This document shows, piece after piece, positions 1 to 64,000 of a DNA stretch of 64,000 bases (positions within the stretch are counted from its first letter, which is position 1; each line of letters opens with the position of its first letter). The stretch spans positions 186,001 through 250,000 of the forward strand of contig NZ_FOQO01000005.1 in the NCBI RefSeq assembly GCF_900113765.1, read 5' to 3'. The position numbers and the translations under genes are program-made. This stretch comes from Parapedobacter indicus. GTDB lineage: Bacteria > Bacteroidota > Bacteroidia > Sphingobacteriales > Sphingobacteriaceae. The notes under the pieces were generated by a model that had not been told where the DNA came from, did no database searches, and was given only the letters and a program-made list of their open reading frames with translations.

Positions 1-1
1 G

Positions 2-631
2 AAGAGCGGCGAACTGATAGCGCGTTTCGATGGAACATCGCTTGGCTTGCATCATCTAAATAGCGGCGTGGTTTATCACGGCAAGTTATATTGCGCACAT
101 TCAAACTTTCCGGAGCTTCCCATGAAGAGTTCTGTTGAAGTGTTTGATACACGGACAATGAAACATGCATCTAGCTACAGTTTAGGCATTTCAGTTTATG
201 GATCCCTGACCTGGATAGACTATGACGAGCGAAGTAAACAATGGTATATGGGATTTGCCCACTATTCGGATGAAAAGCTACGTACCGATGAGCGCGATAA
301 TCGGTGGACGACAGTTGTACAATATGACCGTAATTGGCATAGTAAACAGTCTTGGACGTTTCCTGAACACATCGTTGAAGCATTTAAAGACCACAGTAAT
401 TCGGGAGGTTCGATTGGCCCGGATGGTTATTTTTATTGTACTGGACATGACAATGGTGAACTATATGTGTTGGAAATACCCCAATCGGGGTATACGCTTC
501 GGCATATTGCGACAATCCCGGCGCCTATACATGGCCAGGGGGTGGCCATTGATCGATCGATCAAAGACGCATCTGTCTTTTACGGGATACGACGGGCGAC
601 GAATGAGGTAGTTTCATTTGAGGTTAATTGA
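2..631 (+). CDS. Secreted beta-propeller-like protein, 3' part only
   Basis: The reading frame is open from the left edge of the window to a TGA at 629-631, so the 5' end lies outside and about 209 residues are visible. The protein is rich in Trp, Tyr, Gly and Asp. It has repeated short units in which a Gly-Asp/Gly-Tyr turn precedes a hydrophobic strand (for example GPDGYFYCTGHDNGELYVL), as in the blades of a beta-propeller such as YncE or quinoprotein-like repeats. No catalytic motif is visible and I do not recognise a specific family. A TTG at 47 could be read as a start, but the unbroken upstream frame argues for a truncated longer gene. The next gene begins one base after its stop, which suggests co-transcription. 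Confidence 0.6.
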   Translation, partial: KSGELIARFDGTSLGLHHLNSGVVYHGKLYCAHSNFPELPMKSSVEVFDTRTMKHASSYSLGISVYGSLTWIDYDERSKQWYMGFAHYSDEKLRTDERDNRWTTVVQYDRNWHSKQSWTFPEHIVEAFKDHSNSGGSIGPDGYFYCTGHDNGELYVLEIPQSGYTLRHIATIPAPIHGQGVAIDRSIKDASVFYGIRRATNEVVSFEVN

Positions 632-632
632 T

Positions 633-1379
633 ATGCGTAAATTCATGTATTTATGGCTGATGGTCGGCCTGTTACTGACCACCGGCGTGCAGGCGCAGCA
701 GACCTACGTGCTTGTGCATGGCGCATGGGGTGGCGGTTGGTCTTTTAAACAAACGGATTCATTGCTCCGCTTGCAGGGAAATATTGTCTACCGCCCTACC
801 CTGTCGGGCTTGGGCGAACGGGTGCATTTGGCGTCGCCTGAGATCGACTTACGTACGCACATCGCCGACGTGGTTAACACCATCCTGTTCGAAAACCTGC
901 ACGATGTGGTTTTGTTGGGGCACAGCTACGGGGGAATGGTGGTAACCGGCGTGGCCGACAGCATCCCGGAACGGATCAAGCAGTTGATTTATCTGGATGC
1001 CTTTGTACCGGAAGATGGGCAAAGTGTAGCCACCGCACATGGACAGGAAAGGACGGGTAGGGAAATGCCGGCCAAAGATGGCTTGATTCACCCGTTCTGG
1101 AACACGGATAGCCTGGCTTTCCCTCGGGATGTGCCGCAACCGGCGAAGACATTTTCCCAGCCGCTTCCACTGAAAAACAAAGATCGGCTGGAAATACCGA
1201 CTGCGTATATTTTGACTTACGAGGGCGATGATCCCGGGAAAGATGCGTTTGCCTTTTTCGCCGACCGGGCAAAAGGGTACGGCTGGGAAATCATTCACAT
1301 GCAGGCCGGTCATAATCCACAGATGAATATGCCCGATAAGCTGGCGGAATTGCTCGGTAAAGTTGGGCGTGAAAAGTAA
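633..1379 (+). CDS. Exported alpha/beta-fold hydrolase
   Basis: A 248-residue protein with an N-terminal signal peptide (about residues 1-21, hydrophobic core then VQAQ). The mature part opens with the oxyanion-hole motif VHGAWGGGW (28-36). It then has the nucleophile elbow GHSYGG with Ser98 and a late AGH with His227, so the catalytic Ser and His of an alpha/beta hydrolase are present. It resembles the methyl-esterase / pimeloyl-ester carboxylesterase branch (PF12697). Substrate is unknown. An in-frame TTG exists at 618, but the ATG at 633 gives a clean signal peptide and sits directly after the upstream stop. The acetyltransferase gene follows after 8 bases. Confidence 0.85.
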   Translation: MRKFMYLWLMVGLLLTTGVQAQQTYVLVHGAWGGGWSFKQTDSLLRLQGNIVYRPTLSGLGERVHLASPEIDLRTHIADVVNTILFENLHDVVLLGHSYGGMVVTGVADSIPERIKQLIYLDAFVPEDGQSVATAHGQERTGREMPAKDGLIHPFWNTDSLAFPRDVPQPAKTFSQPLPLKNKDRLEIPTAYILTYEGDDPGKDAFAFFADRAKGYGWEIIHMQAGHNPQMNMPDKLAELLGKVGREK

Positions 1380-1387
1380 GAGGAGCG

Positions 1388-1846
1388 ATGGAGAATCCGA
1401 TTTTGACGTGGGAAATAAAACCGTTTAACGCACTTTCGCTGGATGAGCTCTATAAAATTTTGCAATTGCGGCAGGAGGTTTTTGTCTTGGAACAGGCATG
1501 TGTTTACAACGATCTGGACGACAAGGATCGAAAATCAGCTCACCTGATGGCTTGGCACGGTGATGCGTTGGCTGCTTATACACGACTGATCCCTTATGGT
1601 ATTTCTTATTCCGATGCCGTGAGCATTGGCCGGGTAGTGGTGGCCAACGAATTTCGCGGAGAGGGAGTTGGCAAGGAGCTGATGGTACGTAGCATCGCGG
1701 GTACACAAGATCTTTTTGGACGCCACCCGATCAAAATCGGTGCCCAGCAGCACTTGAAAGCGTTTTATAACCGCTTGGGTTTCGAGCAGACCAGCGAGCC
1801 GTATCTAGATGCAGGAATTGCGCATATCGAGATGACCCGCTTGTAG
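1388..1846 (+). CDS. GNAT acetyltransferase, ElaA family
   Basis: A 152-residue cytoplasmic protein of the ElaA branch of the GNAT superfamily. The N-terminal LYKILQLRQEVFVLEQ and the following YNDLDDKD segment are typical of ElaA. The acetyl-CoA pyrophosphate loop is VVVANEFRGEGVGKELM (about 83-99, R/Q-G-x-G-x), followed by QQHLKAFYNRLGF, the usual C-terminal FYxxxGF motif. Its length matches the family. The in vivo acceptor of ElaA proteins is not established. An AGGAG (1380-1384) lies four bases before the ATG, one of the few Shine-Dalgarno-like sequences here. Confidence 0.9.
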   Translation: MENPILTWEIKPFNALSLDELYKILQLRQEVFVLEQACVYNDLDDKDRKSAHLMAWHGDALAAYTRLIPYGISYSDAVSIGRVVVANEFRGEGVGKELMVRSIAGTQDLFGRHPIKIGAQQHLKAFYNRLGFEQTSEPYLDAGIAHIEMTRL

Positions 1847-1989
1847 ATGGAACGCGGATAATCACGAACACATTGGGTTTTGTGCCCGAATCGCCGTAAT
1901 TTAGCTCCGTGAAACCCGCTGGTGCAACGCCTTAAGAAAAGGTGATGTAAGTGCGGATTCCATGAGGCTTTTAAAGCAAACAATTGCGA

Positions 1990-2445
1990 ATGAGTATTGA
2001 TTTAGAAAATCTGTCGCCTGAGATGATTCAGGTGGCCGTTGCCGTGTTCCTGATCCGGGTGGTTATTTGGGTGTTTTATGCCAATACTATCCGACGGACG
2101 CTTTTATTGGTTGCGCCCGAAAACCGGTTGATGACCCCCAATCAAGCTTGGTTGTTGGCGGTACCCTTTTTCAATATTTACTGGAACTTTACCGTGGCTT
2201 CGCGGCTGGCTGACTCGCTGACCAATGAATTTTACGACCGTAAGATCGCAGAGGAAGAAAACCCGGGACGGGCGGGCGGCATGTGGTATGCTTGGCTGTT
2301 TCTGCTGACGAACATTCCGCTCCCACCCTTTATCCTCATTACTATTTTCTTACTAAGTATCATCTACTTTATTGTTTATTGGGTGAAGGTGAGCAATTTC
2401 AGAAATTTGCTGGCTGAGCATGAAAAATTCAGAAATAACTCCTAA
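1990..2445 (+). CDS. Small integral membrane protein, function unknown
   Basis: About 151 residues. The N-terminal segment VAVAVFLIRVVIWVFYA and later stretches around WLLAVPFFNIYW, AWLFLLTNIPL and ILITIFLLSIIYFIVYWV predict three to four membrane spans. A hydrophilic loop between spans holds a charged run (YDRKIAEEENPGR). This layout is seen in uncharacterised Bacteroidota membrane proteins; no catalytic motif is visible. Start choice: a TTG at 1984 is in frame, but the ATG at 1990 is preferred. The 143-base gap upstream holds nothing I recognise. The Nif3 gene follows after 12 bases. Confidence 0.75.
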   Translation: MSIDLENLSPEMIQVAVAVFLIRVVIWVFYANTIRRTLLLVAPENRLMTPNQAWLLAVPFFNIYWNFTVASRLADSLTNEFYDRKIAEEENPGRAGGMWYAWLFLLTNIPLPPFILITIFLLSIIYFIVYWVKVSNFRNLLAEHEKFRNNS

Positions 2446-2457
2446 TACAGATCGCTT

Positions 2458-3555
2458 ATGTTATTGCGCGAATTGACAGATCACCTCGAATCATGGGCCC
2501 CGTTGGATTATCAGGAATCCTACGACAATGCTGGGTTGTTGGTAGGCCGTCCAGACCAGGAAGTTACCCAGGCGTTGATATCGCTGGATTGTACGGAAGC
2601 GGTAGTGGATGAAGCGATTGAGTTGGGCTGCAATGTCATTATTTCTCACCACCCCATTGTATTCAAAGGGCTGAAGCGGTTCAATGGGAAGACCTATGTG
2701 GAACGGGTGGTGATGAAGGCAATCAAGCACGACCTAGCGCTCTATGCCATCCACACCAACTTAGATAATGTAACCGGAGGCGTCAACAGCAAGCTGGCCG
2801 AGCGGTTGGGACTTCGCCATACGGCAATCTTGAGCCCCAAATCAGAACTGCTTCGGAAACTTGTTGTTTTTGTGCCGGTAAATCATACGGAGGCCGTACG
2901 AGCGGCCCTATTTGCGGCTGGTGCCGGGCAGGTGGGCAACTACGACGAGTGCAGTTTCAACACCGCAGGATATGGGACGTTCCGCGGTGGCGAAGGCACT
3001 GATCCGTTTGTCGGCAAGCCCGGCGAACAGCACCGGGAAGAAGAAGTGCGCGTGGAAGTGATATTTCCGGCCAACCGGGAACGTGCGATCTTATTGGCGC
3101 TTTTTGAAACGCATCCCTATGAAGAGGTGGCATACGATATATATCGGTTACAAAACGCGCATCAGCAGGTAGGAAGCGGCTTGATCGGCCAATTGGAACA
3201 GCCGCTGTCCGAACGGGAGTTCCTCGGTTTGTTGAAAAAACAGCTGAATGCCGGGGTCATCCGTCATACCGAACTCCGCGGCAAACCCATAGCGCGCGTA
3301 GCAGTTTGCGGCGGCGCCGGTGGCTTTCTGCTGCGGGAGGCGATCCGCGCTGGAGCCGATGTGTTTGTGACAGCAGATTATAAATACCATGAGTTTTTTG
3401 ACGCCGAGGGAAAAACCGTGATTGCAGATGTGGGACATTTTGAAAGCGAACAATTTACGCAGGAATTATTGTTGGAAATTATTCGAAAAAAATTTCCTAC
3501 CTTTGCAGTCCGTTTGACGGGAATAGACACGAACCCGATAAAATACTACAGTTAA
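2458..3555 (+). CDS. Nif3-like dinuclear metal centre protein (YbgI/NIF3 family)
   Basis: A 365-residue member of the NIF3/YbgI/YqfO family. The N-terminal metal-binding half carries ISHHPIVFKGLKR and IHTNLD. The C-terminal half closes the metal site with ADVGHFESEQ, preceded by a glycine-rich GGAGGFLL. The middle third (roughly residues 130-230) contains the YqfO-type PII-like insertion (ETHPYEEVAYDIYRL). Family members are ring-shaped hexamers with two metal ions per subunit; their biochemical role is poorly defined. The TAA ends at 3555 and the zinc-ribbon gene's ATG begins at 3556, a pairing that is common in this phylum and suggests a shared function. Confidence 0.92.
   Translation: MLLRELTDHLESWAPLDYQESYDNAGLLVGRPDQEVTQALISLDCTEAVVDEAIELGCNVIISHHPIVFKGLKRFNGKTYVERVVMKAIKHDLALYAIHTNLDNVTGGVNSKLAERLGLRHTAILSPKSELLRKLVVFVPVNHTEAVRAALFAAGAGQVGNYDECSFNTAGYGTFRGGEGTDPFVGKPGEQHREEEVRVEVIFPANRERAILLALFETHPYEEVAYDIYRLQNAHQQVGSGLIGQLEQPLSEREFLGLLKKQLNAGVIRHTELRGKPIARVAVCGGAGGFLLREAIRAGADVFVTADYKYHEFFDAEGKTVIADVGHFESEQFTQELLLEIIRKKFPTFAVRLTGIDTNPIKYYS
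3498..3505 (+). promoter_or_regulatory. Possible internal -7 element for the zinc-ribbon gene
   Basis: TACCTTTG matches the Bacteroidota -7 consensus TAnnTTTG exactly. It lies inside the 3' end of the Nif3 gene, about 50 bases before the zinc-ribbon ATG. The nearest -33-like sequence is GTTG at 3471-3474 with a 23-base spacer, longer than ideal. If used, it would give the downstream gene its own transcript. Confidence 0.35.
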
Positions 3556-4305
3556 ATGGAACAGACCATAGAACAAAAACTGAAAGCACTTTGGCAGTTG
3601 CAAACCATACACACCAAGATCGATAAAATTCGTCAGGTACGGGGTGAATTGCCGATGGAAGTGGGTGATTTGGAAGACGAGATTGCCGGATTGGAAACCC
3701 GCATTGAAAAAATCAGGGGTGAGTTGGATGAGTTGGAGGATTCTATCGTCAACCGCCGCAACATGATTAAGGACGCGCAGGCGGCCATCAAGAAATATGA
3801 GGGTCAGCTCAACGAGGTGAAGAACAACCGCGAGTATGACGCGATCACGAAGGAAATTGAAATCCAGGGATTAGATATTCAGGTGAGTGAAAAGAAAATC
3901 CGTGAGTTTGAGTTCGAGATTAAGAATAAAACGGAAACGTATGAAACTACCCAGGCTACCCTGGAAACAGCCAAGAAAGACCTTGACGTGAAGAAAGGGG
4001 AGCTCGATACCATCACGGGGGAAACCCAAAAGGATGAGGATGAGCTGGCGGGGCAAGCGGAAGGAGCCGAAAAGAATATCGAAGATCGGTTGCTGCGAGT
4101 ATACCGCCGGTTGCGCACGTCCTATAAAAATGGACTGGCCGTCGTTTCGATCGACCGCGACAGCTGCTCGGGCTGTCACAACAAGATTCCACCCCAAATG
4201 CAGCTGGAAATCCGCCAACGGAAAAAAATCATCGTATGCGAGCACTGTGGCCGTATACTGGTTGACGAAGCGTTGGTACACGAGGAAGCGCCTGCAGTGG
4301 ATTGA
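3556..4305 (+). CDS. Coiled-coil C4 zinc-ribbon protein (CT398-like)
   Basis: A 249-residue protein. Residues 10-175 are a long charged coiled-coil hairpin rich in Glu, Lys and Ile/Leu heptads. The C-terminus is a four-cysteine zinc ribbon, CSGCHNKIPP followed about 20 residues later by CEHCGRIL. This is the architecture of the CT398-like / YbbG zinc-ribbon family, whose characterised members bind nucleic acid or secretion and RNA polymerase factors. The precise role here is unknown. It starts one base after the Nif3 stop, so translational coupling is likely. Confidence 0.88.
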   Translation: MEQTIEQKLKALWQLQTIHTKIDKIRQVRGELPMEVGDLEDEIAGLETRIEKIRGELDELEDSIVNRRNMIKDAQAAIKKYEGQLNEVKNNREYDAITKEIEIQGLDIQVSEKKIREFEFEIKNKTETYETTQATLETAKKDLDVKKGELDTITGETQKDEDELAGQAEGAEKNIEDRLLRVYRRLRTSYKNGLAVVSIDRDSCSGCHNKIPPQMQLEIRQRKKIIVCEHCGRILVDEALVHEEAPAVD

Positions 4306-4603
4306 TTGACGGGCTTACTCCCAGCAATAAGCGATATAACCTGATACTTTTGTAGCTGAACTGTGGAGTAGCGGCGCCAGCCCTATATCCTACCCTTCCT
4401 ACCATCGAACGTCCGGGTAGGGAATCATAGAATGCGTACCGGTTGAACCAAATCGTAAGGGAACAGCAATAAGGCGTTTTATGTCAAATCGTCCTTGGGG
4501 AATTCATCAGCTTAAGTGGTTATTTCTGCTTTCAGGATATCTATAATAATCGTATCTTGCACGACATTAATGTGCTATTTGAGCAAAATATTATCAGAGT
4601 AAT
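4306..4603 (+). other. 298-base gap with an orphan -7 element and weak hairpins
   Basis: No convincing ORF is present. TACTTTTG at 4345-4352 matches the -7 consensus but has no -33 partner at the right distance. CCTACC (4398-4403) can pair with GGTAGG (4416-4421), and an overlapping CTACCC/GGGTAG pairing is also possible, so the region may form alternative short hairpins. There is no T-tract after them. A second candidate promoter lies at 4530-4560 close to the kinase gene. I do not recognise any known ncRNA family. Confidence 0.4.
4530..4560 (+). promoter_or_regulatory. Candidate promoter of the hexosamine kinase gene
   Basis: TTTC (4530-4533), a 19-base spacer and TATCTTGC (4553-4560) give an imperfect match to TTTG-N19-21-TAnnTTTG. 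The kinase ATG is 43 bases downstream. Two mismatches make this tentative. Confidence 0.3.
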
Positions 4604-5461
4604 ATGATTATAGTTGCAGATGGAGGCTCTACCAAAACTAATTGGTGTCTTATTCAAGAAAGCGGGAGCAGGGTTCATTTCAATACAGAGGGTTACAATC
4701 CATTTTTCGTGGACATCTCCTATATCGTTAGGTCTTTAAAGGAGGGATTACCTTCCGATTTGCCCTTGGAGAAAATCACGGAGGTCAATTACTATGGTGC
4801 GGGCGTTCACGGGGAAGACAAAGCCAACACCGTTAGCCGTGCAATCAAAACCGTTTTTGCAAATGCTGCTGTTTTTGTAGGCCATGATTTGCTGGCGGCC
4901 GCGCGCGCGCTTTTGGGCCATAAATCTGGGTTTGTAGCTATCCTGGGAACGGGGACGAACTCTTGCATATATGATGGCAAAGAGATCACACACCATATAG
5001 ACTCTGCAGCTTATATACTTGGAGATGAGGGAAGCGGATGCTACATGGGAAAGAAGATATTGACAGATTATGTGAGAGGATATATGCCCACGGAAGTACA
5101 TCAAAAATTTTGGGAAACCTATCACCTTACGCCTGACGATATCATGGAATCTGTTTATATGAAGCCGTTGGCTAATCGGTTTTGTGCAAGTTTCAGCAGG
5201 TTTGTTTACGATAACACGGTTAATGTAGGGTATTCGATGGAAGTTGTTAGATCGTCGTTTGATGACTTTTTCCGCAATTTGGTCCGTCACTATCCCGCTT
5301 ATCGAGAATATACATTTAACTGCATAGGCTCCGTTGCCTACACGTTCAGAAACATTCTCGAGGAAACCGTAAAGGAATATGGTATGAAAATGGGAGAGAT
5401 TATCCGCTCTCCCATTGACGACTTAGTGAAATTTCATATAGGCATTCGGGAAGCATTGTAA
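4604..5461 (+). CDS. BadF/BadG-type N-acetylhexosamine kinase
   Basis: A 285-residue ASKHA-fold kinase of the BadF/BadG/BcrA/BcrD family, the type annotated as N-acetylglucosamine kinase in Bacteroidota. The phosphate-1 loop ADGGSTKTNW is at residues 5-14. ILGTGTNSCIYDG (about 109-121) supplies the phosphate-2 loop and LGDEGSG follows. It probably phosphorylates imported GlcNAc or GalNAc with ATP in the cytoplasm. It converges on the sulfatase/SusCD array, and the aga-type genes lie beyond that, so a GalNAc-6-kinase role is attractive but inferred. The 32-base gap to the sulfatase stop has a short GGGG/CCCC hairpin (5484-5494) that could help terminate transcription. Confidence 0.8.
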   Translation: MIIVADGGSTKTNWCLIQESGSRVHFNTEGYNPFFVDISYIVRSLKEGLPSDLPLEKITEVNYYGAGVHGEDKANTVSRAIKTVFANAAVFVGHDLLAAARALLGHKSGFVAILGTGTNSCIYDGKEITHHIDSAAYILGDEGSGCYMGKKILTDYVRGYMPTEVHQKFWETYHLTPDDIMESVYMKPLANRFCASFSRFVYDNTVNVGYSMEVVRSSFDDFFRNLVRHYPAYREYTFNCIGSVAYTFRNILEETVKEYGMKMGEIIRSPIDDLVKFHIGIREAL

Positions 5462-5493
5462 CCGCTTCATCGATGCGATTTGCGGGGGAACCC

Positions 5494-6894
5494 CTAACGG
5501 ATTTTTTCCACTTCAGGATCTTCGTTTTCTTCCATCCATTGAATAAGTTCTCCTTTCATCTCTGCAGCCATATCCGCGTATTCAGGATTGCCGATCAGGT
5601 TGTTCAACGCATCGGGGTCTTTTTCCAAATCGTATAACTCTTCGCGGGTCCGATAGGAGAAAAATTGAATCCGTTGTTTGATATCAGGCCTTTCCTCACC
5701 GGCTACTTTCATGGCAGACCAGGTACGCCCGGATTGTGACTCATTTCTAAACGCGTTTTCACCATCCGCCCAAAAGTTGTAGATATAGCCATATCGCTTA
5801 TTTTGGATACATCGCATGGGGTATTTTTTTTTGGCACTGGTCTCGTAAAATTGGGTAAAGACCTGAGACCTCCCGGGTTGTTCATTTCCTTCTAAAACCG
5901 ACAAAAACGAAATGCCGTCAATACCTTCGGGGATAGGCATATTTCCTGCCTCCAATATCGTCGGAAAGAAATCGATTCCTGAAATAAAATGTTCTTCATC
6001 TACACTACCCGAAGGGACATGTCCAGGCCAGCGCACAATCCACGGCGTCTTTGTACTGTTTAGGTAACAATTCGTCTTTGAAAACGGGAATGCCATGCCG
6101 TTATCAGAAAGAAACATAACCATCGTATTTTCGTCTAACCCCTCGGAGTCTAGTACATCAAGCACAACGCCGACGAGATCATCCAGTCGCTTTACAGAAC
6201 TGTAATATTCAGCTAACTCCAATCGTATTTCCGGAAGGTCGGGCAGGAAGTCCGGCACCGAAACCTCCTCGGGCTTGTATGATTTGGACGGCGGCGCAAG
6301 ATGTATATCAGGCCATGCTTTTTTTTCTTGGTCACTTCCAGAAAAAGGGCGGTGCGGATCATTTGAATTGAGCATTAAATAAAACGGTTTTCCGTTCGCC
6401 CGGGATTGGTTGATGATCTTCTTCATTTCGGTGCGGTATCGCTCCTTATCACGTCCCATACCAAGCGCTTCCATGTCGGCAATGAAATCCCACGGTGTAT
6501 CCGACCGGGGCGACGAATGCTCGACCTTACTCAAAATCCCACAGAAATACCCGTTTTCTTTCAAAACCGGAACGAGGTTCGGTATATTTTTTTCGGTATG
6601 AAAAAAGCCTTCTATGCCTGACTTATGCGGATACCTTCCCGTGGCTAGCGCTCCACGGGAAGGTTGACAGACGGCAACGGTAACATGCGCATGATTAAAA
6701 CGCATGCCTTCTGCTGCCAATTGATCAATATGGGGAGTAACATCCTTCATCGGGTTTCCAAAAGCTCCTACTGAGCTCCAATTTAAATCATCCGCTACGA
6801 TTACCAGAAAATTCACGTGAGCGGGTTCCTTAGCTGACGTACAGCTCGCGATGAGCGTCAGTAATGAGAGTAAAAAGAACGGAACTTGTTTCAT
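5494..6894 (-). CDS. Lipoprotein sulfatase (type I, S1 family)
   Basis: A 466-residue arylsulfatase-family enzyme. The N-terminus is a lipoprotein signal peptide ending LIASC (Cys18), so it is probably anchored in the periplasm or at the surface. IVADDLNWSSVG (32-43) supplies the first metal-binding aspartates. The maturation motif CQPSRGALATGRYP has Cys76 as the residue converted to formylglycine. MLNSNDPHRPF and MVMFLSDNGMAF are the later metal and substrate loops. It should remove sulfate esters (or N-sulfate) from a glycan. It is the last gene of the minus-strand sigma/FecR/SusCD unit, 12 bases after SusD, so the imported glycan is probably sulfated. The sulfatase subfamily cannot be fixed by eye. 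Confidence 0.9.
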   Translation of the reverse strand: MKQVPFFLLSLLTLIASCTSAKEPAHVNFLVIVADDLNWSSVGAFGNPMKDVTPHIDQLAAEGMRFNHAHVTVAVCQPSRGALATGRYPHKSGIEGFFHTEKNIPNLVPVLKENGYFCGILSKVEHSSPRSDTPWDFIADMEALGMGRDKERYRTEMKKIINQSRANGKPFYLMLNSNDPHRPFSGSDQEKKAWPDIHLAPPSKSYKPEEVSVPDFLPDLPEIRLELAEYYSSVKRLDDLVGVVLDVLDSEGLDENTMVMFLSDNGMAFPFSKTNCYLNSTKTPWIVRWPGHVPSGSVDEEHFISGIDFFPTILEAGNMPIPEGIDGISFLSVLEGNEQPGRSQVFTQFYETSAKKKYPMRCIQNKRYGYIYNFWADGENAFRNESQSGRTWSAMKVAGEERPDIKQRIQFFSYRTREELYDLEKDPDALNNLIGNPEYADMAAEMKGELIQWMEENEDPEVEKIR

Positions 6895-6906
6895 AATAGC
6901 CTTTTT

Positions 6907-8367
6907 TTAGTACCCCGGATTTTGCTCCAACAATGGGTTGACGCGTAAGTCTGCCTCCGGGATGGGTAACAAAAATTGGTGGTCCTTGATTTCGTCTGGA
7001 CGGCTTTGGCGGACTTTGTCCAAGAAATATTCCTTACCGCGACGTTTTAAGTCAAAATAGCGATGATTCTCTCCAATTAATTCCATCGCTCTTTCGGTAA
7101 ATACGATTTCACGAAAAGCGCCCTTATCCGTAATTCCCTCCACCGGTTCTTCGCCTGCCCTCCCCCGGATCTGATTGAGCATATTATGGGCAACCGGCGT
7201 AGGTCCTCTTAGCTCATTTTCCACTTCCGCTTTCATCAGCAAAACATCGGCATACCGAAACACTTTATTATTAAAAGGGTTGTCGTTGTTTGTGGGTGCA
7301 AATCCCCCCCGATGCTCAAAGTCGTAAAACTTCATCAAATATACGCGTTTTTCGATCGTGGTGATCGCTTCCCCATACGGGCTTACCATGACACCTTTAC
7401 CGGAAAAGTAATACTTATATCGTGCACTGTTTGGATTGTACATAGCCAACGCATAATCATTGGGACTATACGTTGAATTTCCGAGAAAGCCTTCCCTAGG
7501 TAACCAAAAACTCATACTAGAATTGTGCTTGCGGGGCGTAAATCCCTCCGAGTAGTTTCCTTCGAGGATCGATTCCAAACCATTTTCATTGGCCACCTTA
7601 AACACGTCAACAATTGTGGCTTCTAACCCATATTCGGCCGATCCAATAATTTGGTCAATCTGCTCATCGGCTGCATTCCAGTTACCCAATGCCATGTAGC
7701 TTTTGGCCAGCAATAGCCGGGCTGCGCCCTTTGACGCCCGTGCCCGTTGGATATTGTCATACTCACTCTTTTCGGGAAGGGCCGCTACCGCAGCAACCGC
7801 ATCCTCAATAATTTGTTGCCAAACATCGGCTGGATCGGCCTGTTCCACATTCAGCTCACCCAGATCCGTCTTTTCTTCCACCACCAATGGTACATTTCCC
7901 CAAATCTGCACCAAATAGTAGTTCATGAGTGCCCTGAAAAACAAAGCTTCTCCAATCAGCTTTGCTTTGATATCTTCGCTGATACCGGGATGATCTTTGG
8001 AGAGATTTCCGATCACCGCGTTGCATCTTCCGATCGCATCATACGCACTGCTCCACATTTCAAGCAGCAACGGATTTTCCGAATCCACAAAATATTGTGG
8101 AAATGACCGCGCATTAAACGCCGCACCCGGTTTATAGGTAAATAAATCGCTGCTTGCTTCGGGCCGAAGATACATGTCTTGCCTGAGCAACCCATTGTAG
8201 AAAAATACCATGCCGTAAATGCCGTAAACGGCAGCAAGCGCTTCGCTATCGTTTCGGTAATAGAATTCGGAGGTTACCTCGCCACGAGGTTGCTCTTCCA
8301 AAAACTTATCTGCACAGGATGAAATGCATAGCGACGATATCAGTAAAAGAACGATAAAGGATTTCAT
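6907..8367 (-). CDS. SusD/RagB-family surface glycan-binding lipoprotein
   Basis: A 486-residue SusD-like protein. The signal peptide ends ISSC (Cys17), followed by DKFLEEQPRGEVTSEFYY, the characteristic SusD N-terminus. The TPR-bearing core follows (RALMNYYLVQIWGNVPLVVEE; ASKGAARLLLAKSYMALG). The C-terminal RADVLLMKAEVENEL, ERAMELIGENHRYFDLKRRGK and LLPIPEADLRVNPLLEQNPGY are family hallmarks. It caps its SusC partner encoded immediately upstream (17-base gap) and binds the oligosaccharide for import. Confidence 0.95.
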   Translation of the reverse strand: MKSFIVLLLISSLCISSCADKFLEEQPRGEVTSEFYYRNDSEALAAVYGIYGMVFFYNGLLRQDMYLRPEASSDLFTYKPGAAFNARSFPQYFVDSENPLLLEMWSSAYDAIGRCNAVIGNLSKDHPGISEDIKAKLIGEALFFRALMNYYLVQIWGNVPLVVEEKTDLGELNVEQADPADVWQQIIEDAVAAVAALPEKSEYDNIQRARASKGAARLLLAKSYMALGNWNAADEQIDQIIGSAEYGLEATIVDVFKVANENGLESILEGNYSEGFTPRKHNSSMSFWLPREGFLGNSTYSPNDYALAMYNPNSARYKYYFSGKGVMVSPYGEAITTIEKRVYLMKFYDFEHRGGFAPTNNDNPFNNKVFRYADVLLMKAEVENELRGPTPVAHNMLNQIRGRAGEEPVEGITDKGAFREIVFTERAMELIGENHRYFDLKRRGKEYFLDKVRQSRPDEIKDHQFLLPIPEADLRVNPLLEQNPGY

Positions 8368-8384
8368 AAATTGTTTTTTTAATA

Positions 8385-11300
8385 CTAAAAAGTTACATTT
8401 AATCCCAGCATAAACACCTTTGCATTGGGATATACGCCGATATCTACCCCCTGCGCCAATGAGTTGTTGCCGAAAGCACTCCCTTCAGGGTTGTATCCCG
8501 GGTACTTGGTAAATGTATGCACATTATCGGCACTCAAATAAGCCCGCAGACCTCGCAGGAACTTTATATCCAATGTGTTCACGGGAATGTCATAGGACAA
8601 CGTGATGTTCTTTATCCGGAAAAAAGAGCCATTGAAGACATGCCATGAATTATCGACATAGTTTCGCGCATCATGACCAGACCGTGGTGTATGGTTGTTC
8701 GGATTTTCCGCAGTCCAGCGATTTAGGTAAAAATCCTTTGCCATATTATATCCACGGTCCATAAACGTGTTCATCACGTGCTGCAAACTGTAAATATTGT
8801 TACCAACAGACCAATGGGTTAATACCATAAGGCCGAACCCCTTATAACTGAAATTATTGGTCCATCCTCCGGTATATTTCGGGTTTGCATTTCCGATAAT
8901 GGTTTTGTCAGCTACCGTGATCGCACCGTCCCCATCGATATCTTTGACCTTCAGCTCTCCCGGTGCTGACCGGGATTGTTTAATCGTAGCGGCTTCGGCC
9001 TCATCCAGAATCGCTCCGTCGAATACATAGCCATATAATATTCCCAGCGGCATACCCACACGTAATAGCGTAGGCTGACTTTTGGTGTCGCCGGATATAA
9101 TACCCCCAGTGGGATTGTAGATTTCCTGAATTCCGCTTGAAAGGGCTAAGAGCTTATTGCGGTTAAAGGAATTATTAATGGTCATGTCCCAACTGAATTT
9201 ACCACTTAATAGCTGTGCGCTGACGCCAACTTCCAGTCCCTTATTTTCAATGCTGCCAATGTTCTGAAGTGCCGACTGGAAGCCGCTGGTGCGCGGGATA
9301 TCTATCGCGAAGAGCAAGTCGGTCGTCTTTTTCTTATATACGTCAACGACTAGCGACAACCGGTTGTTCCAAAAGCCGACGTCGATACCCAAATCGGTTT
9401 GTCTTGTCCTCTCCCATTTGAGGTTTGGGTTGGGGAGACGGGTTTGGTAGAATCCGACCGCATTTGCATCCTCTCCAAGGATAATCACGCTAGAGGTTAA
9501 GCTTGATAGTGAACGGAAACTGGGAATCGCCTGTTCTCCTGTGACACCATGACTGACGCGGAGCTTCAAGTTATTCACCGTAGCTTTAAGTGGTTGAAAG
9601 AAAGGTTCCTCTGAAAGCCGCCAGCCCAACGCTAGGGAGGGAAAGACGGCATACTTGTTTTCGGCGCCGAAACGGGAAGAGCCGTCAATTCGTCCTGTGA
9701 ATGTAAGCAAGTACCTGTCCAGTAAGCTATAGTTTGCTCTACCAATATACGAATGAATAGAAAACATATTTGGGTTTCCGGAGGCAGTGCTCAGGTTGGT
9801 TGCCGACCCGAGGTTGTTAAACGTGAGCAGATCGGTCACAAAACCAGAAGCCGTACTGCTTAAACTTTCGCCGACACTTTTTTCCCAGGTAACGCCTCCC
9901 ATAACCGTGAGCCGATGGATGTCATTAATTTCCTTTGTATAGGTCAAGGTGTTCGTGCTGTTCCAGTACACGGTGTTAACGACGCCCACGCGAGCGAGTC
10001 CCTCATTTAGTTTACCGACGGTTGTGCTTTTTGGAGCATAGAAGTTTGCTTTGCCATTAGAAACGTCCATACTAAAGCTCACTTTCGCTTTCAGTCCGGG
10101 AATAATGTCAAGTTCACCGAAGATGTTTCCAAGCAGTCGGCTGCGAATATCTTTATTGACATATTCTCGCAATTTAGATACGGGGTTCGGATTTTTATTA
10201 TCCATATCAACGTATAAGATATATTCGCCATTTTCTTTAACCGATAGCGTGGGCGACGCCAGTAAGGTAGCGCCCACGGCGTCCGTAGCATTTTCGTTTG
10301 CCGATTCAGCCACATTGCTATTGGTTCCCACCACTGAAAAATTAGCACCAATGTTTAACCGATCAGACACCTTCCTATCGAGGTTAAGCCGGAAGGAATA
10401 CCGCTTGAATGACGAATTGACGACGATCCCTTTCTGATCCATATATCCCGAAGAAAGCATATAACGCATTTTCTCGTTGCCGCCTGAAAACATCAATTCA
10501 TAATTCTGTATGGGTGCCTTTCGATAAATCTCATTTTGCCAGTCCGTTCTTGCAGGCAGATTATTTACGTCATATCGCGTAGGGAGGTTCAGGTATTCCG
10601 CAGCTTCGTTCCACATTATTGCCCATTCTTCGGGCGAAGTGAGTTCAACCTTTTTATCGAGTTGCTGCATCCCTGTATAAACGTTAAAGTTTACGTTAGA
10701 TGCCCCTTCCTTCCCTCTTTTCGTCGTAATGAGTACCACACCGCTGGCTCCACGTGCTCCGTAAATAGCCGTGGCGGAGGCATCTTTCAGGATTTCTATC
10801 GATTCGATATCTGATGGGCTTATGTGGGTTAGACCCGAAGTGGAAGCGTCTATTCCGGTGGCAAGCCCCTCGGCATTATTCCCGCCAGATAGCGGAATAC
10901 CATCCACCACATACAGGGGTTCATTGTTTCCCTGAATAGAGTTTGTGCCTCGGATTCGGATTGTGGTTCCGGCTCCCGGTTGACCGGAAATCTGCGTAAC
11001 TTGCACACCGGCTACTTTACCTCTTAATCCAATATCGGCCGATTGTACCATACCGATGTTGAGGTCTTCGGACTTCACCGAGGCTATTGACCCAGTCAGG
11101 TCGCTTTTTCTGGTGGTTCCATATCCTACAACAACCACTTCATCCAAATCGCTCAACGATGCTTTCAGCCTCAAATCAAAAACCCGCCGGGTGCCCATAC
11201 GGTGTTCTTGGGCATCAAATCCGACAATGGTGAAAACCAGTGTCGTACCGTCTTTGGAAATCGGTATACGATAATTTCCGTTTGAGTCTGTAATGGTGGC

Positions 11301-11801
11301 CACACGTGAATTTTTTACGGCAACGGTAACCCCTTCTAGTGGCTGCCCAGATTCGTCGGTGACCGTACCCGATACCTCAGGCTGTTGCACTTCGGGCACC
11401 GGCATTGGACGTGTTATTTGGGCGGATGTTGTTTTGGGTCGCCGGATCGCAATAGTTTGGTCTTTGATGTAGTACGTGAGTTGCCGGGGACTCAACAACT
11501 GATCTAATACCGTCTCTAACCGCTGGTTGTTTACATCAATAGAAACAAGCATTTGCGGATTTACGTAGCGGTCGTTATAAAGGATCAGGTAACCAGTCTG
11601 TGCTTTAATGGACGCTAATACTTCCGGCAGCGGTTGTTTTTTTACTTTTAACGTAACCGTTTGTGACTTCGTTGCCGCGGCTAAGTGTAAACTTGCCCAT
11701 AAAAGCAAAAGTGACGTTAATTTCATAATTCGCAATAACTGGCTCATCTTTCCGCTGGGCCACGCGTGGCCGCGCCATACGGAAAATTCATAATTTATCA
11801 T
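8385..11801 (-). CDS. SusC/RagA-type TonB-dependent transporter with STN domain
   Basis: A 1138-residue outer-membrane transporter. After a signal region (MKLTSLLLLWASLHLAAA, about residues 26-43) comes an STN domain (about 48-115). A carboxypeptidase-like beta-sandwich domain beginning VSGTVTDESGQPLEGV follows (about 143-215). The SusC motif DEVVVVGYGTTRKSDLTGSI precedes the plug (VVDGIPLSGG; ILKDASATAIYGARGASGV) and a 22-strand barrel. The STN domain is the module that talks to a FecR anti-sigma factor; the matching fecR and sigma genes lie directly upstream. The annotated ATG gives a 25-residue extension before the signal peptide; an internal Met (about residue 26) is an alternative start. 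Confidence 0.95.
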   Translation of the reverse strand: MINYEFSVWRGHAWPSGKMSQLLRIMKLTSLLLLWASLHLAAATKSQTVTLKVKKQPLPEVLASIKAQTGYLILYNDRYVNPQMLVSIDVNNQRLETVLDQLLSPRQLTYYIKDQTIAIRRPKTTSAQITRPMPVPEVQQPEVSGTVTDESGQPLEGVTVAVKNSRVATITDSNGNYRIPISKDGTTLVFTIVGFDAQEHRMGTRRVFDLRLKASLSDLDEVVVVGYGTTRKSDLTGSIASVKSEDLNIGMVQSADIGLRGKVAGVQVTQISGQPGAGTTIRIRGTNSIQGNNEPLYVVDGIPLSGGNNAEGLATGIDASTSGLTHISPSDIESIEILKDASATAIYGARGASGVVLITTKRGKEGASNVNFNVYTGMQQLDKKVELTSPEEWAIMWNEAAEYLNLPTRYDVNNLPARTDWQNEIYRKAPIQNYELMFSGGNEKMRYMLSSGYMDQKGIVVNSSFKRYSFRLNLDRKVSDRLNIGANFSVVGTNSNVAESANENATDAVGATLLASPTLSVKENGEYILYVDMDNKNPNPVSKLREYVNKDIRSRLLGNIFGELDIIPGLKAKVSFSMDVSNGKANFYAPKSTTVGKLNEGLARVGVVNTVYWNSTNTLTYTKEINDIHRLTVMGGVTWEKSVGESLSSTASGFVTDLLTFNNLGSATNLSTASGNPNMFSIHSYIGRANYSLLDRYLLTFTGRIDGSSRFGAENKYAVFPSLALGWRLSEEPFFQPLKATVNNLKLRVSHGVTGEQAIPSFRSLSSLTSSVIILGEDANAVGFYQTRLPNPNLKWERTRQTDLGIDVGFWNNRLSLVVDVYKKKTTDLLFAIDIPRTSGFQSALQNIGSIENKGLEVGVSAQLLSGKFSWDMTINNSFNRNKLLALSSGIQEIYNPTGGIISGDTKSQPTLLRVGMPLGILYGYVFDGAILDEAEAATIKQSRSAPGELKVKDIDGDGAITVADKTIIGNANPKYTGGWTNNFSYKGFGLMVLTHWSVGNNIYSLQHVMNTFMDRGYNMAKDFYLNRWTAENPNNHTPRSGHDARNYVDNSWHVFNGSFFRIKNITLSYDIPVNTLDIKFLRGLRAYLSADNVHTFTKYPGYNPEGSAFGNNSLAQGVDIGVYPNAKVFMLGLNVTF

Positions 11802-11961
11802 TACGTTTGTACGTTTGGATAAGTTTTAAAACTGATTAAATGAAAGGCTCTGTCCAGACAATCAGGGAGGTGTTCACTGCACTTCCCTTACTTGTTTTCT
11901 TTTGATTGGATTATCCGTATTCCATATTGTTTTGGTTTTTAATTGGTTATTATATTTTAGT

Positions 11962-13137
11962 TTATTCCACAATTAGTTGGTTCCCGGTAAACTGTATGCG
12001 CACCTCAGATACGTTCAGCAGATCCAATACGGTTATCAGTGACAGATTCCGGCTCATTTCGCCTGTGAATGTTTCTTTAGGTACTTTGTTGGCATAGATG
12101 ACGTCTACATCGTACCAACGAGCTATTTGACGCATCATTTCTTCAAATGGCGTATTCTTAAAATGAAACACGCTATTTTTCCATGCGGTGTATGGGGTTA
12201 CGTCTACTTTTTGTACCATGATCGCGTCATCACGGAGTGTAGCTTGCTCGCCGGGCCGTAATACGGTTGGCGAGTGGTGGTCTGCAGTAACTGCGATACG
12301 TACAGCGCCGGCGACCAGGGTGGTCTTTATTTCCGGCTCGTCGTCGTACGCCGAGATATTAAATTCCGTGCCCAAGACTTCGATTTGCTGGCCGTTGGTG
12401 ATCACTTTAAAGGGTCTTTTTTTATCGTTCGCAACGATAAAATATGCTTCGCCCAGTAGCTCTACTACGCGCTCCTTACTAGTAAACCGACTTGGATATT
12501 TTAGTGTGGATGCGGCATTGAGCCAAACTTTACTGCCGTCCGCGAGTGTGATCTGGTACATTCCGCCCTTTGGGGTGGCTATCGAATGCTGTTTTGAGGA
12601 TTGAACATGGGAGTTGTCATCCTCTGTAACTTGACTGCCGTCGAGGTAGGTTACTTCGTCGCTAATGACTATCCCCGTCTGCGCTTCGCTCAGATTAATT
12701 GCCCGACCATCCGCCAGTGTGAGTACGGCTTGGCTCCGGCCGGGGGATTTATCCGGAGCACCAGTGTACGTGCTTGGGCTGTGTTTTTCGCGGCCTAGGT
12801 ACCAATACGAGCCGAACGCCAGCAGGGCAACTACCAATATGGCTGCTACACGGGACTCCCGGCGCCAAAATGTATGGCGGATTTTGATTGTTGGGGTTTC
12901 CCGAATGGCTTGATTTGCTATTGTATAATCAACGGTTCGCTTTTCATTGACGGGCAAATTATAAAACTCCATTAGGTCTGCCGTAAATCGGCCTTGAGTT
13001 GAAATCTGATTTAATACTCTTCGATATGCAGCGTGGCTATTCGCCCATTCTTGTAAATGCGTGTATTCGTCTGGTTGCAATTCGCCGCGCAAATATTTCT
13101 GCAGCAATAAAATAACCTGTTCCTTATCGAATTCCAT
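11962..13137 (-). CDS. FecR-family anti-sigma factor
   Basis: A 391-residue inner-membrane regulator. The cytoplasmic N-terminal region (residues 1-90) would bind the sigma factor. One membrane span follows (AAILVVALLAFGSYWYLG, about 93-110). The periplasmic FecR domain includes TPKGGMYQITLADGSKVWLN and the motif LGEAYFIVANDKKRPFKV. The C-terminal DUF4974-like domain ends with FEEMMRQIARWYDVDV and MSRNLSLITVLDLLN. It should relay ligand occupancy from the STN domain of the neighbouring SusC to the ECF sigma factor encoded 78 bases upstream. The 160 bases between it and susC hold no ORF and no clear terminator. Confidence 0.93.
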   Translation of the reverse strand: MEFDKEQVILLLQKYLRGELQPDEYTHLQEWANSHAAYRRVLNQISTQGRFTADLMEFYNLPVNEKRTVDYTIANQAIRETPTIKIRHTFWRRESRVAAILVVALLAFGSYWYLGREKHSPSTYTGAPDKSPGRSQAVLTLADGRAINLSEAQTGIVISDEVTYLDGSQVTEDDNSHVQSSKQHSIATPKGGMYQITLADGSKVWLNAASTLKYPSRFTSKERVVELLGEAYFIVANDKKRPFKVITNGQQIEVLGTEFNISAYDDEPEIKTTLVAGAVRIAVTADHHSPTVLRPGEQATLRDDAIMVQKVDVTPYTAWKNSVFHFKNTPFEEMMRQIARWYDVDVIYANKVPKETFTGEMSRNLSLITVLDLLNVSEVRIQFTGNQLIVE

Positions 13138-13225
13138 ATTTAGCTAAGCGGCAAAAGAGCCCACTAAATAGGACAACGAGAATGTTGGTGAAGATCTTTG
13201 GAAAAAAGATAAAAATTTTTGAAAA

Positions 13226-13816
13226 TTAATGGATGCCTTCCACGTAATGCAAAAATAGGATATACAGAAGGATGTCTTTTCCCTGAAAGACTCGACGTAT
13301 GGCCTTTATGGCCTCATGTTTATTGATAAATACGGCATTTCGTGATATAGTCATCCGTTCGGCTATTTCTTGCGTTGAAAGACCGTCGAAGTAACTGAGT
13401 AGGAAAACTTGTCGTTGCTTCTTTGGGAGTTTTTTTACTTCATTGTATATGGTACTTATTAATTCGGTGTAGATCAGTTGTGCTTCGATATTTTCGTTGC
13501 TTGCCACGTTGTCGGTATGTTCATCGATTCTTTCGAGTATGCGGCTGCGCGGAGATTTGATATGATCGAGACATGCGTTGCGTGCTACCACATACAAAAA
13601 CGCCTTGATGTCGGCTGACGATTGGAACCGTTGGCGCACATTCCAAGCTTTCAGGAAGCAGTCGTCTACTATTTCTTCCGCCGTTTCGCGATCCTTGAGT
13701 AGCTTTATCGCAAAATAATGGATTTCGCGCGAATATCGGCCCACCACACCCCGCAATGCTTCTAGGTCCCCCTGGCGGAAGCCCAGTAGTAAATCGTCGG
13801 TACGTGAGGAACCCAT
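13226..13816 (-). CDS. ECF-type RNA polymerase sigma factor
   Basis: About 196 residues. Region 2 is seen as EIHYFAIKLLKDRETAEEIVDDCFLKAWNVRQRF and region 4 as KKLPKKQRQVFLLSYFDGLSTQEIAERMTISRNAVFINKH, the layout of Bacteroidota ECF sigma factors that pair with FecR. It probably drives the downstream SusC-SusD-sulfatase genes. An in-frame TTG at 13825 is possible, but the ATG at 13816 is the better start. The upstream amidohydrolase ends only 55 bases away on the same strand, so sigma may also be read from the agaS promoter. Confidence 0.9.
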   Translation of the reverse strand: MGSSRTDDLLLGFRQGDLEALRGVVGRYSREIHYFAIKLLKDRETAEEIVDDCFLKAWNVRQRFQSSADIKAFLYVVARNACLDHIKSPRSRILERIDEHTDNVASNENIEAQLIYTELISTIYNEVKKLPKKQRQVFLLSYFDGLSTQEIAERMTISRNAVFINKHEAIKAIRRVFQGKDILLYILFLHYVEGIH

Positions 13817-13871
13817 AGCCAACAAATAACATTAAAAAAATCCTCAAAACCAAGGGGTCTCGATTTGGAGT

Positions 13872-14897
13872 TCAACGTGAAAAGAATGTCTTTTCTGCGT
13901 TGGTGCGATATATTTTGTCGACCACATTGCGTGGCAAGTGCAGTCCACGAAACATTCCGCTTACTTTAGGGGCTTCCATCTCATCTGCTGTAGTGAAAAA
14001 CTGCCAGTGTCTTTGTCGGATCGCGTTTATCCGCTTCTGAAAGCTTTCATCGTTCTCGTTCCCATCGTCAACAATATCGGTCCCGTACATGATTCGGTCT
14101 TGGTAGGTAATAAAAAAATCATGGACCTTGCGCCACTCCGTGACCGCTTGGTGCTGGAGGTGGCATATGCGTTCCGCGGTATCCACCATCATGTTCGGAT
14201 AGCGATCCAGCCGCCCCGCCAATTCGTCGACACTCCATTCCAGGCTGGCTAAGTGGGCTCCCACGAAACGAAGTTCCGGGAATTTTTCCAGCAGACGGTC
14301 CCGGGCACGTATCTGCTCGTCGTAAGAGGGATACGATGGGTGTAGAAACATATGATATTGGGGGTAGGCTTCGAAGTAGCTTCGGTCACTGCTGACGGTC
14401 ATTTCTTCAAGGGGGAGCCAGCAGTTTCTGGGTTCACCCAAATGGCCGATGAGGGGGATATCGTGACGAACCAAATACGCGATGACCGGATCGAACTTCG
14501 GATGGTCAATCATTACGAACTGTCCCGATGTGTTACGTAGTTCCATGCCGATATTTTTCCAGACTTTTACGGCCACTGCGCCCTTCGCACGTGCGTGCTC
14601 GATGCGAGCGGTAGTCATCGTTGGCCAGTCCTCCTCTTCCCAATCGTCGACCGGGAAATTGTATGCAAATGCAAAATCGGCGGGGTGGTTATGCAAGTGT
14701 TTTGCACTGATGGACAATTGCTCATCCAAGGATGGGAATCCGGGGGCAATGAGGTTTATACTCAGCAGCTTAAAATTGTTGGATTTCGAAAAATCTATGA
14801 GTCTTTCACCGGGAATGTTCGCATGCGTATGAACATCGTATTTGGGTACGGATGGAAAATCTTCGGTGGAATAAAAATCTTGGCTCTGTGTTGTCAT
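13872..14897 (-). CDS. Cytoplasmic amidohydrolase-2 family metal hydrolase
   Basis: A 341-residue TIM-barrel hydrolase (PF04909-like). Metal-ligand motifs in order are YDVHTHANIPGE (H-x-H near the N-terminus), LIGHLGEP, RFVGAHLAS and MYGTDIVDD, the last with the catalytic Asp. There is no signal peptide. A frame extension to 14966 overlaps the aldolase gene; the ATG at 14897, preceded by an A-rich leader, is chosen instead. It is the last metabolic gene of the agaS-kinase-aldolase operon. Substrate is unknown; known relatives act on lactones, carboxylates or amides. Its position makes it one of two candidates for a nonclassical deacetylase or lactonase step, but that is inference. Confidence 0.82.
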   Translation of the reverse strand: MTTQSQDFYSTEDFPSVPKYDVHTHANIPGERLIDFSKSNNFKLLSINLIAPGFPSLDEQLSISAKHLHNHPADFAFAYNFPVDDWEEEDWPTMTTARIEHARAKGAVAVKVWKNIGMELRNTSGQFVMIDHPKFDPVIAYLVRHDIPLIGHLGEPRNCWLPLEEMTVSSDRSYFEAYPQYHMFLHPSYPSYDEQIRARDRLLEKFPELRFVGAHLASLEWSVDELAGRLDRYPNMMVDTAERICHLQHQAVTEWRKVHDFFITYQDRIMYGTDIVDDGNENDESFQKRINAIRQRHWQFFTTADEMEAPKVSGMFRGLHLPRNVVDKIYRTNAEKTFFSR

Positions 14898-14943
14898 TTC
14901 TTTTCGGATTCTCTGGTAACTTAAAGAGTTGTTTGGTAATCTG

Positions 14944-15765
14944 CTAGTTTCTGCTAACGGTTCCAAGTTTTTCTTTCACCAATGCTGAAACGGCTTGGAT
15001 AGCGGGAGGAAATACTTTTCGTAAGTCAATTTCGTTGTTTTCCGCCAGAAGCCGGTGCAAATTACGCATAAAAGTATCTTTGATCTCAGTGGCTAGATTT
15101 ATTTTACATATTCCTCGGCGTATTGATTCTCGCAAGGTGTTTGCTGGAATACCTGACCCGCCGTGGAGTACTAATGGAATTTGTGTCGCTTCTTTAATTG
15201 CACTCAAGCGCTCGAGATCGAGTTTTGGTGTGGCTTTGTAAAAACCATGGGCTGAACCGATTGCTACTGCCAACGCATGTACGCCCGTCTCGCTAACGAA
15301 ACGTTTCGCTTCTTCGGGCTCGGTAAAACCTAGTTTTTCTTTTGACTGTCCAAGCTTGGCAACATACCCCAGTTCAGCTTCTACGTTAGCATTATATTGT
15401 TCCGCAAGCTTTACGATTTTTGTTGTCATTGCAACATTTTCATCGAATGGCTGTTCGCTGTAATCGATCATGACCGAGTCGAACCCTGCATCGAGGCAGC
15501 GTGCGATTAAATCATAGGATTCCGCATGATCGAGGTGGAGCCAGCCACCCGCTTCGTGGCCTGCAAAAGCTGCCTTAGCCATACCCACTACCATGGGTAA
15601 GCTCAAATAGTCAATAGATGCTTTGGTTACCTGAAGGATAATGGGTTGCTGCAGCAGGGATGCTGAGGCAATTATGCCGGCAAGTGTTTCAAAGTTATAA
15701 AAATTAGTGGCCAGTAAACAGCCTCTTGATGAATGAAGCTCTTGCAGCTTATCTTTTAACGTCAT
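14944..15765 (-). CDS. Class II ketose-bisphosphate aldolase (KbaY/GatY/FbaA type)
   Basis: A 273-residue zinc-dependent aldolase. The three zinc-ligand histidines are visible: LHLDHAES (His80), GSAHGFY (His173) and LHGGSGIP (His201). VEAELGYVAKLG (about 128-139) is the family's conserved acidic loop. Enzymes of this size and motif set cleave tagatose-1,6-bisP or fructose-1,6-bisP to DHAP and glyceraldehyde-3-P. Next to AgaS and a PfkB kinase, the tagatose activity is the better guess. Its 5' end overlaps the kinase stop by about 17 bases, indicating translational coupling. Tagatose versus fructose preference cannot be read from sequence alone. Confidence 0.88.
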   Translation of the reverse strand: MTLKDKLQELHSSRGCLLATNFYNFETLAGIIASASLLQQPIILQVTKASIDYLSLPMVVGMAKAAFAGHEAGGWLHLDHAESYDLIARCLDAGFDSVMIDYSEQPFDENVAMTTKIVKLAEQYNANVEAELGYVAKLGQSKEKLGFTEPEEAKRFVSETGVHALAVAIGSAHGFYKATPKLDLERLSAIKEATQIPLVLHGGSGIPANTLRESIRRGICKINLATEIKDTFMRNLHRLLAENNEIDLRKVFPPAIQAVSALVKEKLGTVSRN

Positions 15766-16711
15766 TTTCTGTATAGTTGAAGTGGTCTTTTGCTTTTTTC
15801 ATAATGGCCGCCCGGCTGGTAAATGCGCCGGTTCCCCCGGGTGCTGTAGTGGAGAGGGCGCCCATAACGTTGCCAAACCGTTGGCAATCATTGATGGGAG
15901 CTCCCGAAAGATACCGATAGATAAATCCTGCATTAAAACTATCTCCCGCACCGATGGCGTCAACTACAGCGTTATTTAAAAAAGGAGGTATGTTGTTCGG
16001 TGTGCCTTTGTAGTAGGATATCGATCCGTGTACGCCCAATTTTACGACAACCGTATTCGCATATCTGCCGATTTGATTAAGCGCACTTTCAACGGTAGGT
16101 TGATGAGTAAGGCATTTTATTTCGGCCTCATTGGGGAGGAAAACGTCGACCAGCGGTAATACGTTGGGGAGATCCAGTTCCCATTTTTCGGCGGGGTCCC
16201 ATTGTGTATCAAGAGAGGTTGTCAGGTTGCAGGACTTTGCTTTGCTAAGAAGGGTGAGGAGGTTGTGTTTCAAAGCAGGTTGCAAAAACACGGACGAGAT
16301 ATGAAGATGTTTCGCACGGCTTAGTAAAGCGACGTCGACATCCTCGGCGCTATAGTGTTCCATTGCGCCTGGATGCGTAACCATCGCTCTGTCATCTTCG
16401 ATATTAATCGCCACGGTAGCACCCGTTTTTAATTGCCTGTTCCGTACAATGGCGGAGGTATCAACTCCGCGTTCCGATAATTCGCTTATCACAAAATCTC
16501 CGAACATATCGTTTCCCGTTGCCCCTTTGAAGAGCACTTTTGCTCCCAATGTACTGAGGTTGCTGGCGAAAATAGCAGAAGAACTCCCCAGTGTCATCTG
16601 CATATCGCGTGCTAATACTTCCTTGCCTATTTGTGGGAAGGTGCTGATATGATTCAGGATGAGATCGACATTCAGTTCGCCAACGACAATGACATCGTAG
16701 TTGTTTTCCAT
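15749..16711 (-). CDS. PfkB-family sugar kinase, probable tagatose-6-phosphate kinase
   Basis: A 320-residue ribokinase-fold kinase. It has the N-terminal YDVIVVGELNVDLIL strand, the sugar-binding LGSSSAIFASNLSTLG (41-56) and the C-terminal anion-hole/catalytic motif DAIGAGDSFNAGF with Asp257. ATP-dependent phosphorylation of tagatose-6-P to tagatose-1,6-bisP fits its place between agaS and the aldolase. The PfkB family also includes fructokinases and ribokinases, so specificity is inferred from context. The frame can be extended to an ATG at 16750, adding a proline-rich stretch; the ATG at 16711 starts right at the conserved domain and is preferred. Confidence 0.85.
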   Translation of the reverse strand: MENNYDVIVVGELNVDLILNHISTFPQIGKEVLARDMQMTLGSSSAIFASNLSTLGAKVLFKGATGNDMFGDFVISELSERGVDTSAIVRNRQLKTGATVAINIEDDRAMVTHPGAMEHYSAEDVDVALLSRAKHLHISSVFLQPALKHNLLTLLSKAKSCNLTTSLDTQWDPAEKWELDLPNVLPLVDVFLPNEAEIKCLTHQPTVESALNQIGRYANTVVVKLGVHGSISYYKGTPNNIPPFLNNAVVDAIGAGDSFNAGFIYRYLSGAPINDCQRFGNVMGALSTTAPGGTGAFTSRAAIMKKAKDHFNYTENDVKR

Positions 16712-16788
16712 ACGTTTGGGTGGTTTGGGGGCGCTAAGTGGGCTGAGCATGTTGTTTGTATGATGTGACCCTAAATATAGTCATTACT

Positions 16789-18024
16789 TTATAAGCGGTT
16801 AAATGAATGGATATGATCTGCGCGGTATGGATAAATCGTGACGCCTTGTACGACTCGGGTAATCGTATCGTTTGCCGATGGAGCATCTGGCTTGAGCCCC
16901 AGATTAACCGATTTAAAGAAAGCCAGGATCTGGGCAGGGAGGACACTGCAAACGGATAGAAAGTCCTCTTCTATTTTTTCTTCGTACTCGGAAAAGGAGA
17001 TAGCCAGTGTGGCTTGTAGATCGTTGTCTGGAAACTCGCTGATACCGACCTGTCCAATTCCTTTTTCAGTAGCTAAGATGGATTTGACCAAGTCAGCCTC
17101 GTATAAGTGTACGTAGTCCTCATTGGAGTACAAGAAAAATATCAGAGTTTTATGGTCGATGACCACTTTGGGTCCATGCCTCAATCCCAAAAATGAATCG
17201 TGTTTGCAAATCACTTTGCCGTCTGTAAGCTCCTGTAATTTCAACTGTGATTCCTGTGCGGCATCTTGCAGGGGCCCCGAGCCCAAGAAGAGGGCGCGGT
17301 TAAAATCAAGCGATGCCATGTCTTTCAGCGGTTGAGTGTAACGGGTGATGATGCGATCACCGTAATCTGCAAGACGTGAAACCGTTTCCGCGTAGCGGTT
17401 GATCCGGTCTATGCGGGTGATGAGGAGTCCGGCTAATAACATGCACGTAAAACTGCTTGTCATCGCCAAGCCCCGATCATTCGTTTCCTCTGGCAAATGA
17501 AAAACGAAGCAGTCGGGCCGGTCCCCCATGCGGGCCAGGTCGCCTTCGGGATTACAGGTAATGATGAGGTGAAACGCCTTTTTACATATCGCGTTGGCCA
17601 GGTTGATAGCGGCGACGCTTTCGGGGCTGTTTCCTGAGCGTGCGAAGGAAACGAGTAGTAACGTGCGATCGGGTTGGAAGTAGTGATGGGGATGGGATAC
17701 CAGGTCGGTGGTAGGTGCGGCCCATGTATTCTTACGTGAACTTTTCTGAAAAGGGTCGCGTAATATACTTCCGATATAGGCAGACGTACCCGCTCCGGTC
17801 AAGACGACTTCCATATCCGTAATCGTATATATGTCGTTAAGAAAGGCCTGCAAGGCTGCTTTGCTTTTGTTGACGAGCGCCCAGGTATTTTTCCATAATA
17901 GCGGTTGCTGTGTAATCTCTTTGGCAGTAAAAGTTCCACCGGCTTCCTGTAACTGCACTTCATCCATTCCGAGCCACGTTTTCCTCTCTTTTGTCGTTTC
18001 AGCGGTCATACGCTCCTTATCCAT
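16789..18024 (-). CDS. agaS: AgaS-type SIS-domain sugar-phosphate deaminase/isomerase
   Basis: A 411-residue protein with two SIS domains, as in GlmS C-terminal halves and AgaS. The first carries GAGTSAY (77-83) and the phosphate-binding SFARSGNSPES (126-136). The second carries FLGSGPLQDAAQESQLKLQELT around residues 250-270. AgaS converts D-galactosamine-6-P to D-tagatose-6-P with release of ammonia. The length and neighbours (tagatose-type kinase and aldolase) fit this better than a glucosamine enzyme. It is the first gene of the minus-strand operon. The -7 element TATATTTG and an inverted repeat CGTTTCAAACG lie between its ATG and the divergent ddl gene. Confidence 0.88.
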   Translation of the reverse strand: MDKERMTAETTKERKTWLGMDEVQLQEAGGTFTAKEITQQPLLWKNTWALVNKSKAALQAFLNDIYTITDMEVVLTGAGTSAYIGSILRDPFQKSSRKNTWAAPTTDLVSHPHHYFQPDRTLLLVSFARSGNSPESVAAINLANAICKKAFHLIITCNPEGDLARMGDRPDCFVFHLPEETNDRGLAMTSSFTCMLLAGLLITRIDRINRYAETVSRLADYGDRIITRYTQPLKDMASLDFNRALFLGSGPLQDAAQESQLKLQELTDGKVICKHDSFLGLRHGPKVVIDHKTLIFFLYSNEDYVHLYEADLVKSILATEKGIGQVGISEFPDNDLQATLAISFSEYEEKIEEDFLSVCSVLPAQILAFFKSVNLGLKPDAPSANDTITRVVQGVTIYPYRADHIHSFNRL

Positions 18025-18040
18025 TCCTAAATACGTTTAA

Positions 18041-18059
18041 CGTTTCAAACGCAAATATA
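18041..18059 (-). promoter_or_regulatory. Candidate agaS promoter -7 element with overlapping inverted repeat
   Basis: On the minus strand TATATTTG (18052-18059) matches TAnnTTTG exactly; no good -33 is seen. Directly downstream, where transcription would start, lies CGTTTCAAACG (18041-18051), an 11-base inverted repeat. It resembles the TTTC(n)AAA repeats at the deoR-type gene and at the exported cassette, so it is a candidate repressor operator. Confidence 0.4.
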
Positions 18060-18104
18060 TAAATTTTTATTTCCTTTTATATTTATTGATATTTTTTATT
18101 TTTC

Positions 18105-18136
18105 CTTGCTTTAGTTTGGTTTTGTATTTATTTTTC
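18105..18136 (+). promoter_or_regulatory. Possible ddl promoter
   Basis: CTTG (18105-18108), a 20-base spacer and TATTTTTC (18129-18136) fit TTTG-N19-21-TAnnTTTG with one mismatch in each element. The ddl ATG follows 63 bases later. The whole 175-base divergent region is very AT-rich, so chance matches are likely. Confidence 0.3.
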
Positions 18137-18199
18137 GTTTGTTTGCAGTGTTGATCTTTGATAAACTAACTAATTTGATAAGCTGATAAAACGCCTTGT

Positions 18200-19210
18200 A
18201 TGCAGAAAAAAAGAATTGCATTGGTTACGGGAGGCCACACAGATGAATTTGCCATCTCCTTATTGAGCGCTGATTTCGTGATCGGCCAACTCGACGACAC
18301 AAAGTATGACGTGTATAAAATAGTCGTCTCCGAGGGCCGGTGGGTGTATATGGACGACACCCTTGCTGTACACCCCGTAAATCGTGCCGATTTTACCCTC
18401 CGGTTACGTCATGAGATCGTTCATTTTGACGTTGCTTTCATCATGCTTCATGGCATTCCGGGAGAGAACGGTTGCTTTCAGGCATACCTGGAGTTATTGG
18501 GTATCCCCTATACATCTTGTGATGCGGCAACATCCGCCATTACCATGAATAAAGCGTACACCAAAGCGGTAATCGCCGATATCGATAACCTGTTTGTGGC
18601 TAAATCTGTTCAAATAGACTCGTCGGAAAGGGACGTGGCAGAACAGTTGGTCACCGAGCGGCTTAGCTTGCCGTATTTTGTAAAACCCAACTGCGGCGGC
18701 AGCAGCATTGGTATGAGCAAAGTGAAGTCGCGGGACGAATTGCCAGCAGCATTAGACCGTGCATTCAGCACGAAAAATGCGGGTAGCCAGATTCTTGTGG
18801 AGGAGTTTGTGACAGGTAGGGAATTCTCCGTAGGGGTTTTTAAACGAGGCAATAAGACGGTTGTACTGCCCATTACCGAGGTGATGGTAGCCGATGGTTT
18901 TTTTGACTACGAAGCAAAGTATCTGTCGAAAATATCCCCAGATATGACACCTGCAATGTTGAGTCCTTTCCAGCGCAGCCTGGTGGAAGAGGTGGTGATT
19001 GCGGTATACAAGCGCTTGGCTTGTAAAGGCATGGTACGGGTTGATTTCTTCCTTGAAGATAAAACCGGAAAGTTCTATTTTATTGAAATTAACACCATTC
19101 CTGGCCAGACCGACCATAGTTTCATTCCAAAGCAAGTACGTGCCGCAGGCATGGATTTGTCGTTGTTTTACGAAGAATTGATCGAAGCAGCGGTGGTCAC
19201 GGAGCGCTAA
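18200..19210 (+). CDS. ddl: D-alanine--D-alanine ligase
   Basis: A 336-residue ATP-grasp enzyme. The N-terminal substrate-binding domain opens RIALVTGGHTDEFAISLLSA, the Bacteroidota form of the Ddl signature, and MLHGIPGENGCFQAYLELLGIPYTSC follows. The ATP-grasp core has FVKPNCGGSSIGMSKV, ILVEEFVTGREFSVGV and the metal-binding FYFIEINTIPGQTDHSFIP. It joins two D-alanines for peptidoglycan precursors in the cytoplasm. Length and motifs are complete. It is divergent from agaS and followed 36 bases later by an exported amidohydrolase, an unusual place for a cell-wall gene. Confidence 0.93.
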   Translation: MQKKRIALVTGGHTDEFAISLLSADFVIGQLDDTKYDVYKIVVSEGRWVYMDDTLAVHPVNRADFTLRLRHEIVHFDVAFIMLHGIPGENGCFQAYLELLGIPYTSCDAATSAITMNKAYTKAVIADIDNLFVAKSVQIDSSERDVAEQLVTERLSLPYFVKPNCGGSSIGMSKVKSRDELPAALDRAFSTKNAGSQILVEEFVTGREFSVGVFKRGNKTVVLPITEVMVADGFFDYEAKYLSKISPDMTPAMLSPFQRSLVEEVVIAVYKRLACKGMVRVDFFLEDKTGKFYFIEINTIPGQTDHSFIPKQVRAAGMDLSLFYEELIEAAVVTER

Positions 19211-19246
19211 TTTATTTAATAAGTAAAAACCAATACTAAAATCGTT

Positions 19247-20365
19247 ATGGAAAGTAAACACCTGCTGTTAGCATTTAGTGTCATGATGCTTGCCTGCACT
19301 TCTGACCGCCAAACGTCCGACGACGGAACATCCGGGCAGAACGAAAAGGCGACAAGCCTGTTGCTGAAAGATTTTAAGCCCCGATCCCTCCACAAAACCG
19401 CGGAAACACCCATCGAGCGAGCGGCTTTTCCCGTGATCGATATGCACTCGCATGCCTATCCGAGAACGCCTGAAGGCATTGATGAATGGGTAATGACAAT
19501 GGATAGGCTTGGCATCGCGAAGACCGTCCTGCTCACAGGCCAGACCGGCAAGGGATTTGATTCACTGGTGAATGTGTACTCCAAATATAGCGACCGGTTT
19601 ATCTTGTTTTGCGGATTCGATTATACGGGATACGATCAAGCCGACTTTGGCCCCGCGGCGATCAAAGAGCTTGAAAGGTGCGTAGCGATGGGAGCAAAGG
19701 GCGTGGGCGAGCTTGGCGACAAAGGCTGGGGCGAAATGTACTCCAAGCCGCAAAAGGCCTTGGGTATGCATCCGGATGATGCTCGGATGAAACCATTGCT
19801 GGATAAATGTGCCGAACTGAATTTGCCGGTGAGTATACATGTGGCAGATCCGATCTGGATGTACCAACCCATGGACTCGCTGAATGACGGATTAATGAAT
19901 GCGTTTAAATGGCGTCTTGACAATAAAGAAGCGATCTTGGATCATGCCGGCATGATGGAGGTACTGGCGAATGTGGTCGGGGAAAACCCGCGAGTCACTT
20001 TTATTGCGTGCCACTACGCTAATCTTTCCCATGATTTGGCATCGCTAGCCGTACTGCTTGATCGGTTTCCAAACCTTTACGTAGACAACGCCGCGCAGTA
20101 CGGAGAAACATCGGTCATACCCCGAACAACTGCAAAATTCTATAAAAGGTATGCAGACCGTATCGTGTACGGCACAGACATGGGGGTCGACGAAGAAATG
20201 TACAAGACCACCATCCGGATTCTCGAAACGGAAGATGAACACTTCTATGATCATAAAATTTCGACGTATCATTGGTCAATGAATGGCTACGGACTCGATA
20301 AAGGCGTATTGGAAAAAGTATACCGTTTGAATGCATTGAAGCTATTAGGTCTTGACCGTGACTGA
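19247..20365 (+). CDS. Exported amidohydrolase-2 family protein (probable lipoprotein)
   Basis: A 372-residue metal-dependent hydrolase with an N-terminal hydrophobic signal ending MLACTSD, where Cys17 is a likely lipidation site although the lipobox is not perfect. A 30-residue polar linker follows. The TIM-barrel motifs are VIDMHSHAYPR (H-x-H), VSIHVADP, FIACHYAN and VYGTDMGVD, a complete metal site. It is paralogous in architecture to the cytoplasmic amidohydrolase at 13872-14897, so the two flank the agaS operon in different compartments. Substrate is unknown. Confidence 0.82.
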   Translation: MESKHLLLAFSVMMLACTSDRQTSDDGTSGQNEKATSLLLKDFKPRSLHKTAETPIERAAFPVIDMHSHAYPRTPEGIDEWVMTMDRLGIAKTVLLTGQTGKGFDSLVNVYSKYSDRFILFCGFDYTGYDQADFGPAAIKELERCVAMGAKGVGELGDKGWGEMYSKPQKALGMHPDDARMKPLLDKCAELNLPVSIHVADPIWMYQPMDSLNDGLMNAFKWRLDNKEAILDHAGMMEVLANVVGENPRVTFIACHYANLSHDLASLAVLLDRFPNLYVDNAAQYGETSVIPRTTAKFYKRYADRIVYGTDMGVDEEMYKTTIRILETEDEHFYDHKISTYHWSMNGYGLDKGVLEKVYRLNALKLLGLDRD

Positions 20366-20417
20366 CCGAGCTCAATTGTGCAAGGTACGGGGTCACGTGT
20401 ACACGCATCCAAATTGA

Positions 20418-20455
20418 ATTGCAGCGTTAAAAATTTATCGTTAACTTTCGAAAGT
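20418..20455 (+). promoter_or_regulatory. Candidate promoter and auto-operator of the DeoR-type regulator
   Basis: ATTG (20418-20421), a 20-base spacer and TAACTTTC (20442-20449) approximate the Bacteroidota promoter. A perfect 12-base palindrome ACTTTCGAAAGT (20444-20455) overlaps the -7 element, which is where a self-repressing DeoR protein would act. DeoR-family operators elsewhere (E. coli AgaR) contain repeated CTTTC units. Another 10-base palindrome, CGTGTACACG, lies at 20396-20405. Confidence 0.45.
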
Positions 20456-20477
20456 ATTTGAAAATTGCAGTATCTTC

Positions 20478-21257
20478 ATGAGCATAAAAAATAAGAAATC
20501 AACGGTACAACGTAGGGTAATCATCCTTGAGAAGCTAGATCAGGACGGGCAAGTCGATGTCATTTCCCTTAGTAAGGAGCTTGGCGTAACCGAAGTGACC
20601 ATTCGGAACGACCTCGCGCGGCTAGAGCAAAAAAATATGCTGATCAGGGCGCGGGGTGGAGCAATTAAAGTGGACCGTGTGAGCGCAGATTTTACGCTAT
20701 CTGATAAGAACAGGCATCATTACGAGGAGAAATCCCGTATTGGGAAAGCGGCTGCCGAGCTTATTGAGGATGGAGACACGATTATCCTTGATTCGGGTAC
20801 CACGACATTGGAGATTACCAAAAACCTGCGTGTTGCTGGATTAACGGTCATTACGAATGCACTTAACGTCGTGAATCAACTGGCCGACCATGAACACGTG
20901 GCCGTTATTGTGCCCGGTGGGTTTTTAAGGAAAAATTCCCTGTCTTTAGTGGGTGCCGGAGCCGAAGATAGCCTTAAAAATTACTTTTGTGACAAGCTTT
21001 TCCTGGCAGTAGATGGGATCAGTGCCGACTTTGGGCTCTCCACGCCAAACGTCGAAGAAGCCCACCTCAACCGGATTATGATTGCCATTTCCAAAAAAGT
21101 AATCGTCGTAACCGATTCAAGCAAATTCAACAAGCGAAGCCTGGCTTTTATCGCCTCGATTTCTGAGATTGACGTCGTCGTCACGGATGAAGGTATTCCG
21201 ATGGAGGATCGGCGGAAACTGGAAAACGCCGGGATCGAAGTGGTTATCGCTTCTTAG
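20478..21257 (+). CDS. DeoR/GlpR-family transcriptional regulator
   Basis: A 259-residue regulator. The N-terminal winged helix-turn-helix reads VQRRVIILEKLDQDGQVDVISLSKELGVTEVTIRNDLARLE (about residues 9-50). The C-terminal DeoRC sugar-phosphate sensor has DGDTIILDSGTTTLEI (about 97-112), LTVITNALNVVNQL and KLFLAVDGIS. Such proteins usually repress sugar catabolic genes until a phosphorylated intermediate binds. Sitting between the agaS operon and the exported cassette, it is the natural AgaR-like controller of both. An intrinsic terminator follows at 21311-21355. Confidence 0.92.
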   Translation: MSIKNKKSTVQRRVIILEKLDQDGQVDVISLSKELGVTEVTIRNDLARLEQKNMLIRARGGAIKVDRVSADFTLSDKNRHHYEEKSRIGKAAAELIEDGDTIILDSGTTTLEITKNLRVAGLTVITNALNVVNQLADHEHVAVIVPGGFLRKNSLSLVGAGAEDSLKNYFCDKLFLAVDGISADFGLSTPNVEEAHLNRIMIAISKKVIVVTDSSKFNKRSLAFIASISEIDVVVTDEGIPMEDRRKLENAGIEVVIAS

Positions 21258-21310
21258 CGCCTCGTTTGCCCCGTTCCCTACGATCCTTTTACCTTCCTAT
21301 AGGAAACCGC

Positions 21311-21355
21311 AGCGGTTGATGAAATCGAAGCTCATCAACCGCTTATTCTTTCTTT
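21311..21355 (+). terminator. Rho-independent terminator after the DeoR gene
   Basis: AGCGGTTGATGA (21311-21322) pairs perfectly with TCATCAACCGCT (21332-21343) around a 9-base loop, and a T-rich run TATTCTTTCTTT follows. This separates the regulator from the next operon. Confidence 0.88.
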
Positions 21356-21407
21356 AGCTCCCCCTAATTAACACACTTATCCTTTCTTTTTTTTAATAAA
21401 TAAATGT

Positions 21408-21460
21408 TTTGAAAAATTTTTTTCTTACTTTTACTTTTGTTTTAGTGAGCTTTCGCAAAG
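21408..21460 (+). promoter_or_regulatory. Strong promoter with possible operator for the exported cassette
   Basis: TTTG (21408-21411), a 20-base spacer and TACTTTTG (21432-21439) match the Bacteroidota consensus at every fixed position. CTTTCGCAAAG (21450-21460) lies just past the expected start of transcription. It resembles the CTTTCGAAAG palindrome at the DeoR gene, so it may be an operator. Confidence 0.7.
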
Positions 21461-21470
21461 TTACTGAATT

Positions 21471-22466
21471 ATGAAAAAGAGGTTAGGCCGCTTAAGATCG
21501 TGTACTGTGCTGTTGCTGGTCATCAGCTATATGGGTGTGCCAACGGGTTGTACACGGACCAACGACGATCGGGGGGATGTGATAGCCGACTCGCTGCTCG
21601 CCGACCAATATCCGAATGATACAGGCATCGAAACCGACCCCCATGTGCTCTTTGCGGAACTATTCAAAGGCGACTTGGCGGATGTACTTACCCGTTATAC
21701 CGATGTCAAAAACGCAACGGATATGTCTTTAGAAGCGGATGCGCCTGAGGGGAGTCTTATCGGTAAGTCTATCCGCATCACCAACAACGGGGGCACAACA
21801 GACGGGGGCCATCTGTATAAGCGGTTCGCTCCAGGTTTTGACGGCACCGTTTTTCTCCGCTATTATGTAAAGTACCCACAAGCTTCTCGAAACAACTTCC
21901 ACCACGTCAGTGTCCGCATCGGTGGTTACGATCCGCCGTCTGATTGGCCGTATGGAACCGCAGGCGTATGTGATCTTCCCACTCGGTTCAACGTGTCGTA
22001 CGAACCAATTACCGGGCAAGCGGGTGAAATGGAAACGTATATTTATTGGCCCGAGATGCGGGCGTCAAACGCAGCGGGCGACCAATGCTATGGCAATTAC
22101 CTGATCAACAATGCCGGCAGGAAATCCGTCGACTATGACCGGTGGATCTGTGTGGAACTCATGGTCAAGTTGAATACGCCCGGCAAACACGACGGCGAAC
22201 TACAGGTCTGGCACGATGGGCAGGAAATGGGCCATTGGAAACCGGGTAGCCCAACAGGTAGTTGGAACCGTGACCGATTTACCCACGCTACCGGCGGAGA
22301 CCCGTTCGACGGATTTATGTGGCGTGATGCCGCCCGTTCCAGCCTTAACGTGAACAACGTGAAGTTTGAATTTTATGACACGAAAAGTCCGATAGGGCAT
22401 CATAACTATGTACAATACAGTCATTTGGTCATTGCTGCCAAACGCATTGGCCCGATTAAGCACTAA
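21471..22466 (+). CDS. Exported beta-sandwich-like protein, possible polysaccharide lyase or binding protein
   Basis: A 331-residue protein with a basic, hydrophobic signal and a possible lipidated Cys27 in a poor lipobox. The mature part is rich in aromatic residues and alternating strands (LYKRFAPGFDGTVFLRYYVKY, METYIYWPEMR, DRWICVELMVKLN, ELQVWHDGQEMGHW), as in concanavalin-A-like jelly rolls. The WICVELMVKLNTPG..DGELQVWHDGQ block resembles the ligand-binding strands of family 14-like alginate/heparin lyase folds, but I cannot assign a family. It is the first gene of the cassette with the Gfo/Idh oxidoreductase, DUF1080 protein and M20 hydrolase, 13 bases before the next ATG, and so probably acts on the same glycan outside the cell. 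Confidence 0.65.
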   Translation: MKKRLGRLRSCTVLLLVISYMGVPTGCTRTNDDRGDVIADSLLADQYPNDTGIETDPHVLFAELFKGDLADVLTRYTDVKNATDMSLEADAPEGSLIGKSIRITNNGGTTDGGHLYKRFAPGFDGTVFLRYYVKYPQASRNNFHHVSVRIGGYDPPSDWPYGTAGVCDLPTRFNVSYEPITGQAGEMETYIYWPEMRASNAAGDQCYGNYLINNAGRKSVDYDRWICVELMVKLNTPGKHDGELQVWHDGQEMGHWKPGSPTGSWNRDRFTHATGGDPFDGFMWRDAARSSLNVNNVKFEFYDTKSPIGHHNYVQYSHLVIAAKRIGPIKH

Positions 22467-22479
22467 CAAATAAGTTTCG

Positions 22480-23790
22480 ATGAATACTGACAACTTCTCC
22501 TCATCCCGAAGGACATTCTTAAAAAATTCCGCCGCCCTGGCAGGCGCAACCTTGTTGGGCACCCCCGCGGTACGGGCCAGCGCCCATCTGACGGGTAGCG
22601 ACATCCTCAAAATCGCACTTGTCGGGTGTGGCAGTCGCGGTGCGGGTGCTATAGTCAATGCATTACGGGCCGACAAGCGCGTCCAGTTAGTGGCTATGGC
22701 CGACGCTTTCGCCGATCAGCTAGCGACGACCCACAGCACGCTACTTAAAATTACAGACATTAAGGATGCCGTACGGGTACCGGAAAGCCACATGTTTGTT
22801 GGCTTTGACGGGTACAAGGAAGCGATCGCTTTGGCAGATGTGGTGATTTTAGCGACTCCCCCTGCCTTCCGTCCATTGCATTTCGACGCCGTGGTAGCGG
22901 CGGGGAAGCATACGTTTATGGAGAAACCGCTTGCCTCAGATGCCCCGGGCATCCGGCAGGTGTTAGCCACCGGGGAGGCAGCCAGCCGGAAAAACCTAAA
23001 GGTATCCGTAGGGTTGCAAAACCGATACGACCCCGCATTCATTGAGCTGAAAGAGCGATTGCAGGACGGGCAAATCGGCGAAATTGTTTCAGCAACCGAC
23101 TATTATTTAATCGGTCCGGTACGGCATGTGGACCGTCTACCCGGACAAACCGAGATGGAATACCAGATGCGTAACTGGCGGTATTTCAATTGGCTTTGGG
23201 CGGGGTCGCCGGCTGCATTGCAGATCCATAACACCGATATCGTCAATTGGGTAAAAGAAAGTTACCCCGTAAGGGCCCAAGGAATGGGTGGGCGCAGTGG
23301 CTCCTATGCGCCGGGGTACGGCGACATCTTTGATAATTTTTTCATCGAATACGAATACGCTGACGGTACGAAGCTGAACAGTCAGATCCGCAGCATTGCC
23401 GGCACATGGAACCGCGGTGGCGCTACGTTTATCGGTACCGAAGGACGAGCGGATGCGGCTGCTAAGACCATAAGCGACTTAGGGGGAAACGGACGGTGGC
23501 GCAGTGAAAGTCGCGCGAATTCCTACCAACTGCAACACGACCAGTTTTTTGCAGCTATTCGGGAAGACACCCCCATGAACGACACGGAATGGGCCGCGAT
23601 GAGCACGATGACGACCATTTTAGGTCGGATGGCAGCACATTCGGGAATGCTGATCGAGTGGGAAGACGCCCTTAACTCGGAACTGTCCATCCTTCCGGAA
23701 ACATTCGCGTGGGATGCTGCTCCACCCACCCTGCCGGATAACGAAGGTCGCTACCCGATTCCGATCCCCGGTCAATCCCCTACTTTATGA
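22480..23790 (+). CDS. Tat-exported Gfo/Idh/MocA-family oxidoreductase
   Basis: A 436-residue NAD(P)-dependent oxidoreductase. The N-terminus SSSRRTFLKNSAALAGATLL (7-26) is a textbook twin-arginine signal, so it is exported folded with its cofactor. The Rossmann loop VGCGSRGAG (48-56) and the HTFMEKPLA motif with the EKP catalytic lysine (148-150) are intact. Family members oxidise a sugar hydroxyl, often at C3, and some glycosidases use the same chemistry. The stop overlaps the next gene's ATG (ATGA at 23787-23790), tying it to the DUF1080 protein. Confidence 0.88.
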   Translation: MNTDNFSSSRRTFLKNSAALAGATLLGTPAVRASAHLTGSDILKIALVGCGSRGAGAIVNALRADKRVQLVAMADAFADQLATTHSTLLKITDIKDAVRVPESHMFVGFDGYKEAIALADVVILATPPAFRPLHFDAVVAAGKHTFMEKPLASDAPGIRQVLATGEAASRKNLKVSVGLQNRYDPAFIELKERLQDGQIGEIVSATDYYLIGPVRHVDRLPGQTEMEYQMRNWRYFNWLWAGSPAALQIHNTDIVNWVKESYPVRAQGMGGRSGSYAPGYGDIFDNFFIEYEYADGTKLNSQIRSIAGTWNRGGATFIGTEGRADAAAKTISDLGGNGRWRSESRANSYQLQHDQFFAAIREDTPMNDTEWAAMSTMTTILGRMAAHSGMLIEWEDALNSELSILPETFAWDAAPPTLPDNEGRYPIPIPGQSPTL

Positions 23791-25067
23791 AGACAACATT
23801 CATCTTATCGGTGGCCACCGCGTTGACGTCCGTGGCGTTCACCCCGGCGTTGGCCGGGCAATTGCGGACGAACACCAAATCCGAGGGGCTGTTCAACGGC
23901 CGTAACCTGGCGGGATGGACCAATGTCAATACCGCTAGAGACACTTGGGTCGTTAAAGAACATGCGTTATATTGCTCAGGATCTCCCACAGGTTATCTGC
24001 GAACTGACGAGATGTATGAGAACTACATTCTTGATTTTGAATGGTTTTCAGTAAACGGACGGGATCTTCCCGAACTATTTATCCATAGTGATGCCCTTCC
24101 CGCCGTGGGTAGTCCGTTTCCGCGTGGCATCAAAGGTCCGGCATTGGGTGCCGGGCTCGCTGCGACAGGTGGTGCATCGATCAAACCCCGCCGCTTTGCA
24201 GGCAACATTATTCTGGGTGGTTTGTGGAATAGCTACCGCTTGGAAAGCCTGGGTGGAACGATTGTGGTTTCAGTCAATGGAAAAGAAATTGCCCGTGGAA
24301 CAGCTGCGATGCCACGGAAGGGACACATCGCGTTTGCGGCTACCGGACCCACCATCGCCTATCGCAACATCAAGGTTGACCGCTTGCCTACCCATCATCC
24401 AACAGCCAACCAGGTTGCCGCAGCCGGTACTGGCTGGACTACCCTGTTTTCTGGGGAGCAACTGGACCACTGGGAGCTCAAACCTGGACATAGGGGACAT
24501 TGGGTGGCAAGGGATTGGCTGATCGATTATGACGGTAAAAGTGAGGAAAAGGACAAGTGCCTGTGGAGCAAAACCTCATTCATGGACTTTATGCTCATCG
24601 CTGACGTACGGTTTACGCGCGAACCGGAAACCATGCCAGCACCGGTCATCCTGCCTAGCGGTGAACCGGCGCTCAACGAAGATGGCTCTGCAAAGACCGT
24701 AGATTTGCCCTATTTCGGCGATACCGGCATTTACCTGCGGGGGCATTCGAAAAACCAGATCAACATCGGGAATCGGTACATCGGTTCCGGTGAAATCTAC
24801 GGATACCGGGTGGATAGGAATCTTCCGGCAGAGGTCCGCGCTGGCGTTACACCCACGGTAAAAGCCGATAAGCCAGTCGGGGAATGGAATCGGTTTATCA
24901 TCACCATGGTCGGTGATCGCATAACCGTGGAATTGAATGGCCAAGTGGTGATTGACCAGGCCGTACTCCCTGGCATTGCGCCCGCGGGCCCCATTGCACT
25001 TCAAGATGATCATTGGAATGACAACCGCTTTCAATTCGCTAACGTATTCATCAAGCCGTTAGATTGA
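23787..25067 (+). CDS. Exported double DUF1080 (3-keto-disaccharide hydrolase-like) protein
   Basis: A 426-residue protein with a signal peptide (about 1-23, ending ALAG) and two tandem DUF1080/PF06439 jelly-roll domains. The first starts GLFNGRNLAGW (34-44) and the second TLFSGEQLDHW (about 216-226). The second also has the family-typical DTGIYLRGHSKNQINIGN and VGEWNRFIITMVGDRITVELNG. Characterised DUF1080 proteins act on 3-keto-glycosides made by Gfo/Idh enzymes. The ATGA overlap with just such an oxidoreductase strongly suggests a two-step oxidise-and-cleave pair. The first domain is smaller and may be a binding module. Confidence 0.87.
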   Translation: MKTTFILSVATALTSVAFTPALAGQLRTNTKSEGLFNGRNLAGWTNVNTARDTWVVKEHALYCSGSPTGYLRTDEMYENYILDFEWFSVNGRDLPELFIHSDALPAVGSPFPRGIKGPALGAGLAATGGASIKPRRFAGNIILGGLWNSYRLESLGGTIVVSVNGKEIARGTAAMPRKGHIAFAATGPTIAYRNIKVDRLPTHHPTANQVAAAGTGWTTLFSGEQLDHWELKPGHRGHWVARDWLIDYDGKSEEKDKCLWSKTSFMDFMLIADVRFTREPETMPAPVILPSGEPALNEDGSAKTVDLPYFGDTGIYLRGHSKNQINIGNRYIGSGEIYGYRVDRNLPAEVRAGVTPTVKADKPVGEWNRFIITMVGDRITVELNGQVVIDQAVLPGIAPAGPIALQDDHWNDNRFQFANVFIKPLD

Positions 25068-25072
25068 GCATT

Positions 25073-26395
25073 ATGACACCTCACATCGACATATACTTCC
25101 GTTGCTTGGTTACGGCAATGATTTTTTGCCTGCCTGCAGCAGCCCAACCCCAATCCAGTGGAATTGCAGAAATCGTCCACGCGGAAACTCCGGAACTGAT
25201 TGCGTTATACCAGCAGCTGCATCAACACCCGGAGCTCTCGGAACAGGAAAAGGAGACCTCACGGGTGCTGGCCGATGAGCTTCGTGCGCTGGGTTTCGAC
25301 GTCACGGAGCGGGTAGGTGGATATGGCGTGGTAGGGATGATGAAAAATGGCGGCGGACCGGTTGTCTTGGTACGAACAGATATGGATGCGCTTCCCATTA
25401 CAGAGCTTACGGAGGTTCCTTACATCAGCAACGTGCCCGGTGTCATGCATGCTTGTGGGCACGACGTTCACATGACGGTATGGAAAGGGACCGCTTCGGT
25501 TGTTTCGAAGCTTCGGGACCAATGGCGTGGCACCGTCGTTTTTGTTGCACAGCCTGCCGAAGAGAATGGCGTCGGTGCCAAATCGATGCTTGCCGACGGA
25601 CTGTTTACGCGATTTCCAAGACCGGACTACGCACTCGCACTCCATGTCAGCTCGGTATTACCCGCGGGTACCGTGGGGTATCATGCGGGTATGTTTTTAG
25701 CGAGCATTGATAACCTAACGATCACCGTGAAGGGACGAGGGGGGCATGGGGCCGCCCCGCAACAGACCATTGATCCGATCGTGTTGACGTCAAAGATCGT
25801 GTTGTCGCTCCAATCGATCATCAGCCGGGAGATAGCGCCGACCGAACCGGCGGTAATCAGTGTGGGCTCCATTCACGGCGGCTCGCGCAGCAACATCATC
25901 CCCAGTGAAGTGGAGATTTCACTCACCGTCCGGACATTTGAAGACCATATTCGGGAGCATTTGCTACGCGCGATCAAACGGGTTGCTGATGGCGAGGCGC
26001 ATGCGGCGGGACTGACCCCGGAAGAATATCCACACATCAAGCACGAAGGCGAATCCTTCCCTTCCATGTACAACGACCCGAAGCTGACCGAACAAATGGC
26101 AGCTGTATTTCGCCAAACGCTAGGTGAACAACACGTCCGTGAACTTTCCCGGGAATTGGTGGGTGAGGATTTTGCGCGGTATGGCCGGGAGCAGCCGCCC
26201 ATACCCACGATGATTTATTCATTGGGTACCGTACACCCGGACCATGTGACCGCAGCAGCAGCCGGGCAAATGACATTGCCGCCGTTGCACGGGTCGTTGT
26301 ATGTTCCGGTGCCTGATCCAAGCATACCCACAGGCGTGAAAACCATGAGTGCGGCAGTCCTTTCGCTGCTGCAGCAAAAGCTAGAGGATCATTGA
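25073..26395 (+). CDS. Exported M20-family amidohydrolase
   Basis: A 440-residue peptidase-M20 / carboxypeptidase-Ss1-type amidohydrolase with an N-terminal signal (hydrophobic, ending PAAAQ). Metal-site motifs are VRTDMDALPI, HACGHDVHM, AQPAEENGVGAKSM and ALHV. The dimerisation (lid) domain contains the GRGGHGAAPQQTIDP signature. Family members hydrolyse N-acyl amino acids or other amides. A TTG at 25064 is in frame, but the ATG at 25073, six bases after the DUF1080 stop, gives a better signal peptide. In this operon it may remove an N-acyl group from a released amino sugar; that is inference. Confidence 0.87.
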   Translation: MTPHIDIYFRCLVTAMIFCLPAAAQPQSSGIAEIVHAETPELIALYQQLHQHPELSEQEKETSRVLADELRALGFDVTERVGGYGVVGMMKNGGGPVVLVRTDMDALPITELTEVPYISNVPGVMHACGHDVHMTVWKGTASVVSKLRDQWRGTVVFVAQPAEENGVGAKSMLADGLFTRFPRPDYALALHVSSVLPAGTVGYHAGMFLASIDNLTITVKGRGGHGAAPQQTIDPIVLTSKIVLSLQSIISREIAPTEPAVISVGSIHGGSRSNIIPSEVEISLTVRTFEDHIREHLLRAIKRVADGEAHAAGLTPEEYPHIKHEGESFPSMYNDPKLTEQMAAVFRQTLGEQHVRELSRELVGEDFARYGREQPPIPTMIYSLGTVHPDHVTAAAAGQMTLPPLHGSLYVPVPDPSIPTGVKTMSAAVLSLLQQKLEDH

Positions 26396-26610
26396 TAAAG
26401 GGGGAAACAACGTAGAAACAAAAAAGATAAAAAGAAAGCTGCCCTGTCAGCGGCTGGCACAAAAGCCGATGAAAATGCAGGTTCCATTAGGCCATTAAGA
26501 ACAAACTGCGAAGCATTCACTGATGCAACTAACCGCCGAAGGCAGCTTGAATGCCGATGAAATAGATCATCCATGAAAAAAACAGACAATAGATCAATAA
26601 TTATTTTCTA

Positions 26611-27966
26611 ATGAAACATATTCCAAGACGAACATTTATTAAACACGGCGCAATGGCATTTGCTGGCGCCGCATTGCTTTCACCCCAGTTTACCCACGGC
26701 CGGCCTGCTAAAAAAATCCGGTTAGGCTTTATTGGTGTGGGGTTACGTGGGCGGGCTCATGTAGCAAGTGCCTTGATGATTCCCGGCGTGGTCATACCCG
26801 CCATATGCGACATTGACAAGGACGCCGTTGCGGAGACCCAGCGTATCCTGCAGAAAGCCGGGTTGCCGGAAGCGAAAAGCTACACCAGCGGCGAGCACGA
26901 TTTCGAACACCTCGTCCGCCGCGATGATTTAGATGGCATCATTATATCGACTCCCTGGGAATGGCATGTGCCGATGGCCGTGGCCGTAATGAAAGCCGGG
27001 AAATATGCTGGTCTCGAAGTGCCCGCGTCAATCACCGTGGAGGAAACCTGGGAGCTGGTGAATGCACACGAATCGACGGGAAGCCATTGCATGATCCTTG
27101 AGAATGCATGCTATCGGCGGGATATCTTGGCCGTCCTGAATATGGTTAGGCAAGGCAGACTGGGTGAAGTCGTCCAACTGGAAGGCGGATATTTGCATGA
27201 TCTGCGGCACGTCAAATTTAATAACGGAAAGCAACCGTATGGCGGTGGCGTCGAATTCGGCGACAAGGGCTTCAGCGAAGCACGCTGGCGCACCCAACAC
27301 GCAGTAGCGCGTAATGGCGACCTATATCCTACCCATGGGCTGGGGCCGATGGCGGAAATGGTAGATATCAACCGGGGAAATCAGTTCGACCACCTAGTTT
27401 CCATGGCCACCAAAAGCAGCGGGCTCCATAATTACATCGTTGACAATGGCGGAAAAGACCACCCGAATGCCAATGTAGTTTTCAAGCTAGGCGATGTGGT
27501 GCGTACGATGATCAAATGTGTCAACGGTGAAACCATTACCCTAACTCATGATACGAATTTGCCCCGTCCGTACTCCCTTGGATATACCGTGCAGGGTACG
27601 AAGGGAATATGGCGGTATAAAAACGAGTACGAACCCAATGAGATTTACATTGAACACGAATCGGAGGATCACAAATGGGAATCTTTTGAGTCCTACCTCG
27701 CACAATATGACCACCGCCTGTGGAAAGAATTCGGAGCCGAAGCCGAGAAGACAGGGCATGACGGTATCGACTATTTTGTGATCAAAGAATTTGTGGATGC
27801 CATCCGAGAACAGGCAGTACCACCAATGGATGTCTACGATGCCGCGGCATGGTCGGTCATCGGACCCTTATCGGAGCAATCCATCGCCCAGGGATCTGCC
27901 CCGATTAAGATTCCTGACTTTACGCGGGGAAAATGGAAAAACCGTAAACCGATATTCGCTCTTTGA
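26611..27966 (+). CDS. GH109-type alpha-N-acetylgalactosaminidase (NAD-dependent, Tat-exported)
   Basis: A 451-residue Gfo/Idh/MocA-fold enzyme. The Tat signal is PRRTFIKHGAMAFAGAALL (5-23) and the Rossmann loop FIGVGLRGRAH is at 40-50. The usual EKP is replaced by EVP (136-138), as in GH109. ENACYRRD (Tyr168) and LYPTHGLGP (Tyr239, His242) match, as I recall, the Glu/Tyr/Tyr/His catalytic set of the Elizabethkingia enzyme, including the Tyr-x-x-His spacing. GH109 removes terminal alpha-GalNAc through transient oxidation by tightly bound NAD. The 215-base gap upstream carries no recognisable promoter or ORF. This gene is the clearest pointer to GalNAc as the target sugar of the locus. Confidence 0.88.
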   Translation: MKHIPRRTFIKHGAMAFAGAALLSPQFTHGRPAKKIRLGFIGVGLRGRAHVASALMIPGVVIPAICDIDKDAVAETQRILQKAGLPEAKSYTSGEHDFEHLVRRDDLDGIIISTPWEWHVPMAVAVMKAGKYAGLEVPASITVEETWELVNAHESTGSHCMILENACYRRDILAVLNMVRQGRLGEVVQLEGGYLHDLRHVKFNNGKQPYGGGVEFGDKGFSEARWRTQHAVARNGDLYPTHGLGPMAEMVDINRGNQFDHLVSMATKSSGLHNYIVDNGGKDHPNANVVFKLGDVVRTMIKCVNGETITLTHDTNLPRPYSLGYTVQGTKGIWRYKNEYEPNEIYIEHESEDHKWESFESYLAQYDHRLWKEFGAEAEKTGHDGIDYFVIKEFVDAIREQAVPPMDVYDAAAWSVIGPLSEQSIAQGSAPIKIPDFTRGKWKNRKPIFAL

Positions 27967-28128
27967 TTATCGCTGCACCCACCTTCCATAACCGTAAAGC
28001 GTCGTTTATTTTTGTTGCCTTTTTCACCTATCACGAGGATTCGCGGTGCACCCTCATGAAAGGCTATTTGCTTTCGTAATCGATACAATTCGAAAAAACA
28101 AAGGTTACGAAAGAAAAATAAATAATCT

Positions 28129-28187
28129 TTTGGTTAAAACAAAAGATTTTATCTATATTTGATTATTGAATATTCGATTAATATTCG
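28129..28187 (+). promoter_or_regulatory. Promoter of the GH20 operon with adjacent repeats
   Basis: TTTG (28129-28132), a 21-base spacer and TATATTTG (28154-28161) match the consensus exactly. A perfect 9-base inverted repeat, AATCTTTTG (28124-28132) with CAAAAGATT (28140-28148), overlaps the -33 region. Two copies of AATATTCG (28169-28176 and 28180-28187) lie one helical turn apart at the expected start site. Either repeat could be a regulator site. Confidence 0.65.
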
Positions 28188-28210
28188 CTGGTCAATAGAA
28201 AAAGCAAATT

Positions 28211-30484
28211 ATGAAAAGAAACCGTTGTGTGAATTGGAGCTATTTGAAAAGACTTATCGATGTAATCTCACCTGTGTTGCTTTTTGTTTTGTATGTGTCC
28301 TTCCCTTCACCAGCACGAGGAGATACGCCGCTGTATAAAGCCGGCATTACCTTGATTCCCTATCCGCAGGACGTTCAGCTTACCGGGGAAACGTTTGATC
28401 TTCCCAATCCGCTAATGATTACGATCGATCGCGATGCAAGTGAAAAGGACAAGTTCGCCACCAGCGAGCTACGGCGTCAATTGAGCGATCGCTGGAACAT
28501 CCGCACGGAATTGACAACGGATCGGCGCCGCGCACATATCGTATTGACGAAAAGAGGTGCAGAAAGGAAGCATGGGAATCAAGGTTATCAATTGCATGTG
28601 ACGAGCAAGGGCATAACCGTTAGCGCTTCGGGTGAACCGGGTTTGTTTTACGGCGTACAGACGCTTTGCCAACTCATTCAATCGGGCGATGGCGCGTCTC
28701 CCTTTGTACAGGGCATGGCCATCAAGGACTGGCCGCACACCACCCATCGGGCCGTCCATTATGACACTAAACACCATCAGGACACACGTGAATACGTCGA
28801 AGGGTTTATTCGTGATTTGGCTAAATACAAGATAAACCTGTTGGTGTGGGAATGGGAAGACAAATTTGCTTATCCCAGCCATCCCGAAGTCGGGGCCCCC
28901 GGAGCGTTCACAATGCAAGAGATGCAGGAGATTACCCGGTACGCGCAGAACTACCACGTCCAGATCGTGCCGTTGGTGCAGGGGTTGGGCCATGTCAGCT
29001 TCATCCTGAAGTGGCCGCAATACGCGCACCTGCGGGAGATTCCTGCCTCCAATTGGGAATTCGACCCGCTGAATGAAGGGTCTTATGAATTGCTGTTCGA
29101 TCTTTGGGCCGATGCGATGGAAGCCACTCCGGGTTCCCGGTACATCCACATAGGCTCGGACGAAACCTTTGAATTGGGGAAAGGCCCCACAACGCGCGAA
29201 AAAGCAAAGGAAATCGGGCGGAATGGCCTGTATCACCTGTTTGTAGAAAAAAGCGCCCGGCGTTTGCAGAAAACGGGACGCGAGGTGATGGTTTGGGAAC
29301 GACCGATGGGCTGGACGCGGGACGTGACGACCGACGAGGGGGTGGGCCAGGAACTACCGCCGCGGTACAAAGTCACGCCACACGAGGGAATTGTATTAAC
29401 AGAAGCCTACGGCTATGAAACGCCGGAACTGAAATACGCACGGCAGGCGAAGGCGCTGGGTTTTCAGCTCTTTGCGTATGACCCGAATGCGGGAATCGAA
29501 TGTCTTTTTGTACCTTATTTTCACCGAAAAAAGGGAGCCATGCGCAATAATCCGCAGGTTATCGAAGGCAGTTTGGAACACTCCTATGATTTCTTCCGTT
29601 CGCGTTTGGGCGAGAACGTGTTTGATGGCATGATCTGTACGTCGTGGGACGATTCCGGCCTTCACAACCAAACGTGGATGCTGCGTTTTATTACCGCCGC
29701 AGAGTTCTCATGGAACGCACGATCCGATCAGTCACTGGCCGAATTTACCACAAAGTACTTTAGAAATTACTACGGAGATGACGTTACGGATATGGAAGAG
29801 CTTTTCTCGCTCCTCAATGAAGGCGCCTATTTCTATATGGAAAGCTTTGAGCGCAATGTCTGGCACCACGGCGAAATCGGGAAAACCCATATTCCCGACC
29901 TGCCGCGGACGGACGTACTGGAATACAACCCCTATTGGAACACGGAGTATGCGCATCGGGTAACCCTGGCGAATGAATTTCTCGGGAAAATGGAGCGCGC
30001 GTTGCAGATTTGCAAAAATAACCGAGCCGCTGATATTGATAATAAATACGATTTTGAGGTATTCACATCCATCGCGAAGCTGATTGAACATACCGCAAAA
30101 ACGTACCTCGACCTGTCTTCCCTTGAACATTCGATTACCAAGGCACACCAACAACGGTTCCTCGATCTCGATTCAACCCTTTATTACTTGGATCAAGCGC
30201 GAGCTACGGTGAGCGATCAGTTAGAAAGACGCAAAGAAGTATTTGATTACTTGGTTAACGTTTGGGAAAAAACGCGTTTGCCCAAAGGTATGGATACGGA
30301 TGAAAAGAAATTTTTCTTCCAGCAAGACCGTGCCCGCCATTTTGCCAACCGGACGCCCGACCTGACCTACCACATCTATGACGAACAGCTTTTGGGACTC
30401 GAAAACTATCTGGATAAGCTGACCGCTTATCGGGACTTTTTTTACGAACGTATCGTCAAACCGGAGCAAATGTATTTAAAATGA
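28211..30484 (+). CDS. GH20-family beta-N-acetylhexosaminidase
   Basis: A 757-residue exported enzyme. A signal/anchor segment covers about residues 18-37. The GH20b alpha/beta domain (about 47-170, IPYPQDVQLTGE to GVQTLCQLIQ) precedes the TIM barrel. The catalytic Asp317-Glu318 pair sits in YIHIGSDETF, the substrate-assisted GH20 signature. The barrel start HRAVHYDTKHHQD lacks the usual RGxMLD wording, so this is a divergent subgroup. A roughly 200-residue helical C-terminal extension follows the barrel. It should release terminal beta-linked GlcNAc or GalNAc. Its TGA overlaps the next gene's ATG (30481-30484). Confidence 0.9.
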   Translation: MKRNRCVNWSYLKRLIDVISPVLLFVLYVSFPSPARGDTPLYKAGITLIPYPQDVQLTGETFDLPNPLMITIDRDASEKDKFATSELRRQLSDRWNIRTELTTDRRRAHIVLTKRGAERKHGNQGYQLHVTSKGITVSASGEPGLFYGVQTLCQLIQSGDGASPFVQGMAIKDWPHTTHRAVHYDTKHHQDTREYVEGFIRDLAKYKINLLVWEWEDKFAYPSHPEVGAPGAFTMQEMQEITRYAQNYHVQIVPLVQGLGHVSFILKWPQYAHLREIPASNWEFDPLNEGSYELLFDLWADAMEATPGSRYIHIGSDETFELGKGPTTREKAKEIGRNGLYHLFVEKSARRLQKTGREVMVWERPMGWTRDVTTDEGVGQELPPRYKVTPHEGIVLTEAYGYETPELKYARQAKALGFQLFAYDPNAGIECLFVPYFHRKKGAMRNNPQVIEGSLEHSYDFFRSRLGENVFDGMICTSWDDSGLHNQTWMLRFITAAEFSWNARSDQSLAEFTTKYFRNYYGDDVTDMEELFSLLNEGAYFYMESFERNVWHHGEIGKTHIPDLPRTDVLEYNPYWNTEYAHRVTLANEFLGKMERALQICKNNRAADIDNKYDFEVFTSIAKLIEHTAKTYLDLSSLEHSITKAHQQRFLDLDSTLYYLDQARATVSDQLERRKEVFDYLVNVWEKTRLPKGMDTDEKKFFFQQDRARHFANRTPDLTYHIYDEQLLGLENYLDKLTAYRDFFYERIVKPEQMYLK

Positions 30485-31467
30485 TAACTGTCGTTACCCT
30501 TATTCAGCTCACGTTTTCCGCCTTGCTTTCCGTTGGGTACCCCTCTTTTCAGGGGATGGAATCGTACGTGGCAACCATTCCCGGCACAACGGTCACCTTT
30601 GACATGGTAGCGATCCCAAAGGGTACGTTCCAAATGGGAAGCCCCGCCTCCGAAAACGGAAGGAACGCCGACGAAGGACCGACAGGAACGGTGACAGTCG
30701 ACGCATTCTGGATGGGGAAATGTGAGGTCACGTGGGATGAATATGAACTGTTTGTCTATGCTGAATTGGAAAAGCAGGCGACCGCTAGCAAGGTACCCGA
30801 TGCGACACGCCCGCTAGTTGACGGCGTAACGCGCCCCACGCCACCCTTCATGGACATGAGTTTCGGCATGGGGAAAAGTGGATTTCCAGCGGTGAATATG
30901 ACCCAATATGCGGCAATGGCTTATTGCAAATGGTTGACAGCAAAGACCGGTAAATTCCACCGGCTTCCCACCGAGGCGGAGTGGGAATACGCCTGCAGGG
31001 CCGGCACCCAGACCGCCTATGGTTTTGGGTCGGATGCGAGCCAACTGGGCGCCTACGCTTGGTACCTGGGAAACAGCGGCGGGAAATACCATACAGTGGG
31101 CACGCGAAAGCCAAACGCTTGGGGATTGCACGACATGCATGGCAATGTGGCCGAATGGACACTGGACCAATACGTGGCCGATTTTTACCGTACCCGATCC
31201 GACACCAAAAATCCGTGGGCGAAGGCTACCCGACTTTATCCGCACGCGGTGCGTGGTGGGCATTGGGAAGCGCCAGCACCGGCATTGCGTTCCGCTGCCC
31301 GCGGACAATCGCGGCCCGAATGGAAACAACGTGACCCCCAGATTCCCAAGAGCGATTGGTGGTTGACGGATGCGTCATTTGTGGGCTTTCGGATCGTACG
31401 GCCCTTGAAGCAACCGACCGCCGCGCAAATCGAAGCCTATTTCACTTCACCCTTACCCGATTATTAA
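30481..31467 (+). CDS. SUMF1/FGE-sulfatase-domain protein without FGE cysteines
   Basis: A 328-residue exported protein with the FGE/SUMF1 C-type-lectin fold: MVAIPKGTFQMGS (42-54), RLPTEAEWEYACRAG (161-175), WGLHDMHGNVAEWTLDQY (214-231) and the closing FVGFRIVR. True formylglycine-generating enzymes carry two copper-binding cysteines in the segment after RGG. Here RGGHWEAPAPALRSAARG (258-275) has none, so it is unlikely to mature the sulfatase in this window. It is translationally coupled to the GH20 gene, which suggests a glycan-related or scaffold role. About 68 bases separate it from the SusC gene. Confidence 0.85.
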   Translation: MITVVTLIQLTFSALLSVGYPSFQGMESYVATIPGTTVTFDMVAIPKGTFQMGSPASENGRNADEGPTGTVTVDAFWMGKCEVTWDEYELFVYAELEKQATASKVPDATRPLVDGVTRPTPPFMDMSFGMGKSGFPAVNMTQYAAMAYCKWLTAKTGKFHRLPTEAEWEYACRAGTQTAYGFGSDASQLGAYAWYLGNSGGKYHTVGTRKPNAWGLHDMHGNVAEWTLDQYVADFYRTRSDTKNPWAKATRLYPHAVRGGHWEAPAPALRSAARGQSRPEWKQRDPQIPKSDWWLTDASFVGFRIVRPLKQPTAAQIEAYFTSPLPDY

Positions 31468-31535
31468 CCATACACTATTCCGTTAACACGTTAGACAATC
31501 AATTAACCATGTTTTACACGTAAAACTATTATGAA

Positions 31536-34500
31536 ATGAAAATGAAACTACTCAACAAATTATGGACGGTAACGCTAATTGCCTGTTGCTTTTCGCTTTA
31601 TGGAAGCGCACAGCAGGCGATTTCTGGTCGCGTTACGGCAAATGGCCAACCGGTTGTTGGTGCCTCCATACAGGTTGCGGGCACGTCGACCGCCGTGCAG
31701 ACGAACCAAGACGGAACCTATTCGATAACAGCGGCATCCGGCAGCGGTGTGTTGGTGGTGTCGTATGTGGGCTTTGTCACGCAGCACGTGCCCATCAATA
31801 ACCGCACGGTAATCCATGTGGAACTGCAGGAGGGCGCTACCGAAATCGGGGAAGTATTGGTGACGGCGCTTGGTATCGAACGGGAAAAGAAAGCATTAGG
31901 TTATTCCATTCAGGAAGTCGACCTGTCGACCGTTACGGAAGCCCGGGAATCAAATATCGCCAATTCCCTGAAGGGTAAGGTTGCGGGTGTACACGTAAAT
32001 GCTACAACGGGTGGGGCTGGTTCATCATCGTTTGTGGTGATCCGAGGCAGCAGCTCTATTGCCGGCGAAAATCAACCCCTGTATGTGGTAGACGGTGTGC
32101 CTATTGATAATCAAACGCTGGATCAGGCCGGTATCTTCGGAGGTAAGGATTATGGCGATGGTATTAATAACATAAATCCCGATGACGTTGCGGAAATGTC
32201 TGTGCTGAAAGGCCCCGCTGGCGCAGCACTTTATGGTGCACGCGGAGCAAATGGTGTCATTTTAATTACCACCAAAAGCGGTAGAGGCCGGAAAGGCCTT
32301 GGCGTCGAATTCAATTCCAATTTTGTGATGGAAACCATCAATGTCATCCCGACGATGCAGGATAGGTGGGGTGTTGGGTATGGTGGTACCAATAGCTTTG
32401 GATCTATGGAGTATGAAGGTACGAGCTATCCCGCCCAGACGGGAAATGGCGACCAGTTTGGGGGCCCGCTGGATGGCCAGCTGATCATGTTTACCTATAT
32501 GCCGGAATGGAGCCCCAGGCCCTACTCGCCACAGCCTGCCGATAACATCCGGGATTTTTTCGACACCGGAAAGACATGGACGAATACGATTGCCGTTTCA
32601 GGCGGGGGAGATAAGAATTCCTTTCGGTTATCGGTTTCGGACATGCGGAATACCGGAATTATACCCAATAACAAACTGCAGCGGCAGACTTTCAATTTAA
32701 GAGCGACATCGAACATCACCGATAAACTTTTCGTCGAAGGTAAATTGAACTATATCCGACAGGGCGGCGAGAATCGGCAAGCGACCGGTATAACCACCCA
32801 GAATCCAGCTTACAGTCTTTATCTGACACCACGATTTGTCGACCTAAACTGGCTCAAAGACTATAAGAAGGAAGATGGAACCATGGTTAACTGGAAATCG
32901 GGAACGCCGTATAACCCTTATTGGCTGGTGAACGAATTCCAGAATGATGATAAACGGGACCGGGTTATCGGTATGCTCATGGGTAGGTACGCCTTCACGA
33001 GTTGGTTAAGCTTGCAGGCACGTGCCGGAACGGATTTTTATACCGATGTCCGATTTGATCGGAAAGGGACCTATTCGCCGCCTGCCGCCTTGATGCCTGG
33101 AACGGTAGACAATGCCACCTGGCATGTAAAGGAGGAAAATTTTGACGTGTTGCTGACGGCAAACGGTGACCTATCGGAAGATTTCAAAGGGTACTTCTCT
33201 GTGGGTGCGAATCACTTAAACCGTAAACAGGAGGTTGTAGGATTGAGCGGGGAGAATCTCAATATACCTTACGTGTATCACATCAGCAATGCCCAGATTG
33301 TAAGGCCTCGGAACTCATTGAGTCGGAAACAGATGAATTCCGTATACTTCGCAGGACAGGTTGGCTATAAAGACTATTTGTTCCTGGATGTCACCGGTCG
33401 GAACGACTGGTCCTCTACCTTGGGGCTAAACAGCAACTCATTTTTCTATCCATCCATTGCAACAAGTTTCGTTTTTACAGACGCGCTAGGCATGCGCAAC
33501 AACCCGATATTATCGTTCGGTAAGATTCGGCTCTCTGTCGCGCAGGCGGGTAACGACGCGGTGCCTTTCCAAACGACCGGCGGATACGCACTTGACATGG
33601 TTGGATATGGGCCGGGATTGCCTTATGCTACCCTCCGCAGTCAGGTACCGCTCCTTGATTTGAAGAATGAGCTGACGACCGGCTTCGAGGCCGGTACCGA
33701 ATTACGGTTCTTCAAGAACCGGTTAGGAATCGATTTCACCTATTATACACAATCGACCAAAAACCAGATTCTGCCGGTCCAGGTATCGATGGCTACGGGT
33801 TACGCTACCCGCGTCATCAATGCCGGTGAGATAAAGAACCATGGCGTGGAACTGCTGCTTAATGGGACACCCGTAGAAGTAGGCGGTTTCCGCTGGGACC
33901 TTTCACTGAACTTATCCAGGAACCGGTCACAGGTCGTTTCGCTCGCTCCAAATATTTCGACGCACGTGCTGATCGAAAATGCAAATGGCCGGATTGAAGC
34001 CCGGGTTGGCGAAGCTTATGGCAATATCGTCGGATTCCCGTATCTCCGCACGGACGATGGACGCCTCTTGCTTAGCGAGACGGGTGTCGCTCAGCGTGCG
34101 GCAGAACAGGTTGTGCTCGGGAATATACAGCCTGATTTTCTGGGCGGATTAACGAGTACCTTTAATTATAGAGGAGTGTCGTTAAGCGGTTTATTGGATA
34201 TAAGAATTGGGGGTCAGGTGTTTTCATTCAGCCGATATCATCAGCACGCCAAAGGAACAGGTGTATTCACCAACGATCGGGAAAACCTGATCAATGATGG
34301 TGTCATTTTGCAGGAAGATGGTACGTATAAGCAAAGCGACATCGTGCTGACGCCTGAAAACTATTATGGGCAACGCGCGTGGGGGAATGTGGGTGAAGAA
34401 ATGATCATGGATGCAGACTACCTCGCTTTGCGTGAACTAACGCTCGGTTATGCGTTCCGGCCTGGATTTTTGAAAAGTACGCCCTTTCAGCATATTAAGC

Positions 34501-34670
34501 TGTCGGTGGTCGGAAGGAATTTGTTTTATCTGAAACGAGATCCCTTAATGAAAGAAATGGGCATAACACCGGAAACCGCTTTTGCGCCCACGGCAGCAGC
34601 ACAGGGGTATGAGGTAGCAGCAATGCCCACAACCAGGACGTTTGGCTTCAACCTATCATTCGCTTTATAA
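31536..34670 (+). CDS. SusC/RagA-type TonB-dependent transporter (no STN domain)
   Basis: A 1044-residue outer-membrane transporter with a signal peptide ending GSAQQ. The carboxypeptidase-like domain begins AISGRVTANGQPVVGASIQ, followed by IGEVLVTALGIEREKKALGYSIQEV, the plug (YVVDGVPIDNQTL; LKGPAGAALYGARGANGVILI) and the barrel ending TFGFNLSFAL. It lacks an STN domain, unlike the other two SusC proteins here, and no sigma/FecR pair adjoins it, so it is probably controlled by the operon promoter at 28129. An ATG-AAA-TGA mini-frame (31531-31539) sits over the start codon. Its stop overlaps the susD-like gene region by one base. Confidence 0.94.
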   Translation: MKMKLLNKLWTVTLIACCFSLYGSAQQAISGRVTANGQPVVGASIQVAGTSTAVQTNQDGTYSITAASGSGVLVVSYVGFVTQHVPINNRTVIHVELQEGATEIGEVLVTALGIEREKKALGYSIQEVDLSTVTEARESNIANSLKGKVAGVHVNATTGGAGSSSFVVIRGSSSIAGENQPLYVVDGVPIDNQTLDQAGIFGGKDYGDGINNINPDDVAEMSVLKGPAGAALYGARGANGVILITTKSGRGRKGLGVEFNSNFVMETINVIPTMQDRWGVGYGGTNSFGSMEYEGTSYPAQTGNGDQFGGPLDGQLIMFTYMPEWSPRPYSPQPADNIRDFFDTGKTWTNTIAVSGGGDKNSFRLSVSDMRNTGIIPNNKLQRQTFNLRATSNITDKLFVEGKLNYIRQGGENRQATGITTQNPAYSLYLTPRFVDLNWLKDYKKEDGTMVNWKSGTPYNPYWLVNEFQNDDKRDRVIGMLMGRYAFTSWLSLQARAGTDFYTDVRFDRKGTYSPPAALMPGTVDNATWHVKEENFDVLLTANGDLSEDFKGYFSVGANHLNRKQEVVGLSGENLNIPYVYHISNAQIVRPRNSLSRKQMNSVYFAGQVGYKDYLFLDVTGRNDWSSTLGLNSNSFFYPSIATSFVFTDALGMRNNPILSFGKIRLSVAQAGNDAVPFQTTGGYALDMVGYGPGLPYATLRSQVPLLDLKNELTTGFEAGTELRFFKNRLGIDFTYYTQSTKNQILPVQVSMATGYATRVINAGEIKNHGVELLLNGTPVEVGGFRWDLSLNLSRNRSQVVSLAPNISTHVLIENANGRIEARVGEAYGNIVGFPYLRTDDGRLLLSETGVAQRAAEQVVLGNIQPDFLGGLTSTFNYRGVSLSGLLDIRIGGQVFSFSRYHQHAKGTGVFTNDRENLINDGVILQEDGTYKQSDIVLTPENYYGQRAWGNVGEEMIMDADYLALRELTLGYAFRPGFLKSTPFQHIKLSVVGRNLFYLKRDPLMKEMGITPETAFAPTAAAQGYEVAAMPTTRTFGFNLSFAL

Positions 34671-34693
34671 TGTATCATATGATCTTGTTTAAC

Positions 34694-36202
34694 ATGAAAA
34701 AGAGATATTTACAGCTTGCACTGATCGCGTTATTAGGCGGTTCGTGTACCCAGAATTTCGAGGAGATCAATACAAATCCCGCGATGGTTAAGGAGGAGAA
34801 TTTAAATCCGGATATGCTGCTCACGTGGTCGCTCAAACATTCGGTGTTTGAGTATTTCGGACCGAACACGCCATGGTCCATGCGGGAATACGCTGGCTAT
34901 GTTGCCTATGAAGAAACAGGTGATATCTTTCTCCCCTGCGACTGCGCTAACCCCTTTAATTACTATCGGCGGTTTATTGTCAACCTCAATGAGCTGATCA
35001 GGATTGTATCTCCAGATTCTCGGAAAAGCAATCAGGTGGCCATCGCCCGGATCTGGAACGCATTCCTTTATCAGCGAATGACCGACGCCTACGGGGATAT
35101 CCCGTACAGTGAAGCAGCAAAGGACCCCGTCAATGTCATTAACCAGCCGGTCTATGAGTCGCAAGCCTCGATTTATGGGAATCTATTGAATGAGTTGAAA
35201 GAAGCGGCTCAGATGCTTAGTACCGCGCCGGATCAGATTTCGTTCGGCAATGCAGACCTCATCTATAAAGGTGATCCGGAATTGTGGCGGAGGTTTGCCA
35301 ATTCATTGCGCCTTCGCATGGCCATGCGCATCCGTTATGCGGATGCCACATTAGCAGGCCAGCACATCCAGGAAGTGGTGACGGCACCGTTGTTGGAAGA
35401 CAATTCCCACAATGCGCTACTAACAACCTTGCCGCCGGGTGGTTCCACTCCGGTGGATAACGTAAACCCCGTTTACACCAGCGGTCTCTCAGGAGCTAAC
35501 CCGATCCGGTTCGGTTTTGCCATCTCAGAAGTGATGATTGAGCGGGATGATCCGCGATTACCGATCTATGCGGTGGCATCTACCGATGGGGTGAGCGGCT
35601 ATAAAGGCCGACCCATTCAGTTGGAAGGAGAGGAGGAACGGAATTACTACGATCGTACCAATACGGCCGAAATCGGACCACTGTTGACGGGCGAAGTTGC
35701 GGATATCATGGTCATGAATAGTGCTGAAGTATACTTTCTGCGTGCGGAAGCTGCGCTGGCCGGCTTGTCGACCGAAAATGTTCAGCAGATGTATCAGCAA
35801 GGTATTCAACAATCCATGGCACAGGTGGGCCTTGAAGATGAAGCCGCCGCCTATACGGCCAAACCGTTGGTGGCTTTAGCTGGCGATGAGGAAGAACAGC
35901 TGAAGAAAATTATTTTACAGAAATACATCGCCATTTACCCCAATGCCACAGAAGCGTGGGCCGAATGGCGTCGGACTGGATATCCAGCCATGTGGACTGG
36001 AAGCATGAAAGGGGCTACCAACGGGCAGATACCCCGGCGCATGACCTATCCGATCGATGAATTCGGGAAGAATGCGGAAAATCTTCGTCAGGCGATCGAT
36101 CAGCTTCCGGGCGGCGACACGTTCCTTAGCAAGGTATGGTGGGATAAAAAGCCCGGACTTCCCTACACGCATCCGAAACAAGGAATGTTTCCGCCTAACT
36201 AA
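34694..36202 (+). CDS. SusD-like surface lipoprotein (SusD/RagB group 2)
   Basis: About 502 residues. The lipoprotein signal KKRYLQLALIALLGGSC is followed by TQNFEEINTNPAMV, the N-terminal wording of the SusD-like group that pairs with shorter SusC proteins (PF12771-like). Core helices include IARIWNAFLYQRMTDAYGDIPYSEA and LWRRFANSLRLRMAMRIRYAD. The C-terminal EVYFLRAEAALAG and TEAWAEWRRTGYP are also typical. An upstream in-frame ATG at 34670 overlaps the susC stop by one base (TAATG) and could allow coupling, but the ATG at 34694 starts a normal signal peptide and is preferred. Confidence 0.92.
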   Translation: MKKRYLQLALIALLGGSCTQNFEEINTNPAMVKEENLNPDMLLTWSLKHSVFEYFGPNTPWSMREYAGYVAYEETGDIFLPCDCANPFNYYRRFIVNLNELIRIVSPDSRKSNQVAIARIWNAFLYQRMTDAYGDIPYSEAAKDPVNVINQPVYESQASIYGNLLNELKEAAQMLSTAPDQISFGNADLIYKGDPELWRRFANSLRLRMAMRIRYADATLAGQHIQEVVTAPLLEDNSHNALLTTLPPGGSTPVDNVNPVYTSGLSGANPIRFGFAISEVMIERDDPRLPIYAVASTDGVSGYKGRPIQLEGEEERNYYDRTNTAEIGPLLTGEVADIMVMNSAEVYFLRAEAALAGLSTENVQQMYQQGIQQSMAQVGLEDEAAAYTAKPLVALAGDEEEQLKKIILQKYIAIYPNATEAWAEWRRTGYPAMWTGSMKGATNGQIPRRMTYPIDEFGKNAENLRQAIDQLPGGDTFLSKVWWDKKPGLPYTHPKQGMFPPN

Positions 36203-36211
36203 CGCATTTCC

Positions 36212-37309
36212 ATGATTATTTCCCATATCGATATTTATCGGTTTAGCATTCCCATGGTGCCTTTTGCAATCGCAACAGGCACCATGCTTCACGCCCAAAA
36301 CGTATTTATCCGAGTTCATACTAACGAAAATCGATATGGCGTGGGAGAGTGTTCTGCATTTCCAATGATCGTCGGAGAAACCCAGGATACTTGCTTGGTT
36401 GTAGCCAGGGAATTCGCCCGGCTCTGGAAAGGCCGCGATCCGATGGATATCGAATCACGCATGCAGGAGCTGCACCATTTTATTGATGGCAATAGCACCA
36501 TTAAGAGTGCTTTTGATATGTGTCTGTATGATTTGGCTGCTAAAAATGCAGGTCAGCCGCTATGGCAGTTTCTTGGGGGAGAAAAACGGCAAATTATTAC
36601 CGACGTTACTGTGGGCATAGCTACGGTGGATGAAATGGCTGACCAGGCGATGAAATTTGTAGCGCAAGGAGCTACGATATTAAAGATTAAACTGGGCAAC
36701 GATATTAAATCTGATCTCAAGCGGTTAGCTAAAATACGTCGCGTGGTCGGCCCGGATATTCTCATTCGCGTAGATGCCAATCAGGGCTGGAGTTATACAG
36801 ACGCATTGAATATATTACAAGCCATGCGGGAACTGGATATTGAGTTCTGTGAACAGCCGATGCGCAGCTGGAATGACCATCTTTTACCGAAACTCAGAAG
36901 TTTATCGTCAGTTAGAATTATGGCGGATGAGAGCTGTTACGATCACCATGACGCCCAACGCCTCATCGCAGCCGGAGCCTGTGATGCTATCAATATCAAG
37001 CTAGCCAAGTCTGGTGGAATACACGAGGCGCTGCAATTACATCATGTGGCACAGCATGCAGGTATTCCCTGTATGATGGGCGGGATGTTAGAGAGCCGCA
37101 TTGCGCTAAGTGCAAACCTACACCTGATTTACGCATGCCGGGGAATTGTGCATTATGATATGGATTCCTGTCTTATTGGTCATTTGGCTGACCCGGTGGT
37201 CGGCGGTGTTCAATATACTGATTTTACGTTGAATATCAACGATGAGCCAGGCTTGGGAGCCGATGCAGATGAACAGTTTTTGAAAAACTGCGAACGGATT
37301 ACCATTTAA
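36212..37309 (+). CDS. Enolase-superfamily enzyme, dipeptide-epimerase-like (MLE subgroup)
   Basis: A 365-residue cytoplasmic enzyme of the muconate-lactonizing subgroup. The first general base is in ILKIKLG (Lys158-x-Lys160). Metal ligands are RVDANQGW (Asp188), EFCEQP (Glu214) and MADES (Asp239), and the second base is in INIKLAKSGG (263-269). A C-terminal HYDMDS (Asp316-x-Asp318) matches the DxD motif that holds the substrate amino group in L-Ala-D/L-Glu epimerases. An amino-acid or dipeptide epimerase is therefore more likely than a sugar dehydratase, though it sits 10 bases after a susD-like gene in a hexosaminidase operon. Exact substrate unknown. Confidence 0.82.
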   Translation: MIISHIDIYRFSIPMVPFAIATGTMLHAQNVFIRVHTNENRYGVGECSAFPMIVGETQDTCLVVAREFARLWKGRDPMDIESRMQELHHFIDGNSTIKSAFDMCLYDLAAKNAGQPLWQFLGGEKRQIITDVTVGIATVDEMADQAMKFVAQGATILKIKLGNDIKSDLKRLAKIRRVVGPDILIRVDANQGWSYTDALNILQAMRELDIEFCEQPMRSWNDHLLPKLRSLSSVRIMADESCYDHHDAQRLIAAGACDAINIKLAKSGGIHEALQLHHVAQHAGIPCMMGGMLESRIALSANLHLIYACRGIVHYDMDSCLIGHLADPVVGGVQYTDFTLNINDEPGLGADADEQFLKNCERITI

Positions 37310-37347
37310 ACAGCGTCGTTTATCTTCATTTCTAAATTTGCTTAACA

Positions 37348-38670
37348 TTGGAAAATACCATAAAACATAAAAGAAACATCAGCCCGATAGCTATCATTGG
37401 TGCATTGTTTTTTATATTTGGTTTTATTACCTGGCTCAATTCGGTACTTATCCCGTATCTTGAAATCGCATGTGAACTAAACAAGTTCCAGTCGTATTTC
37501 GTCACATTTGCGTTCTACATGGCGTATTTGGTAATGGCGCCCCTATCGGCAGCGACGCTCCGTCGCTTTGGTTTCAAAAATGGCATGGGCGTAGGGCTAC
37601 TCATCATGGCATTCGGCGCGCTGCTGTTTATTCCTGCGGCATTCAGCCGGATGTATTTTCTCTTTTTGACGGGCTTATTCGTCATGGGCAGCGGGCTGGC
37701 CATCCTGCAGACCGCATCTAATCCTTACATTACCATTGTTGGCCCGATCGAATCAGCGGTGAAACGCATGAGCATCATGGGTATCTGCAACAAACTGGCA
37801 GGCGCCTTGGCGCCGATTATACTTGGATTGTTCTTAAAATTAGACGACACCGATCACCTGCTGGCTCGCATCAATTCGCTTTCGGCAACGGCAAAAGCTA
37901 CCGCACTCGATGAAATGGCCATGCGCGTTATACCACCCTATATTGCCATTATTGTGGTGTTGTTGGTGCTTGCTTATCTCATATTCAAATCCGGCCTTCC
38001 TGAAATCGATACGAACGCCGATAATCACACGACCGTTCAGGCGGTTGGCAAGAAAAGTGTGTTCCAGTTTCCGCATGTGATTTTAGGCGTTTTCACGCTC
38101 TTCCTGTATGTGGGCGTTGAGGTGATGGCGGGCGATACGATTATTAGTTACGGACTGTCACAAGGTGTTCCCTTTGCTACGGCAAAACTGTTTACTACCG
38201 GCACATTGGTTGCCATGGTCGTTGGGTATATCATTGGTACCTTTGCAGTACCTCGATACATTAGCCAGGAAAATGTACTGAAAGTAAGCGCCTTATTGGG
38301 AATCGGTCTGACGATCAGTGTGGTGTCGACGGAGGGCTACCTATCCGTTGGATCGGTGGCCTTGTTGGGCTTGGCTAATTCGCTTATGTGGCCGGCCATC
38401 TGGCCACTGACGCTCGCGGGTTTGGGCCGTTATACCAAGGCTGCGTCGTCTTTACTTATCATGGGCATTTCTGGAGGCGCCCTAATTCCACTTATTTACG
38501 GGGCGATTATTGACCATCAAGTGCAGCAGTCAATGTCTGCAGGGGTAGCCAAGGTCATGGCCACGGCAAATGCTTCACAACAGGCTTACCTAATTATGTT
38601 GCCCTGTTATTTCGTAATTTTTTATTATGCTATAAAAGGCCATCGATTAGGTAGGGTGAGGAAGGGATAA
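37348..38670 (+). CDS. FucP/NagP-type MFS sugar transporter
   Basis: A 440-residue, 12-span major-facilitator protein of the FucP (FHS) family. It starts IIGALFFIFGFITWLNSVLIPYLEIACELN, includes FYMAYLVMAPLSAATLRRFGFKNGM, and has LQTASNPYITIVGP in the central region, all typical of the Bacteroidota GlcNAc/hexose:H+ symporters. It probably imports the N-acetylhexosamine released by GH20/GH109. Only TTG (37348) can start it: a stop lies at 37333 in frame and the first ATG is too deep in the protein. TAAATTTG (37333-37340) matches the -7 consensus and would place the transcript start almost at that TTG. Confidence 0.9.
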   Translation: MENTIKHKRNISPIAIIGALFFIFGFITWLNSVLIPYLEIACELNKFQSYFVTFAFYMAYLVMAPLSAATLRRFGFKNGMGVGLLIMAFGALLFIPAAFSRMYFLFLTGLFVMGSGLAILQTASNPYITIVGPIESAVKRMSIMGICNKLAGALAPIILGLFLKLDDTDHLLARINSLSATAKATALDEMAMRVIPPYIAIIVVLLVLAYLIFKSGLPEIDTNADNHTTVQAVGKKSVFQFPHVILGVFTLFLYVGVEVMAGDTIISYGLSQGVPFATAKLFTTGTLVAMVVGYIIGTFAVPRYISQENVLKVSALLGIGLTISVVSTEGYLSVGSVALLGLANSLMWPAIWPLTLAGLGRYTKAASSLLIMGISGGALIPLIYGAIIDHQVQQSMSAGVAKVMATANASQQAYLIMLPCYFVIFYYAIKGHRLGRVRKG

Positions 38671-38847
38671 ACAGCAGAAAAGTACGGGAAAAGTAAGTGC
38701 CCTGCGAAGAGTTCTTTGATGTATTTGTCCAATAATTTTAGCATTTATTAGTGGATTTCACCTATAAACCATTATCTTTAGCGGCTGATTAGTGACTGCT
38801 AATTGCGTAGCAATCATCTGTCAATGAAGACTGACATGGCGAATAAT

Positions 38848-38879
38848 CTTGCTTGTTAAGGCAATTTTGGCTAATTTTG
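38848..38879 (+). promoter_or_regulatory. Promoter of uvrA
   Basis: CTTG (38848-38851), a 20-base spacer and TAATTTTG (38872-38879) match TTTG-N20-TAnnTTTG with one mismatch. The uvrA ATG is 30 bases downstream. The rest of the 238-base gap shows no ORF and no clear terminator after the transporter gene. Confidence 0.6.
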
Positions 38880-38908
38880 CGTACCACATGATTTATTGAT
38901 TAGGGTAC

Positions 38909-41776
38909 ATGACGAAACAAATGACGCCCGATCTGGGTGAATCCCACGAAGGTGGGGAAATACAGGTATTCGGCGCTCGCGTACATAACCTCAGAGACAT
39001 TGATGTAAGTTTTCCACGAAATGAACTGGTTGTCATTACGGGGTTGAGCGGCAGCGGGAAGTCTTCGCTGGCGTTCGATACGATCTACGCGGAAGGACAG
39101 CGCCGCTACATGGAAACATTCAGTGCATATAGCAGGCAATTTCTCGGGGGCATGGAGCGCCCGGATGTCGACAAGATTTCGGGACTCAGCCCGGTGATTT
39201 CCATTGAGCAGAAAACGACGAGCAAGAACCCGCGCTCTACGGTGGGTACCATCACAGAAGTGTATGATTTTATGCGACTGCTCTTTGCCCGGGCGGGGGA
39301 AGCGTATTCCTACGTAACAGGCAAACGAATGGAGCGGATGTCGGAAGACCAGGTGGTCGACCGCATCATCCAGCAGTTCGAGGGACAGGCCATCAATGTG
39401 CTGGCGCCGGTGGTGAAGGGGCGCAAAGGCCATTACCGGGAGCTGTTTGAACAGATCCGTAAACAAGGGTATGTGAAAGTGCGTGTGGATGGCGAGTTGC
39501 TGGATTTGGTACCGAAAATGCAGGTAGACCGCTATAAGATCCACGATATTGAAATGGTCATCGACCGGCTACTCGTATCGGAGAAGGACCGGAAACGCCT
39601 GTATGCATCGGTGATGCAGGCGATGAAAGCAGCCAAGGGAATCATCAAGATCAGCGATAAGGCCAATAACGAGCATTTCTACAGCCGTTACCTGATGGAT
39701 GCAGCGTCGGGTATTTCCTATGACGAACCGCAGCCGAACACATTCTCGTTCAATTCGCCCTATGGGGCATGCGAAAAATGCGACGGATTAGGCTATGTGT
39801 ATGAAATCGACCGCCATGCTGTTATTCCTGACTCCAAGCTCAGCATTCAGAAGGGGGGGCTTGCCCCGCTGGGTGAATATCGGGATACGTGGAATTTCCA
39901 GGTGCTTAAGGCGGTAGCCAAGAAGTTCGACTTTTCATTGACCACCCCCATCGAAAAGCTTACGGACGAACAATTAAATATCCTCCTCAACGGCGCGGAA
40001 GAAGAAGTGGTCGTGCCGGTGACGTACAGCAGCTGGAATACCAAGGATTACAAGATTTTGTTTGAAGGGCTTTTCAAAATGCTGGAGGACCAAAACGAGC
40101 GTCTCGGCTCAAATGGGCAGAATTTGGAAGAATACCGTGCACAGCGAATCTGTCCGGCCTGCCACGGTGCACGGCTTAAAAAGGAATCGCTGCACTTTAA
40201 AATTGCGGACAAGAACATCCACGAACTGGCGGTGATGGACATCACCACACTAGCAGCGTGGTTCGGGGAGGTGGCGCAACGGTTAGACGAACGGCAAACC
40301 ATCATTGCAACGGAAATTCTGAAAGAGATACGCGCCCGGCTTGGGTTTTTGCTGGATGTGGGCCTCAACTACTTGACGTTGGACCGCACCGCCAAAACAC
40401 TTTCGGGTGGCGAAGCGCAGCGCATTCGGCTGGCAACGCAAATCGGGTCGCAGTTGGTCAACGTGCTTTACATCTTGGATGAACCCAGTATCGGCCTGCA
40501 TCAGCGGGATAATGAGCGGCTTATCAACGCCCTAAAAAACCTTCGGGATATCGGTAACTCCGTTTTGGTGGTGGAACACGATAAGGATATGATTCTTCAT
40601 GCCGATTACGTAATTGACATGGGGCCGGCGGCGGGCGCGCATGGGGGGCTGGTTGTGGCGCAGGGAAAACCAGCCGAAATCATGCAAGCCAATACGCTTA
40701 CCGCTGCTTACCTCAATGGCCGGAAAGAGATTCGGATACCGGAAAAACGCAGGGAAGGAAATGGCCACAGCCTGCGGCTATCTGGGGCAACTGGTCACAA
40801 CCTGCGCAAGGTGAATGTTGAATTGCCCTTGGGGAAGTTGGTGCTCGTAACCGGCGTTTCTGGAAGCGGCAAGTCAAGTCTGATCACGGAGACGTTATAT
40901 CCCATCCTGAACCGTCACTTCTTCCGGGCGAAGAAAACGCCCCTTCCCTATAAAAAAATCGAAGGCTTGGAGCACATCGATAAAGTGATCGAAATTGACC
41001 AAAGCCCCATCGGGCGTACCCCCCGTTCCAATCCCTCTACGTATACCGGTGTATTTTCGGACATCCGCGCGTTGTTTGTGCAGCTGCCCGAGTCCAAAAT
41101 CCGCGGATATAAACCCGGCCGTTTTTCCTTTAATGTAAAAGGGGGACGCTGCGAAACCTGTCAGGGAGCGGGGATGAAAGTGATCGAAATGAATTTCCTG
41201 CCGGATGTGCAGGTGCCGTGTGAAACGTGCAACGGCAAGCGTTACAACCGGGAGACGCTGGAAGTCCGCTACCGGGGTAAATCCATCAGTGATGTGCTGG
41301 ACATGCGCATAGACGAGGCCGTCAGCTTTTTTGAAAATATCCCTTCCATTTACCGTAAAATTAAGACGTTGCAGGATGTCGGCCTGGGCTACCTTACGCT
41401 TGGGCAGTCGTCGGTAACGCTCTCGGGAGGCGAAGCGCAGCGGGTGAAGCTGGCCACGGAGCTTTCCAAAAAAGATACCGGCAAAACGTTCTATATTTTG
41501 GATGAACCGACCACGGGACTTCATTTCGAGGATGTAAATGTGTTGTTGGGAGTAATTAATCGGTTGGTAGACCGTGGAAACACCGTATTAATTATTGAGC
41601 ATAACCTGGACGTCATCAAAGTGGCCGACTGGGTGATAGACCTGGGTCCGGAGGGTGGTGCCGGCGGTGGCGAGATCCTTTTCAGCGGCACACCGGAAGA
41701 CCTAATCTACTGCAAGCGGAGTGAAACCGCTCGTTTTCTTGCCCAGGAAATGCGTGGAGTAGCGACGTTTTCGTAA
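38909..41776 (+). CDS. uvrA: UvrA, excinuclease ABC subunit A
   Basis: A 955-residue nucleotide-excision-repair damage sensor. There are two ABC ATPase halves: Walker [13 protein letters not shown] near residue 46 and [12 protein letters not shown] near 652, each with a [12 protein letters not shown] or [12 protein letters not shown] signature and [13 protein letters not shown] / [13 protein letters not shown] Walker B. Zinc modules include [20 protein letters not shown] and CETCQGAG...CETCNGKRY. Length is normal for UvrA1. With UvrB it scans DNA for bulky lesions. mutL follows 11 bases downstream, making a small repair operon. Confidence 0.98.
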
Positions 41777-41787
41777 CTTCGCAGCGT

Positions 41788-43611
41788 ATGTCAGACGTTA
41801 TCCAACTGTTGCCGGATGCCGTGGCCAACCAGATTGCCGCGGGAGAAGTGGTGCAGCGCCCGGCATCGGCAGTAAAGGAGTTGATCGAAAATGCGATCGA
41901 TGCAGGAGCCGACAAAATTCGGCTAATCGTGAAAGAGGGAGGAAAATCGCTCATCCAGGTGATTGACAACGGCTGTGGCATGAGCATGACCGACGCAAGG
42001 CTTTGTTTCGAGCGCCACGCCACCTCAAAGATCCGTAAAGCGGAGGACCTGTTTGCCATCCGTTCGATGGGGTTCCGGGGTGAAGCCATGGCTTCCATTG
42101 CAGCCATCGCGCATGTGGAACTGAAAACGCGGCGCGTGGAAGACGAATTGGGCACGCGGGTGGAGATAGAAGGGTCGAATGTGGTCGGGCAGGAGCCGGA
42201 AGCGCTTCCAGCGGGGACTAGCATTGCGGTCAAAAACTTGTTTTATAACATACCTGCAAGGCGTAATTTTCTGAAAAGCAATCCGGTGGAGATGCGTCAC
42301 ATCGTGGATGAATTCCAACGATTGGCCTTGGCGTATCCGCGCATTTTCTTTACGCTTCATAGCGACAATAATGAATTGTTTCACCTACCCGGGGAAAGTC
42401 TCAAACAACGGATTGTCCATATTTTTGGCAGCGGTTATAACCAACGGCTGGTACCGGTGGAAGAAGAAACCACGATCATTAATCTCAAAGGATTTATTGG
42501 AAAGCCCGAATACGCGAAGAAAACACGGGGAGAGCAGTTTTTTTTTGTGAATGGCCGCTTCGTGAAAGACCCCTATCTGAATCACGCCGTGGTGAAAGCG
42601 TATGAAGATATCCTACCATCGGAAAGTTTTCCGCTTTATGTGTTGTTTATCGAGATTGATCCGGCGAAAATCGACATCAATGTCCATCCCACAAAAACGG
42701 AAATCAAATACGAAGATGAACGGGCGATCTATGCCATTATCCAATCGGCCGTAAAACGATCGTTAGGACGGTATAACATCACACCTACCCTGGACTTTAA
42801 CCAGGAGACGGGGTTCAGCCAGATGATCAGTCCGAAGCCGCTGGAGGAAATCACGCCTCCCTCCGTTACGTTCAATCCGGATTTCAATCCGTTTGACAGC
42901 GGAAAGGCCAGCGGCAGCCGGCAGGTATCGCCCATCCCGCAAAATTGGGACACGTTATACCAGATTTCGCAGAAAGAAGCGCCCGCTCAGCTGGGACTTC
43001 ATAGAAACGATGCGGATTCGTCTGCCGAACAACCGCATGCAGGGAAAAAGCAACCCTTCCAGCTGCACAACCGGTATATCGTATCGCAAATTCATTCGGG
43101 ATTCATCCTGATCGATCAGCAGGCCGCGCACGAACGCATCCTATTTGAGCAGTTCTGCCAGCACTTGGAAAACCGACAAGGTGCGAGTCAGCAAAGCTTA
43201 TTTCCGCAGACGGTTACGCTGAACGCCGCAGACTTCCAGCTGATTAACGACTTATTGCCTGATATACAGGCACTGGGCTTCCAGATCCGGGAATTTGGGA
43301 AGCATACATTTGTCGTAGAGGGCATTCCGGCAGATCTGACGTCGGGAATGAGTGAGCGGCAGGTATTGGAACAGTTGTTGGAAGACTATAAAAATAACCA
43401 GGCAGCGTTGAAATTACCCAGGCGGGAGAAGCTGGCCCGAAGCCTGGCCCGGCATGCCGCCATTAAGCCGGGTACGGCCCTATCGACGGACGACATGGCT
43501 GAATTGATTGATCGGCTGTTTGCCTGCGAAATGCCCAATGCGTCATTGAGCGGTAAACCCGTAATCCTTACATTTACATTGCAAGAACTGTCTGAACGGT
43601 TCGAGCGTTAA
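41788..43611 (+). CDS. mutL: MutL, DNA mismatch repair protein
   Basis: A 607-residue GHKL ATPase. N-terminal motifs are ELIENAIDAGAD, DNGCGMS, FERHATSKI and GFRGEAMASIAA. The transducer domain includes FFFVNGRFVKDP and VHPTKTEIKY. The C-terminal dimerisation region has LIDQQAAHERILFEQF, which fits the endonuclease metal motif DQHA(x)2E(x)4E except that Gln replaces His. ACEMPNASLSGKPV follows. It couples mismatch recognition by MutS to strand incision. Confidence 0.97.
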   Translation: MSDVIQLLPDAVANQIAAGEVVQRPASAVKELIENAIDAGADKIRLIVKEGGKSLIQVIDNGCGMSMTDARLCFERHATSKIRKAEDLFAIRSMGFRGEAMASIAAIAHVELKTRRVEDELGTRVEIEGSNVVGQEPEALPAGTSIAVKNLFYNIPARRNFLKSNPVEMRHIVDEFQRLALAYPRIFFTLHSDNNELFHLPGESLKQRIVHIFGSGYNQRLVPVEEETTIINLKGFIGKPEYAKKTRGEQFFFVNGRFVKDPYLNHAVVKAYEDILPSESFPLYVLFIEIDPAKIDINVHPTKTEIKYEDERAIYAIIQSAVKRSLGRYNITPTLDFNQETGFSQMISPKPLEEITPPSVTFNPDFNPFDSGKASGSRQVSPIPQNWDTLYQISQKEAPAQLGLHRNDADSSAEQPHAGKKQPFQLHNRYIVSQIHSGFILIDQQAAHERILFEQFCQHLENRQGASQQSLFPQTVTLNAADFQLINDLLPDIQALGFQIREFGKHTFVVEGIPADLTSGMSERQVLEQLLEDYKNNQAALKLPRREKLARSLARHAAIKPGTALSTDDMAELIDRLFACEMPNASLSGKPVILTFTLQELSERFER

Positions 43612-43626
43612 TTTTTGAAGAATACT

Positions 43627-44361
43627 ATGTTTAACAACACCGCATCACCGTTTTCAGGGATACCGCCCGTTGTCAAGAACCTATTGATTGTCAATATCAT
43701 CTGCTTTATCGGCAGCGCATTGATTTTTCCAGAAGCAAACCGGTTGTTTGGCGTATACTATCCCGACTCTCCGTTTTTCAAGATTTGGCAGGTTGTCACG
43801 TATATGTTTATGCATGGCGGGTTGGGGCACATCTTTTTCAACATGTTTGCGTTGTTTATGTTCGGCCCGGTCCTAGAGCAGGTCATCGGGTCAAAACGCT
43901 TTCTAAATTACTACCTAATTACAGGACTCGGCGCGCTGGTGTTGCAATTTGGGGTACAGGCGCTGGAGGTTTACCAAATTACAGGGACGGCCGCTGCCCG
44001 CGACTGGCTTCGCTTTGATATGCTTGCTGGCGTAGTGCAAGGCAATCATCCCGACTTGAACCAGGAGAGCTTTAACAAGCTGGTGTCGGTTTACAATACA
44101 CCGATGGTGGGTGCCTCGGGTGCAATATTCGGATTGTTGATCGCGTTTGGCTACCTGTTTCCCAATACACCATTGATGCTGATATTTCTGCCGGTACCGA
44201 TCAAAGCGAAGTATTTTATTCCGGTGATGATCTTGATTGAGTTGTTTTTAGGAATTTCCCGCACCGGCAGTTCCATTGCGCATTTTGCACACATCGGCGG
44301 GGCCCTGGTCGGCTTCCTGCTGATCAAGCTGTGGGGAATCCGCAGGCCGAATTATTGGTAA
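43627..44361 (+). CDS. Rhomboid-family intramembrane serine protease
   Basis: A 244-residue, six-span membrane protease. MFMHGGLGHIFFNMFALFMFGP carries the HxxxN-type oxyanion motif of span 2. VGASGAIFGLL has the catalytic serine (GxSGxxxG), and HFAHIGGALVGFLLIKLWG the catalytic histidine. A roughly 45-residue loop between spans 3 and 4 (around RDWLRFDMLAGVVQGNHPDLNQ) is unusually long. The ATG at 43627 is chosen over an in-frame TTG at 43615. A second rhomboid and an EEP-family gene follow on the same strand. Confidence 0.92.
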   Translation: MFNNTASPFSGIPPVVKNLLIVNIICFIGSALIFPEANRLFGVYYPDSPFFKIWQVVTYMFMHGGLGHIFFNMFALFMFGPVLEQVIGSKRFLNYYLITGLGALVLQFGVQALEVYQITGTAAARDWLRFDMLAGVVQGNHPDLNQESFNKLVSVYNTPMVGASGAIFGLLIAFGYLFPNTPLMLIFLPVPIKAKYFIPVMILIELFLGISRTGSSIAHFAHIGGALVGFLLIKLWGIRRPNYW

Positions 44362-44425
44362 GGATTTGATTGGGAAAAATGATTCAGAAAAAAAATTCAT
44401 ATATTAGCGATTCTTATCAGGAACT

Positions 44426-45313
44426 ATGGCGATGAAGAGGTCATGGCTTGGCGACTTATGGTATAAGGCTTTCCGCTCGGGAAATCCGTTGTACGTATTG
44501 ATTGCCATCAACATCGTGGTATTTTTGGGGCTTGGGGTCCTGTCGCTGGTTAGGGCTTTAGGCATCACAAGCATACCCCTGTCGGACTATGTGGTATCGT
44601 GGCTGCAGCTTCCGGCATCTGTATCGGGGTGGCTGCATCGTCCCTGGACAATCGGCACCTATATGTTTACACAGCAAGGGCTGTTTCATATCCTATTCAA
44701 TATGCTTTGGCTGTTTTGGCTGGGCATCATCTTCCTTGATTTCCTTAAAAAGAGGCAGCTTACGTTCGTTTACCTCGCCGGAGGTCTTGCGGGCGGGGTG
44801 TTATATCTGCTGGCTTTTAATTTAATTCCCGTCTTTCGGGCAGACGCTTTCCGCACCGTGATGATCGGATCTTCGGCCAGTGTGAGTGCCGTGGTGTTCG
44901 CTACGGCGACACTGCTGCCGGATTACACCATCCGGCTGCTTTTTTTCGGCAACGTCAAGCTGAAATACTTGGCGCTTGTATTTATTGCACTGGATATTTT
45001 AGCCGTAGGTGGGTTGAATGCCGGAGGAAGTATTGCACATATTGGCGGAGCATTATTTGGCTTTGTTTACATCAAGCGGCTGCAAAATGGGCAGGACTGG
45101 AGCCGTGTACTGGGCAGGCCCCGCAAGAAGCGCAAACTCCGCGTGGTGCGTACTGATGTGCCGACGACGCCTCAGGAGGAACCGTTGGTCCCGAACCAGG
45201 AAGTGATCGATCGCATTTTGGACAAAATCTCTCAGTCTGGTTACGACAGCTTAACCAAAGCCGAAAAAGAAGCCTTGTTTAAAGCCAGCAAACAAGGCCA
45301 AAATGAATACTAA
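44426..45313 (+). CDS. Rhomboid-family protein with a modified active-site motif
   Basis: A 295-residue rhomboid-like membrane protein. TYMFTQQGLFHILFNMLWLFWLG covers span 2 and AHIGGALFGFVYIKR keeps the catalytic histidine. The serine motif reads IGSSASVSAVV: the serine is kept but both glycines of GxSGxxxG are replaced by alanine. It may be a slow protease or a pseudoprotease. A charged cytoplasmic tail of about 80 residues follows (RKKRKLRVVRTD to KASKQGQNEY). The stop shares a base with the ATG of the next gene (TAATG at 45311). Confidence 0.88.
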   Translation: MAMKRSWLGDLWYKAFRSGNPLYVLIAINIVVFLGLGVLSLVRALGITSIPLSDYVVSWLQLPASVSGWLHRPWTIGTYMFTQQGLFHILFNMLWLFWLGIIFLDFLKKRQLTFVYLAGGLAGGVLYLLAFNLIPVFRADAFRTVMIGSSASVSAVVFATATLLPDYTIRLLFFGNVKLKYLALVFIALDILAVGGLNAGGSIAHIGGALFGFVYIKRLQNGQDWSRVLGRPRKKRKLRVVRTDVPTTPQEEPLVPNQEVIDRILDKISQSGYDSLTKAEKEALFKASKQGQNEY

Positions 45314-46437
45314 TGGCGGTGAAATTACGGCGGTGGAAACGACTGGGCTTCTTCAGTAGGACGGTTTTATGGGTCAACTTTTTTGCGGTTGCTGCGCTGC
45401 TACTAAGTTATCTGGCACCCGTTATTAATCCAAAGACATTTTGGCCAATTGCATTTTTTGGTATCGCCTACCTACCCCTTTTGCTGGTGAACGCGTTGTT
45501 TGTTAGCTATTGGCTCGTCCGCCGGGCGCGGTTTGCATTAATCTCGCTTTTGGCAATCGGGATGGGATGGGGCACGCTGACCAATCACGTTGGTTTCAAT
45601 GCAAAGGTCACTGCTGAACAGGTTGTTTCGCGTGATACGGGCCATATTCGGCTTCTAACCTATAACGTGCATTTTTTTAGAACCTTTGAACAAAGGGACA
45701 CGGAAACTACCATACGGGAGGAGGCAATGGGGCTAATAGACAGTGTATCTCCCGATGTCGTCTGCATCCAAGAGTATTATACGCGGCAAAAAGGAGCGTA
45801 TCGGATGGCCAAGGCGTTTCAGCGGGAAATTGGGATGCCCTATTATTATTTTTTGCCGACGGCTCAGAATGATTACGAAGCCTACGGCATGGCAATTTTT
45901 TCGCGGTATCCGATCGTTGCATCGGGTCACCTGCCCGATCATGAGTATGGCGTAAACCGGATAATTTATGCGGATGTCGATAAAGGGGGGCAGGTTTTCA
46001 GGGTATATAACGTCCACCTGCGTTCCATCGGCTTTCAGAAAGAAGATTACGAATTCATCAAGAGCCCAACGAAAGCCCTTGAGAAAGATGCGGCTTCTAC
46101 CAAGCGTATCGGGGCGCGGTTAAAATGGGCTTTCGATGCCCGGAGCGCTCAGGCGGATGCGCTTCAAGCACATAGCCAGGAATGTAAAATTCCCTATCTT
46201 ATTGCGGGGGATTTCAATGATACCCCCTTATCGTATGCCGTGAACAAAGTATCTTCCGGCCTGCAAAATGCGTTCCGCGAAAAGGGACGGGGCTGGGGGG
46301 TAACCTACAATGGGGATTTTCCGAATTTTCAGATCGATTATATTCTAACCAGTAATGATTTTGAAGTGAGCCGATATCAGATCATCAAGGCTAAATTATC
46401 CGATCATTATCCTGTATGGGCGGACGTTAAACTGTGA
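45313..46437 (+). CDS. Membrane-anchored endonuclease/exonuclease/phosphatase-family protein
   Basis: A 374-residue protein. Two or three N-terminal membrane spans (about residues 15-90) precede an EEP domain. Its catalytic motifs are RLLTYNVHFF, CIQEYY, AGDFNDTPLS and, near the end, IDYIL and LSDHYPVW, so the Asn/Glu/Asp/His residues are all present. The domain should face the periplasm. Substrate could be a lipid head group, nucleotide or nucleic acid. It completes a rhomboid-rhomboid-EEP operon closed by the terminator at 46451-46493. Confidence 0.9.
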   Translation: MAVKLRRWKRLGFFSRTVLWVNFFAVAALLLSYLAPVINPKTFWPIAFFGIAYLPLLLVNALFVSYWLVRRARFALISLLAIGMGWGTLTNHVGFNAKVTAEQVVSRDTGHIRLLTYNVHFFRTFEQRDTETTIREEAMGLIDSVSPDVVCIQEYYTRQKGAYRMAKAFQREIGMPYYYFLPTAQNDYEAYGMAIFSRYPIVASGHLPDHEYGVNRIIYADVDKGGQVFRVYNVHLRSIGFQKEDYEFIKSPTKALEKDAASTKRIGARLKWAFDARSAQADALQAHSQECKIPYLIAGDFNDTPLSYAVNKVSSGLQNAFREKGRGWGVTYNGDFPNFQIDYILTSNDFEVSRYQIIKAKLSDHYPVWADVKL

Positions 46438-46450
46438 GTTAATGGGATAA

Positions 46451-46493
46451 AAAAACGGAAGGCCTCCTCTTTCGATTTGAACCTTCCGTTTTT
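46451..46493 (+). terminator. Rho-independent terminator after the EEP-family gene
   Basis: AAAAACGGAAGG (46451-46462) pairs perfectly with CCTTCCGTTTTT (46482-46493) around a 19-base loop; the right arm ends in five T residues. Confidence 0.88.
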
Positions 46494-46740
46494 AACCTTA
46501 AATTACAGCCGTAGCCGCAAATTAGGTATCAAGTCGAGTGTCTTTATCGGCATCCGTTTATGCGTATGCACAAAGGCATCGCAATACGTCATGCATTTGT
46601 TGCTCCGTGCATTCTCCGTAGAGAATCAAACCGAACAACAACCCCGGTCGGATGTTTTGATCGGGCCTATCCCTTACGGGCCTGGCAGATTTCCGTTCGG
46701 CATGATGCCTCTTCGGAACCGATCCATCACTAAGTCATCC
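46494..46740. other. Noncoding stretch, possible gene remnant
   Basis: Between the terminator and the DnaA-box region lie about 250 bases with higher GC than the following part. A plus-strand frame (46477-46743, 88 codons) starts inside the terminator hairpin and shows no family. The complement contains a short coding-like stretch (IRPGLLFGLILYGECTEQQM) broken by stops. This may be a decayed gene. A DnaA-box-like GTATGCACA is at 46564-46572. Confidence 0.3.
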
Positions 46741-47121
46741 TAAAATAATTCCTGTTGGAACCATTTCGTTTGTGGATACTTATTTGGGCGATTCAAAGAA
46801 CTCTGTGCTTGATATAATCTAAGGTAGTAACAAAATGTTTACGTGTCAAGAAAAAAGTAATTTATTTTATTAACATGTTTTCCACCTGAGGGGATTGGGT
46901 TATCCACATTTCTGTTTGCCCGCAATGGCAGCTTACGCTTTTAATTTATCGATATAGGTAAGTTTATGCACATTTTGGCGCTATGTGTTTATCCACAATG
47001 TGTCGCATTTAGGAACACCCCCAAGTAGGGGTTTTCTACTTGAAATTCCGGGTTACACTTATAGAAGTAATTAAAAAGCAGTAATTTTATCTTTTCAATT
47101 GATGATAAGAAACCGGGCATC
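46741..47121. other. DnaA-box cluster: candidate replication origin or DnaA-binding locus
   Basis: This gap carries TTATCCACA at 46900-46908 and 46989-46997, TTATGCACA at 46964-46972 (all fit TTATNCACA exactly), a reverse-strand TGTGGATAC at 46771-46779 (one mismatch) and TTTTCCACC at 46878-46886 (two mismatches). Very AT-rich tracts lie at 46848-46876 and 47070-47108 and could serve as unwinding elements. The next gene, on the plus strand, is phoH. Neither dnaA nor another replication gene is in the window. Confidence 0.45.
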
Positions 47122-48450
47122 ATGGCAGTATCCCGCAAAATTTTTGTTCTGGACACCTCGGTCATTTTATACGACCACAACGCACTGAATAATTTTCAGG
47201 AGCACGACGTAGCGATTCCCATACAGGTATTGGAGGAGCTTGATAATTTAAAGGGGGGCAACGAAACCCGGAATTTCGAGGCGCGTAGTTTTATTCGATT
47301 GATCGATGAACTTTCGGGCAAAAAGCTGATTAACCACTGGGTTCACATGAATGGCCAGACCAAAGGTAAATTCCGGGTGATCCTTTCGGGAGGACCGCAA
47401 CGGGTGGATGCGGCGAAGATTTTCGGCAATGACAAATACGACCACCAGATTATCAACGCGGCACTTATTCTGACGGAAGAAAATCCGGATCGGAAAGTTG
47501 TTTTGGTATCTAAAGATATCTGCCTTCGCCTGAAGGCAAAAGCACTCAACCTGCCTGCGGAGGATTATGAGACGGGGAAGATCAAGAATGTAGAGGCGCT
47601 TTATACCGGTAAAACGGTGCGAAATGATTTTCCCGAAAAGGTGGTTGACGGATTGCGGAATAAGACGAGCGTGCCGATTGGGAATTTGTCGCTGGATCAC
47701 ATTGGGGCCAATCAGTTTTATGCGGTGAAACATAACCGCAAAACACTGTATGCATTCTATAGCAAAAGCGAACAGAACCTGACACCGGTGTCTACCGCCC
47801 CCGTATTCCGAATTAAGCCGCGGAATCCCGAACAGGCGTTTGCCCTTCATGCCCTGCTTGATCCGGCAATCCGGTTGGTAAGCATCCAGGGTAATGCCGG
47901 TACCGGAAAAACGTTGCTAGCATTGGCCAGTGCGCTGGAGCAGCGCAAAGGTTATCGGCAGATATACATCACCCGGCCGGTCATCCCGCTGAGTAACCGC
48001 GAAATTGGCTTCCTGCCGGGAGATGCTAAATCGAAAACGGATCCGTTTTTGGCACCAATTTGGGACAATATTCGTTTTATCAAAGAGCAGTATGCCGACG
48101 ACGAAAAGATGCTCGAAAAAATTGACGAGTTGATCATAACGGAGAAAATCGCAATTGCTCCCCTGGCGTTTATCCGGGGCCGCACACTGACCAAGATTTT
48201 CTTTATCGTGGATGAAGCACAAAACCTGACGCCCCACGAAATCAAAACGATTATTTCCCGTGCGGGCGAACATACCAAAATTGTCTTTACCGGCGACATC
48301 TACCAGATCGATACTCCGTACCTCGATGCCGAAAGCAATGGGTTATCTTATCTCATCGAAAATGTGAAAAACCACCCCCTGTATGCCCATGTTACCCTGC
48401 AAAAGGGTGAGCGGAGTGAACTGGCTAATCTGGCGAACGATCTGCTTTAA
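47122..48450 (+). CDS. PhoH-family ATPase with N-terminal PIN domain
   Basis: A 442-residue protein of the PhoH2-like type. The N-terminal PIN nuclease domain (about 1-150) has KIFVLDTSVILYDHNAL, an acidic LEELDNLKGG and VLVSKDICLRLKA. The C-terminal PhoH ATPase has Walker A SIQGNAGTGKTLLAL near residue 255, ITRPVIPLSNREIGFLPG, Walker B IFFIVDEAQNLTPHE and VFTGDIYQID. Such proteins act as RNA unwinding and degrading enzymes. The gene starts right after the DnaA-box region and ends at a shared hairpin with the convergent methyltransferase. Confidence 0.94.
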   Translation: MAVSRKIFVLDTSVILYDHNALNNFQEHDVAIPIQVLEELDNLKGGNETRNFEARSFIRLIDELSGKKLINHWVHMNGQTKGKFRVILSGGPQRVDAAKIFGNDKYDHQIINAALILTEENPDRKVVLVSKDICLRLKAKALNLPAEDYETGKIKNVEALYTGKTVRNDFPEKVVDGLRNKTSVPIGNLSLDHIGANQFYAVKHNRKTLYAFYSKSEQNLTPVSTAPVFRIKPRNPEQAFALHALLDPAIRLVSIQGNAGTGKTLLALASALEQRKGYRQIYITRPVIPLSNREIGFLPGDAKSKTDPFLAPIWDNIRFIKEQYADDEKMLEKIDELIITEKIAIAPLAFIRGRTLTKIFFIVDEAQNLTPHEIKTIISRAGEHTKIVFTGDIYQIDTPYLDAESNGLSYLIENVKNHPLYAHVTLQKGERSELANLANDLL

Positions 48451-48463
48451 TTAATTGTTAATC

Positions 48464-48506
48464 AATGGTTAATTGTCAATTAAGACTGCTAAGATAATTA
48501 ACCATT
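48464..48506. terminator. Hairpin between convergent phoH and rsmF-like genes
   Basis: AATGGTTAATT (48464-48474) pairs perfectly with AATTAACCATT (48496-48506) around a 21-base AT-rich loop. It lies between two convergent genes and its right arm overlaps the stop codon of the minus-strand gene, so it may end transcription from both sides. Confidence 0.6.
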
Positions 48507-49868
48507 AACCATTAAAATCCGCCATTCTTTGGGATAATAATTGTTGATGCGGTTCGGAAGCAGTTTCATCCAACCCAACGAAGCACCGTTAAAGGTAGCA
48601 AGCACCCAACCGGTATCGTTGTCGGCATTTATCGACGGCGGAAGCGTTCCTTTACGGAGGTATTCCTGTGCGAGTGCTTCGTCAAGCGATATCGATGGAA
48701 TGCCCGAGTGGCGCACTAGGCTCAATGCCAGGTCGTGGGCTGGGATGAGGTCGTTCTTGGCCATGCGACCTACCCGGGTTCCTGCATTTCGCAGGTATAG
48801 CATCTTCTGCAGGATGAGGAGGTCGTTTTCTCTCCCTTTGGGAAGGATGTGTATGTCGTCGCCTACGGTAAACGAAAAAAAAATTTCGGGATGAGCTATC
48901 CAGTTTTCCAGTTTATCGGGTACAACGGCACGTTCCGTTTTCGATTTGGGGCGATCAAATGAAGGTTGCACCGTGGCTTTGCGGAATGCGGCGAGGAAAA
49001 ACCCTTCTCCCCGCAGCCGGTGTGGGTAAAAGCGAAAGCCAGGACACCCATGCCGCTCCGATCGTGTTTGTTCGATCCCCCACGCTTTATTTACCGAAAG
49101 GGCTACCGGTTCCATGCCCTGTGTTTCACACAGCCAGTCGGCAATTTCCTCGTTTTCCTCGACGGAGTACGAACAGGTAGAATACAGCAAGACGCCCCCT
49201 TCTTTGAGCGTGGGCAAGCTATCGGCCAGGATGCGGCGCTGGCGCTCGCTGCACAGCTGTACCGCCCCCTCGGACCATTGGTTGATGGCCGCATGATCTT
49301 TGCGGAACATCCCGGATCCGGAACAAGGTGCATCGACCAGCATAAGGTCGACGTAACCCGGAATGCGTGCAAAAGCCGACGGATCGTTGTTGGTGACAAC
49401 GGTGTTGGGATGTCCCCACCGTACCAGGTTGTCGGCCAGCACCGTAACGCGGCTCTTGATGAGCTCGTTGGCGATGAGCAGACTGTCGGGGTGCAGATAC
49501 GTGTTCAGCAGCGTACTCTTTCCTCCAGGAGCCGCACAGAGGTCCAATGCGATCAGCGGCTGCTTATCCAGCATCAATTCCCTGATGGCGTGTGCCAGAA
49601 ACATCGACGATGCTTCCTGCACGTAGTAGCAGCCGGCATGAAACAAGGGATCCAGGGTAAATACGGGGCGCTCCGAAAGGTAATAACCCGTATTGCACCA
49701 CGGTACTGGGTCGCCGGAAGCGGGCGGCGATACCTGGGGCTTGTCTGGATTCACCCGAATGGAGGTGATTCCCCCCTCCTGCTCATGCACGGCTTCGAAT
49801 GCGTCGGTATCAAAACCTGCGAGATTGCCTAACCTGCGTACCAGTGCCGGGGGAACGATGTTGCTCAT
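48498..49868 (-). CDS. RsmB/RsmF-type (NOL1/NOP2/Sun) rRNA m5C methyltransferase
   Basis: A 456-residue SAM-dependent RNA methyltransferase. The SAM loop is ALDLCAAPGGKSTLL (about 110-125). The two catalytic cysteines are in LVDAPCSGSGMFRKD (motif IV) and LYSTCSYSVEENEE (motif VI). The C-terminal WVLATFNGASLGWMKLLPNRINNYYP is the PUA-like RNA-binding tail found in RsmF relatives. It probably methylates a cytosine of 16S rRNA. An in-frame TTG at 49877 is possible; the ATG at 49868 is preferred. Confidence 0.92.
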   Translation of the reverse strand: MSNIVPPALVRRLGNLAGFDTDAFEAVHEQEGGITSIRVNPDKPQVSPPASGDPVPWCNTGYYLSERPVFTLDPLFHAGCYYVQEASSMFLAHAIRELMLDKQPLIALDLCAAPGGKSTLLNTYLHPDSLLIANELIKSRVTVLADNLVRWGHPNTVVTNNDPSAFARIPGYVDLMLVDAPCSGSGMFRKDHAAINQWSEGAVQLCSERQRRILADSLPTLKEGGVLLYSTCSYSVEENEEIADWLCETQGMEPVALSVNKAWGIEQTRSERHGCPGFRFYPHRLRGEGFFLAAFRKATVQPSFDRPKSKTERAVVPDKLENWIAHPEIFFSFTVGDDIHILPKGRENDLLILQKMLYLRNAGTRVGRMAKNDLIPAHDLALSLVRHSGIPSISLDEALAQEYLRKGTLPPSINADNDTGWVLATFNGASLGWMKLLPNRINNYYPKEWRILMVNG

Positions 49869-49966
49869 AGGAAGCAAAATTACGGATTTATTCGACCCCT
49901 GCTTGTGTATATGTAGGAAAAGAAATACTTTCGACGCAAAAAAAGAAATTAAAATCGAATTCTCTT

Positions 49967-50371
49967 ATGGAACCCCCCGTATCCCAAGAACCTGTTTACC
50001 AAGTACCTGCACGTTTTCGGTTTTCAGAAAACCTGCATATTGTCTTTTGGTTGATCAAAGACATCAGCTGGGCGATGCTTTGGAAACCGCTGGGTATGGT
50101 GATGACCATTCCCACGTTATTACTGGCTGTTAAGATTACCATTCAAACCCGATACATTAAAAGTGAGCTGTTTCACAATTTGGCCATTTTATGTTGGATC
50201 AGTGCCAATTGTACGTGGATGACGTTTGAGTTTTTCTGGCCTGAGTATGATTTTCTCCGCTACTATACGGCCATACCTTTCAGTTTGGGGATCTGCTTCA
50301 TTGCCTATTATTATGTAGTGCTGTTACCCGCTTCGGGAAAACAACGGGCGGCCCACCCAAGGCCGTCGTAA
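49967..50371 (+). CDS. Small membrane protein, function unknown
   Basis: A 134-residue protein with three predicted spans (about MVMTIPTLLLAVKIT, ILCWISANCTWMTFEFFW and IPFSLGICFIAYYYVVLL) and a proline-rich N-terminus. Aromatic residues are frequent. I recognise no family and no catalytic residues. It is divergent from the rsmF-like gene and precedes the second sigma/FecR unit by 147 bases. Confidence 0.7.
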   Translation: MEPPVSQEPVYQVPARFRFSENLHIVFWLIKDISWAMLWKPLGMVMTIPTLLLAVKITIQTRYIKSELFHNLAILCWISANCTWMTFEFFWPEYDFLRYYTAIPFSLGICFIAYYYVVLLPASGKQRAAHPRPS

Positions 50372-50518
50372 CATAAATTTAATACGAATTGTATACAAAC
50401 ATCAGGTTACTCCGTTATTTTTGTTTGTGAAACATATCCTTGCATCGTTGTAAAATTAACGTTAAGTTTGCTGTTGCCAAGGATAATCCTGTATTCAATT
50501 TGATAGCTTTTTATCGCC

Positions 50519-51100
50519 ATGTTTACGAGTGTCGCCCCTGAATTGATTGCCCGGTTACGGGATAGCGAGGAGGCCGCTTTTCGAGCGATTTATGAACAGT
50601 TACATGGCCGGATCTACCGGCTGGTTTTCTCGTTGGTTAAAGATTCAGCGAAAACCGAAGAGCTGGTACAGGAGACGTTCGTGGCGCTTTGGCTGCATCG
50701 GGCAAGTCTCAATACCGAGCAGCCGCTTTATCCATTGATTTACCTGACCGCAAAGCGCCTTGCCATTGACCATTTTCGGAAAAAAATGTTGGAGATCGGT
50801 GTAAAGGAGTACGTGAGCAGCCAAACGGTTCCTTATACCAACGAGACTGAGGAAACTATTTTTTTGTCAGATCTTAACCGGATTACCGACGAAAGCATCA
50901 AAGCGTTACCTGCCCAGCAACAGACGGTTTTTATGCTTAGTCGGCAGGAGGGGCTTTCGTATGACGAAATTGCCCAGCGACTACGGATTTCACCCAATAC
51001 CGTACGCAACCACATGGTCTCTGCGCTGAAGGCGCTGCGGCTGCATTTTAGCAGGCATGGGGTGATGTTCTGGTGGCTGCTGACCCTACCGCTGTTTTGA
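50519..51100 (+). CDS. ECF-type RNA polymerase sigma factor
   Basis: A 193-residue sigma factor. Region 2 is IYRLVFSLVKDSAKTEELVQETFVALWLHR; region 4 is KALPAQQQTVFMLSRQEGLSYDEIAQRLRISPNTVRNHMVSALKALR. A hydrophobic tail (GVMFWWLLTLPLF) ends the protein, as in many FecR-paired sigmas of this phylum. It should switch on the SusC/SusD genes downstream. TATTTTTG at 50416-50423 matches the -7 consensus but has no properly spaced -33. Confidence 0.93.
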   Translation: MFTSVAPELIARLRDSEEAAFRAIYEQLHGRIYRLVFSLVKDSAKTEELVQETFVALWLHRASLNTEQPLYPLIYLTAKRLAIDHFRKKMLEIGVKEYVSSQTVPYTNETEETIFLSDLNRITDESIKALPAQQQTVFMLSRQEGLSYDEIAQRLRISPNTVRNHMVSALKALRLHFSRHGVMFWWLLTLPLF

Positions 51101-51175
51101 GCAGCAAAAAAAAACACCCGACCCACTAGTCCTTCTTTCATTCTCGACCGTTTATCAGGTAAATACGGCAAAAGT

Positions 51176-52417
51176 ATGTACATGGACTCAAGCAGACTGC
51201 GCGCGCTGCTGAAAAAATACATGGAAGATGACATCACGGCACAAGAGCTGCGTGAATTAAGTCAGTATGTGCAACATGCCGATGATCCGCAGGTGCTCGA
51301 ACAGCTGGTAGACGACCTCTGGAAGGAGCAGGATGCCCACATACCACGGGCTATACCCAGTTCGGCGCTGTACCAGACCATTCTCCGCCATCCAGGGCTG
51401 CAGGCCGATCCGCCCGTGAGCGGACGAAAGTACCGTAGCATGACCTGGCTCCGGATTGCCGGAGCCGCGGCTGTGGTTCTCATCAGTGCAGCGTTGTTTT
51501 GGTACGGCAGACTGGCCGTAAAGCCGCAGGCAGACGATGTCGGAAACACCGTTGCTATAGCTGCCATCGTACCCGGTGGCAATAAGGCAACACTTACCTT
51601 AGCAAGTGGACAGGTCATAAACTTGAGCGAGGCCCAAAATGGGATTGTTTTGGGAGAGAGGTTAACCTATATAGACGGGAGCGGCGTTTTGGAAGCGGAT
51701 TTCAGCAATCGTCGATCGTCGATCGTCGATCCGCTGGCAGCCGGACAGCAAGACCACCGGGACGATCGTACATCGGACGGTGCACCGCTCATGTTGTTAA
51801 CGACACCCAATGGCGGAACCTATCAGGTAACACTGTCTGACGGCACCAAAGTGTGGCTTAATTCTGCCAGTATCCTGCGGTATCCCCCGAAGTTTAGCGG
51901 GCCGCAACGGGAGGTTGAACTGGAAGGGGAAGCCTTTTTTGAAGTGGCTCCGAAAAAGATACCGTTTTTCGTGAAGACCCGGAATCAGGTGGTTAAAGTA
52001 CTGGGAACCCAGTTTAACATTACCAGTTATCCCGATGAGGTCGAAATCAAAACCACCCTGGTAACGGGGGCAGTCGAAGTGATCAACTCGAAGTCGAATG
52101 CAATAAGTCGGCTCAGCCCCGGAAAGCAGAGCATCGTGAAGGGGCAACGTACCGAAATTAAAGATGTAGAAACCGAGCCCTATATTGCGTGGAAAAAGGG
52201 GTACTTCGCCTTTCCGGATGAACACATCAGCCGTGTGATGAACACCATCGCACGGTGGTACGACATTGAAGTTGAATACCAGGGTGATATGACTCACAAA
52301 TACTTTGGTGGTACCCTTTCGCGTTTCGAAGATTTCGAAACCTTATTACAAACCATTGAACTAACGGGATCTGTACGGTTCAAAATCGAAGGAAGGAGGG
52401 TAATTGTTATGACGTAG
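51176..52417 (+). CDS. FecR-family anti-sigma factor
   Basis: A 413-residue regulator. The cytoplasmic domain is residues 1-90 and one span follows (IAGAAAVVLISAALFWYG, about 98-115). The periplasmic FecR domain has TLASGQVINLSEAQNGIVLG, TTPNGGTYQVTLSDGTKVWLNSAS and LEGEAFFEVAPKKIPFFV. The C-terminal domain ends TIARWYDIEVEYQGD and LSRFEDFETLLQTIELTG. The stretch NRRSSIVDPLAAGQQDHRDDR is an insertion relative to the other FecR here and is encoded in part by a 7-base tandem repeat (51708-51731). STN-dependent signalling from the SusC at 52549 is expected. Confidence 0.92.
   Translation: MYMDSSRLRALLKKYMEDDITAQELRELSQYVQHADDPQVLEQLVDDLWKEQDAHIPRAIPSSALYQTILRHPGLQADPPVSGRKYRSMTWLRIAGAAAVVLISAALFWYGRLAVKPQADDVGNTVAIAAIVPGGNKATLTLASGQVINLSEAQNGIVLGERLTYIDGSGVLEADFSNRRSSIVDPLAAGQQDHRDDRTSDGAPLMLLTTPNGGTYQVTLSDGTKVWLNSASILRYPPKFSGPQREVELEGEAFFEVAPKKIPFFVKTRNQVVKVLGTQFNITSYPDEVEIKTTLVTGAVEVINSKSNAISRLSPGKQSIVKGQRTEIKDVETEPYIAWKKGYFAFPDEHISRVMNTIARWYDIEVEYQGDMTHKYFGGTLSRFEDFETLLQTIELTGSVRFKIEGRRVIVMT
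51708..51731 (+). repeat. 7-base tandem repeat inside fecR
   Basis: ATCGTCG is repeated 3.4 times without mismatch. Since 7 is not a multiple of 3, loss or gain of one unit would shift the frame of the anti-sigma gene after its membrane span. Confidence 0.85.
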
Positions 52418-52548
52418 CGCTGTGGAATGTGTTTTCCAAAGCTATGAAAGAGCAATCAGGAGCGTTGCGACCGCCCCTGAATGCGAATGGCTTTGGCCAT
52501 TAGGATTTAACAAAAAAAGTTGGAACCATTTATATAAACCCTATTCAA

Positions 52549-55500
52549 ATGTACGAAAATTTTACCGCACATTACCATCGTCTTTGTAAATGTGTGAAGC
52601 CTCAATATGTATTGGCTATGAAACTATGCTGTATCTTGTCGTTGATCAGTTGTTTGCAGGTGAGTGCATTTACCTATGCGCAGCATGTTACGTTGCAAAA
52701 AGACCGTGCGACACTCGTAGAGGTCTTTAAGGACATCAAACGGCAGACAGGCTATCACATTTTCTATGATACATGGATTATCCGAAATGCCAAACCGGTG
52801 TCGTTAAACCTGCGGGAAGCGACTGTTGAAGAGGCGCTTGCCGAAAGCCTGAAGGGGCAGGGCTTGGGGTTCAGGCTGGTTGCCAAAAATATTGTCATCA
52901 CACAAGGAGAGCAGCGTCAGGCGGCCGCTGATAAGAAGGAGATGCAGGAAATTATCACCGGACGCGTTACCGATGAAAATGGACAACCCCTGGAGGGGGT
53001 GACGGTGGCTGTAAAGAATAGTACCCTAGTGGTGACCACCGATGCCAGCGGTAACTACCGGATTCAACTCCCTAACCGGAATCAAGTGCTCGCTTTTTCC
53101 ATCGTTGGCTATGCGCCGCAGGAAATACCGGTGGGCACCGGTAATACCATCCATGTAACACTTTCAGAACAAGTGAGCGGCTTGGATGAGGTGGTAGTGG
53201 TTGGCTATGGAACCCAACGGGTAGGAACTATCACCGGCTCGGTAGCCACCGTAAAGGGGGAAACGCTAACCAAAGCTCCGGCCATCAATCTGTCGAATGC
53301 GATGGTCGGGCGGCTTCCGGGATTGGTAGCCGTTACGCGGTCGGGTGAGCCCGGAAGCGACAACTCCACATTCCGCATCCGGGGAGCTAATACATTGGGC
53401 GACAATGCCCCGTTGATCGTGGTGGACGGCATTGCCAACCGATCGCTGGAGCGGTTGAATGCCGCGGATATCGAGAGTGTTACGGTGCTGAAGGACGCGT
53501 CGGCTGCCATCTATGGTGCGCAGGCTGCGAATGGGGTTATTCTGGTAACTACCAAGCGCGGCAGTACCGGCAAACCGCAGTTGACGGTGACCTACAACGA
53601 GGGCTTCAGCATGCCTACAGTCATTCCCGACGTGGTGGATGCAGCGACCTACGCGCAGATGCTGAATGAAATCAGTCAATATGCCGGCCAGGATCCGGTA
53701 TACAGCGATGAAGAGCTTCAGAAATACCGGGACGGCAGCGATCCGTGGGGATATCCGAATACGGATTGGTACAAGGAGACTTTCCAGTCGGCTTCCGCAC
53801 AGCGGACGGCTCAGGTCAGTATCTCGGGTGGACAGGAATCGTTGCAATATTTCATTTCAGGGGGATATAATTATCAGGACGGCATCTATAAGAACAGTGC
53901 AACTTATTACAAGCAATTCAATTTTCGGACGAACCTGGATGGAAGGTTGTCTGACTACGTCAAGTATGGCATCAGCTTGGCTGGGCGCGAGGAAAACCGG
54001 AACTACCCTACCCGTTCGGCGTCGGATATCTTTCAGATGCTGCGACGGGGCAAACCCAACATGGCGGCCTATTGGCCAAACGGAATGAACGGCCCCGATA
54101 TTGAGTATGGCAACAACCCGGTAGTGGTAACGACCAATCAAACCGGGTATGACCGAAATAAGTCGAGTGTCTTGGAGACCAAAGCCAATATTGATATCAC
54201 CGTGCCCTGGGTGGAGGGGCTTTCGCTATCAGCCAACGTGGCTTTTGATCGCCGCATCCACAACAATAAACTCTGGCAGTTGCCGTGGTACCTGTATACA
54301 TGGGATGGCGTAACCCGCGATGACAGCGGGGAGCCGGTTCTGGTGGAAGGCCAGAAAGGTTTCACCAATCCGCAGCTCACACAGGACATGCAAAATGCGG
54401 ATCTGCTAACGATGAATACCTTATTGAACTATGAGCGCACATTCGCGGAAAAGCACCATGTGAAGGGACTCTTGGGCGTGGAACGGATTACGGGTGAGAC
54501 GATGCAGTTTCAAGCCCTTCGGAGGTATTTCGTATCGGAAGCGCTGGATCAGCTTTTCGCGGGAGGCGATGCGGAAAAAAACAATACAGGTACTGCTAGT
54601 GAGCAAGCGCGGCTGAATTACTTCGGGCGGCTGAATTATGATTTTGACAACAAGTACTTGTTTGAATTCGTTTGGCGCTATGACGGATCGTATATCTTCC
54701 CCGCAGGCAAGCGTTTCGGATTTTTCCCCGGTGTTTCGCTAGGTTGGCGTGTTTCTGACGAGCGCTTTTGGGATGGCATCAGGGATGTAGTGAGTGACTT
54801 TAAATTTAGGGGATCGTGGGGCCAGACCGGTAACGACCGAATAGGAACCTATCAGTACCTGGCAAGTTATGGATTCCCCTCCGCGGCTAACAATATCTAT
54901 GTGTTCAATGGAGATGTGGAAAGTAAAGTTTTAGGCGAGTTGCGCATCCCCAATCCGAATGTGACGTGGGAAGTAGCCAACCAGTCGAACATCGGCTTTG
55001 ATGCCGGGTTTTTCAATGGCAAAATGACGCTTTCTGCCGAATATTTTTATAACCTGCGTACTGATATTCTGTGGGAACGGAATGCTTCGGTCCCTGTCTC
55101 TACCGGGTTGACGCTTCCCAAGGAGAACATTGGTGAAGTAGAAAACCAGGGAGCCGAATTTCAATTAGGCTATAACAACCGGGACGGGGTATTCCAGTAT
55201 TCGATAGCTGCCAATGTTAATTTCAATAAGAATCGCATCCGCTTCTGGGATGAAACGCCGGGTGTGCCGGATTATCAGCGTTCGACGGGATATCCGATGA
55301 ATACCGATCTTTATTATAATGCCATCGGTGTATTCCGCGATCAAGCGGCGGTGGATGCGTACCCGCACTGGGCTGGCGCCCGGCCTGGCGACATCATCTA
55401 CGAGGATGTAAACGGTGACGGAGAAATCAATGGACTCGATAGGGTCCGGATTTACAAAACGGACTTACCTACCCATACCGGTGGTCTCAACGTAGACCTG

Positions 55501-55935
55501 TCGTATAAAGGGGTTTATACCTCGCTTTTCTTCCAATGGGCTACGGGAGCCATCCGCAACAATTACTATCAGATGCAGGGTGAGGTGGGCAATTTCCTGG
55601 TGCAGGATGTCGAAGGGCGGTGGACACCGGAAACCCCCGATGCTTCCAAACCGAGGATATGGAACCGCTACAATGAATATTGGCGTGAAACTTCGGGGAA
55701 CAATACCTATTGGCTGCAGAATTCCGACTATGTCCGCCTCAAGAGTTTTGAGTTGGGCTATAGCATTCCCGCGGAAATCTGCCGGAAGTTCTGGGCGAGC
55801 GGTGCACAGATTTATTTTACCGGACTCAACCTTCTTACTTTTACGAAGGTGAAAGATTTCGATCCGGAATCTACTTCGGCAACGGCCTACCCGCTCAACA
55901 AGGTGTATAACCTGGGTGTATCGTTAACCTTTTAA
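52549..55935 (+). CDS. SusC/RagA-type TonB-dependent transporter with STN domain
   Basis: A 1128-residue outer-membrane transporter. The signal region is MKLCCILSLISCLQVSAFTYAQ (about 25-46). An STN domain follows (TLQKDRATLVEVFKDIKRQTGYHIFYD, about 49-120). The carboxypeptidase-like domain starts IITGRVTDENGQPLEGV. The SusC motif LDEVVVVGYGTQRVGTITGSV leads into the plug (IVVDGIANRSLERL; VLKDASAAIYGAQAANGV) and barrel. The barrel ends YNLGVSLTF. The STN domain fits the sigma/FecR pair upstream. The 131-base leader holds a small perfect hairpin AATGGC-TTTG-GCCATT (52486-52501). Confidence 0.95.
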   Translation: MYENFTAHYHRLCKCVKPQYVLAMKLCCILSLISCLQVSAFTYAQHVTLQKDRATLVEVFKDIKRQTGYHIFYDTWIIRNAKPVSLNLREATVEEALAESLKGQGLGFRLVAKNIVITQGEQRQAAADKKEMQEIITGRVTDENGQPLEGVTVAVKNSTLVVTTDASGNYRIQLPNRNQVLAFSIVGYAPQEIPVGTGNTIHVTLSEQVSGLDEVVVVGYGTQRVGTITGSVATVKGETLTKAPAINLSNAMVGRLPGLVAVTRSGEPGSDNSTFRIRGANTLGDNAPLIVVDGIANRSLERLNAADIESVTVLKDASAAIYGAQAANGVILVTTKRGSTGKPQLTVTYNEGFSMPTVIPDVVDAATYAQMLNEISQYAGQDPVYSDEELQKYRDGSDPWGYPNTDWYKETFQSASAQRTAQVSISGGQESLQYFISGGYNYQDGIYKNSATYYKQFNFRTNLDGRLSDYVKYGISLAGREENRNYPTRSASDIFQMLRRGKPNMAAYWPNGMNGPDIEYGNNPVVVTTNQTGYDRNKSSVLETKANIDITVPWVEGLSLSANVAFDRRIHNNKLWQLPWYLYTWDGVTRDDSGEPVLVEGQKGFTNPQLTQDMQNADLLTMNTLLNYERTFAEKHHVKGLLGVERITGETMQFQALRRYFVSEALDQLFAGGDAEKNNTGTASEQARLNYFGRLNYDFDNKYLFEFVWRYDGSYIFPAGKRFGFFPGVSLGWRVSDERFWDGIRDVVSDFKFRGSWGQTGNDRIGTYQYLASYGFPSAANNIYVFNGDVESKVLGELRIPNPNVTWEVANQSNIGFDAGFFNGKMTLSAEYFYNLRTDILWERNASVPVSTGLTLPKENIGEVENQGAEFQLGYNNRDGVFQYSIAANVNFNKNRIRFWDETPGVPDYQRSTGYPMNTDLYYNAIGVFRDQAAVDAYPHWAGARPGDIIYEDVNGDGEINGLDRVRIYKTDLPTHTGGLNVDLSYKGVYTSLFFQWATGAIRNNYYQMQGEVGNFLVQDVEGRWTPETPDASKPRIWNRYNEYWRETSGNNTYWLQNSDYVRLKSFELGYSIPAEICRKFWASGAQIYFTGLNLLTFTKVKDFDPESTSATAYPLNKVYNLGVSLTF

Positions 55936-55946
55936 GCGTAGAAACC

Positions 55947-57743
55947 ATGAACAAGAGACAATATATAGGGGCGGTATTGACGAGCATCGCCTTGTTGGGA
56001 GCGACTTCCTGCAGCCAGGATTTCCTGGAAACCCTACCCCAGACCGAATTTTCAGAAACCGCTGTTTGGGGAGACCCCGCGTTGGTGGAGACCTTCATCA
56101 ACCAGATTTATTTCCGACTGGATGAGCCGCTTACCGATGGGCGAATGAAGGCCAACATTGTGGATGAGGCTCATTATCGGGGCAATGCCCCATCGTTAAA
56201 CTTCAAAAACGGCGTTATTACACCCGACAACATCCCGGCATGGAACTTTTCGCGGATGCGCCAGTGGCTCGACCTTTACAAAACCATCCGCTTCTGTAAT
56301 CTTTTTTTCAGCAAGGTTGAGGAAGTCCCCTTTAAAGAAGGGGTGGTGGATGGGAAAAACCAGCGCGACCGGATGACGGGAGAGGTCCATTTTCTAAGAG
56401 CTTACCTGTATCATTTCCTGACCAGTACCTACGGTGGGGTACCGATCATTACCGAAGCGTATGAGTTGGACGACGAATTCAAGGCGGCGCGGAACAGCTA
56501 TGCAGAATGTGTGGATTTCATGGTGAGTGAATGCGATCAGGCCGCAGCGTTGCTTCCGGATGTACAAACCGGAAATAACTTCGGCCGGGCCACCCGGGGT
56601 GCGGCACTCGCACTCAAGGCGCGGATATTGTTGTATGCGGCAAGTGACCTGTACAACACCGATGTCTTCCCCTCCTATTCGAATCCGGAACTAATCGGTT
56701 ATACAGATGGCAGCCGGACGGAACGTTGGCAGGCCGCAAAAGATGCGGCGAAGGCTGTAATCGACCTCAATCAGTATACGCTTTTCCGGGCAGAGCCGGG
56801 GCCTTCGGATTCCGTAGCGCAGAATTACGTAGACCTGTTTATGTCCAAAAGCAATGAAGAAGACATTTTTATTAAATTCTTCACGGTGCCCATGGGCCAG
56901 CGGATGGGGTTGTACACCTCGCCAAACGGTTACCACGGTTGGGGCGTCAATGCGCCGGTAGGCAATTTGGTGGATGATTTTGAAATGGCCGACGGGACGA
57001 AGTTCGACTGGACGAACCCGGAGCATGCTGCTGAGCCATACAAAGGTCGTGAACCCCGTTTTTATGCAACAATCCTTTATAATGAAGCCCCATGGCGTGA
57101 GCGGCCCAATGACGTGAAAGGCATGGATCCGCTGAATAAGATACAGACAGGCCGGTGGCAACGTTGGAATTCGGCAACCAACAGCATGGTGGAAGAGTTT
57201 GGTGTGGACACCCGTAAAAGCCCCATCGAGGACTGGAACGGCTCGTATACCGGCTACTACCTGCGCAAGTATATAGATCCGAACAACGATGCCCAATACG
57301 TCAGCCAGACGGTGACCTGGCGGTTCATGCGGTATACGGAAGTACTACTCAATTACGCAGAGGCCTGCATCGAATTGGGAGAAGACGCTGAGGCGAGAAC
57401 GTATATCAACAAGGTCCGAACGCGCGCCGGCTTGCCGGGCCTGACGGAGTCCGGCGATGCGCTTAGGGCTCGATACCGCAATGAGCGACGCATTGAATTG
57501 GCCTTTGAAGACCATCGTTTTTATGATGTGCGGCGCTGGGTGATCGGGCCGGAGGCCCTGGATGTTACGACGGTGGCTGACATTGTGTATACGCTGAATC
57601 CGGATCATACCACCGCTGCGGTTCCTACCATCACGCACAAGGTGTTTGAGACACATACCTGGCAGGATAAAGCGTATTTTCTGCCGATTCTCCGAGATGA
57701 AATGAACAAGAACGATTTGTTGATACAGAATCCGGATTATTAA
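55947..57743 (+). CDS. SusD/RagB-family surface lipoprotein
   Basis: A 598-residue SusD-like protein, longer than most. The lipoprotein signal ends LGATSC (Cys23), then SQDFLETLPQTEFSETAVWGD. Helical core motifs include VHFLRAYLYHFLTSTYGGVPIITEAY and GAALALKARILLYAAS. The C-terminal FMRYTEVLLNYAEACIELGE, RNERRIELAFEDHRFYDVRRWVIG and PILRDEMNKNDLLIQNPDY are hallmarks of the family. It lies 11 bases after its SusC partner. A hairpin at 57766-57803 follows it. Confidence 0.95.
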   Translation: MNKRQYIGAVLTSIALLGATSCSQDFLETLPQTEFSETAVWGDPALVETFINQIYFRLDEPLTDGRMKANIVDEAHYRGNAPSLNFKNGVITPDNIPAWNFSRMRQWLDLYKTIRFCNLFFSKVEEVPFKEGVVDGKNQRDRMTGEVHFLRAYLYHFLTSTYGGVPIITEAYELDDEFKAARNSYAECVDFMVSECDQAAALLPDVQTGNNFGRATRGAALALKARILLYAASDLYNTDVFPSYSNPELIGYTDGSRTERWQAAKDAAKAVIDLNQYTLFRAEPGPSDSVAQNYVDLFMSKSNEEDIFIKFFTVPMGQRMGLYTSPNGYHGWGVNAPVGNLVDDFEMADGTKFDWTNPEHAAEPYKGREPRFYATILYNEAPWRERPNDVKGMDPLNKIQTGRWQRWNSATNSMVEEFGVDTRKSPIEDWNGSYTGYYLRKYIDPNNDAQYVSQTVTWRFMRYTEVLLNYAEACIELGEDAEARTYINKVRTRAGLPGLTESGDALRARYRNERRIELAFEDHRFYDVRRWVIGPEALDVTTVADIVYTLNPDHTTAAVPTITHKVFETHTWQDKAYFLPILRDEMNKNDLLIQNPDY

Positions 57744-57765
57744 TTGTAGTACAGTGTAATTTCTT

Positions 57766-57803
57766 CCGTAGGTGTGTAAATTGACTAACTTGCACACCTA
57801 CGG
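57766..57803 (+). terminator. Strong hairpin after the second SusCD pair
   Basis: CCGTAGGTGTG (57766-57776) and CACACCTACGG (57793-57803) are perfectly complementary around a 16-base loop. The bases after it (ATTATTAAAA) are AT-rich but not a pure T-tract, so it may attenuate or protect the SusCD message rather than stop transcription fully. Confidence 0.65.
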
Positions 57804-57824
57804 ATTATTAAAACAGTTGACGTA

Positions 57825-58997
57825 ATGAATAAACCTATTTTTTTTCTGTTATGCGCTTTCCTAAGCGTTGCGACAGGTATTGCACAAACTAAATTTTCAA
57901 TCACCCACGGTCCTTACCTGCAGGCATTGCATGAAACGGGTGTGACGATTGTCTGGACAACCGACAAGGATGCCATTGGCTGGGTGGAACTTGCCCCGGA
58001 CGACAGCAGTCATTTTTACCTGAAAGAGCGCCCTAAATATTTTGCTTCCAGCCATGGGTTTAAGGATGTATCGAAACTTCACAAGGTGACGTTGCGTGGT
58101 CTTCAGCCCGGTGTCAGGTACCGCTACCGGATATATGCACAGGAGGTGACCAGCCATGAGGGTACTGATGTTAACTATGGAGAAGTCGCTGCCACCCAGG
58201 TATACCGACGTGCACCGTTGGCGTTTACGACGAGTCGGCCGGATCAGACCGAGCTATCGTTTGCGGTTATCAACGACATCCACGGCCGTAATGAGGTGAT
58301 GAAAAATCTGCTGAGCCAGCTGGATTGGCCGCAGACAGACTTTGTATTTTTCAACGGCGATATGGCCAACAATCTCGTGAGCGAAGAACAGCTATTTGCT
58401 CATTACATGGACACGGCCACCGCATTGTTTGCTTCGGAAATCCCTATGTATTACGCCCGCGGCAACCACGAGACGCGGGGGAATTTTGCGAGTGCATTCC
58501 CCGATTATTTTCCCACCACCTCGGGGCATCTCTACTACCTCTTCAGGAGGGGGCCGGTTTGCTTTGTTGTGCTTGACTGTGGCGAAGATAAGCCCGATAG
58601 CGATATGGAGTACAGCGGTATCGTGAACATGGATGCATACCGGACGCAGCAAGCGGAGTGGCTGAAAGAAGCGCTTGAGCGCCCGGAATACCGGGAGGCT
58701 CCGTATAAGGTGGTCATCTGCCACATGCCGCCTTTCGGCGGTTGGCATGGTGAGCAAGAGATCGCCGAGAAATTTGTTCCGCTGCTGAATGCCGCAGGTG
58801 CCCAGATTATGCTGAGCGGCCACCTGCACCGGCATATTAAGCGGGAGGCTCAGCCGGGTGCGCATCAATTTCCGATATTGGTTAATTCGAATAACAATAT
58901 GCTGAGAGCTACAGCCAACGGACAACAGCTTCGTATTGACGTTGTCGATCAATCGGGGAAAACGGTCGATTCGATTACGCTGAAGCCCAGCCGTTGA
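57825..58997 (+). CDS. Exported purple-acid-phosphatase-like metallophosphoesterase
   Basis: A 390-residue calcineurin-like phosphoesterase with a signal peptide (about 1-20, ending GIAQ). An N-terminal fibronectin-like PAP domain (about 25-130; TIVWTTDKDAIGWVEL, VTLRGLQPGVRYRYRI) is followed by metal motifs INDIHGR, FFNGDMANN, YARGNHETRG, VICHMPPF and LSGHLHRH, which make a full two-metal site. It should hydrolyse a phosphate ester in the periplasm. Coming 82 bases after SusD, it suggests that the imported ligand is phosphorylated. Confidence 0.9.
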   Translation: MNKPIFFLLCAFLSVATGIAQTKFSITHGPYLQALHETGVTIVWTTDKDAIGWVELAPDDSSHFYLKERPKYFASSHGFKDVSKLHKVTLRGLQPGVRYRYRIYAQEVTSHEGTDVNYGEVAATQVYRRAPLAFTTSRPDQTELSFAVINDIHGRNEVMKNLLSQLDWPQTDFVFFNGDMANNLVSEEQLFAHYMDTATALFASEIPMYYARGNHETRGNFASAFPDYFPTTSGHLYYLFRRGPVCFVVLDCGEDKPDSDMEYSGIVNMDAYRTQQAEWLKEALERPEYREAPYKVVICHMPPFGGWHGEQEIAEKFVPLLNAAGAQIMLSGHLHRHIKREAQPGAHQFPILVNSNNNMLRATANGQQLRIDVVDQSGKTVDSITLKPSR

Positions 58998-59024
58998 GGG
59001 TTAACTTATTGACAAAGATGACGC

Positions 59025-59906
59025 ATGAAAAGGATACTGCTTTTCGCAATCGGACTGACATTAAGTAGCTACGAGGCCGTATGTCAGGCTATAGGAACCG
59101 ATGAAGTACCGTCGTTTTCCTTTGCATTTATTTCCGATGCGCACGTACAATACAGCGATTCGTCCCTCTATTTTTTCCGAAAGGCGATTGACACAATCAA
59201 TGCGTTGAATCCCGACTTCGTCATTTCCGGCGGCGATCTCATCCGCGATGCAAACGCCGCCAGTGAACAGCATGCTGATTCACTTTATGATTTATATCTC
59301 TCGGAGATTACACAATTCGGTATGCCCGTCTATAACGCGATCGGGAACCATGAGTTGTTTGGAATTTCGAAGCGTAACAAGGTGGCCCCTTCCCATCCGC
59401 GATACGGGAAAAGAATGTATGAAGAGCGAGTTGGCAAACGCTATTACACGTTTGAGCATAAAGGATGGCGCTTTTTTATTTTAGACAATACGAAACTTTT
59501 GGAAGCGGAGGGCCGTGTGGTTGGTCACATTGACGAGGAACAGATGGATTGGTTGGCAGCGACCTTGTCTACGGTTGATGCAACGACTCCAATCGCTGTC
59601 TGCGGTCACATGCCTTTTGTCACTTCTCGTAAGCTATTTGAATTGGGTGCGCTGGCTGCCACTCCCGATTTTTCGGGGACATCCAATTCACTGGAGTTCT
59701 TTCGCTTGTTTGAAGGAAAAAATCTCAGGTTGGTTATGCAGGGGCATGAACATTTTTTGGAGGTAATCTATGCATTGGATAAGTACATTGTTACGAATAA
59801 CTCGGTTTCGTCTACCTGGTGGGTCAAGCCACCTGCAACGCGTGGGTTTATGTATTTCACGTTAACCGGAGATTCCCTGGAATGGCGACACGTCGAAAAC
59901 AACTAG
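59025..59906 (+). CDS. Exported metallophosphoesterase
   Basis: A 293-residue calcineurin-like phosphoesterase with a short signal peptide. Metal motifs are FISDAHVQ, ISGGDLIRD, AIGNHELFG, VCGHMPFV and MQGHEHF, all intact. It lacks the fibronectin-like domain of its neighbour, so the two may cleave different phosphate linkages. It follows the first phosphatase by 27 bases. Its TAG lies in a 12-base palindrome TAGAATATTCTA (59904-59915) followed by T residues, perhaps a weak terminator. Confidence 0.9.
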   Translation: MKRILLFAIGLTLSSYEAVCQAIGTDEVPSFSFAFISDAHVQYSDSSLYFFRKAIDTINALNPDFVISGGDLIRDANAASEQHADSLYDLYLSEITQFGMPVYNAIGNHELFGISKRNKVAPSHPRYGKRMYEERVGKRYYTFEHKGWRFFILDNTKLLEAEGRVVGHIDEEQMDWLAATLSTVDATTPIAVCGHMPFVTSRKLFELGALAATPDFSGTSNSLEFFRLFEGKNLRLVMQGHEHFLEVIYALDKYIVTNNSVSSTWWVKPPATRGFMYFTLTGDSLEWRHVENN

Positions 59907-59936
59907 AATATTCTAATTTTTTACGTTATTTGCGGC

Positions 59937-61016
59937 ATGAAGCACAGGCCTTTTGGTTCGGTTACCTTACAGCTTTTCAGCCTATGTGTATTAGGTGGTT
60001 TTCCTGCCTGTCAGTTTGCGGATAGTAGTGGGTTGAAGGCAAGTGCAAGTGACGAGCCGGTTTCAGCAGCTGCAGCGGAGACAAAGCAAACGGAATTGGC
60101 TAGTGATGAGGCGCAAAAGCAAGGATCGGCCACGGTCGACTCGCTGGAATACGCTAAATTGGTCAGCGAATTGGCCGAGCGTGACACAACCGGGCGATGG
60201 CCTGTGATTGATCAGCCCGTTCCTTATACCGGAGCGATTTTGCCGTATAAGCGGATTGTTGCCTTTTACGGGAATCTTTATTCGGCAAGAATGGGCATCC
60301 TTGGGGAATTTCCCCCCAACGAGGTATTGGCAAAGCTTGACGATGAGGTAGCCGCCTGGAATGCAGCGGACACGGCGATTGAAGCGATTCCCGCCCTGCA
60401 CTATATTGCGGTAACGGCCCAGGGCAGTGCCGGCAGGGATGGTAAGTACCGCTTGCGGATGCCTTTCAGCCAAATTGACTCCGTGCTTCGCATCGCCAAA
60501 AAAAGGGACGCATTGGTGTTTCTGGATATCCAGGTGGGATTTAGTGAACTGCAGGCCGAGCTACCCCGATTGGATACGTTCCTTTGTATGCCACAGGTGC
60601 ACCTGGGTATTGATCCTGAGTTTTCGATGAAAGACGATCTGCCGCCGGGCAAACGCGTGGGACATTTTACGGCAGCGGACATCAATTTTGCTGTGCAGCA
60701 CCTAGCCAAACTCGTCCGTGAAAAGGGATTGCCACCCAAAGTGCTGGTTGTTCACCGGTTTACGCAGGGAATGATCAAAGATTTCCGGCAAATTGCCCTG
60801 GATCCGGCTGTTCAAATTGTTATTAACATGGATGGATGGGGTGCGCCGGCATTGAAGAGAAATACCTATCAGTCCTATGTCTTCCGGGAACCGGTGCAAT
60901 TTACCGGATTTAAATTCTTTTATAAAAACGATCTGATACCATCTCCACATCGGATGATGACGATTGAAGAGGTAAATGGGCTGGTACCGAAACCGGTTTA
61001 TATTCAATATCAGTGA
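59937..61016 (+). CDS. Exported protein of unknown family, possibly TIM-barrel-like
   Basis: A 359-residue protein. A signal sequence ends near GFPACQF (Cys25, imperfect lipobox). A low-complexity Ala/Ser/Glu/Gln linker runs to about residue 65. The remaining domain alternates hydrophobic strands and helices: RIVAFYGNLYSARMG, ALHYIAVTAQGS, ALVFLDIQVGF, TFLCMPQVHLGIDPEFSM, KVLVVHRFTQGMI, VQIVINMDGWG and FTGFKFFYKNDL. That order, with His and acidic residues at strand ends, is what a TIM-barrel hydrolase would show. I do not recognise the family. Its place 30 bases after the second phosphatase suggests that it belongs to the same locus. Confidence 0.7.
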   Translation: MKHRPFGSVTLQLFSLCVLGGFPACQFADSSGLKASASDEPVSAAAAETKQTELASDEAQKQGSATVDSLEYAKLVSELAERDTTGRWPVIDQPVPYTGAILPYKRIVAFYGNLYSARMGILGEFPPNEVLAKLDDEVAAWNAADTAIEAIPALHYIAVTAQGSAGRDGKYRLRMPFSQIDSVLRIAKKRDALVFLDIQVGFSELQAELPRLDTFLCMPQVHLGIDPEFSMKDDLPPGKRVGHFTAADINFAVQHLAKLVREKGLPPKVLVVHRFTQGMIKDFRQIALDPAVQIVINMDGWGAPALKRNTYQSYVFREPVQFTGFKFFYKNDLIPSPHRMMTIEEVNGLVPKPVYIQYQ

Positions 61017-61027
61017 TCGTTTCTATT

Positions 61028-62353
61028 TTAGGATTCCAGTTTTTTAGCAGCCAAGAGCTCGAATACGCCCTCATTTTGCAGTATCCAAAGGCCAATGCGG
61101 TCGTCGGTTATGCCTTTGCGCAGCTGATAGTCAAATACGGGTTTGTCTTCTTCCATTCGGGTGGGTAGGTAACCAAATGAGATTTTCCCGTTGGCTGAGA
61201 GTGCATGTGCGACCTCGACAATGTGGGTTGAAATCATAAAGAAACCTTTGTCGAGCCCGGAAAGAGCCTGTATGATGCGGAGCGAACCGTCATAGGCATC
61301 CTTGACATTGGTGCCCCGGAACAGTTCATCGAAGATGACCATTAGGCGATCGGACTGATTAATTTGCTGGGCCACCAGCTTTACACGTTTTACCTCGCTA
61401 TAGAAATGGCTATAGCCGTCGTTGACGTTGTCGGCAAGGTTAATGGTGGTAATTAACCCATCGAGGACACATGTGTCCATATGGCTTGCCGGAACGGGAA
61501 ACCCGAGGTGGGCGAGATATACGGCGATACCGACCGCCTTCATCAGTGTGGATTTGCCCGACATGTTGGCACCGGTGATGAAATTTACCCTTCTTTCGGC
61601 ATCCAGTATCACATAGTTTGCCACCGGACGACTAACCATCGGATGATAGACGCCTTTCAGCGTTAGGCGTTCCTGTTCTTGAAAAGATGGGAACATAAAT
61701 CCATGCGTTCGGGAGGCGCTGGCTACGGCGTAGTAGGCATCGAGAAAGTACACTTGATCGAGTAAGGTAAGGGTTTCCTGGTGGTATTTCTTGCGCAAAA
61801 GGAAGTCGATTTGTTCAATGGTGTAGCGTTTTAGGCGATGATCGGGAGCGTCGACAAGTTTTGCAAGCAACGGGTGTTGCGTCAATTTCTGCAACGAATC
61901 TTGCAAGTCGGCAAGCAATGGAATTTTGTTTCCTTCGGGATAATTCTCGCCAAGCTGCTTGATGAATACAAGGGTATCGGCCATCTCTGCGATTCCCCGA
62001 CGCTTGGCATAGAAAGCTTGGGTGGGTGAAAAAATGAATTTAATCGCGTTACGAATGCCGCGATAGACGGAAAACGATACGGGCCGTTCGGGGCTTTTGA
62101 GGTAGTAATCCAAAAAGTCCAACGTGGTTTTGTCCAGCCGCAGTTCTTCCACATGATCCATGAGGAAGCGGATGGTTGCACTACGCTGTTGGAGCTGGTT
62201 CAGGTCGTTGGACGGCTTACGGAACAGTTCGCGCAGCGCATCCTCACCTCCATATGTGATGGTTTTGTTGAAGCAGGCAAATACACCATCAGGCCCATCG
62301 TCAAGCAATTGCAAATCGGCAAGGGTCTGTTTGTCGGTGTAAAAATGTTCCAT
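61028..62353 (-). CDS. MutS-like ATPase lacking mismatch-recognition domains
   Basis: A 441-residue protein made of a MutS-type core/clamp region and ATPase only. Walker A is FITGANMSGKSTLMKAVG, followed by TTINLADNVNDGYSHFYSEVKRV, Walker B MVIFDELFRGTNVKDA and MISTHIVEVAHAL. The N-terminal mismatch-binding domain of MutS1 is absent and no Smr nuclease is attached. Such short MutS-like proteins are common in Bacteroidota and their role is unclear. ATG at 62353 is chosen; a GTG sits one codon earlier. It is convergent with the unknown exported protein, only 11 bases apart. Confidence 0.88.
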   Translation of the reverse strand: MEHFYTDKQTLADLQLLDDGPDGVFACFNKTITYGGEDALRELFRKPSNDLNQLQQRSATIRFLMDHVEELRLDKTTLDFLDYYLKSPERPVSFSVYRGIRNAIKFIFSPTQAFYAKRRGIAEMADTLVFIKQLGENYPEGNKIPLLADLQDSLQKLTQHPLLAKLVDAPDHRLKRYTIEQIDFLLRKKYHQETLTLLDQVYFLDAYYAVASASRTHGFMFPSFQEQERLTLKGVYHPMVSRPVANYVILDAERRVNFITGANMSGKSTLMKAVGIAVYLAHLGFPVPASHMDTCVLDGLITTINLADNVNDGYSHFYSEVKRVKLVAQQINQSDRLMVIFDELFRGTNVKDAYDGSLRIIQALSGLDKGFFMISTHIVEVAHALSANGKISFGYLPTRMEEDKPVFDYQLRKGITDDRIGLWILQNEGVFELLAAKKLES

Positions 62354-62491
62354 CACACAAACTTAGCTAAAATTCGCTTTTATCTGCGATGTAATTGCGT
62401 TACCTATCGAAGTAAATTTTTCATGGCGTGTGAACGGCAACGTTAACTCAAAGGGTTGAGTACAGCCAAACTACGGAAAGTTCGTAATAAA

Positions 62492-62523
62492 TTCGATTTT
62501 TTCATATTTTTACTATAATTTCG
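62492..62523 (+). promoter_or_regulatory. Candidate promoter of the GLPGLI gene
   Basis: TTCG (62492-62495), a 20-base spacer and TAATTTCG (62516-62523) follow the Bacteroidota spacing, with one T-to-C change in each element. The ATG is 26 bases downstream. Confidence 0.4.
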
Positions 62524-62549
62524 TAGAACTATTAAAAAATCGAATTAAT

Positions 62550-63437
62550 ATGAGACGTTTTATCTTGTTCCTATTTATGGGGTGCCTGACGGTAACATCG
62601 GGTCGAGCCCAGCAGGGCGAGCCCGCTTTGGCCCGGGTGATTTATGAATTTATGCACATCAATGACACGCTGCAGCCGGATAAACCGTATAAAGAAGAAA
62701 TGGTGTTATATATCGGGCAACATGCGACGTCATATGATACCTATAGTCTCGAACGGGTAAACCAGCAAATCAAATCGCAAATGGAGGATCCGGCATTTGA
62801 TGGTAACCTGACCCTTAGGGGAAGTGGGAGTACAACCAAGGAATCGTATTACATACAGCCGGAGGAACGACGCATTAAACAGCTCTATCGTCTTGCCGGG
62901 GAGATCTATGTAGTTGACGAGGACTATCCGGCTATCGATTGGCAAGTTGCCGATGAGACGAAAGAAATCGGCGGTTATGACGTCCAGAAGGCTACTGGCC
63001 GTTTTAGGGGCCGTGACTATACCGCATGGTTTACTACGGCGTTGCCGTTTCAAGCAGGTCCCTGGAAGTTACAGGGATTACCAGGTTTGGTCCTTGAGGC
63101 ATCGGATCATCGAGGCGAGGTATTTTTCCGCTATGCTGGATTTGAAACCCTCAAAGAAGGGGAGGCAACCCTCTCACTGCCAGAAAATGCGATAACAACC
63201 AACAAAAAAGCATTGGATAAACTGAAAAAGGGTTATCAGAAAAATCCACAGGCGGCAATGAATGCCCGTTCGCGGGCGGGTGCGTCAAGTTCAGGCGGAG
63301 GAGCCACCACTGTGAAGTTTGGAGGCAGTTCTGGGAATATGGACATATCCGATCCATCGCGGATCAAAAGTATCAACGTGATACGTGACGACGGACAGGC
63401 TTCACCGGTGACCAATAATCCGATCGAACTGGAATAA
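62550..63437 (+). CDS. GLPGLI-family exported protein
   Basis: A 295-residue protein with a signal peptide ending GRAQQ. The family-naming motif appears as KLQGLPGLVLEA (about residues 172-183), preceded by YDVQKATGRFRGRDYTAWFT. The last 70 residues are low in complexity (Gly/Ser/Ala-rich, GASSSGGGATT). GLPGLI proteins are periplasmic or surface proteins of Bacteroidota with unknown activity, and they usually stand next to a TonB-receptor-like gene, as here. Confidence 0.92.
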   Translation: MRRFILFLFMGCLTVTSGRAQQGEPALARVIYEFMHINDTLQPDKPYKEEMVLYIGQHATSYDTYSLERVNQQIKSQMEDPAFDGNLTLRGSGSTTKESYYIQPEERRIKQLYRLAGEIYVVDEDYPAIDWQVADETKEIGGYDVQKATGRFRGRDYTAWFTTALPFQAGPWKLQGLPGLVLEASDHRGEVFFRYAGFETLKEGEATLSLPENAITTNKKALDKLKKGYQKNPQAAMNARSRAGASSSGGGATTVKFGGSSGNMDISDPSRIKSINVIRDDGQASPVTNNPIELE

Positions 63438-63445
63438 TCGGTAAG

Positions 63446-64000
63446 ATGCGGCGTAATTCTGGTCTGTTTTTTCTTTTGCTTTGGGCATTGCACGTAATGG
63501 CGCAACCGCATACGATCCAAGGTTCCCTGAAAACCCAGGATGGCAAAGCCGTATCCCATGCCAGCGTAACCATCCGCAACACGGAAGGTCGTATCGTGGC
63601 GTTTAAATCCAGTGATGCTGCGGGTAATTTTGTAATTCCACTTCCTGGTATTGCCCCGCGAGATAGCCTGATTCTATACATTAACCACCTGGGGTTTGCC
63701 AAGGTGAATATACCGCTGGCAGCCAACCGCAGCCGCTATGATGTGATCCTGGAGGAAAAACCCATCGACCTTTCCGAGGTGGAGGTGAAAAGCCGTCCGC
63801 GTATCTCCTCGCGCGGCGATACGCTGAGCTATGAGGTAAGTTCCTTCGCAAAGGCAGCCGATCGCAGTATCGGCGATGTGTTGCGTCGTATGCCCGGCAT
63901 GGAAGTGAGCGAAAGCGGGCAGATCAACTACAATGGCCAACGTATTTCCAATTTTTACATCGACGGTGATGATCTGCTCAATGACAAATACAGCATCGGC
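63446..64000 (+). CDS. TonB-receptor-like outer-membrane protein, 5' part only
   Basis: An ATG at 63446 opens a frame with no stop up to the right edge (185 codons). It has a signal peptide (about 1-19, ending VMAQ). A carboxypeptidase-regulatory-like domain follows (IQGSLKTQDGKAVSHASVTIRN, about 24-105), and then SEVEVKSRPRISSRGDTLSYEV. The plug-like section SIGDVLRRMPGMEVSESGQINYNGQ is next. This is the architecture of GLPGLI-partner TonB-receptor proteins. The gene starts 8 bases after the GLPGLI stop, so the pair is probably one operon. Confidence 0.88.
   Translation, partial: MRRNSGLFFLLLWALHVMAQPHTIQGSLKTQDGKAVSHASVTIRNTEGRIVAFKSSDAAGNFVIPLPGIAPRDSLILYINHLGFAKVNIPLAANRSRYDVILEEKPIDLSEVEVKSRPRISSRGDTLSYEVSSFAKAADRSIGDVLRRMPGMEVSESGQINYNGQRISNFYIDGDDLLNDKYSIG

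Follow-up and report, generated by a model that had tools for sequence, protein, structure and literature searches.

The window, i.e. the whole stretch of 64,000 nt analyzed here, carries a gene cluster which we read as a utilisation cluster for GalNAc/galactosamine glycans with a dedicated, putatively exported oxidise-and-eliminate module. We give this reading an even chance. The module is a variant of the known 3-keto-glycoside route, probably one serving amino-sugar glycans. The evidence consists of gene content, motifs, folds and the conserved linkage of an oxidoreductase and a DUF1080 protein, in most cases together with an M20 amidohydrolase, to AgaR and the Aga genes (GalNAc to tagatose-phosphate).

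Organisation of the locus

An earlier note on this DNA had described a cassette at 21471-27966 composed of a lipoprotein, an oxidoreductase, a DUF1080 protein, an M20 hydrolase and a GH109 enzyme. These five consecutive ORFs on the + strand were confirmed and their families matched. The bounds were too narrow, as the genes from GH20 to the NagP-like transporter follow downstream and the Aga genes lie upstream. The features are:

4604..5461, + strand, BadF/NagK-type ATPase, candidate GalNAc kinase (AgaK-like; Pfam BadF)
13872..14966, - strand, Amidohydro_2 protein (PF04909), a candidate non-NagA deacetylase whose gene ends the AgaS operon
14944..15765, - strand, GatY/KbaY-like class II aldolase (tagatose bisphosphate; profile match)
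15749..16750, - strand, PfkB kinase, candidate tagatose-6-phosphate kinase (profile match)
16789..18024, - strand, AgaS-like SIS-domain isomerase/deaminase (TIGR02815)
19247..20365, + strand, Amidohydro_2 protein with an apparent signal/lipobox (profile match)
20478..21257, + strand, AgaR-type DeoR repressor (NF040755, 288.8 bits, cut-off 260)
21408..21439, + strand, match to the Bacteroidota-type promoter pattern TTTG-N20-TACTTTTG
21471..22466, + strand, PL14-like jelly-roll lipoprotein (Pfam PF21294, predicted fold)
22480..23790, + strand, Tat-type Gfo/Idh/MocA oxidoreductase with intact EKP motif, predicted exported sugar (3-)dehydrogenase (profile matches, alignment)
23787..25067, + strand, double DUF1080 (3keto-disac_hyd) protein; first domain (D1, residues ~29-202) degenerate, second (D2, ~213-426) conserved
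25064..26395, + strand, M20 amidohydrolase of the TIGR01891 subfamily, predicted to be exported (profile matches)
26611..27966, + strand, GH109 N-acetylgalactosaminidase (PF21252, match to 2ixa)
28211..30484, + strand, GH20 hexosaminidase (profile match) with its own promoter-like site at 28129-28161
30481..31467, + strand, FGE-like protein (PF03781), predicted to be exported, a usual neighbour of the oxidoreductase family
31536..36202, + strand, SusC/SusD pair (profile matches)
after the SusC/SusD side of the cluster, + strand, enolase-family enzyme, dipeptide-epimerase-like (profile matches)
37348..38670, + strand, NagP-like MFS sugar transporter (TIGR01272, 256 bits, cut-off 202.6)

The PfkB kinase and the class II aldolase share an operon with AgaS, and this set was repeated in 14-16 of 17 AgaS loci. 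Several Aga enzymes of the window matched their families and missed the strict cut-offs. TIGR02815 was the best family of the AgaS-like protein across the full model (377.6 bits), but its cut-off of 529.2 was not reached, hence the cautious label. The BadF/NagK-type ATPase, whose gene borders the Aga operon in P. pyrenivorans, scored 28.9 bits with Pfam BadF, just under 31.5, and 31 with NagK_SO3507 (cut-off 370). Likewise, the transporter scored 376 bits with NagP_SO3503, under the cut-off of 625.

No NagA-type GalNAc-6-phosphate deacetylase was found in the window; three NagA genes are located elsewhere in the genome. Of 17 AgaS loci from Bacteroidota, 14 contained a homologue of the Amidohydro_2 gene at 13872, and a search by sequence found no solved relative of the protein encoded at 13872. 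A homologue of the second Amidohydro_2 gene (19247) lies directly 3' of DUF1080 in locus L127. Additionally, the window contains a D-Ala-D-Ala-ligase (Ddl) paralogue which, among the compared loci, is kept in Parapedobacter only. The idea that this Ddl is the sole copy of the genome, and thus a housekeeping anchor, was ruled out by a 55% paralogue.

The five-gene run

The oxidoreductase and DUF1080 genes are joined by the ATGA overlap described earlier (23787-23790). The M20 ORF abuts DUF1080, with a TTG at 25064 overlapping the DUF1080 stop and an in-frame ATG at 25073 as alternative start. Upstream of the lipoprotein gene a perfect hairpin of 12 bp, followed by a T-rich tail, was found at ~21310-21355. 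The run had been thought to be led by a promoter. The position of the match at 21408-21439 is plausible, but the pattern count is not significant (2 in the 64,000-nt window vs 1.84 expected). A scan for sigma-70 promoters and terminators gave the same counts as in shuffles. The search for AgaR operators in the window and its relatives retrieved AT-rich matches only, none of them convincing upstream of the lipoprotein gene.

The oxidoreductase belongs to the GFO_IDH_MocA family according to profile search. Its EKP motif is intact as claimed before, and E148-K149-P150 were invariant across 12 aligned oxidoreductases. The Tat signal reached 17.0 bits with TIGR01409 (cut-off 16.7) and stayed under the cut-off of the Pfam TAT model. 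With the BT_2158-family glycoside 3-dehydrogenase model (NF058561) the protein scored 42.3 bits, far under the cut-off of 750, and C3 specificity is therefore proposed rather than assigned. The enzyme would most likely act on the ring hydroxyl at C3.

The DUF1080 protein matched 3keto-disac_hyd over two stretches (152.8 bits, cut-off 26.8). The two-domain architecture noted before holds, but only D2 looks catalytic from its sequence and predicted model. D1 has neither the NSG nor the ExQ family motif and is missing altogether in two relatives. D2 carries the variants DTGIYLRG, NQINI and GSGEIYG of the consensus NSG, ExQ and GxxY, which are kept in five aligned relatives. Its predicted fold was best matched by 9fbe, a 3-keto-glycoside eliminase/hydratase (Z 17.9), followed by 8tda (Z 16.6). 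As the mean pLDDT of the double-domain model was only 61.5, the fold match was used for D2 alone and jointly with the sequence match. DUF1080 relatives bear the title 3-keto-2-hydroxy-glucal hydratases.

The M20 protein contains Peptidase_M20 and M20_dimer domains and scored 309 bits with TIGR01891 (cut-off 153.75). Its metal and catalytic residues are retained (CGHD, EE, ALHV and GEDF, all unchanged across the four sequences compared). The nearest solved relatives are enzymes acting on N-acyl amino acids (aminoacylase 6slf, E 1e-76). Kinship with the sugar deacetylase OngB was considered and discarded, OngB being a TIM-barrel enzyme of the D-aminoacylase type. In loci L164 and L169 an M20 gene is located one gene from a related oxidoreductase, and in L164 it adjoins a glucosamine-6-phosphate isomerase-family gene.

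The lipoprotein, previously considered unknown, has a PL14-like fold according to its Pfam score (PF21294 Polysacc_lyase_14, 28.9 bits, cut-off 27) and predicted model. The AlphaFold model (pLDDT 75.5) matched PL14 5gmt (Z 18.6) and PL36 6kzk (Z 18.5), with GH16 lower (~15.5). It shares the fold of the PL14/PL36 lyases (5gmt, 6kzk, 3gne) with Z ~18.5 across ~215 residues, whereas identity to them is just 14-17%. A profile search found no PDB relatives by sequence.

These two proteins bear on a different reading, in which the module would ready the glycan: a neighbouring hexose or uronic acid would be removed via the 3-keto route, M20 would strip amide-linked amino acids, and GH109 and GH20 would then free GalNAc. 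The similarity of M20 to aminoacylases points in this direction, as do the Ddl paralogue, the dipeptide-epimerase-like enolase and the amidohydrolase, all within the locus. The PL14 family targets uronic-acid polymers, and the DUF1080/BT2158 substrates known so far are ordinary hexosides. However, Ddl is restricted to Parapedobacter among the compared loci, and the module is linked more tightly to AgaR than to any hexose genes. We consider such a preparatory function unlikely, albeit a serious alternative.

The GH109 protein carries a Rossmann (NAD-binding) domain and Glyco_hydro_109_C (PF21252, 287.4 bits, cut-off 27). It matched 2ixa over its full length (E 2e-141). The published acid/base loop of GH109 (2ixa, 6t2b) is GGHGG; here TGHDG was found, with the His retained in the alignment to 2ixa. 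GH109 is a GalNAc-specific family (PMC12269599). The FGE-like protein lacks the active-site cysteine pair; in an alignment of 25 homologues no conserved column holds a Cys.

Conservation in other genomes

The earlier note had proposed to check whether the five genes co-occur. Oxidoreductase, DUF1080 and M20 do recur beside Aga genes, so that the note's idea is not refuted on this count; among these other loci, all five genes were found in one, G697. The oxidoreductase-DUF1080 pair, mostly with M20, lies beside AgaR/Aga genes not only in P. pyrenivorans but also in Chitinophagaceae, where at least three genera carry it. Besides the window, M20 was present in L124, L125, L126, G504 (split frame) and G697; the linked loci G724/L127, G679 and G747 lacked it. 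SusC orthologues (~55% identity) were found in four linked loci outside Parapedobacter. The closest relatives alone had suggested co-occurrence confined to one sister species, which was overturned by the wider scans.

A targeted scan covered 344 genomes from the family of G387 (Chitinophagaceae by similarity). All five strong D2 matches (>400 bits) had the oxidoreductase and AgaR alongside, and four of these loci also carried AgaS/PfkB/GatY on the stretch examined. In the tree the Aga-linked oxidoreductases formed one clade (support 0.83). The linkage is specific: AgaR and Aga enzymes were near only the 4 best of 80 homologous oxidoreductase loci (0/76 of the rest). Across the oxidoreductase family the commonest partner is the FGE-like protein, not DUF1080.

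Conceivably the pair is a mere passenger of the locus, with unrelated glucosides or galactosides as substrates. In favour of this, the oxidoreductase family often occurs without Aga genes (76 of 80 loci). Furthermore, 30 DUF1080 matches were counted in the genome, along with two BT2158-type enzymes outside the locus. Against this, the pair stays beside AgaR/Aga in several genera of two families, where passengers would be lost or moved. A passenger role appears improbable.

GH109 accompanies Aga loci generally and does not need the pair. In 17 other Aga loci oxidoreductase, DUF1080 and M20 were all absent, and GH109 was present in 11 of them. Conversely, L125 and G747 carried the pair without GH109 on the stretch examined. 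Both observations speak against a salvage function, in which the oxidoreductase and the DUF1080 hydratase would rescue 3-keto or 1,2-unsaturated amino-sugar by-products leaked by GH109. Catalysis by GH109 passes through a transient keto/unsaturated intermediate, and the hydratase titles of the DUF1080 relatives would fit such a repair; nevertheless we regard it as very improbable.

Proposed mechanism

For the preferred reading, an amino-sugar glycan route with an oxidise-and-eliminate module, we propose the following order of steps. SusC/D and the PL14-fold lipoprotein would capture or cut the glycan outside the cell, and GH20 and GH109 would release ordinary GalNAc ends. At ends resistant to these two, the oxidoreductase, putatively exported via Tat, would oxidise the amino sugar, or its neighbour, at a ring hydroxyl, most likely C3. 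D2 would then break the glycosidic bond via elimination, followed by rehydration, and M20 may take off an N-acyl or amide-linked group. The NagP-like transporter would import the freed amino sugar for phosphorylation. Deacetylation, AgaS, PfkB and GatY would finally lead the sugar into glycolysis under the control of AgaR. Several observations weigh against this reading: the low score of the oxidoreductase with the BT_2158 model, the Aga enzymes under their strict cut-offs, the linked loci without M20, the kinship of M20 to enzymes for N-acyl amino acids, and the 17 Aga loci in which oxidoreductase, DUF1080 and M20 are all absent.

The keto route for amino-sugar glycans inferred in the earlier note gains from the GalNAc context, the co-occurrence, the D2 fold and the M20 residues. 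Its picture is amended in that just one DUF1080 domain seems active, the lipoprotein is PL14-like, GH109 accompanies Aga loci whether or not the pair is there, and M20 is lacking in some linked loci. In the Chitinophagaceae versions a gene for a BioF/Kbl-type PLP enzyme adjoins the module. A more radical scheme would have 3-keto-GalNAc glycosides made and split outside the cytoplasm, M20 de-N-acetylating them to a 2-amino-3-keto sugar and, in Chitinophagaceae, the PLP enzyme processing the product, so that part of the flux bypasses the classical Aga pathway; this seems to us quite improbable.

Bond breaking via keto intermediates is known for neutral hexosides. With a conserved version tied to AgaR, the route would reach amino-sugar glycans as well, with chondroitin-, mucin- or fungal galactosaminogalactan-like glycans as candidates. 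It would also assign a role to the DUF1080, M20 and FGE-like proteins that recur in Bacteroidota, and it comes with a short list of enzymes.

Comparison with known systems

Elimination of C3-oxidised glycosides has been established for other enzymes (PMC10628242). Like the 3-keto-glycoside pathway BT2156-BT2160 in Bacteroides thetaiotaomicron (dehydrogenase BT2158, DUF1080 protein BT2157), the locus couples a Gfo/Idh/MocA enzyme, here predicted to be exported, to DUF1080, and D2 has the predicted fold of 8tda/3osd/9fbe. In contrast, the oxidoreductase is an orthologue of neither BT2158 (42 vs 750 bits) nor BT2159, and the Parapedobacter cluster is linked to AgaR and M20 and lacks the AP_endonuc_2 partner. 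Its DUF1080 protein has two domains, the first of them degenerate. Elsewhere in the same genome, true BT2158-family enzymes do have DUF1080 genes as neighbours (C11, C26).

The GalNAc/mucin PUL BT4240-50 of B. thetaiotaomicron shares GH109, a GalNAc kinase, an MFS transporter and SusCD, according to the part of the published account considered here (PMC11992087). That part assigns the kinase to the phosphotransferase family as a GalNAc-1-kinase and does not describe the oxidoreductase, DUF1080, M20 or an AgaS/tagatose branch. The aga pathway of E. coli and Shewanella (PMC3668189, PMC12118421) has AgaR, AgaS, tagatose-6-phosphate kinase and the aldolase in common with the window. Here, however, the operon is without PTS and AgaA, the Amidohydro_2 gene stands in that place, and a glycan-cleaving module has been added to the locus.

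Gene content of the cassette

The window is located on contig C19 of the 6.16 Mb genome. All five genes previously proposed to form an exported cassette were found, with the family matches claimed for them:

21471-22466 (+), lipoprotein
22480-23790 (+), oxidoreductase
23787-25067 (+), double DUF1080 (3keto-disac_hyd) protein
25064-26395 (+), M20 protein
26611-27966 (+), GH109-type enzyme

The EKP motif of the oxidoreductase, described as intact, was invariant across 12 homologues (E148-K149-P150), and the nucleotide-binding glycines were retained as well. The oxidoreductase stop and the DUF1080 start share an ATGA, as claimed. There is no gap between the DUF1080 and M20 genes, the latter beginning at either TTG 25064 or ATG 25073. 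A Bacteroidota-type promoter match, preceded by the terminator-like hairpin of AgaR, is located approximately 31 bases 5' of the lipoprotein gene; such matches were no more frequent in the window than expected by chance.

Galactosamine-catabolism genes around the cassette

Genes of galactosamine catabolism (Aga) were present on both flanks of the cassette. The AgaR-type repressor scored over the curated cut-off. A divergent operon encodes an AgaS-like isomerase, a PfkB kinase, a GatY-like aldolase and an Amidohydro_2 protein, with a BadF-type kinase gene farther out. Downstream of the cassette are GH20, FGE-like, SusC/SusD, a dipeptide-epimerase-like enolase and a NagP-like transporter. Several of these proteins had the correct family as best match yet scored below the strict cut-off, and the pathway was therefore assigned from the whole gene set. 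Further genes were:

13872-14966, Amidohydro_2 (PF04909), final gene of the AgaS operon (14 of the 17 AgaS loci from Bacteroidota)
18200-19210, second D-Ala-D-Ala ligase, with a 55% paralogue elsewhere in the genome
36212-37309, enolase-family enzyme, closest structure 3q45 (dipeptide epimerase-type)

The three NagA deacetylases are all located elsewhere in the genome. The Amidohydro_2 protein may be the GalNAc-6-phosphate deacetylase that the locus otherwise lacks. A block of sulfatase, SusCD and ECF/FecR genes (5494-13825) separates the BadF kinase from the Aga operon. Both directly adjoin in Parapedobacter pyrenivorans, so that the block was either gained by insertion in the window or lost from P. 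pyrenivorans. An additional ECF/FecR/SusCD cluster with two metallophosphoesterases was found at 50519-61016.

Conservation of the cassette with Aga genes

In P. pyrenivorans, the nearest named relative in the collection (oxidoreductase 94% identical), BadF, the Aga operon, AgaR, the cassette and the genes up to the transporter form a contiguous block with 77-98% identity. The cassette genes were absent in the seven other congeners compared, one of which carried a distant lipoprotein homologue only.

An oxidoreductase alignment was scanned against 84,980 species and the best 80 loci were taken. The four closest belonged to P. pyrenivorans, Flavihumibacter sp. UBA7668 (L125) and two Chitinophagaceae MAGs (L126, L127). 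AgaR was present in all four, together with AgaS and PfkB in three; none of the three genes was found in the remaining 76 loci. A related DUF1080 gene directly followed the oxidoreductase in all four loci, with M20 next in three. The DUF1080 alignment was also scanned against 344 genomes of the family of genome G387 (Chitinophagaceae by sequence similarity). This gave five strong matches in three genera (genomes G504, G747, G697, G724 and G679). In each of them, the genes for the oxidoreductase and AgaR lie next to that for DUF1080, and AgaS/PfkB/GatY are there too except in G504. G724 and L127, with contigs of equal length, were not treated as independent, nor were G504 and L126, which closely resemble each other. 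The Aga-linked oxidoreductases formed one clade (support 0.83).

Co-occurrence of all five genes, which the earlier note proposed to check, held in part. The oxidoreductase-DUF1080 pair recurs with AgaR, and G697 carries all five genes plus GH20, FGE-like, SusCD and sulfatase genes within approximately 27 kb, but M20 was present in most rather than all linked loci, and lipoprotein relatives, found in L126, G504 and G697, were not in every one. In 17 other Bacteroidota AgaS loci the DUF1080, M20 and oxidoreductase genes were not found, and GH109 was present in 11. GH109 is thus a general companion of Aga loci, whereas oxidoreductase-DUF1080(-M20) is a special addition.

Predicted functions of the cassette proteins

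The first domain (D1) of the double DUF1080 protein resembles a single-domain DUF1080 protein of the same genome (locus L083), encoded next to another oxidoreductase and FGE-like pair. The NSG and ExQ motifs are no longer present in D1, either in Parapedobacter or in those relatives that have this domain. Two relatives (L127/G724 and G679) carry the second domain (D2) alone, which is strongly conserved (DTGIYLRG, Q-x-N-I, GSGEIYG-R-VD). The predicted fold of D2 best fitted solved 3-keto-glycoside eliminase/hydratases (9fbe, Z 17.9, 21% identity; 8tda and 8v31, Z 16.6-16.7), compared with at most 14.7 for jelly rolls of other families. Since the model of the whole protein is of low overall confidence, this match supports rather than proves eliminase/hydratase activity.

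The lipoprotein model (pLDDT 75.5) fitted alginate lyases of families PL14 and PL36 with Z 18.0-18.6, exceeding GH16 enzymes by about three Z units, in agreement with its weak Pfam match. The protein may cut a glycan or only bind it.

The M20 protein retained the conserved residues of its family, with bacterial aminoacylases and IAA-amino-acid hydrolases as its closest relatives. In two more distant oxidoreductase loci (L164 and L169) M20 lies one gene away from the oxidoreductase, and in L164 it adjoins a glucosamine-6-phosphate isomerase-family gene, which is suggestive, though not proof, of an N-acyl sugar or amide as substrate. Genes for an Nramp-family transporter, a weak DHDPS-like aldolase and an NAD-epimerase-like protein recur near oxidoreductase and M20 in L164, L169, L125 and G697, possibly as parts of a wider keto-acid pathway. 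In Chitinophagaceae loci (L125:13802-14890, L126:13892-14962, G504 and G747), the gene after M20 or DUF1080 encodes a BioF/Kbl-type PLP acyltransferase-like protein.

The FGE-like partner of the oxidoreductase

The most constant neighbour of the oxidoreductase was an FGE-like protein: of the 76 non-Aga loci among the best 80, 62 had its gene on the same strand at most 2.5 kb away. An exported AP_endonuc_2 TIM barrel (33) and ApbE (32) came next, and DUF1080 was near in only five. The FGE-like family has an invariant DPQ-P-S-WW signature and is without the conserved cysteine pair, and is therefore no conventional sulfatase activator. Its pairing with the oxidoreductase is conserved in Bacteroidota, Verrucomicrobiota and Planctomycetota (loci L053-L086 and L128-L203). 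The FGE-like gene at 30481-31467, a partner which the earlier note had not seen, belongs to the cluster in the window. L083 (C23:665001-685000) is a second such locus of this genome, with three DUF1080 genes around.

Relation to the 3-keto-glycoside route

Our best guess is that the module acts on an amino sugar, given its conserved linkage to AgaR and Aga enzymes, and, given the predicted D2 fold, that it does so by keto-dependent cleavage. The oxidoreductase may work like a BT2158 enzyme, but by the curated test it is not a member of that family. We therefore regard the module as a novel form of the 3-keto-glycoside route and do not assign it to the BT2156-2160 pathway of B. thetaiotaomicron. 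The classical route is present separately, since BT2158-family glycoside 3-dehydrogenases over the cut-off, each adjoining DUF1080, are encoded elsewhere in the genome at C11:51660-53751 and C26:83676-85878.
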